DNA of 24,300 bases. It comes from a virus. The notes beneath the pieces were generated by a model. That model saw only the letters and a list, made by a program, of their open reading frames with translations, was not told the origin of the DNA and made no database searches. The stretch spans positions 1 through 24,300 of IMG/VR virus record IMGVR_UViG_3300027782_004850. One strand, given 5' to 3'. Positions within the stretch are counted from its first letter, which is position 1. Each line of letters starts with the position of its first letter. The position numbers and the translations under genes are program-made. This document shows positions 1-24,300 of the stretch, piece after piece.

Positions 1-1955
1 TATGCATCGACACTATAGATATTTATAAACAAAATAGAATTAGATACTTTTCTCCTCAATTACATGATCCAAATTCTCCATATAAATCATTACCTTTTGC
101 TTATCCTATTTCTACTTTGGGCGGGTTTGATGATAGCGGATCATCTTGGGTTCCACCAGCTGGAAGCACAGTTATGCTTCTATTTGAAGCTGGCAATAGG
201 TCGGTAGGTTATTATCTTGGAACAACTTGGTCTAGGGATAGAGGACCAGACGGTGAACATAAGTTTCCTATACCCATACCTGAATATCAAGAGGTTTACG
301 AAGGCAAAAGAAATGGATACCTGTGTGGCCCAAATGATGGATCACAAGTTCTCCCTCCATGGAATACTGAAAACTATAACGGATTTGATATTACCAGCAT
401 TCAAGATTTAGAAAATAGCCCAAATGCATCTAAAAGATTGACCTATCCTAATATTTATGGTTTTAAAACGCCAGAAAAACATATGGTCAAGATGGTAGAT
501 GGAGATGCCAAATGTAATCGTAAATGGAAAAGATTGGAAATCATGTCAGGGAACGGCAACTGGATGATATTCAAGGACGATCATCTTCACTATGCTGGTC
601 AATGGGCTCACCCATATTGTGGGGTTCGTTCTGGAGACACTAGTTGTGTTGAAGGAGTTCCCAATCCTGCACCAAGAAGTGCAGAAGATGTAACATTATT
701 CTCAAATTATGCCAATGTAGATATTATTCCAGATGAAGTTGATATTTTAAATTTTCAAACTAAAAAATCAGAAGATCCTACATGCAAAGGAGCAATAATT
801 GGTGGCAATCCTGATTATCAGGGTAGAAACAAACAAGTTGGATCAAATCCTTTTTTCAAGAATGCAAATGAGTGCCGTCCATACAAAGGACCACAAACAC
901 CTCAGAACAACAGATGCGATTTGCCACAATCTGGTGTTCAGATATTATCAATTTCAGGTCATACGCTTGTTATGGACGATTCTGTAAAAGACCCGCAAGG
1001 CAATATGGACTGGAACAGAAGTCTGAAACCATTCGATTTTGGTTGTACAGACATGTATATGGGCAGAACATACTTGAAATCTGCTACTGGGCATACAATA
1101 GAACTTAACGACCTTGAAAAAGGTGGAGACACTAAACAGACTCGTGGTCCCAATAATGGTATTAGATTGAAGTCTGCTTTAGGAAACGAAATATTTTTAT
1201 GTGATGATTCGGAAGGACCAAACTGCCCATCGCCAGCTACGGAAAATCAAGGTGTTTTAATAAGAAGCACCAGCAACAACATCATCAAAATGTCAGATAA
1301 AGGAAATAAAAGACCAATTCCGTGTCGAAAAGAAGGTGCTGCGCCATTAAACCGTGCGAGTTTTGGTTATATTGTTGTTCGTACAGGATACGGTATGACA
1401 TTGGATTTGGTTGATAATGGCTCACAGGAAAAAACCCAATTTCAATACATGCGGTTGATTTCTCCTCAGAGAGACAACAAGAAGCGTGGGCCACATTTCC
1501 TGTTATTTTCCGAACAACCAACTGGTCCGGGTACAGTTTATTTAAGGGCTGGTGGGAATCTGATTCAGTCAAGCTGTGATAATTCCGTTGAATTTGTTGG
1601 GTATGAACAAAAAGATGGGAAATTTGTCGATAATCCAGCTAGCAAAATTACTTTTGTATCAGACAAAAAATATGAAAATATAAAAGACTATACATACACA
1701 GGTGCCAATAGAGTTATTTATAATGCAGAAAGAGATATAATATTACTATCTGGAAGAGATTATGATTTACCACCTGACAAGAATGGCAAGTCTCAAGGTA
1801 AAGGTCCGGGCTGTTTTCCTGTAGTAGTGTTTGTTCCCGGAAAAAACGGTGGTGGAATATTGAAAATAAGTGACAGAATATTTGCAAGTTGTTCTCCACA
1901 AGCTCCGACTGTATCCATATATAACATGAAACCATATGTTAATGTGAAAAATTAA
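1..1955 (+). CDS. Baseplate hub / tail spike protein, gp5/gpV-like (5' end outside window)
   Basis: This is a partial gene. The reading frame is open from base 3 without a stop, and the residues before the TTG at 117 (RIRYFSPQLHD, then LPFAYPISTLGG) fit the gp5/gpV OB-fold that continues into WVPPAGSTVMLLFEAGN. That TTG is therefore internal and the true start lies upstream. After the OB-fold come a segment of the type TPEKHMVKMVDGD/KDDHLHYAG and a run of imperfect strand repeats near bases 942-1425, such as SATGHTIELND and SALGNEIFLCDD, resembling the beta-helical stem of gp5/VgrG-type spikes. By family analogy it forms the central membrane-piercing spike under the tail tube. No lysozyme domain is visible in this part. 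It is cysteine-rich for a phage spike (14 Cys in the last 612 residues). The next gene starts 8 bases after its stop. The family call is fairly sure; exact domain borders are not. Confidence 0.8.
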   Translation, partial: CIDTIDIYKQNRIRYFSPQLHDPNSPYKSLPFAYPISTLGGFDDSGSSWVPPAGSTVMLLFEAGNRSVGYYLGTTWSRDRGPDGEHKFPIPIPEYQEVYEGKRNGYLCGPNDGSQVLPPWNTENYNGFDITSIQDLENSPNASKRLTYPNIYGFKTPEKHMVKMVDGDAKCNRKWKRLEIMSGNGNWMIFKDDHLHYAGQWAHPYCGVRSGDTSCVEGVPNPAPRSAEDVTLFSNYANVDIIPDEVDILNFQTKKSEDPTCKGAIIGGNPDYQGRNKQVGSNPFFKNANECRPYKGPQTPQNNRCDLPQSGVQILSISGHTLVMDDSVKDPQGNMDWNRSLKPFDFGCTDMYMGRTYLKSATGHTIELNDLEKGGDTKQTRGPNNGIRLKSALGNEIFLCDDSEGPNCPSPATENQGVLIRSTSNNIIKMSDKGNKRPIPCRKEGAAPLNRASFGYIVVRTGYGMTLDLVDNGSQEKTQFQYMRLISPQRDNKKRGPHFLLFSEQPTGPGTVYLRAGGNLIQSSCDNSVEFVGYEQKDGKFVDNPASKITFVSDKKYENIKDYTYTGANRVIYNAERDIILLSGRDYDLPPDKNGKSQGKGPGCFPVVVFVPGKNGGGILKISDRIFASCSPQAPTVSIYNMKPYVNVKN

Positions 1956-1963
1956 GAGGAGTT

Positions 1964-2383
1964 ATGGATTTATTAGCAGCACCATTTCCAATCGTTAAAA
2001 ACCCCCTTGGTCTTTTGGCTCCCGCCACAGGGCTAAGAGGAATCAAGGGGGATTTAATTCAGCTGCTTTTAACAAACCCCGGTGACAGAGTGATGTTGCC
2101 AACCTATGGCACACCATTAAGAAGGCTTGTGTTTGAACCAAATACATCAATGCTTGCTGACAACGCCAAGTCTGTAATCATACAAGCTATAAACCAATGG
2201 GAACCAAGAATTGTTGTTGAATCTATCGATGTTGAAAACAGCGCAGTTAACGCAAATCTTCCTTCTGGAGACCCAAAACAAAACCTTGAGAGTTTTTTGT
2301 ACATAAAAATAAAGTTTAGCACCTTTAATAATATTGATGTAGTTGAAGATTTAACATTGCAAGTACCAATAGGCGAGGCATAA
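1964..2383 (+). CDS. Baseplate wedge protein, gp25/gpW-like
   Basis: This 139-residue protein matches the GPW/gp25 family in length and pattern. It has the segment LLLTNPGDRVMLPTYGTPLR (residues 34-53), then LVFEPN, and the hallmark Glu-Pro-Arg (residues 80-82) inside NQWEPRIVV. In T4 and P2 these proteins are small wedge components that resemble sheath subunits and are thought to seed sheath assembly; that role is assumed here from the family. A strong AGAGGAG lies at 1955-1961, only two bases from the ATG. The gene sits between the spike and gpJ-like genes exactly as W sits between V and J in P2. Its last codons (Gly-Glu-Ala) carry the ribosome-binding sequence of the next gene. Confidence 0.9.
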   Translation: MDLLAAPFPIVKNPLGLLAPATGLRGIKGDLIQLLLTNPGDRVMLPTYGTPLRRLVFEPNTSMLADNAKSVIIQAINQWEPRIVVESIDVENSAVNANLPSGDPKQNLESFLYIKIKFSTFNNIDVVEDLTLQVPIGEA

Positions 2384-2384
2384 G

Positions 2385-3938
2385 ATGGCAGATACATGTC
2401 CTTTTGAAATTCTACCGTATAAGTCTACAAATATACAAAATCGCCCTACGCCAGTAAATCTTAATTATACCAATCAAGATTTTTGGTCCATGAAGGCCAG
2501 ACTTATTAGTTTTATCAAAGAAAGATTTGGAAATGAGTTCAACGACTTTGTTGAATCAAGTCTTGCATTGATGCTTATAGAAAACTGGTCTTTTATAGCC
2601 GACACTTTATCTTTCAAAATCGATCAAATAGCCAATGAAGTTTTTATTGATACAGTAACGGAAATCGAAAACGCATTTAGGCTTGCCAAACTAGTTGGCT
2701 ACCAGCCCATGCCACCGATTGCCAGCAAATGTATGTGGACAGCAAGAATCAATGCTCCTCAAAACATTGACTTGGTAATTCCAACACCTTTCGATGTAAA
2801 CCTAGTCAATAATGGTGCTGGCATAAATTTTGAGCTTTTCCCAGCAGATGTTTTCAATAGACCAATTTTAGATCAAGATATTGTTATACCTGCTGGAGCT
2901 ATCACTAATTCAAACATAGTTGGAGTTGAAGGCCAGACATTTACAGATACATTTGTTGGAACAGGAGAGATTAATCAAAACAGTCTTCTCAATTTCAGAC
3001 CTGTTTTAATGGATTCAATTAGGGTTAATGTTGATGGCCAAAGATGGGAGCAAGTACCATTCTTTACGGACTCCCAGCCAAGACGAGAATACCGCATAGA
3101 ATATACATCCGATTACAGCGTTTTTGTTATTTTCGGCAACAATCGTGCGGGTCTTATACCTCCAGCTGGTGCTGTAATCACCGTAACATATCGTGTTGGA
3201 GGTGGAACAAATGGTAACATAGTAACTAATTTTGCCAATGTTGAAATCCTAATACCAATTGAAGGACAAGATTTTAGTGTGCTGGTAAGCCTAAGTAACT
3301 ATACCCGTGGTGAATTTGGATACAATGGTGACACAGTAGAAGATATTAGAAGAAAACTTCCTAATTACAATAGAACTCAGGACAGGGCTGTAACCGGGGG
3401 TGATTACAAGACCTTGTGCGATAATTTTGTTACTCCCTACAACGGAATCATGGGCAAATCTATTGCTGCTTTAAGACACAACGGGTGCGCTGCTAATATT
3501 GTGGACATATATGTTTTAGTCAAGGAAGGAGACAATGGGCTGACCTTGGCTTCATCTCAATTCAAAGCGGAGCTTACAGACTTTATTAACACAAAGAAAA
3601 TGCTCACAGATTTTATCTGCATTAAAGACGGAGTTGTAGTCCTTACGAGTGTTTCCATAGATGTTGTTTTAGACAAATACTACAGGACATTTGAAGAAAA
3701 TATCAAGGCTAAAATAGAAAGAAATCTCACAGTATTTTTCAATTTGAATAACTGGGATTACGGTCAAATTTTAAGAAGTACTGATATTATAAAAGCTTTG
3801 TCTACTATCCCTGAGCCTTACCGATATGAGGTAAACTTAACAACTTCTGATCCTAATAATAGTGGTTCACAAGTTACAACCAAGTTTTACGAAATAATAA
3901 GACCGGACAGCACCCAGATAGATTTCCAGTATGAGTAA
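2385..3938 (+). CDS. Baseplate wedge protein, gp6/gpJ-like (Baseplate_J family)
   Basis: The 517-residue protein carries the marks of the gpJ/gp6 family: an N-terminal helical region (about residues 33-110, with SSLALMLIENWSFIADTLS and the FRLAKLVGYQP turn), the FGNNRAGLIPPAGAVITVTY plus GGGTNGN core (residues 250-278), and DRAVTGGDY (333-341) preceding the C-terminal alpha/beta part. In contractile phages this protein forms the wedge dimer ring that surrounds the hub and opens on triggering; the function is taken from the family. The start follows GCGAGG (2373-2378) with a 6-base spacer. Only one base separates it from the gp25-like stop. It is followed after 9 bases by the gpI-like gene, keeping W-J-I order. 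Confidence 0.9.
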   Translation: MADTCPFEILPYKSTNIQNRPTPVNLNYTNQDFWSMKARLISFIKERFGNEFNDFVESSLALMLIENWSFIADTLSFKIDQIANEVFIDTVTEIENAFRLAKLVGYQPMPPIASKCMWTARINAPQNIDLVIPTPFDVNLVNNGAGINFELFPADVFNRPILDQDIVIPAGAITNSNIVGVEGQTFTDTFVGTGEINQNSLLNFRPVLMDSIRVNVDGQRWEQVPFFTDSQPRREYRIEYTSDYSVFVIFGNNRAGLIPPAGAVITVTYRVGGGTNGNIVTNFANVEILIPIEGQDFSVLVSLSNYTRGEFGYNGDTVEDIRRKLPNYNRTQDRAVTGGDYKTLCDNFVTPYNGIMGKSIAALRHNGCAANIVDIYVLVKEGDNGLTLASSQFKAELTDFINTKKMLTDFICIKDGVVVLTSVSIDVVLDKYYRTFEENIKAKIERNLTVFFNLNNWDYGQILRSTDIIKALSTIPEPYRYEVNLTTSDPNNSGSQVTTKFYEIIRPDSTQIDFQYE

Positions 3939-3947
3939 CGAGGAGTA

Positions 3948-6900
3948 ATGTCAATTTTATATTACAACAATCCGAAGGTAACTGACCAGATTGAATTTGA
4001 TTTTTATACGCCTGATGCAGATGGGTGCTTCTTTGCTGATCCATATGCCGTAGAAAACATAAAAGTCTACTTTGTAGAAAGAAATCTAAATGGTGTTAAA
4101 AACACATTGAATTTGGTTGATCAGTTTGATGTAGTAAAACAAAAAGAGTATCTGGATGCACAACAACTTGCTTGTGACTATCCTACTGAAACAAACATAG
4201 CAAATGCCTTTAAATTAAAAAAACAGTTTGAAGCAACAAGTATTTTTAACAGCACTTGGTATACCCAAGCAAATGTGATTTTTAATGTAGGGAATGCTAT
4301 ATCACCAATATGGACAGCAGCTGGCCCAAACACAGATTCAATTATTTCCAAAATTACTGGAGTAGCAGGTTCAATACAAAATGGTCACTTTAAATTTGTC
4401 TGGTCTCCAAACGGAACAATTAGAGAAGGCGACTTTTATCTTTGTTGGACTTGGGCTCCAAACCTTGCTGGAGATAGATTTTCTAACTACTTGCATTTTT
4501 ATGTTAACAGTAATATATCAAACGAAGTAACCAGTCCTGCACATGTTATTGATCCAAGTAAGTACAAAAATATTCTAGATTCATATCTTCCAGAAATGTA
4601 TAAGATGTCATATGCAAATAATGACTTGACTGTTCCTACGCTTGATCGATTGAACTATTCTATTGGGGACGGATTTACCGTATTAGATAATCTTGGAATA
4701 CAACTTGTTGACATTACAGATGCAAATGCAACTCAGGAACCAATATTAGGTCATTTGGCTAGTTTCTTCGGAATGCCTCTCAGATCATCTGATGTAACTT
4801 TATGGCGTAGACAAATAAAAACAGCTATCCCATTATGCAAGAAAAAAGGAACATTAGAGGGCTTGAGAGAAGCTCTTTCCAATGCAGGCATAGGTCTTCT
4901 AAATTACTCGCAGCTATGGCAATGTAGAACAAGTGCAGTCTTTACAGAGACATTTGAGTTTAACGGAAGCTACAGTTTTATCTTATCAAATGTTTCTTTG
5001 GACCCAACCAATCCAACATATACTCCTTTCTTCAGTTTAGAAAAAAGAAATCCATTTGATACCGTTGACACAAGTTATCAGACAGAAAGCTTGTCTAACA
5101 TAACAATATCTACCAGCGGTGGTGTAAGCACCATGGAATGGACTGGTGCAGAGTTAGAATACGATCATTCTACTGAAGTTGGAGAAGTAATCAAAATTAC
5201 TTATCTTCTTTATTTGCCTACAGGTGGCGATTTAACAAAATATAATATTATAAAAGATTTACCTTTAGCTGATTTAAGAGATGATAGAAACTTTAAATAT
5301 CCACCCAAAGACTGGAATACAAAGGTAATATCAGAAGACAATTCAGATTTCAGCACAGTTGTAACGCAAAAAAATCCTTTTGTTGATTATCTGTATTTTG
5401 GAAAAGTAAGAACAAAATTCCCATATTCAGAAAATGTTTACAACATGGATGAATATAACGGCTCATTGAGAGATTCTCAAAGACCTTGTGATATCGACAA
5501 AAATTTCATTGAGCCTTGTAGCAATGGTATAAGTGCTAAATTTTCTTTAGATGTAGAAATTAGTAATTTATCAGATGACAGAATTACAGAGTGCCAAAGT
5601 ATCACAAATGAATTTACTCCAATGCACTCAATATTGCATACTTTAAACTTTACTGGTAAATTTGAAGACATTATCTTGCCTCCAATAGAACAATATGAAG
5701 CATTGGTGCAATACAATCAGGAAGAATATTGCATAGCTGGTATGGCTCAATATGTTTTTAATAGAGCCATGTACTTAGGATTGAATCAAAATGCAGTTTA
5801 CAGGAATGAACTGGCAACACAATGGACTTGGGATATAATTGAAGGAACACAAGCATTCAATCAAGCTATTACACTTTTTTGCTCTGATGTTAACTTCCAG
5901 ACCTTGGGAGTTAGAAATATTGATACCGAGACATTGTTGGAAGTACTGTCTCCGTCTCCGAATTCAGGGGAATATCATGTCCAGAATCCGAATTCAAGCT
6001 ACATAGATGTTTCGCAAACCATACCAGTTAATGAGAGTCCAAGTTTAAATAAATCTACTTTCACATTCAGATTGTCAAACATTAATTTAGCTGATTCAAA
6101 TTTTACAGCTGTTCAAGCAAACATGTACAAATTGAGTGACACCACAGTTACGCTAAGTGACTATGCAATCAAGACAATTTGGGATGTTAATAATGGATAT
6201 GCTGCTCAGGCTTGGCAAGTTATTTTGCCTACAGGAACATACGACATTTTAGATATGCATGATGATGTTTTAATCATCGACAATAATGGAACATTGAGCA
6301 ACACCTCGGCTACAGGAGTAACTTGGTCTTTGATAAGCCCAACAGCTACTGAATTAACATCCAACTATGGAGATTATGTTGTTGAAATATATGGAAAAAT
6401 TACTCTTGACCCAAGCCTTAACTATAACAATGTTAATAGCATAATAGATGGAAATGGCTATTTTTATCTAGACTCATCATCTGATCAATTCAAGTTCTAT
6501 AGTTATGTTGATGGTGATAACCAATCATTCTTGGTATATGATTGGAACGGTGGTGCAGGAACAATAGCTGGCAAAATTTTAAAACGCCTTGTAGATGGAA
6601 AAACTGGCAATTTTGGCTATAGGGGCATGATGATTAGAGCTTTGCCCGGATGGCCGGTTTTTGACGATCCTGCTAGTGCTGTAGTTGACAACAACAATTT
6701 CATTTGGAATTACTTGGTTGCACAATATTTTGTTGCTGTTCCAAAACTATATGCAATTACTGAAGTTATGACAATTGGTCCTGATAATTATTGGGTTCTG
6801 GATGGGGCTTTGATTGATTATGGAGTAGCAGCAGGAACTCCGACAACTTTTCAAATTTTTAGATATTCAAAAGAATCCATACAATTATTTGGAGAACAAC

Positions 6901-7094
6901 TTTACGATGTGAGTCGTTTGGGACAAGAAATTTATGATTATGCTGTAGATTACTCCTTTAGCATGATGGAAAGGAAATCAAGACTTGCCATGAAACAAGA
7001 AGAACCAGCAGTAAAAGATAACATAACGCCACAGGAATTCATAAATATAAAAATAGAATATGCAGACGGTCGTATTGAAACAGGAGAGATATAA
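3948..7094 (+). CDS. Large baseplate protein with a gpI-type (Tail_P2_I) domain
   Basis: The protein has 1048 residues. Residues 1-190 look like a beta-rich domain ending in FVWSPNGTIREGDFYLCWTW and HFYVNSN. Residues about 205-320 resemble P2 gpI: ILDSYLPEMYKM, then LASFFGMP, WRRQIKTAIPLCKKKGTLEG and REALSNAGI. P2 gpI itself is under 200 residues, so roughly 700 residues of unrecognised, probably beta-rich sequence have been added after the domain. gpI joins the baseplate to tail fibres in P2-like phages, and the position right after the gpJ-like gene fits that. The C-terminal 90 residues look helical (YDVSRLGQEIYDYAVDYS). The start follows AGGAG (3941-3945). The stop overlaps the next start by one base. 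Baseplate membership is well supported; the role of the long C-terminal part is unknown. Confidence 0.75.
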   Translation: MSILYYNNPKVTDQIEFDFYTPDADGCFFADPYAVENIKVYFVERNLNGVKNTLNLVDQFDVVKQKEYLDAQQLACDYPTETNIANAFKLKKQFEATSIFNSTWYTQANVIFNVGNAISPIWTAAGPNTDSIISKITGVAGSIQNGHFKFVWSPNGTIREGDFYLCWTWAPNLAGDRFSNYLHFYVNSNISNEVTSPAHVIDPSKYKNILDSYLPEMYKMSYANNDLTVPTLDRLNYSIGDGFTVLDNLGIQLVDITDANATQEPILGHLASFFGMPLRSSDVTLWRRQIKTAIPLCKKKGTLEGLREALSNAGIGLLNYSQLWQCRTSAVFTETFEFNGSYSFILSNVSLDPTNPTYTPFFSLEKRNPFDTVDTSYQTESLSNITISTSGGVSTMEWTGAELEYDHSTEVGEVIKITYLLYLPTGGDLTKYNIIKDLPLADLRDDRNFKYPPKDWNTKVISEDNSDFSTVVTQKNPFVDYLYFGKVRTKFPYSENVYNMDEYNGSLRDSQRPCDIDKNFIEPCSNGISAKFSLDVEISNLSDDRITECQSITNEFTPMHSILHTLNFTGKFEDIILPPIEQYEALVQYNQEEYCIAGMAQYVFNRAMYLGLNQNAVYRNELATQWTWDIIEGTQAFNQAITLFCSDVNFQTLGVRNIDTETLLEVLSPSPNSGEYHVQNPNSSYIDVSQTIPVNESPSLNKSTFTFRLSNINLADSNFTAVQANMYKLSDTTVTLSDYAIKTIWDVNNGYAAQAWQVILPTGTYDILDMHDDVLIIDNNGTLSNTSATGVTWSLISPTATELTSNYGDYVVEIYGKITLDPSLNYNNVNSIIDGNGYFYLDSSSDQFKFYSYVDGDNQSFLVYDWNGGAGTIAGKILKRLVDGKTGNFGYRGMMIRALPGWPVFDDPASAVVDNNNFIWNYLVAQYFVAVPKLYAITEVMTIGPDNYWVLDGALIDYGVAAGTPTTFQIFRYSKESIQLFGEQLYDVSRLGQEIYDYAVDYSFSMMERKSRLAMKQEEPAVKDNITPQEFINIKIEYADGRIETGEI

Positions 7095-7573
7095 TGAATT
7101 GCTCAGATAATATCAAAGCCATGGGTTCCATTGATGGCATAATCGAGTACAACAACGGTAAGACATTGAAAATAAGCTGCCCTAATACGGTGCTTATTTT
7201 AGGCAGAAATGCACTTGTCAATACACTCATTAACAACACCGGAGAGTATCCTAATTTATTTATAAATAGAATGGTCTTTGGTGATGGTGGTGTTGATGGG
7301 ACTGGAACGCCGAAGCTTGTTACCACAAACAGGACTGGCTTGTTTGGAACAGTCAGGGCTACAAAGCCTGTAGTTTCAACAGCAAACCCTGATAATTCAA
7401 CGCAAGCTATTTTCACATCAGTTTTAACTTACGATGATGGAAATGGGTATAGTTTAAGTGAAATGGCACTTGTATTAAATAACTCAGATTATTATAGCAT
7501 GGTTACATTTCCCCCAATAACCAAAAGCAGTAGCATGCAGATTACATGGAACTGGAGCCTTAGTTTTGTATGA
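7094..7573 (+). CDS. Putative tail/baseplate structural protein, 159 aa
   Basis: This small gene is translationally coupled to the gpI-like gene (TAATG overlap, AGGAGAG at 7082-7088). The product has no signal peptide or membrane segment. The pattern NALVNTLINN, then INRMVFGDGG, a variable loop, and a C-terminal SLSEMALVLNN followed by FPPITKSSSMQITWNWSLSF resembles small beta-sandwich proteins encoded next to phage tail fibres. I recognise the style rather than a named family, so a structural or fibre-attachment role is inferred from sequence type and from position between gpI-like and fibre-like genes. The alternative is a minor accessory protein specific to this phage group. Confidence 0.55.
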   Translation: MNCSDNIKAMGSIDGIIEYNNGKTLKISCPNTVLILGRNALVNTLINNTGEYPNLFINRMVFGDGGVDGTGTPKLVTTNRTGLFGTVRATKPVVSTANPDNSTQAIFTSVLTYDDGNGYSLSEMALVLNNSDYYSMVTFPPITKSSSMQITWNWSLSFV

Positions 7574-7605
7574 TCTAAATTTTAATATTAGGAAGTGAAC
7601 ATATT

Positions 7606-8454
7606 ATGCCAGATATAAACAATATTAGTGTGCCTAGATATCAACCTAGCCAACCATACCATTATGTGTATGACAATCTACCAATTGATGCAATTGTTGC
7701 TAGAGAAGACTTAATAAATACTGCTGTTGATGCCAACACAGCAGCAATAGCTGCCACATATGGCACGGCTGGAAGTTTAGCAGGCAGATTAAACCAATCT
7801 TTAGAACTAAATGGTGATCTTAAACCTGCTGCTGTGAACACTTCTTTGCATAATATTGGTGCTCATGCGGATGGCAGCTTTACAGTTGCTTCTGGAGAAC
7901 TTTCAGCTTACCAAGCGGATTATCCTTTAGTCACAAATCCAGTTCCATTCGTAAGGATGTTGGAAGCAGAGCGTGAAAAACTAGCTCTAATAGCTGATAG
8001 TGCTACAAGTGTAAGCATAGATTTTCCTAATGCATCGCCATCTCCATTAAGTTTTAATAATGGCACAATAAGTTTTGAGGACTCAACCACAATTACTTGG
8101 ACATCAAATGGTGGGCAAGCAGTTCGTGCTGATGTTGTTTCAAGTTTGGCAAATGCACATCAACATTATGACAACATAGTTCCTGCTAGCGTATCGCTTA
8201 CACCTGATTATCAAAATTATTATACAGCATCACCAACAGCACTTGTGTACACATCTGGCTCTTTGAAAGTCTATGTCAACGGTGTAAGACTGCCTTTAAA
8301 CCCAACGCCAGCATACTATATTCCCTCTGCCGACCCATTGACATCTTGGACATTAAACCAATTCGCAGAAAATGTTGGGTCTGATGGATTTTCTTTGTTG
8401 AATCCAATCACCGCAAATGATATTATCGTGATTGATTTTGAAGTTCCTCTTTAA
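7606..8454 (+). CDS. Putative tail fibre or baseplate-decorating protein, 282 aa
   Basis: The start is ATG 7606 with AGGAAG at 7590-7595. The N-terminal half is polar, with a short helical stretch rich in Ala and Asn (residues about 35-60, TAVDANTAAIAATYGTAGSL). It is followed by a segment with SLHNIGAHADGSF and then a C-terminal domain around SLKVYVNGVRLPLNP, a strand pattern often seen in phage fibre tips. It ends with a beta-strand (DIIVIDFEVPL). No enzymatic motif is visible. The 32-base gap before it contains no recognisable promoter or terminator. The assignment as a fibre or decoration protein is an inference from composition, the VYVNG motif and neighbourhood. Confidence 0.5.
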   Translation: MPDINNISVPRYQPSQPYHYVYDNLPIDAIVAREDLINTAVDANTAAIAATYGTAGSLAGRLNQSLELNGDLKPAAVNTSLHNIGAHADGSFTVASGELSAYQADYPLVTNPVPFVRMLEAEREKLALIADSATSVSIDFPNASPSPLSFNNGTISFEDSTTITWTSNGGQAVRADVVSSLANAHQHYDNIVPASVSLTPDYQNYYTASPTALVYTSGSLKVYVNGVRLPLNPTPAYYIPSADPLTSWTLNQFAENVGSDGFSLLNPITANDIIVIDFEVPL

Positions 8455-8460
8455 TTCTCT

Positions 8461-8991
8461 GTGAGCACACCAATGCTTTATGTTTCCAAATCAATTGATA
8501 TGGAAATTTGTATTATTTGTATTGATGGTGATTTTTCCAAAATACGAAAAACACAAAAGAGCGCTTGTTTTCTTACAAAAGACTATAAAGTCTCAGGAGT
8601 AATTCCAGAAAACAGAGAACTAGAACCCATAGACATCAAAATATATAAAGGTAAAAACTGTGTTACATCATTAATTGATGTCGCAATAAAAAATGTTCAA
8701 TCAGATTGGGCTTTTATAGTTTTTGCTGGGTCAGTTATTAAAAAGAAAATTGATCACAAATTATCACATTATATAGAAAATGAAAATGATGTTTTATTTC
8801 CTGTAGTAAACAGGATTTATGATTTCATTCAAGGTTCAATGAATGGTATTTTAATTAATAAATCTTTTTATGCTAAGGTTGGTGAATTTGGGTCTGGAAA
8901 TAATTTGCAAGATACTAAAATATTATGGGCTGATCGGGCTTTACAAAACGGTGTGAAATTTAAAGCGATTGTTGGCGCTTGCAATATATGA
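8461..8991 (+). CDS. Degenerate GT-A glycosyltransferase-like protein
   Basis: The frame opens with GTG 8461. ATG 8473 is an equally good start because GTGAG at 8461-8465 would then act as its ribosome-binding site; ATG 8500 is also possible. The fold-level pattern resembles family-2 (GT-A) glycosyltransferases: an early strand MEICIICIDGDF, a central NVQSDWAFIVFAGSVI where active enzymes usually have an acidic DxD-type metal site, and a late segment NGILINKSFYAKVGEFG followed by QDTKILWADRALQNGVKF, like the acceptor-side region. The DxD is not seen (Phe-Ala-Gly-Ser instead), so activity is doubtful. At 176 residues it is also shorter than usual. It may be a binding or structural remnant, or a distant enzyme. 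The glycosyltransferase link is tentative. Confidence 0.4.
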   Translation: MSTPMLYVSKSIDMEICIICIDGDFSKIRKTQKSACFLTKDYKVSGVIPENRELEPIDIKIYKGKNCVTSLIDVAIKNVQSDWAFIVFAGSVIKKKIDHKLSHYIENENDVLFPVVNRIYDFIQGSMNGILINKSFYAKVGEFGSGNNLQDTKILWADRALQNGVKFKAIVGACNI

Positions 8992-8993
8992 GG
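8990..8993 (+). promoter_or_regulatory. Ribosome-binding site that fixes the start at 8999
   Basis: GAGG at 8990-8993 lies five bases before ATG 8999. This favours 8999 over the earlier in-frame TTG at 8969, which would overlap the upstream gene by 23 bases and has no ribosome-binding sequence. Confidence 0.6.
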
Positions 8994-8998
8994 TTTTA

Positions 8999-9643
8999 AT
9001 GTCTGATGATAACAAGTTGGAAGAACAGCTTAATGCTTTAACGGAAAAACACAAAGTTCTTCCTAAACATACTGATTTTCAAATAGAACATTTTATGCTT
9101 GGCAAGGAATCCACCACAAATGGAAAATTGTGGCAATGCATTCGTGAATTGAATTCTAGAAAAGAAAATTTATCAGCTGTTAATTTAGAAATAGAAGAAA
9201 CAAAAGATAACCTTGAATTGGCGAATTTAAAACTAGAATACTTTAAAAATAAGACAACATTTCGTAAAAATATTGCTTTAGAAAAAATCGAATCCAAAAA
9301 GAAAGAAATATTAATACGAAAACATGAGAGAAGATTGAAAAGCCTCGAAAATTCCCTTCCAAAAGTATTTGAAAGAAAAGAAGCTATTTTAGCTGAATGT
9401 AAAAAAATAATTGAGGTTTTTAATAAGTATAATCCAGATAATAAAGCCATAGATATTGATGACGAAAAAAATCAACTTGAGTATTGGAATTCAAGATTAA
9501 TGGAAGAAATAAATTTGAGTTCTATGTGTGGAGTGCCACCTAGTGTTGAACTTATTAAGTCCATCCTTGCCATGCCTAATGATTCCAATGTTAAAATTAA
9601 ACTTGGAAATGCTATGGCAGGGGCAAAAAAATTACTAAATTGA
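8999..9643 (+). CDS. Coiled-coil protein of the tail operon, 214 aa, function unknown
   Basis: ATG 8999 is chosen because of the GAGG just upstream; the frame also stays open back to 8969. The product is charged and mostly helical. A short N-terminal part contains THTDFQIEHFMLGKE-like sequence (residues about 24-38), followed by a long Lys/Glu-rich coiled coil (about residues 45-145) and a C-terminal Gly/Pro-containing helix region (CGVPPSVELIKSIL; AMAGAKKLLN). No transmembrane segment or catalytic motif is seen. Its location between fibre-like genes and the adhesin paralogues suggests an assembly chaperone, a scaffold or a structural connector. I do not recognise a named family. Confidence 0.6.
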   Translation: MSDDNKLEEQLNALTEKHKVLPKHTDFQIEHFMLGKESTTNGKLWQCIRELNSRKENLSAVNLEIEETKDNLELANLKLEYFKNKTTFRKNIALEKIESKKKEILIRKHERRLKSLENSLPKVFERKEAILAECKKIIEVFNKYNPDNKAIDIDDEKNQLEYWNSRLMEEINLSSMCGVPPSVELIKSILAMPNDSNVKIKLGNAMAGAKKLLN

Positions 9644-9656
9644 AATAACTAAACTT

Positions 9657-10676
9657 ATGGCTAGTAAATTAACATCCTACGACATTGGCTACTTACCCGG
9701 AGACTTATCTCTTTATCCACAAGCGATAGATAGTTATGACAATCTATATGAAGCTAAAAATTTAGCTTCGACTGTTCTGACACAAAATTTTGGCTTTAGT
9801 GGCAAGATCATGGTTGTGGAGGACACAACTAATTTTCCGGCTCAAGGCATCATTCGTGTAAGTATGCCCAACTATGAGGGCTTGACAAGTGAAATGATGT
9901 ATTATTCCACAAAAACTAATAATACATTTCAGAATTTCATACGAGGTTTTTGTGCTACAAGACAGAGTTCATGGCCTGTTGGCGCTAAAGTAGAAGCTGG
10001 CGTGATGGCTGAACATCACAATTCTATAAAAGATGCGATTCTGCAAATAGAGGCAAATCTAGGCACTTCAGATACTACCGATACTACGACTCTAAATGGT
10101 TTGTTGAAACAGCAGGAAGCAAAATACTTGGCTCCCAAAGCTCTTTTCAGAGCGTACCCTCTTAAAGGCCCATCACCATTAACTGTCAATTTCCATAATT
10201 TTACATCGTCTGTCGCAACAAGGTTCTTCTGGGATTTTGGTGATGGCGGCAGTTCTTACGATAAGAATCCATCTCATACATATTTGACAGAGGGCAATTA
10301 CACAGTTCAACTGCGTGTTATTACAGAACTTGGTGGACAAGGTTTTTCAACAAAAACAAGCTACATTCAGATTTCCAATGAATATACTGATCCATTCTTC
10401 TATGTTAGTCCAACCATTGGTTATTCTCAAGAATATGTAGATAAGAATGGTGGTAGTGTTACTAGTTTCACATTTATAGATCAAACAAATGCACAAATAT
10501 CAAATAGACTTTGGCAGTTTGATGACGGAAACAATTATTTTGCTGTTGATCCATATGAGCATGTTGTAAGTCATAGCTATCAAAAAGCCGGTACATACAA
10601 TCCATCGATCTTGATTGGACTGGAAGGCCAGCAAGTTCTAAGAGTATTCAGTACGCAAGGAATTACGGTGTTATAA
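9657..10676 (+). CDS. Adhesin paralogue 1: AEHHN anchor module plus two PKD-like domains
   Basis: The protein has 339 residues. Residues 1-140 form the N-terminal module shared with the three later adhesins: a strand pair with GIIRVSMPNYEGLTSEMMYY, an IRGF/GAKV segment and the helix VMAEHHNSIKDAILQIEANL (AEHHN at 118-122). Residues 161-240 are a PKD domain with the signature FFWDFGDGG, then SHTYLTEGNYTVQLRV. Residues about 246-339 are a second, weaker PKD-like domain (RLWQFDDGN, then VSHSYQKAGTY). PKD domains are Ig-like spacers common in surface and phage fibre proteins. There is no distal head, so this may be a short fibre or a connector. No clear ribosome-binding sequence precedes the ATG. 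Its stop overlaps the next start (TAATG). Confidence 0.75.
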   Translation: MASKLTSYDIGYLPGDLSLYPQAIDSYDNLYEAKNLASTVLTQNFGFSGKIMVVEDTTNFPAQGIIRVSMPNYEGLTSEMMYYSTKTNNTFQNFIRGFCATRQSSWPVGAKVEAGVMAEHHNSIKDAILQIEANLGTSDTTDTTTLNGLLKQQEAKYLAPKALFRAYPLKGPSPLTVNFHNFTSSVATRFFWDFGDGGSSYDKNPSHTYLTEGNYTVQLRVITELGGQGFSTKTSYIQISNEYTDPFFYVSPTIGYSQEYVDKNGGSVTSFTFIDQTNAQISNRLWQFDDGNNYFAVDPYEHVVSHSYQKAGTYNPSILIGLEGQQVLRVFSTQGITVL

Positions 10677-12925
10677 TGGCTCCAGAAATAACTTTTCCAA
10701 CCACTCTTGACACAGAAACAAATTTATATGTTGTAAAAGACTCTGCGTATCTTGTGCTTGTAAAAGATTACAATCCGGGGGATACAACCATTACTGTTGA
10801 GTTAGATACTCAAAAGACTCTTTTATTCCCCCCAACCGGAATCATCACCCTAACAGAACAATGCTCAGACCCTCAATACAGAGGACTGTCTTTTTATTAT
10901 GGATCACGAACAAACACGGTTTTTAGCGACCTGACAATAATCAACCCAGAACTAGATCACTACAAGCCAAGCAGGGTCACTACAGTAGTGATGAATGTAA
11001 TGGCAGAACATCACAATAACATAAAAGATTCTGTCATAGCCATAGAAAACTTTTCTGGCAAAAAAGGATTAGTAGGAAACTATAGCACAGTCAATACCGG
11101 AAATTTAGAAGAAAGAACCAATTTCCTTTACACAAAAGCCTTTGAGCCAAAGGCATGGTTTAGCGTCGATAAAAGAGTAGGCTTGGCCCCATTCACAGTA
11201 ACATTTACTAATCAATCAATTCGCCTAGGCGCAAACATACCCGGAAATACAATTCAATATTTTTGGAATTTTGGAGATAACACATCATCTAATGTTGTTT
11301 ATTATGAGGCAACATCCGATGTCCCATCATATGTTGAAAATGTTATCGTTGAAGACTTAGATGGTGGCACAATTGAAAAAACCTATACTAGGCCCGGAAC
11401 ATATACAGTTACTCTAACAGTTGTTAATGAATATGGCACAGATACAGTTGAATTTGCAGAATTGATCAATGCAAAATATGAAGCTCCAGATCAATGTGTA
11501 GTCCAATTTTCTGCTGTTGAAAATCAAGATGTAGTAAATGGTGTTTTTAAAACCCCAGCAAGTGTTAGTGTTATTGTTGGAATTCCAGCAGGAATAAATC
11601 CATCTACTAGCAGAACTTACTCAGGGGAAGAAGTAGATGGTTCTGGAAATCCAATTGACCCAATCAATAAATATACATGGCTACTTTCCGATGACACAAA
11701 TCATGGAAATGATCAAAATACGACAGCCTTTTATACTGTTGGTGGCATCTACGATGTGGTTGTCAGGTGTGATACTGATAGCAAAGCATATCGAATCACA
11801 ACATTCCCAAATTATATTAATGTTGTCGAAAGACAAAATCTATGGTTATCTACATTCTTTGGAAGCTCTACTACTGTTATACAGACATCTGAATTTGGCC
11901 TTATATCTGAAACATTTAAGACAAAACAAAATTCTTTTACCACTTTGGATATAACAACAACATTTTTAGAATCTCAAACAAATTCAACGCAGCTTTTAAG
12001 AGAATTTAAAAGGAATACTTCTTTTGCATCACGCTCTGGAATCGTTTCTGGTCTTCAAGGAACAGCGATTTTACATTATGCCACAGGACGATCTGGCGCT
12101 ACTATCTCCGACGAAAAAATTAAAGCGATTAACTACAATGGATTTTTGGAAACCTATACAGCCTTCCCTTTAGCAGGGCCGACATACATACAAAGACCTT
12201 GGAACTGGGTGGGGTTTGATTTCTTAAATAAAGTCACATTCATTTTTGGAAATCTACCAACCGCACAAAGCCCCGGATTCTCCTTGACAAATTTATCAAG
12301 GCAAATTCATGATTTGTTGACAAACACTCTTGATACAAGCACTATGTCATCTGGTGATTTTATAGGTGGTGCTACTGATCTGTTGAGCAACGCTGCTGAT
12401 TTTTCTGGTGGAGTTGCAATTTATGGAAATTTTAGTGCTTATAGATACGCATGGAGAAATAGAAAAGGATATATCCTTAAAAACAATGCAGTTGGTACAT
12501 TTTTTCAAATTAAATCATTCTTCTCATCTTACGAAGATGCAAATTATTCAGTTGCAGGCTTTGAAAAACTTCCCGACATTCTTGGACCAGTTAAATACGA
12601 AGGTCAGCTTGTAAATCTAAATAGTGGTCTATTCTTCTTCAATAATACTGGTGCGGTTTCCTCTTTTGACACAACTACAAATGTCTGGAAGACTGGTGGT
12701 CCGGGTCTTAATTCAGCAGAATTCACTACTTTGCAAGATACCACCGCTACAAATTATGACTCTGAATATAATACTTTGCTAGCATCTACTGACGGAGACA
12801 GAAGAGCCTATTTAAGTTTTGATTATTCGAACAATTCGTTCATAAAATTCAATGATTTGGATTTGACATTTACTAAATTACCAGCAAGACCATCTGGAAA
12901 TCAATGGAATTTTGGGTTTTTCTAA
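10676..12925 (+). CDS. Adhesin paralogue 2: AEHHN anchor, PKD domains and a probable propeller-like C-terminus
   Basis: The protein has 749 residues. The shared anchor module covers residues 1-130 (GIITLTEQ; VMAEHHNNIKDSVIAIENFS, AEHHN at 110-114). A PKD domain covers about 160-265 (IQYFWNFGDNTSS, KTYTRPGTYTVTLTVVNEYG) and includes an insertion between the FGD strand and the TYTRPGTYTV strand. A second PKD-like domain spans about 274-385 (INKYTWLLSDD, VGGIYDVVVRC). The rest, about 360 residues, is beta-rich without clear repeats. One kelch-like strand (SSFDTTTNVWKTGG) and repeated aromatic-Gly motifs (YGNFSAYRYAWRNRKGY) hint at a degenerate beta-propeller, which is uncertain. It is coupled to the preceding gene by a one-base overlap. 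A baseplate-attached adhesin role is inferred. Confidence 0.7.
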   Translation: MAPEITFPTTLDTETNLYVVKDSAYLVLVKDYNPGDTTITVELDTQKTLLFPPTGIITLTEQCSDPQYRGLSFYYGSRTNTVFSDLTIINPELDHYKPSRVTTVVMNVMAEHHNNIKDSVIAIENFSGKKGLVGNYSTVNTGNLEERTNFLYTKAFEPKAWFSVDKRVGLAPFTVTFTNQSIRLGANIPGNTIQYFWNFGDNTSSNVVYYEATSDVPSYVENVIVEDLDGGTIEKTYTRPGTYTVTLTVVNEYGTDTVEFAELINAKYEAPDQCVVQFSAVENQDVVNGVFKTPASVSVIVGIPAGINPSTSRTYSGEEVDGSGNPIDPINKYTWLLSDDTNHGNDQNTTAFYTVGGIYDVVVRCDTDSKAYRITTFPNYINVVERQNLWLSTFFGSSTTVIQTSEFGLISETFKTKQNSFTTLDITTTFLESQTNSTQLLREFKRNTSFASRSGIVSGLQGTAILHYATGRSGATISDEKIKAINYNGFLETYTAFPLAGPTYIQRPWNWVGFDFLNKVTFIFGNLPTAQSPGFSLTNLSRQIHDLLTNTLDTSTMSSGDFIGGATDLLSNAADFSGGVAIYGNFSAYRYAWRNRKGYILKNNAVGTFFQIKSFFSSYEDANYSVAGFEKLPDILGPVKYEGQLVNLNSGLFFFNNTGAVSSFDTTTNVWKTGGPGLNSAEFTTLQDTTATNYDSEYNTLLASTDGDRRAYLSFDYSNNSFIKFNDLDLTFTKLPARPSGNQWNFGFF

Positions 12926-12942
12926 TGATAAATACTTGCAAG

Positions 12943-12948
12943 AGAAGG
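12943..12948 (+). promoter_or_regulatory. Ribosome-binding site supporting TTG start at 12956
   Basis: AGAAGG at 12943-12948 lies seven bases before TTG 12956, in a gap of 30 bases after the previous stop. The paralogue beginning at 21766 also starts with TTG at the same protein position, which supports this unusual start. Confidence 0.6.
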
Positions 12949-12955
12949 CAATAAA

Positions 12956-14000
12956 TTGGCTGTTCCGTTTCCCCCTAAAGTTGTATACCCAATAGATTAC
13001 GATACAGATCGTACTCTTTTTAAGGTTTATAATACCTCAGAAACAGTTTTATCAGCTGACTTGGAAGTTTGGGCAACAACTATAAACATCGTTCCAGTAG
13101 ATTTAGATAAAGACGAAATTTGGGCTGAAAACGGGTTTGTCACTATCAGCGGAGAATTGATTTACTACAATTCTTTCACTAAAGATACCAATGGTAAAAT
13201 TCAATCACTAACAAACTGCATTCGTAATCTTGGTGGCAAGTCTCCTCAATTCAACTTGTCTGGAACTGATGTCCGGGGTTTTGTTCTTGCAGAACATCAC
13301 AATCAATTAGCACGGGCAATAGTAAATGCTGAAAACTTCTTTGGAATCAATCTTTCAGAAGACAAAACAACACTTGACTGGAGGATACGCAATCTCGCAA
13401 ATCAAGGAGCCATAATTGATGATTATGGCTGTCCCGAAGTTAATTTTAATTATTACATCATTTCAGAAGATATTTCTGTTGGAACAACTATTGCATTCAA
13501 TCTTGAAGTAAATGGAACATTTGATAGTTTTATCATAGATTTTGGAGATGAACAGTCAACCACTACTGTTACTGGTGGAACACACACATATGCACCGAAT
13601 TCACTAGTTGACCCTGTTGTAACAGTTACAGCGACAAATTGCGAATCAGTTTTGAGCGGAGTAAAAAGAGAAACCCTCAACCAACCTCTAGCGCAGCAGG
13701 CCATTATTGACCTAAATGTTGCTGTTCCAACTTTACCAGAGTTTCCTAATCTACCTTCTGTTTTCACAAATACTGTAAATAATCAATTACTTTTACCTCC
13801 TATAGTTTTCCCATGCCTAGACCCAGTTGGATTTGGACCTATTACTGTTCCTTCAGTAATTAAGATTACACCTCCATTGATTATTCCAAGTATAGTTAAC
13901 TTCATTAATTCTCCTAACATTCCCAGCACAGTTAGCATCAGTCCAGTCAGCATTAACCTTCCTAGTTACATATATGTTGAAGGATTGTGTTCTCCTATTC
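12956..14000 (+). repeat. Paralogous segment A, homologous to 21766-22810
   Basis: The first 345 codons here match the first 345 codons of the gene at 21766 at protein and DNA level. Examples are [64 protein letters not shown] and TVSISPV. Many differences are in third codon positions, which suggests duplication followed by purifying selection. The copies are direct repeats about 8.8 kb apart. Exact identity was not computed. Confidence 0.8.
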
Positions 14001-17000
14001 CTCCAACTCCATTTCCTCCCATTCCTTTGCCTCCTACCCCGACACCATCCCCGACACCATCCCCGACACCTACCCCGACACCATCCCCGACACCATCCCC
14101 GACACCTCCATCTCCAGTATCACCATCTCCAGTATCACCATCTCCAGTATCACCATCTCCAGTATCACCATCTCCAGTATCACCATCTCCAGTATCACCA
14201 TCTCCAGTATCACCATCTCCAGTATCACCATCTCCAGTATCACCATCTCCAGTATCACCATCACCTATACCACCGACACCTCCAAGTCCTATATCTCCTG
14301 TTCCTCCGGGCACACCCATACCTCCATCTTCTCCAATTCCGGGGCCTCCCGTGGCCCCAAATGCACCGGGAACACCAACAGCACCGGGGGCACCGTTGGC
14401 ACCGGGAGCGCCAGCTGCACCGTTTGCACCTGTGCCGTGGCCACCTGTAGCACCTCCGATTACACCTCCTTCTCCAATCCCACCATCCCCACCATCTGGA
14501 GGCTCGTATTCCTGTAGCAGGTATGGGTATGTTGGAGGAGGAAGCAGCGATGGCACTAATTGTTTAAATAATATTTTCAAAGTAGATTTTACTAATGATA
14601 CTGCATCTCTTGTTGGAACGGCAACTTTATATCAATCCGCACAAGACTTGCATGGTATAAGCGGAGCTTTTACACAGGGATATTTCTCTGGTGGAGCTAG
14701 CAATGCACTTACTACCAGAACAAATATTTTTGATTATGCATCTGAAACTCGTGCCAATCTTGATGCATCTGATTTGAATCGCTATAGAGGGTTTGGTGTT
14801 TCTGATGGTGCTTATCGTGGTTATGTTGGTGGTGGATCAACAGTATATTCTGGTGCATCTGTAAAAACTACTATTCGCATAGTCTACAGCAACAATGTTG
14901 TTTCGCAAATATCATCTTTAGAACTTCAAGAACCAATAACAGGACTTACTGGGAGCGATGGAGGAACACTTAAAGGATACTTTGCTGGTGGGTATACAGG
15001 TTCTTTGATAGCAAGAATTAATCAAATTAGTTATCAAAATGAAATACTTTCTTCTGCACCCGGAATTCTTTCCCCGGCTCGACAATATACCGCTGGTTGC
15101 TCTGGTACTGAAGCTAAAGGCTACTTGTCTGGAGGATTTAGTTCGACATGGAGCCAGTATACAACTATTTTAATTCACAATACAGGAAATACAGTCACAA
15201 AAGCTACGGCTGACTTAGGTTTTGGCATTCAAAGAGCAGCTGGCCTAACAAACAGACAGTCAAGAGGATATTTTGTAGGTGGAGAGGCAAATGGAGGGTT
15301 TGGAGGATTAACTCTGGGAACTTTGAATATTATTATGTTCTCATTAGATGCTTCTTTTGCTGCTTTGACATCTTTGCCATCAGGAGCCATTCGTCAAGGA
15401 ATGGGTGCTATTTCACCACTCTGCCGACCTTTGGGTGGTCCGGGTGGATTTATCGCTGGTGGTTCGTATGGTTATGATGGATTTATATCTAGCTATTCTA
15501 AGACAACAGACAAAATTGTTTTCAATTACGATACTACTGTAGCTGTGACATCTGCTGATCTAAAATCTTCACCAACTCGTCGTGAAGCAACAGCAGGTGT
15601 TTCTGGAAACTCTTCCAGAGGATACTGGGCTGGAGGCTATGCAGATAGATTTACATCCGTAATAGATAAAATTTATTATAGCGTTGAAAGAACTGTAGCT
15701 GTTGGAACGGCTGTACTTACTGATGGAACACATGGTGCTTGTGGCGTTTCACAGGGTGCTTACAAAGGAATTATAGCTGGAGGGTACAGAAAAACTGGTA
15801 CTGTAACTACTAAACACGCTTTCAAATTAACATATGCAAGTCCCGAAACGCTTAGTGCTGTAACGACAGCAGATTTATACGAACCTATGTCTTACATGGG
15901 TTCGATATCAAACAACCTTTATAAAGGTTATTTTGCGGGTGGCATAAATGAAGTAGTTCGTTATGGATCAATGCAAGTAGTAGCGTTTTCAAGTAATACA
16001 ACTTATTTGCTTGCATCTAAAAACCTTACCAGAGCAGTATCTGAACTTGCTGGAATGGATGCTGACAATACTAAAGGATACTTTGGTGGCGGTGATACAT
16101 CTCCTTACGGATCATCTAATGTAATTGATAAGTTTGATTTTGCAACTGACACAATTACTGCAACAGCAAATATTGATAAATGCCTTTCAACGGCAAGAAC
16201 AGGTTTGGGAGCAGTTTCTGAACGAGTTTCTAAAGGTTATTTTGTTGGGGGCTCATCTGGTGTGTTAAAAGATATTGGGACATGTGATAAAATAACATTC
16301 GCAACAGATATTACTAATGCAACTTTATCTGGCAACCTTACTCAATCAAGGACATATGTTGCTGGTGTGTCGGCTGTTGTCAGACCAACAATGTCTTCGG
16401 CTGGAGCCTATTTTACTGGTGGATACCGCAGCAGTAATCCAACAGTACTGACAGAAAAAATAGTTTACCAAGATGATATTAGCTTTTATTTAGAAAGCGC
16501 AAACCTATTAATTAGAAGAGCTAATGCAGCAGCTATTAGTGAAAGTGAATATTATGGATATATCTGTTCAGGCAATTTATCAGAGTATGGAGATACATCT
16601 TTAACCAATACATTTGAATATATTGACTATTCAAATGATACAAGAGGTTTCATTGGCAGTAGCGTTATTGGCCAAACAAGAGAGTCTATGGCTGGCTGCA
16701 CAGGCAACGATACACATGGATATTTTGCAGGTGGCCAGACAACAACATTTAGTTCTAGAATTGATAAATTTAGCTATGAAACAAATGCTTGCAATCAACT
16801 AACATCAGAAACATTATCAAGTGCAAGATCTTTTTTAACAGCAATTTCAAGCGGATACAATAGGGGTTATTTTGCAGGAGGATTAAACACAGTTACTGTT
16901 TCAACAATAGAAAGTATTCTTTTCAGCACGGATGTAGTTTCAACAAATTCGAGTGTAATTCTAGGTGGCCCAAGATGGGGGTTATCAGGTAATGATGGAG

Positions 17001-19228
17001 ACTCTAATGAAGGTTATTTTGCTGGTGGCATTCAATCTGGAAATATTGTTAATTTTGTAGAATCTTTATCTTATTCTTCTGGAGAACTTAGCTCCACTTT
17101 GAGTGGAACTCTAACCACACCTAGATACAATTTAGCATCTGCAACTGATGGTCAATCTAAAGGATATTTTTCTGGAGGTGCCTCTAGTAGAAACATGGCA
17201 TCTGCTATGTCAAGCATAACAGAAGGATTTATCTATGCAACGACATTGCCGATACAAGGCATAGCAACCGCTGCTTTGACTGTACCTAGATTTGGACTAG
17301 TGGGCATGTCAGGGATAAGAAATCTTGAACAGGCACCAACTTGTGGAAATTTATATACAAATGGATCATCTAATTTCTACACCAAGATATTCAGCTATCC
17401 AGAATTTGACGGACTTGTTGAATTTGAATACAATGCTTACAATTCTCCAGATAGGTTTATTGTTTCCGATATATTCAATAATGTTTTTATTGATACTGGG
17501 TATGTTGGTACAACAACAACTGGTTGTCCTTCATGGGTTGAAGGTGCGATTGGAAACTATCCTAACACAGGTAATTTTGCATTCGCTAAGCCATCTGAAG
17601 TTCGAAGAATAAAAGTTACAGTTCAAAGTCCTTGTGCAAATATTGGCTGGGATTATCAGTTATCTTGCCTACAAACAAATCTTTACACTAGCGGGTTAGC
17701 ATATGGAACATATCAGCTTAGAAGGTATGGTGAAGCTGGATTCTATACAAAAATAGCTCCAACTTTTAGTGCTGAAAATTATAATTACGCAATAGATTAT
17801 GTATCAGACCTTTATTATGGATTTTATTTGAGTGAAGAAGACTATCCATTCATATTTGCAGAAAATGGAGTTTGGAAAGAAATAAGCACAGGTACTGGAC
17901 ATTTCATGGGAATCAGAAATGTTCCTAATGGATTCAATAACATATTGGTCGTTGAAGGTGATAACACTTACGGGCAACTTGGACTTGGAGACAATGTTTC
18001 AAGAAATACCTTGACTCCAACAAACACTACTGCCACAAAATTGGCACTTGGTGCATTTCACAGCATGTGTATTGACTTGGCTGGAGGTTTACAAGTTTGT
18101 GGATTCAACAATCTTGGACAGCTTGGAAAAGGTAACACACAAGACTACAACATTTGGCAACCACTTTTAACTGGTGTGAAACATATTGCTGCTGGCGTTT
18201 TCACAAGTTTTTATATCAACAGTTCCGGGCAACTATACGGAACTGGAGCAAATAGTTCTGGCCAACTTGGAATCGGACCTACACTATCTGTTAGCCTGTT
18301 TACACAAACAGGTACAGGCGCAGGTTATTGGGCATCAGTTTCTGCTGGACAAGATCACACTTTTGCAATTAAAACCGATGGAACGATGTGGGCTACTGGA
18401 AAGAATGATCAAGGTCAACTAGGTCTAAGTGATACTAATAATAGATCAGCATTTACACAAGTTGGAATTGATTCTGTTTGGGCCAAAGTATCCTGCGGTC
18501 TTACTCACACCATGGCAATAAAAACAGATGGCTCACTTTGGGCTACAGGAGATAATAGCCAAGGTCAATTTGGAAATTCAAGTATAACAAGCACCTCAAG
18601 ATTTGTTCAAGCAGGATCGTTTAAATGGAAAGAAGTTTATGCTGGAGACAAAACTACATTAGCTCTTCGAGATGTTGGAATTACACAGCCTTCCATAACA
18701 GTAAATGCAGATTATTTTATAATTCAATATAATTTTGCACAAACTTCTGGTACTGATTTGGACACATCTACAAAATTAACATATCCAACAACTGAAGGCC
18801 CTCTGGGGTTTAGTTGCACAAATACTGGCTCTTCTACCTATATGGAGTGGGGTGGAGACAATACCGGAACAGGTATAGAGTCTGTATTAATTAAAATAAA
18901 AGATATCAGGCGAGATTATCCAAATGCCACATACATAGACTTTTTATGTGCATGCCATTGGTTTGGTTCAAGACTAACAGGCGACATTTCTCTTGATATT
19001 AATGCATATCGTGGAGGAACTCCACAAAAACAAGGTTATGGTTTTGTTATTAATAATGGAACTCTTTTGGACACCTTGCGATTCCCAGATAATATAACAA
19101 AAAGATATACTGGCTGTGATAGCGCACAAGTGACTGGCGTTATACGATATGATTTAGTGACAGGTGAAATTTCTCGATTGCCGACAAATTCTTCAGCACC
19201 GGGAATTCTATTCGTAGCTTGGGATTAA
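12956..19228 (+). CDS. Giant multi-propeller adhesin / tail fibre, 2090 aa (adhesin paralogue 3)
   Basis: Domain order by residue: 1-165 shared anchor module (AEHHN at 112-116); about 166-230 a PKD-like domain ([15 protein letters not shown]); about 255-345 strand-Pro repeats ([15 protein letters not shown]); 346-515 a Pro/Ser/Thr/Ala linker with tandem repeats; 524-1458 eighteen GYFxGG repeats of about 50 residues in three blocks of six; about 1459-1575 a beta-sandwich-like domain ([31 protein letters not shown]); about 1638-1905 five or six RCC1-like repeats ([15 protein letters not shown] and relatives); about 1911-2090 a C-terminal beta-rich domain ([24 protein letters not shown]). It starts at TTG 12956. 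Such repeat proteins serve as host-recognition fibres in phages; that role is inferred. Its closest relative is the 798-aa product encoded after the protease. It has no frameshift and no signal peptide. Confidence 0.8.
14039..14110 (+). repeat. Six tandem 12-bp repeats coding Pro-Thr-Pro-Ser/Thr
   Basis: Units start at 14039, 14051, 14063, 14075, 14087 and 14099. Four read ccgacaccatcc; the third ends tacc and the sixth ends tcca, overlapping by three bases into the next repeat array. The length is a multiple of three, so gain or loss of a unit keeps the frame. It codes a stiff linker in the giant adhesin. Confidence 0.9.
14108..14257 (+). repeat. Ten perfect 15-bp tandem repeats coding Pro-Ser-Pro-Val-Ser
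   Basis: The unit ccatctccagtatca occurs ten times without a mismatch, followed by a degenerate eleventh unit at 14258-14272 (Pro-Ser-Pro-Ile-Pro). Perfect conservation, including wobble bases, points to recent expansion by slippage or recombination. The copy number changes linker length by five residues per unit without a frameshift. There are no spacers, so this is not CRISPR. Confidence 0.95.
14273..14505 (+). repeat. Pro/Ala/Gly-rich low-complexity tract within the adhesin linker
   Basis: The coding is Pro-rich with many Pro-Gly and Ala-Pro pairs (for example [19 protein letters not shown]), and it is visibly richer in G and C than its surroundings. It continues the linker after the perfect repeats and ends at the Ser-Gly-Gly-Ser-Tyr-Ser-Cys that opens the first propeller block. 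It probably is an extended, flexible or polyproline-like spacer. Confidence 0.8.
14525..15445 (+). repeat. Propeller block 1: six GYFxGG repeats
   Basis: Repeats begin at GYVGGG, GYFSGG, GYVGGG, GYFAGG, GYLSGG and GYFVGG. The sixth ends in an atypical seam ([13 protein letters not shown]) instead of the usual short polar link. The block has about 307 residues. It is read as one six-bladed beta-propeller-like domain; the blade count is inferred from repeats. Confidence 0.7.
15446..16405 (+). repeat. Propeller block 2: six GYFxGG repeats
   Basis: Repeats begin at GFIAGG, GYWAGG, GIIAGG, GYFAGG, GYFGGG and GYFVGG. The block ends in a second atypical seam ([14 protein letters not shown]). It has about 320 residues, similar to the other blocks. 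Confidence 0.7.
16406..17330 (+). repeat. Propeller block 3: six GYFxGG repeats
   Basis: Repeats begin at AYFTGG, GYICSG, GYFAGG, GYFAGG, GYFAGG and GYFSGG. The block ends with [14 protein letters not shown] before a different beta-sandwich-like domain. The second repeat has the most degenerate motif. Confidence 0.7.
17870..18672 (+). repeat. RCC1-like repeat domain in the giant adhesin
   Basis: About five complete repeats contain the Gly-Gln-Leu/Phe-Gly motif ([50 protein letters not shown]), each after a strand of the type [21 protein letters not shown] partial final repeat ends near TLALRDVG. This is the RCC1 pattern and predicts a further beta-propeller. Eukaryotic RCC1 has seven blades; here five or six are seen. 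Confidence 0.85.
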
Positions 19229-19231
19229 AAT

Positions 19232-21763
19232 ATGCTAACAGAAGAACTAAAAACAGAGTTGGAAAAACAATTTGACGAAACACCTGATTATGTCATAGGT
19301 GTAAGTTATGGTTTTAAAAAAACAAATGGTCAAAAAACTAATCAAAAATCAATCATTTATAAAGTTTCAAAAAAGAAACCTCTTGGAGAAATACCAAAAA
19401 ATGAAATCATTCCAGCATCAATAAAAGTGAATGGGAAAGAATATGTCACGGATGTTGTTGAAGGAACAAAAGCACAATTTTTCAACTGCTTCGTATCAGA
19501 ATCTGACCCAAGCATTCAAAGATTACAAGGAGTGCCAAACCTTCTTGCTCCGATGCGTGGAGGCAACGAAATCGTTCTTATGCCAGATGGATGGAGCGGT
19601 CCCACACTAGAAAGCTCTGGCTACACAGTTGGCACATTAGGATTTTTTGCGGTTGATAATTATGATGATAAGGTTGTTGGTGTTACTAATAGCCATGTTT
19701 CAGTATTAAATAGAGTGTTTTGTAATGAAAGAAACATAAAAGACGAAGACCCCAATCCATATAACACGGTAGACCCAAGACCTTGGGAAAATATTCTGCC
19801 AGATTTAGAAATCGAGCCAAAGTGTGCTGTCTGGAACAACACGAATCTATTAGATGCATCAGCAAACATAAAAAGATATATGCCAGTAACAGCAATAGGA
19901 AGAAATTATATTGACTGTGCCTTGTTGGTTATGAACAAGGATACTTTGCCTGCAAGCGCAACAGCCTATATTGATTCAACAAGTTATCAAGTTTGGCAAC
20001 CTATAGGAGAACCAGATTATCCTACCCACATGCCTTTTGCCACAAAACAAGAACTTGATAATTTATTAACAAGTAATCCAAATCTTTATTCTACTGGTAG
20101 AACAACAGGTCCAAAGGGATGGTCTCCTGTAAGCAGCTGTATTTTGCGTGTCACAGAAATCGGAGTCAACGAAACCATCGGTGGTTTAGAGGGAGATACT
20201 TATTGGTCAGATACAATAAAATTCCAATATGAAGATGGAGTTGGTTACCCGGCAAAACCCGGAGATAGTGGAAGCGTTGTTATAGCTGATTTTAGTGGAG
20301 TCAGAAAAATTGTTGGACTTTTATTTGCTGGAAATGAAACGGAATCTTATGGCCTATTTTGCAGAATTGATCGTTTAGCTGCGATCATGAACATTCGGGC
20401 TTGGGATTCCTCTTATGTTCTGGACAAGTCGTATTCAACAAAAACAGAAATAGTAGTTACTCCTGAAGCAAATCTTGGAGGAACCCCTAATTTTGTACAA
20501 AATGGAAAACATTTCTGGCAATCTGGATTTAGGTATATAACAACTCCAGCTGGATATACCCCCACACCGACACCGACACCAGCACCTGTGGTAGTTAATT
20601 GGCAAAATTGTATAAATGACATTAACAATAACAGAATAAGACGAGTTTGCAGTATGCCATGGCTAGGACCTGAGTTTCAAACTGGGTATTTCGACAGCAG
20701 CCAGTCGCAAATAAATGCGAGCTTCGTGCCGGGCGTGGGTGGCCCTGCCACCTTTCAAACTTCCATAAATTTAAATTGTTGTCTTGTTCCTACAGGAGCG
20801 ACAGCAGGTGTGAGTCAATTACAAATAGTACCGATAAATGATTTTTATTATCAAATTCATACAGGAGGCGACTCTATAACATTTCGACCAGTAATTTATG
20901 CAAACAATTTAAGGGGAACTATAGAGTTTATATCATCAACTCCATTTGTTTGTTCTATAGAACCTACAGAAAGATGCCTAGGATGGATTTTTCAAGCCGC
21001 TGGCGGCAATCCCAAAAAATTTACTTTTAATACGAGCGATGTCAGAACAATACCTTTTGTTTTAACTTTTTCGGGGAATAATGTTAATCTAACAATTCGG
21101 ATAGTTGATGGAGGGGCCCCAGCCGGTGGGATAATAGGAAGTATCGCTCTTTATTACATATCTAATATTTTGACTAATCTATCATTAAATTTATCTGAAC
21201 CTAATCAAAGTGTGCAAGAAAATAGTAATTCTGGTTATATTCCATCTATTTCTATGCAGAATGTGCAGTCTAAACAAAAGCTATTGCCTTCTAGTGTTTC
21301 AACTCGTACTAAACTTTGTCAATATGCAAGTAAGATGCCTTTGGAAGTAATTGATAGTTATCATGGAAAAACAGCAATAAGAAGATGCGACATTTATGGT
21401 TTTTGCTCACATTCTATCAAGATACCTGATAGACCTGAAGTCTATTCATGTCAGGAGTGCCCAAATTACTTCTCAAACGAAAATGTTCCAGAAGAACTTC
21501 TAATTTTTACAGACAAAAACCGAGAAGAAACAATTAAAATCATGAATATTAATAATCAGCAAGCTCCTGAACAGAGCTTGTATCAAGAAATAAAATATAA
21601 AAAAGTAGAAGATTTTCTTAAAAAAGAAGAAAAAAATACCTTTGAAGTTGAATACAAAGACCTTACTGAAGTATCTGAACAAAATTTAAAAGATATGAAT
21701 GCTATGAAGATCAAACCAATAGATAATATAAAGCCAAATGTTGATGAATTACTTGGAGAATAA
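19232..21763 (+). CDS. Virion-operon trypsin-like serine protease with Cys-rich C-terminal domain, 843 aa
   Basis: Residues 1-80 match the leader module of bacterial trypsin-like peptidases (YVIGVSYGFKKTNG, IIYKVSKKKPLGEIP, TDVVEGT). Residues about 130-390 hold a chymotrypsin-fold protease with a readable triad: His155 in VTNSHVSV, Asp228 in NYIDCALLV and Ser346 in KPGDSGSVV. A Pro-Thr linker (443-452) leads to a beta-rich region (about 455-645), then a Cys cluster (Cys696, 719, 725, 740, 743) that may bind metal, and a charged helical tail ending ELLGE. There is no signal peptide. It lies between two propeller adhesins, so cleavage of host surface protein or maturation of a fibre are the likely roles; both are inferred. 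GGGA at 19221-19224 is a weak ribosome-binding site. The protease assignment is strong; its location in the virion is not shown. Confidence 0.85.
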   Translation: MLTEELKTELEKQFDETPDYVIGVSYGFKKTNGQKTNQKSIIYKVSKKKPLGEIPKNEIIPASIKVNGKEYVTDVVEGTKAQFFNCFVSESDPSIQRLQGVPNLLAPMRGGNEIVLMPDGWSGPTLESSGYTVGTLGFFAVDNYDDKVVGVTNSHVSVLNRVFCNERNIKDEDPNPYNTVDPRPWENILPDLEIEPKCAVWNNTNLLDASANIKRYMPVTAIGRNYIDCALLVMNKDTLPASATAYIDSTSYQVWQPIGEPDYPTHMPFATKQELDNLLTSNPNLYSTGRTTGPKGWSPVSSCILRVTEIGVNETIGGLEGDTYWSDTIKFQYEDGVGYPAKPGDSGSVVIADFSGVRKIVGLLFAGNETESYGLFCRIDRLAAIMNIRAWDSSYVLDKSYSTKTEIVVTPEANLGGTPNFVQNGKHFWQSGFRYITTPAGYTPTPTPTPAPVVVNWQNCINDINNNRIRRVCSMPWLGPEFQTGYFDSSQSQINASFVPGVGGPATFQTSINLNCCLVPTGATAGVSQLQIVPINDFYYQIHTGGDSITFRPVIYANNLRGTIEFISSTPFVCSIEPTERCLGWIFQAAGGNPKKFTFNTSDVRTIPFVLTFSGNNVNLTIRIVDGGAPAGGIIGSIALYYISNILTNLSLNLSEPNQSVQENSNSGYIPSISMQNVQSKQKLLPSSVSTRTKLCQYASKMPLEVIDSYHGKTAIRRCDIYGFCSHSIKIPDRPEVYSCQECPNYFSNENVPEELLIFTDKNREETIKIMNINNQQAPEQSLYQEIKYKKVEDFLKKEEKNTFEVEYKDLTEVSEQNLKDMNAMKIKPIDNIKPNVDELLGE
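20563..20589 (+). repeat. Short Pro-Thr linker repeat in the protease gene
   Basis: The hexamer ccgaca/ccaaca-type repeat codes Thr-Pro-Thr-Pro-Thr-Pro between the protease domain and the C-terminal half. The same ccgacacc core is used in the 12-bp repeats of the giant adhesin. Confidence 0.7.
21755..21758 (+). promoter_or_regulatory. Ribosome-binding site supporting TTG start at 21766
   Basis: GGAG at 21755-21758 lies inside the last sense codons (Leu-Gly-Glu) of the protease gene and seven bases before TTG 21766. No in-frame ATG is available near this position, and the paralogue at 12956 also starts with TTG. Confidence 0.65.
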
Positions 21764-21765
21764 TT

Positions 21766-22810
21766 TTGCCTATATTACCGCCAAATTCAGTATATCCAAT
21801 AGACTACGATACTGATAGTACGCTTTTCAAGGTTTACAATACCACAGAAACCACTCTGTCAAGCGATTTGAGCGCATGGGCAACTACGATTAACATAACT
21901 CCAATTGCCGCAACTGACGATGAAATATGGGCTGAAAATGGATATGCTACAATAAGTGGAGAATTAATTTATTACGATGATGTACAAAGAGATGGCAACC
22001 AAAAAATAAATGCACTTATTAATTGTGTCAGAAACCTTGGTGGCAATGCTCCTCGATTTAATGAGTCAGGAACTTGGATCAGAGGATTTGTTTTAGCCGA
22101 ACACCATAACAACCTTGCCAGAGCAATAGTCAATTCAGAAAACTTCATAGGAATTAATCTTTCACCTGATAAAATAACGCTTGACTGGAGAATAAGAAAT
22201 CTTACTCAACCAGAATTTGTTGATGACTATGGGTGTCCTCAAGTAAATTTTATTTATTATATCACAGATATAGACCCGCTTCTTGGGACAACAATATCTT
22301 ATTTCTTAGAAATTATAGGTGTTTATGATAGTTTCATACTAGAATTTGGTGATAATACACTTACTAATTCCGAATTATCTGGAACACATATTTACCCCCC
22401 GAATTCAACAATAGACCCAACAGTAACAGTTTATTCCGCATTATGCCAAACTGTAAATAGTGCAGTATCCAGAAATCAACCAAATGAACCGCTTATTGCA
22501 GTTGTTCCAGATGAACAAAACATAACGATTGATCCAATTGCTGATTTCCCAGATTTACAGTATATTACTGATCCAAACACATCTGCCGATCTTAATTTGC
22601 CACCTATTGTTTTTCCATGTCTTGATATTGGTCCGTTTGGTCCTATTAATATACCTTCGACTATTATCATAGACCCTCCTTTTATTATCCCAAGTCAGAT
22701 TATGTTTAGCAATATACCCATAATTGCAAACACAGTTTCTATCAGCCCTGTTAATATTGAGGTTGTTGGAGATCAGTTTATTGAATTAGTTTGTATTCCA
22801 TTAGGTAGTG
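21766..22810 (+). repeat. Paralogous segment B, homologous to 12956-14000
   Basis: This is the second copy of the anchor, PKD and strand-Pro region described for segment A, in the same orientation. Together the copies bracket the propellers, the RCC1 domain and the complete protease gene. Confidence 0.8.
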
Positions 22811-24162
22811 GTTCTGGTGCTGCAACAGGTAGTTCGGGGGCAGGAGGACCAGTTACTGGGGACAAATCTCCTTCCCCAACACCCGTTCCTTTAGGACCAA
22901 GTACTGGCCTCAATTATTCAGGATATGCCATAGGTGGTGCGGCCAACAATATTTCTGTAGGAACTGCCAATAAAATTTTATATAGAACTGATACTATAAG
23001 TGCGTTGGCAAGTGCTGCCTTGCCAAATGGATCGTTTAAAGCAGGAGCAACTGTAACTGCAAACAGCAATTATGGTTACATAGCTGGTGGTATTTCTCAA
23101 GGCTATACAAATAGTTTCTTTAGATTGCAATTTTCGAATGAAACTACATCGGCATATACATCTGCAACCCTAAGTAGCAACAGGAGTTATGGTGCTGGCC
23201 TTTCCCATGGAGATACCTCCGGTTACTTTACTGGGGGCATTCCTACACTTACAATAAACGATAAATTAACTTATTCATCAGGAACTATATCTACACTAGC
23301 ATCTATTCAACTAAATCCCGGTAGATATGTACATGGATCGGCTTCAAACCAATATGACAAAGGATATTTAGCAGGTGGGATTAGCGGATCGAATGCTGCA
23401 TTGTCAAATACTAGTTTGTTAGTTTATAGTACAGATACCTATAGTGCTAAAACCACGGATGATTTAAAAGCTGCAAGACAGCGGCTTGGTAGTGTTGATG
23501 GAAACAACGCAGTTGGATTTTTTGCTGGCGGGTCTGGTAATCTTTCTAGTACAATATTCTTAAAAAGTATAGAAAAAATACATTATCCAAGTGACACTAC
23601 TGTTGCTATGTATGGTGTTTTAACTACAGCAAAAATAAACCTTGGTGGACTCAATGAGGGAAGTAGCAAAGGATACTGGCTAGGAGGAAATACAGCAGCA
23701 TCCACATCATCCATGACAAACACGATTGAGTCATATCACTATATAAATGATATAGTTTCTGCTTTATACAATACTCTTACACAAGCTAAAACCAACATGG
23801 CATGTATTTCTAGAGTTTGGATCAACACCTCAACCCCTACGCCCACCCCTACGCCTGTCCCAGCTTTTGCTATGAACAGCGTAGAAACTATTCAGCCAAA
23901 TATTCCACAATTTATAACTTTAAGTAATGGTTATGTTGTTCCTAATGAAGCATCTGAAAATACAAACTATTTTGACTTGGTACAAAATGGTTATGATTCT
24001 AACAGCACAGCCCCAACACCTGACCATGAAGAATTTAAACAAGAAACTCAGGATATTCAATTGACAATTAAAAATGCGATGCAAGACTCATTTAAAACTA
24101 TGAAGCTCATGATTAAGAACAATCAGATACTTCCAGATACAAATGAGCTTCTTGGTGAGTAA
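21766..24162 (+). CDS. Single-propeller adhesin, 798 aa (adhesin paralogue 4)
   Basis: Residues 1-345 closely match the start of the 2090-aa adhesin: anchor module with AEHHN at 111-115, PKD-like domain (FILEFGDN, GTHIYPP; about 186-225) and the strand-Pro repeats (INIPSTIIIDPPFIIPSQI). The long proline linker is replaced by a short Gly/Ser/Pro-rich one (346-382). Residues 386-687 hold exactly six GYFxGG-type repeats (GYAIGG, GYIAGG, GYFTGG, GYLAGG, GFFAGG, GYWLGG). A Thr-Pro linker (about 691-700) and a polar, probably helical tail follow, ending NELLGE as in the protease. The RCC1 domain and the large C-terminal domain of the paralogue are absent. The start is TTG after GGAG. Role as a second, shorter host-binding fibre is inferred. 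Confidence 0.8.
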   Translation: MPILPPNSVYPIDYDTDSTLFKVYNTTETTLSSDLSAWATTINITPIAATDDEIWAENGYATISGELIYYDDVQRDGNQKINALINCVRNLGGNAPRFNESGTWIRGFVLAEHHNNLARAIVNSENFIGINLSPDKITLDWRIRNLTQPEFVDDYGCPQVNFIYYITDIDPLLGTTISYFLEIIGVYDSFILEFGDNTLTNSELSGTHIYPPNSTIDPTVTVYSALCQTVNSAVSRNQPNEPLIAVVPDEQNITIDPIADFPDLQYITDPNTSADLNLPPIVFPCLDIGPFGPINIPSTIIIDPPFIIPSQIMFSNIPIIANTVSISPVNIEVVGDQFIELVCIPLGSGSGAATGSSGAGGPVTGDKSPSPTPVPLGPSTGLNYSGYAIGGAANNISVGTANKILYRTDTISALASAALPNGSFKAGATVTANSNYGYIAGGISQGYTNSFFRLQFSNETTSAYTSATLSSNRSYGAGLSHGDTSGYFTGGIPTLTINDKLTYSSGTISTLASIQLNPGRYVHGSASNQYDKGYLAGGISGSNAALSNTSLLVYSTDTYSAKTTDDLKAARQRLGSVDGNNAVGFFAGGSGNLSSTIFLKSIEKIHYPSDTTVAMYGVLTTAKINLGGLNEGSSKGYWLGGNTAASTSSMTNTIESYHYINDIVSALYNTLTQAKTNMACISRVWINTSTPTPTPTPVPAFAMNSVETIQPNIPQFITLSNGYVVPNEASENTNYFDLVQNGYDSNSTAPTPDHEEFKQETQDIQLTIKNAMQDSFKTMKLMIKNNQILPDTNELLGE
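22921..23826 (+). repeat. Propeller block: six GYFxGG repeats in the 798-aa adhesin
   Basis: Six repeats cover about 302 residues, the same size as each block of the giant adhesin. The last repeat ends CISRVWINTS and runs straight into a Thr-Pro linker, just as the sixth repeats of the other blocks end in an Arg-containing seam. Confidence 0.7.
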
Positions 24163-24163
24163 T

Positions 24164-24300
24164 ATGCAAAAAGCAAAATCTAATATGAGAATTTTACCTG
24201 TTTTAAATGCTTCAGGTAAAAGGGAAGAAGTTTTAATAAGAATAGATGATAGTAGAAATGAATATATTAAAGTTGATGATCTTTGGATAAGGAACTATAC
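24164..24300 (+). CDS. Start of an unidentified gene (3' end outside window)
   Basis: ATG 24164 follows the adhesin stop by one base, and GGTGAG at 24154-24159 can serve as its ribosome-binding site. The frame stays open for 45 codons to the window end. The visible part begins MQKAKSNMRILPVLNASGK, then a charged strand-like region (EEVLIRIDDSRNEYIKVDD). No family is recognised. Tight spacing suggests it belongs to the same operon. Confidence 0.55.
   Translation, partial: MQKAKSNMRILPVLNASGKREEVLIRIDDSRNEYIKVDDLWIRNY

Follow-up and report, generated by a model that had tools for sequence, protein, structure and literature searches.

Among the described systems closest to the protein analysed here is rice NAL1 (PDB 7y77, 8pmi, 8pmm), a plant cellular enzyme composed of an N-terminal domain and a trypsin-fold protease; a maize NAL1 homologue is a demonstrated protease and degrades a corepressor (PMC12915138). 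In phages, proteases are common in virion maturation (PMC7824862), and a survey of alphaproteobacterial phages lists a trypsin-like serine protease with the genes that T4-like Sinorhizobium/Rhizobium phages share, no tail role being stated for it in the part of that source used here (PMC10783043). The words protease, proteolysis and trypsin are absent from a review of the enzymes by which tailed phages breach cell barriers (PMC6116005). The enzymes known from phage adhesins mainly cut polysaccharides; a protein-cutting enzyme on the host-binding apparatus has rarely been described, and the phage analysed here may carry one.

The window, i.e. the whole stretch of 24,300 nucleotides that was analysed, is a 24.3-kb IMG/VR virus contig in which a contractile-tail baseplate operon is followed by anchor-bearing adhesin genes (please refer to Table 1 for the coordinates of all features). 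Compared along its whole length with the wedge of the uncultured 595-kb phage LR756511.1, the gp6-like wedge protein shows 45% identity, and with any other listed record it shows less than 31%; the window phage is a relative of LR756511 and is a very large freshwater phage. Related wedge proteins are encoded in at least 287 IMG/VR stretches, which points to an abundant group of very large phages. That a trypsin-fold protease with a catalytic triad is encoded inside the adhesin operon is well supported. The initial annotation had placed its gene between two propeller adhesins sharing an N-terminal anchor, and this arrangement was recovered: the anchors of adhesins 1 and 2 are 55% identical over 373 aa, and the propeller-type repeats are RCC1 in the upstream and Kelch_3 in the downstream protein.

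Table 1. Positions of the baseplate, adhesin and protease features in the window.
Feature	Position	Strand	Content or basis
Baseplate genes	3..7094	+	Pfam/PHROG matches
Phage_base_V injector	3-1955	+	
gp25 (GPW_gp25)	1964-2383	+	
gp6-like wedge	2385-3938	+	PHROG E 7e-32
Tail_P2_I	3948-7094	+	
Adhesin 1, 2090 aa	12956..19228	+	Anchor, Pro-rich hinge, GYxGG/kelch-like repeats, RCC1 propeller, terminal module
Terminal tail-protein module of adhesin 1, residues 1915-2090	18698..19225	+	phrog_24956 E 5e-24
Split point	19226..19231	+	TAA stop and one codon, then protease ATG in frame
Protease ORF, 843 aa	19232..21763	+	NAL1-like protease, Pro-Thr linker, module of residues 454-672, adhesin C-terminal domain
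NAL1-type N-terminal domain, residues 1-83	19232..19480	+	Fold alignment with NAL1 from residue 1; weak PF25608 match
Chymotrypsin-fold protease domain, residues 111-391	19562..20404	+	Alignments, predicted fold
His155	19694-19696	+	Triad residue
Asp228	19913-19915	+	Triad residue
Ser346	20267-20269	+	Triad residue
Pro-Thr linker GYTPTPTPTPAP, residues 441-452	20552..20587	+	Translation
Module of residues 454-672	20591..21247	+	No homologue found
Adhesin C-terminal domain, residues 673-843	21248..21760	+	Homology to the C-terminus of relatives' adhesin 1
Adhesin 2, 798 aa	21766..24162	+	Same N-terminal anchor, kelch-like repeats, C-tail ending NELLGE

Residues 1-399 of the protease ORF are, by sequence comparison and structural modelling, a NAL1-like trypsin-fold serine protease with predicted peptidase activity. 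The triad read from the sequence in the initial annotation is intact (His155 in TNSHV, Asp228 in YIDCALL and Ser346 in PGDSGS), with the NxH, D and GDSG contexts conserved in the family, and was invariant across 9 sequences of bacterial, archaeal-virus and phage origin as well as across 56 aligned sequences from viral contigs; in a 136-row alignment, the His was present in 136, the Asp in 134 and the Ser in 132 rows, half of the exceptions being gaps. Single-sequence profile scans were weak (NAL1_N, E 0.07; phrog_20754 'protease', E 3e-10), and the score against PF25608 (NAL1_N) was 13.4 bits, below the curated gathering cut-off of 27 bits. Therefore, the protein is called NAL1-like, a diverged homologue rather than a member of PF25608. 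The family was recognised by bridging via a Rhizobium plasmid protein, and a profile of the viral family compared with the PDB returned rice NAL1 (E 8e-17), followed by the streptogrisins and alpha-lytic protease. The AlphaFold model (pTM 0.70) displayed pLDDT values of 80-95 across the N-terminal domain and a large part of the protease core, residues 1-80 being at 81-95, and low values for the inserted loops. Its residues 1-399 aligned with NAL1 over 301 residues (Z 25.6, rmsd 3.4), other S1 proteases aligning with residues 111-393 only (Z ~15), so that the protein shows the arrangement of the NAL1-like family, in which a NAL1-type domain at the N-terminus is followed by a chymotrypsin double-barrel protease domain. 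The N-terminal segment taken at first for a typical peptidase leader is thus a real region under another identity: because the model matches NAL1 from residue 1, it is a NAL1-type N-terminal domain. Like rice NAL1, the phage protein joins an N-terminal domain to a trypsin-fold protease; however, only 18% of the aligned residues are identical, and the phage protein, unlike rice NAL1, has longer loops, the Pro-Thr linker and two further modules.

The protease was compared with that of L002, a close relative among the IMG/VR contigs, to which it is 87% identical. The dN/dS of this pair is 0.063 at a dS of ~1.2 and is low throughout the domain, indicating strong purifying selection. In the family tree, the branch of the window and L002 measures 2.67 changes per column, so the donor of the protease cannot be named. 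Other protease classes were considered and dropped: prohead maturation proteases (S77/S78-like) gave no match in Pfam, PHROGs or NCBIfam, the S74 intramolecular chaperone autoprotease of tail fibres (PF13884) none in the protease ORF, adhesin 1 or adhesin 2, and a picornain-like C3 protease matched at E 0.1.

The linker and the extra C-terminal domains noted from the sequence alone are both present, and the latter include a domain that forms the C-terminus of the upstream adhesin in relatives. Residues 673-843 of the protease ORF consist of a Cys-rich part (C696-C743) and an acidic tail with the motif EYKDL...KIKP...DELLGE, and are 46% identical to residues 2043-2207 of the first adhesin of L115 (2207 aa; 6457-13080) and 36% identical to the C-terminal domain of that of L116 (2028 aa; 6290-12376). 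In these adhesins the domain, of identical type, follows the RCC1 propeller in one chain with no protease, unlike in the window. A C-tail profile built from seven relatives, with the window excluded, matched the protease ORF with 50 bits (E 3e-15) and adhesin 2 with 23 bits, adhesin 1 not being among the matches listed. In the nearer relatives, intact anchor-bearing adhesins likewise terminate in a C-tail of this kind; in more distant relatives they terminate in other C-tails that resemble one another. Among all loci compared, the Cys-rich domain was found elsewhere only in L115/L128 and L116/L129, plus a weak match to the tail part in G004, and the same Cys spacing was confined to these cases. 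The 3048-aa anchor-bearing adhesin of G004 (L117, 2033-11179) has an end that weakly matches the same C-tail.

Adhesin 1 of the window can be aligned with the L115 adhesin until the RCC1 propeller ends (residue 1914 vs 1860), continues into a phrog_24956 module, which is also present in tail proteins of crAss-like and jumbo phages, and stops without the C-terminal domain. The slot that separates the C-terminal domain from the RCC1 propeller is variable, with ~180 aa in L115 and roughly 140 aa in L116; in the window it holds the module, a stop, the protease, the linker and the module of residues 454-672. The C-terminus of the relatives, together with their slot devoid of protease, indicates the insertion into adhesin 1 of a cassette carrying the protease, at a site before the C-terminal domain; the gene is split by the stop, which leaves the C-terminal end of adhesin 1 within the protease ORF. 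That ORF lacks the N-terminal anchor (~345-370 aa), beginning instead with the NAL1-type domain and giving no match to adhesin 2 there; it is therefore described as a chimera with an adhesin C-terminal domain and not as an adhesin. The sharing of this domain argues for tail association beyond mere proximity. Searches for a DNA repeat at the cassette edges as a possible recombination seed found none, and promoter and terminator scans at the junctions gave results at chance level.

The insertion is, as far as the compared sequences indicate, lineage-limited. Adhesins 1 and 2 abut without the protease in three contigs (G005, G007 and G004), a search of 37 related records, LR756511 in its entirety among them, found no relative of the protease, and close relatives of it were found in L002 alone within IMG/VR and in none of the named phages. 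Contigs whose wedge proteins are closer to that of the window (93-98% identity) stop short of the slot or never reach it. The junction of protease and C-tail is known from one contig, the window; L002 stops at residue 454. The C-terminal half of the ORF had no match in phages, and an AlphaFold model of residues 444-843 had a pLDDT of 36 with no confident fold. As residues 455-843 are spanned by the window alone and the G+C content of the window falls to 0.30 in the last part of the ORF from ~0.38 before, a wrong join of the 3' part during assembly was considered. We regard it as extremely improbable: a single open frame spans the whole ORF, adhesin 2 follows directly as it follows adhesin 1 in relatives, the C-terminal domain is unlike every copy compared (46% identity at best), and the upstream junction is confirmed in the independent contig L002.

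At this upstream junction, adhesin 1 and the protease are separated by the TAA stop and one codon in the same frame, in the window and in L002 alike. Occasional readthrough of the TAA would yield a single chain of ~2,935 residues (anchor, propellers, protease, C-terminal domain), that is, the architecture of the relatives with a protease inside, and would return to adhesin 1 its missing C-terminal domain. However, identity of frame has a one-in-three chance and is shared by the two contigs through descent, no known readthrough signal was seen, and the protease has its own ATG, preceded by GGGA and located where the proteins of relatives begin; readthrough is accordingly judged very unlikely.

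Several features of the flanking adhesins were also recorded. The Pro-rich hinge of adhesin 1 contains perfect minisatellites (window 14033-14262), one with a 15-bp unit in 10.3 identical copies encoding PSPVS and an adjoining one with a 12-bp unit. The repeat of L002 at this site encodes PPTPV instead of PSPVS, for which reason the hinge seems fast-changing in length and sequence. The RCC1-type propeller of adhesin 1 (residues 1665-1906, window 17900-18700; Pfam E 5e-56) adjoins many GYxGG kelch-like repeats. In L002 (4117-9997), adhesin 1 is divided over three ORFs by apparent frame changes, representing sequencing error or a real defect. At window 21748-21768, the LLGE codons and stop of the protease ORF (CTTGGAGAATAA) hold a GGAGAA Shine-Dalgarno-like motif immediately ahead of the adhesin 2 start codon, TTG; the conservation of the LLGE end could therefore be partly translational.

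The wider distribution of the family was surveyed using an alignment led by a bacterial relative; the same genome scan with a window-led alignment returned nothing. NAL1-like proteases were found at no fewer than 514 places in bacterial and archaeal species genomes and in 68 viral contigs, and in two only of 50,697 named phage records (LR756508.1 and Aeropyrum coil-shaped virus). The early expectation that a protease in this position would be uncommon therefore agrees with the named records and is qualified by the wider counts, ten of the viral copies being situated in tail-fibre or tail structural neighbourhoods. Five relatives (L148, L159, L162, L179 and L206) carry an extra C-terminal domain of ~180 aa and adjoin large collagen-like fibre genes on the opposite strand, and five others (L144, L145, L155, L197 and L204) have in common a cluster that includes a virion structural gene and a homologue of the gene at window 7094-7573. 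The L148 group resembles the window in having the protease beside large fibre genes and an extra C-terminal domain, but differs from it in the strand of the fibres and in the kind of the ~180-aa domain, no adhesin C-tail being seen. A NAL1-like protease in a tail locus is thus not unique; its apparent splicing into an anchor-bearing adhesin was seen nowhere else among the sequences compared.

Most viral copies are 300-350 aa long. Stand-alone relatives (phrog_20754, Rhizobium WP_168334978.1, LR756508.1 90232-91161, Aeropyrum coil-shaped virus 25-326) have the same domains and triad as the window protein; however, they measure ~300-350 aa, lack an adhesin domain and in many cases lie outside tail loci. 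The prevalence of such proteins without tail domains among viral and bacterial relatives, and the lineage-limited presence of the gene, would suit a host-directed enzyme, cytoplasmic or freed at lysis, encoded by an accessory gene that recombined into the adhesin with the C-terminal domain as a passenger. We consider this rather improbable, as the frame, cysteines and DELLGE end of the C-terminal domain have all been preserved, the absence of that domain from adhesin 1 would not be accounted for by a pure passenger, and ten relatives are found in tail loci. Further neighbourhoods and fusions were noted in the family: a viral 883-aa protein (L190, 7929-10580) combines a NAL1-like protease with a SpoIID domain (Pfam E 6e-20), and on Rhizobium plasmids (L133, 23-2352, and L138) the NAL1-like gene adjoins a HEXXH 'putative peptide modification' gene, preceded in L133 by a radical SAM gene, neighbours which hint at peptide processing by some bacterial relatives.

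The reading we favour, at a probability a little short of even, is that of a split adhesin: its second subunit, which bears the protease, is presumably displayed on the virion and would cut a host-surface protein. It draws on the intact protease under selection, the C-terminal domain in common with adhesin 1 of L115 and L116, the protease-free slot of relatives and the copies of the family found in tail loci. Under this reading, a NAL1-like protease with its linker and the module of residues 454-672 would have entered the C-terminal variable slot of a tail adhesin and split the gene, leaving the anchor and propellers in adhesin 1 and the Cys-rich C-terminal domain in the protease ORF. Translation from its own ATG would yield the protease as a separate protein, and its C-terminal domain would assemble this second subunit with the other adhesins, which is the weakest step. 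Kept with the adhesins by that domain, the subunit would sit next to the receptor-binding propellers, at or close to the tail tip, and once the phage has bound may trim a host surface protein such as an S-layer, a sheath or a protein receptor. The complete proposal, in which the virion-displayed NAL1-like protease is the distal subunit of the split adhesin and cleaves a surface protein of the host as the phage adsorbs, is advanced tentatively, as a possibility. Against the favoured reading stand the stand-alone relatives, e.g. in LR756508, that sit away from tail genes, and the protease ORF having no N-terminal anchor.

The main rival to virion display is a maturation protease at work within the infected cell or on the tail during its assembly, not necessarily retained on the virion, with the adhesins (e.g. 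their C-tail or Pro-rich hinges) or itself as targets. The signal peptide is absent, as the initial annotation had it (the best 19-residue hydropathy among segments starting in the first 40 residues is -0.29), and this, the co-transcribed position between two adhesins with shared C-tails and the common use of proteases for virion maturation would all fit such a role. However, close relatives have the same adhesins and C-tails and manage without the enzyme, which is therefore not needed for adhesin maturation in general, and a maturation role is held to be unlikely.

For the favoured reading, the split fibre of T5-like phages offers a comparison, since the one-protein fibre of a relative is represented there by two interacting proteins, LtfA and LtfB (PMC4728585). 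The second of these has no virion anchor of its own (PMC4728585), and the protease ORF likewise lacks the N-terminal anchor. The T5-like pair carries no such enzyme and serves as a precedent for the working principle only, with no homology claimed. An adhesin C-terminal domain on a protease under selection provides a concrete, testable case of protein-cutting adhesion machinery, and would suggest a class of function for the viral NAL1-like proteases, a large set that is mostly undescribed and includes some members next to fibre genes. If true, the arrangement would be the protein-cutting counterpart of the polysaccharide-depolymerase tailspikes.
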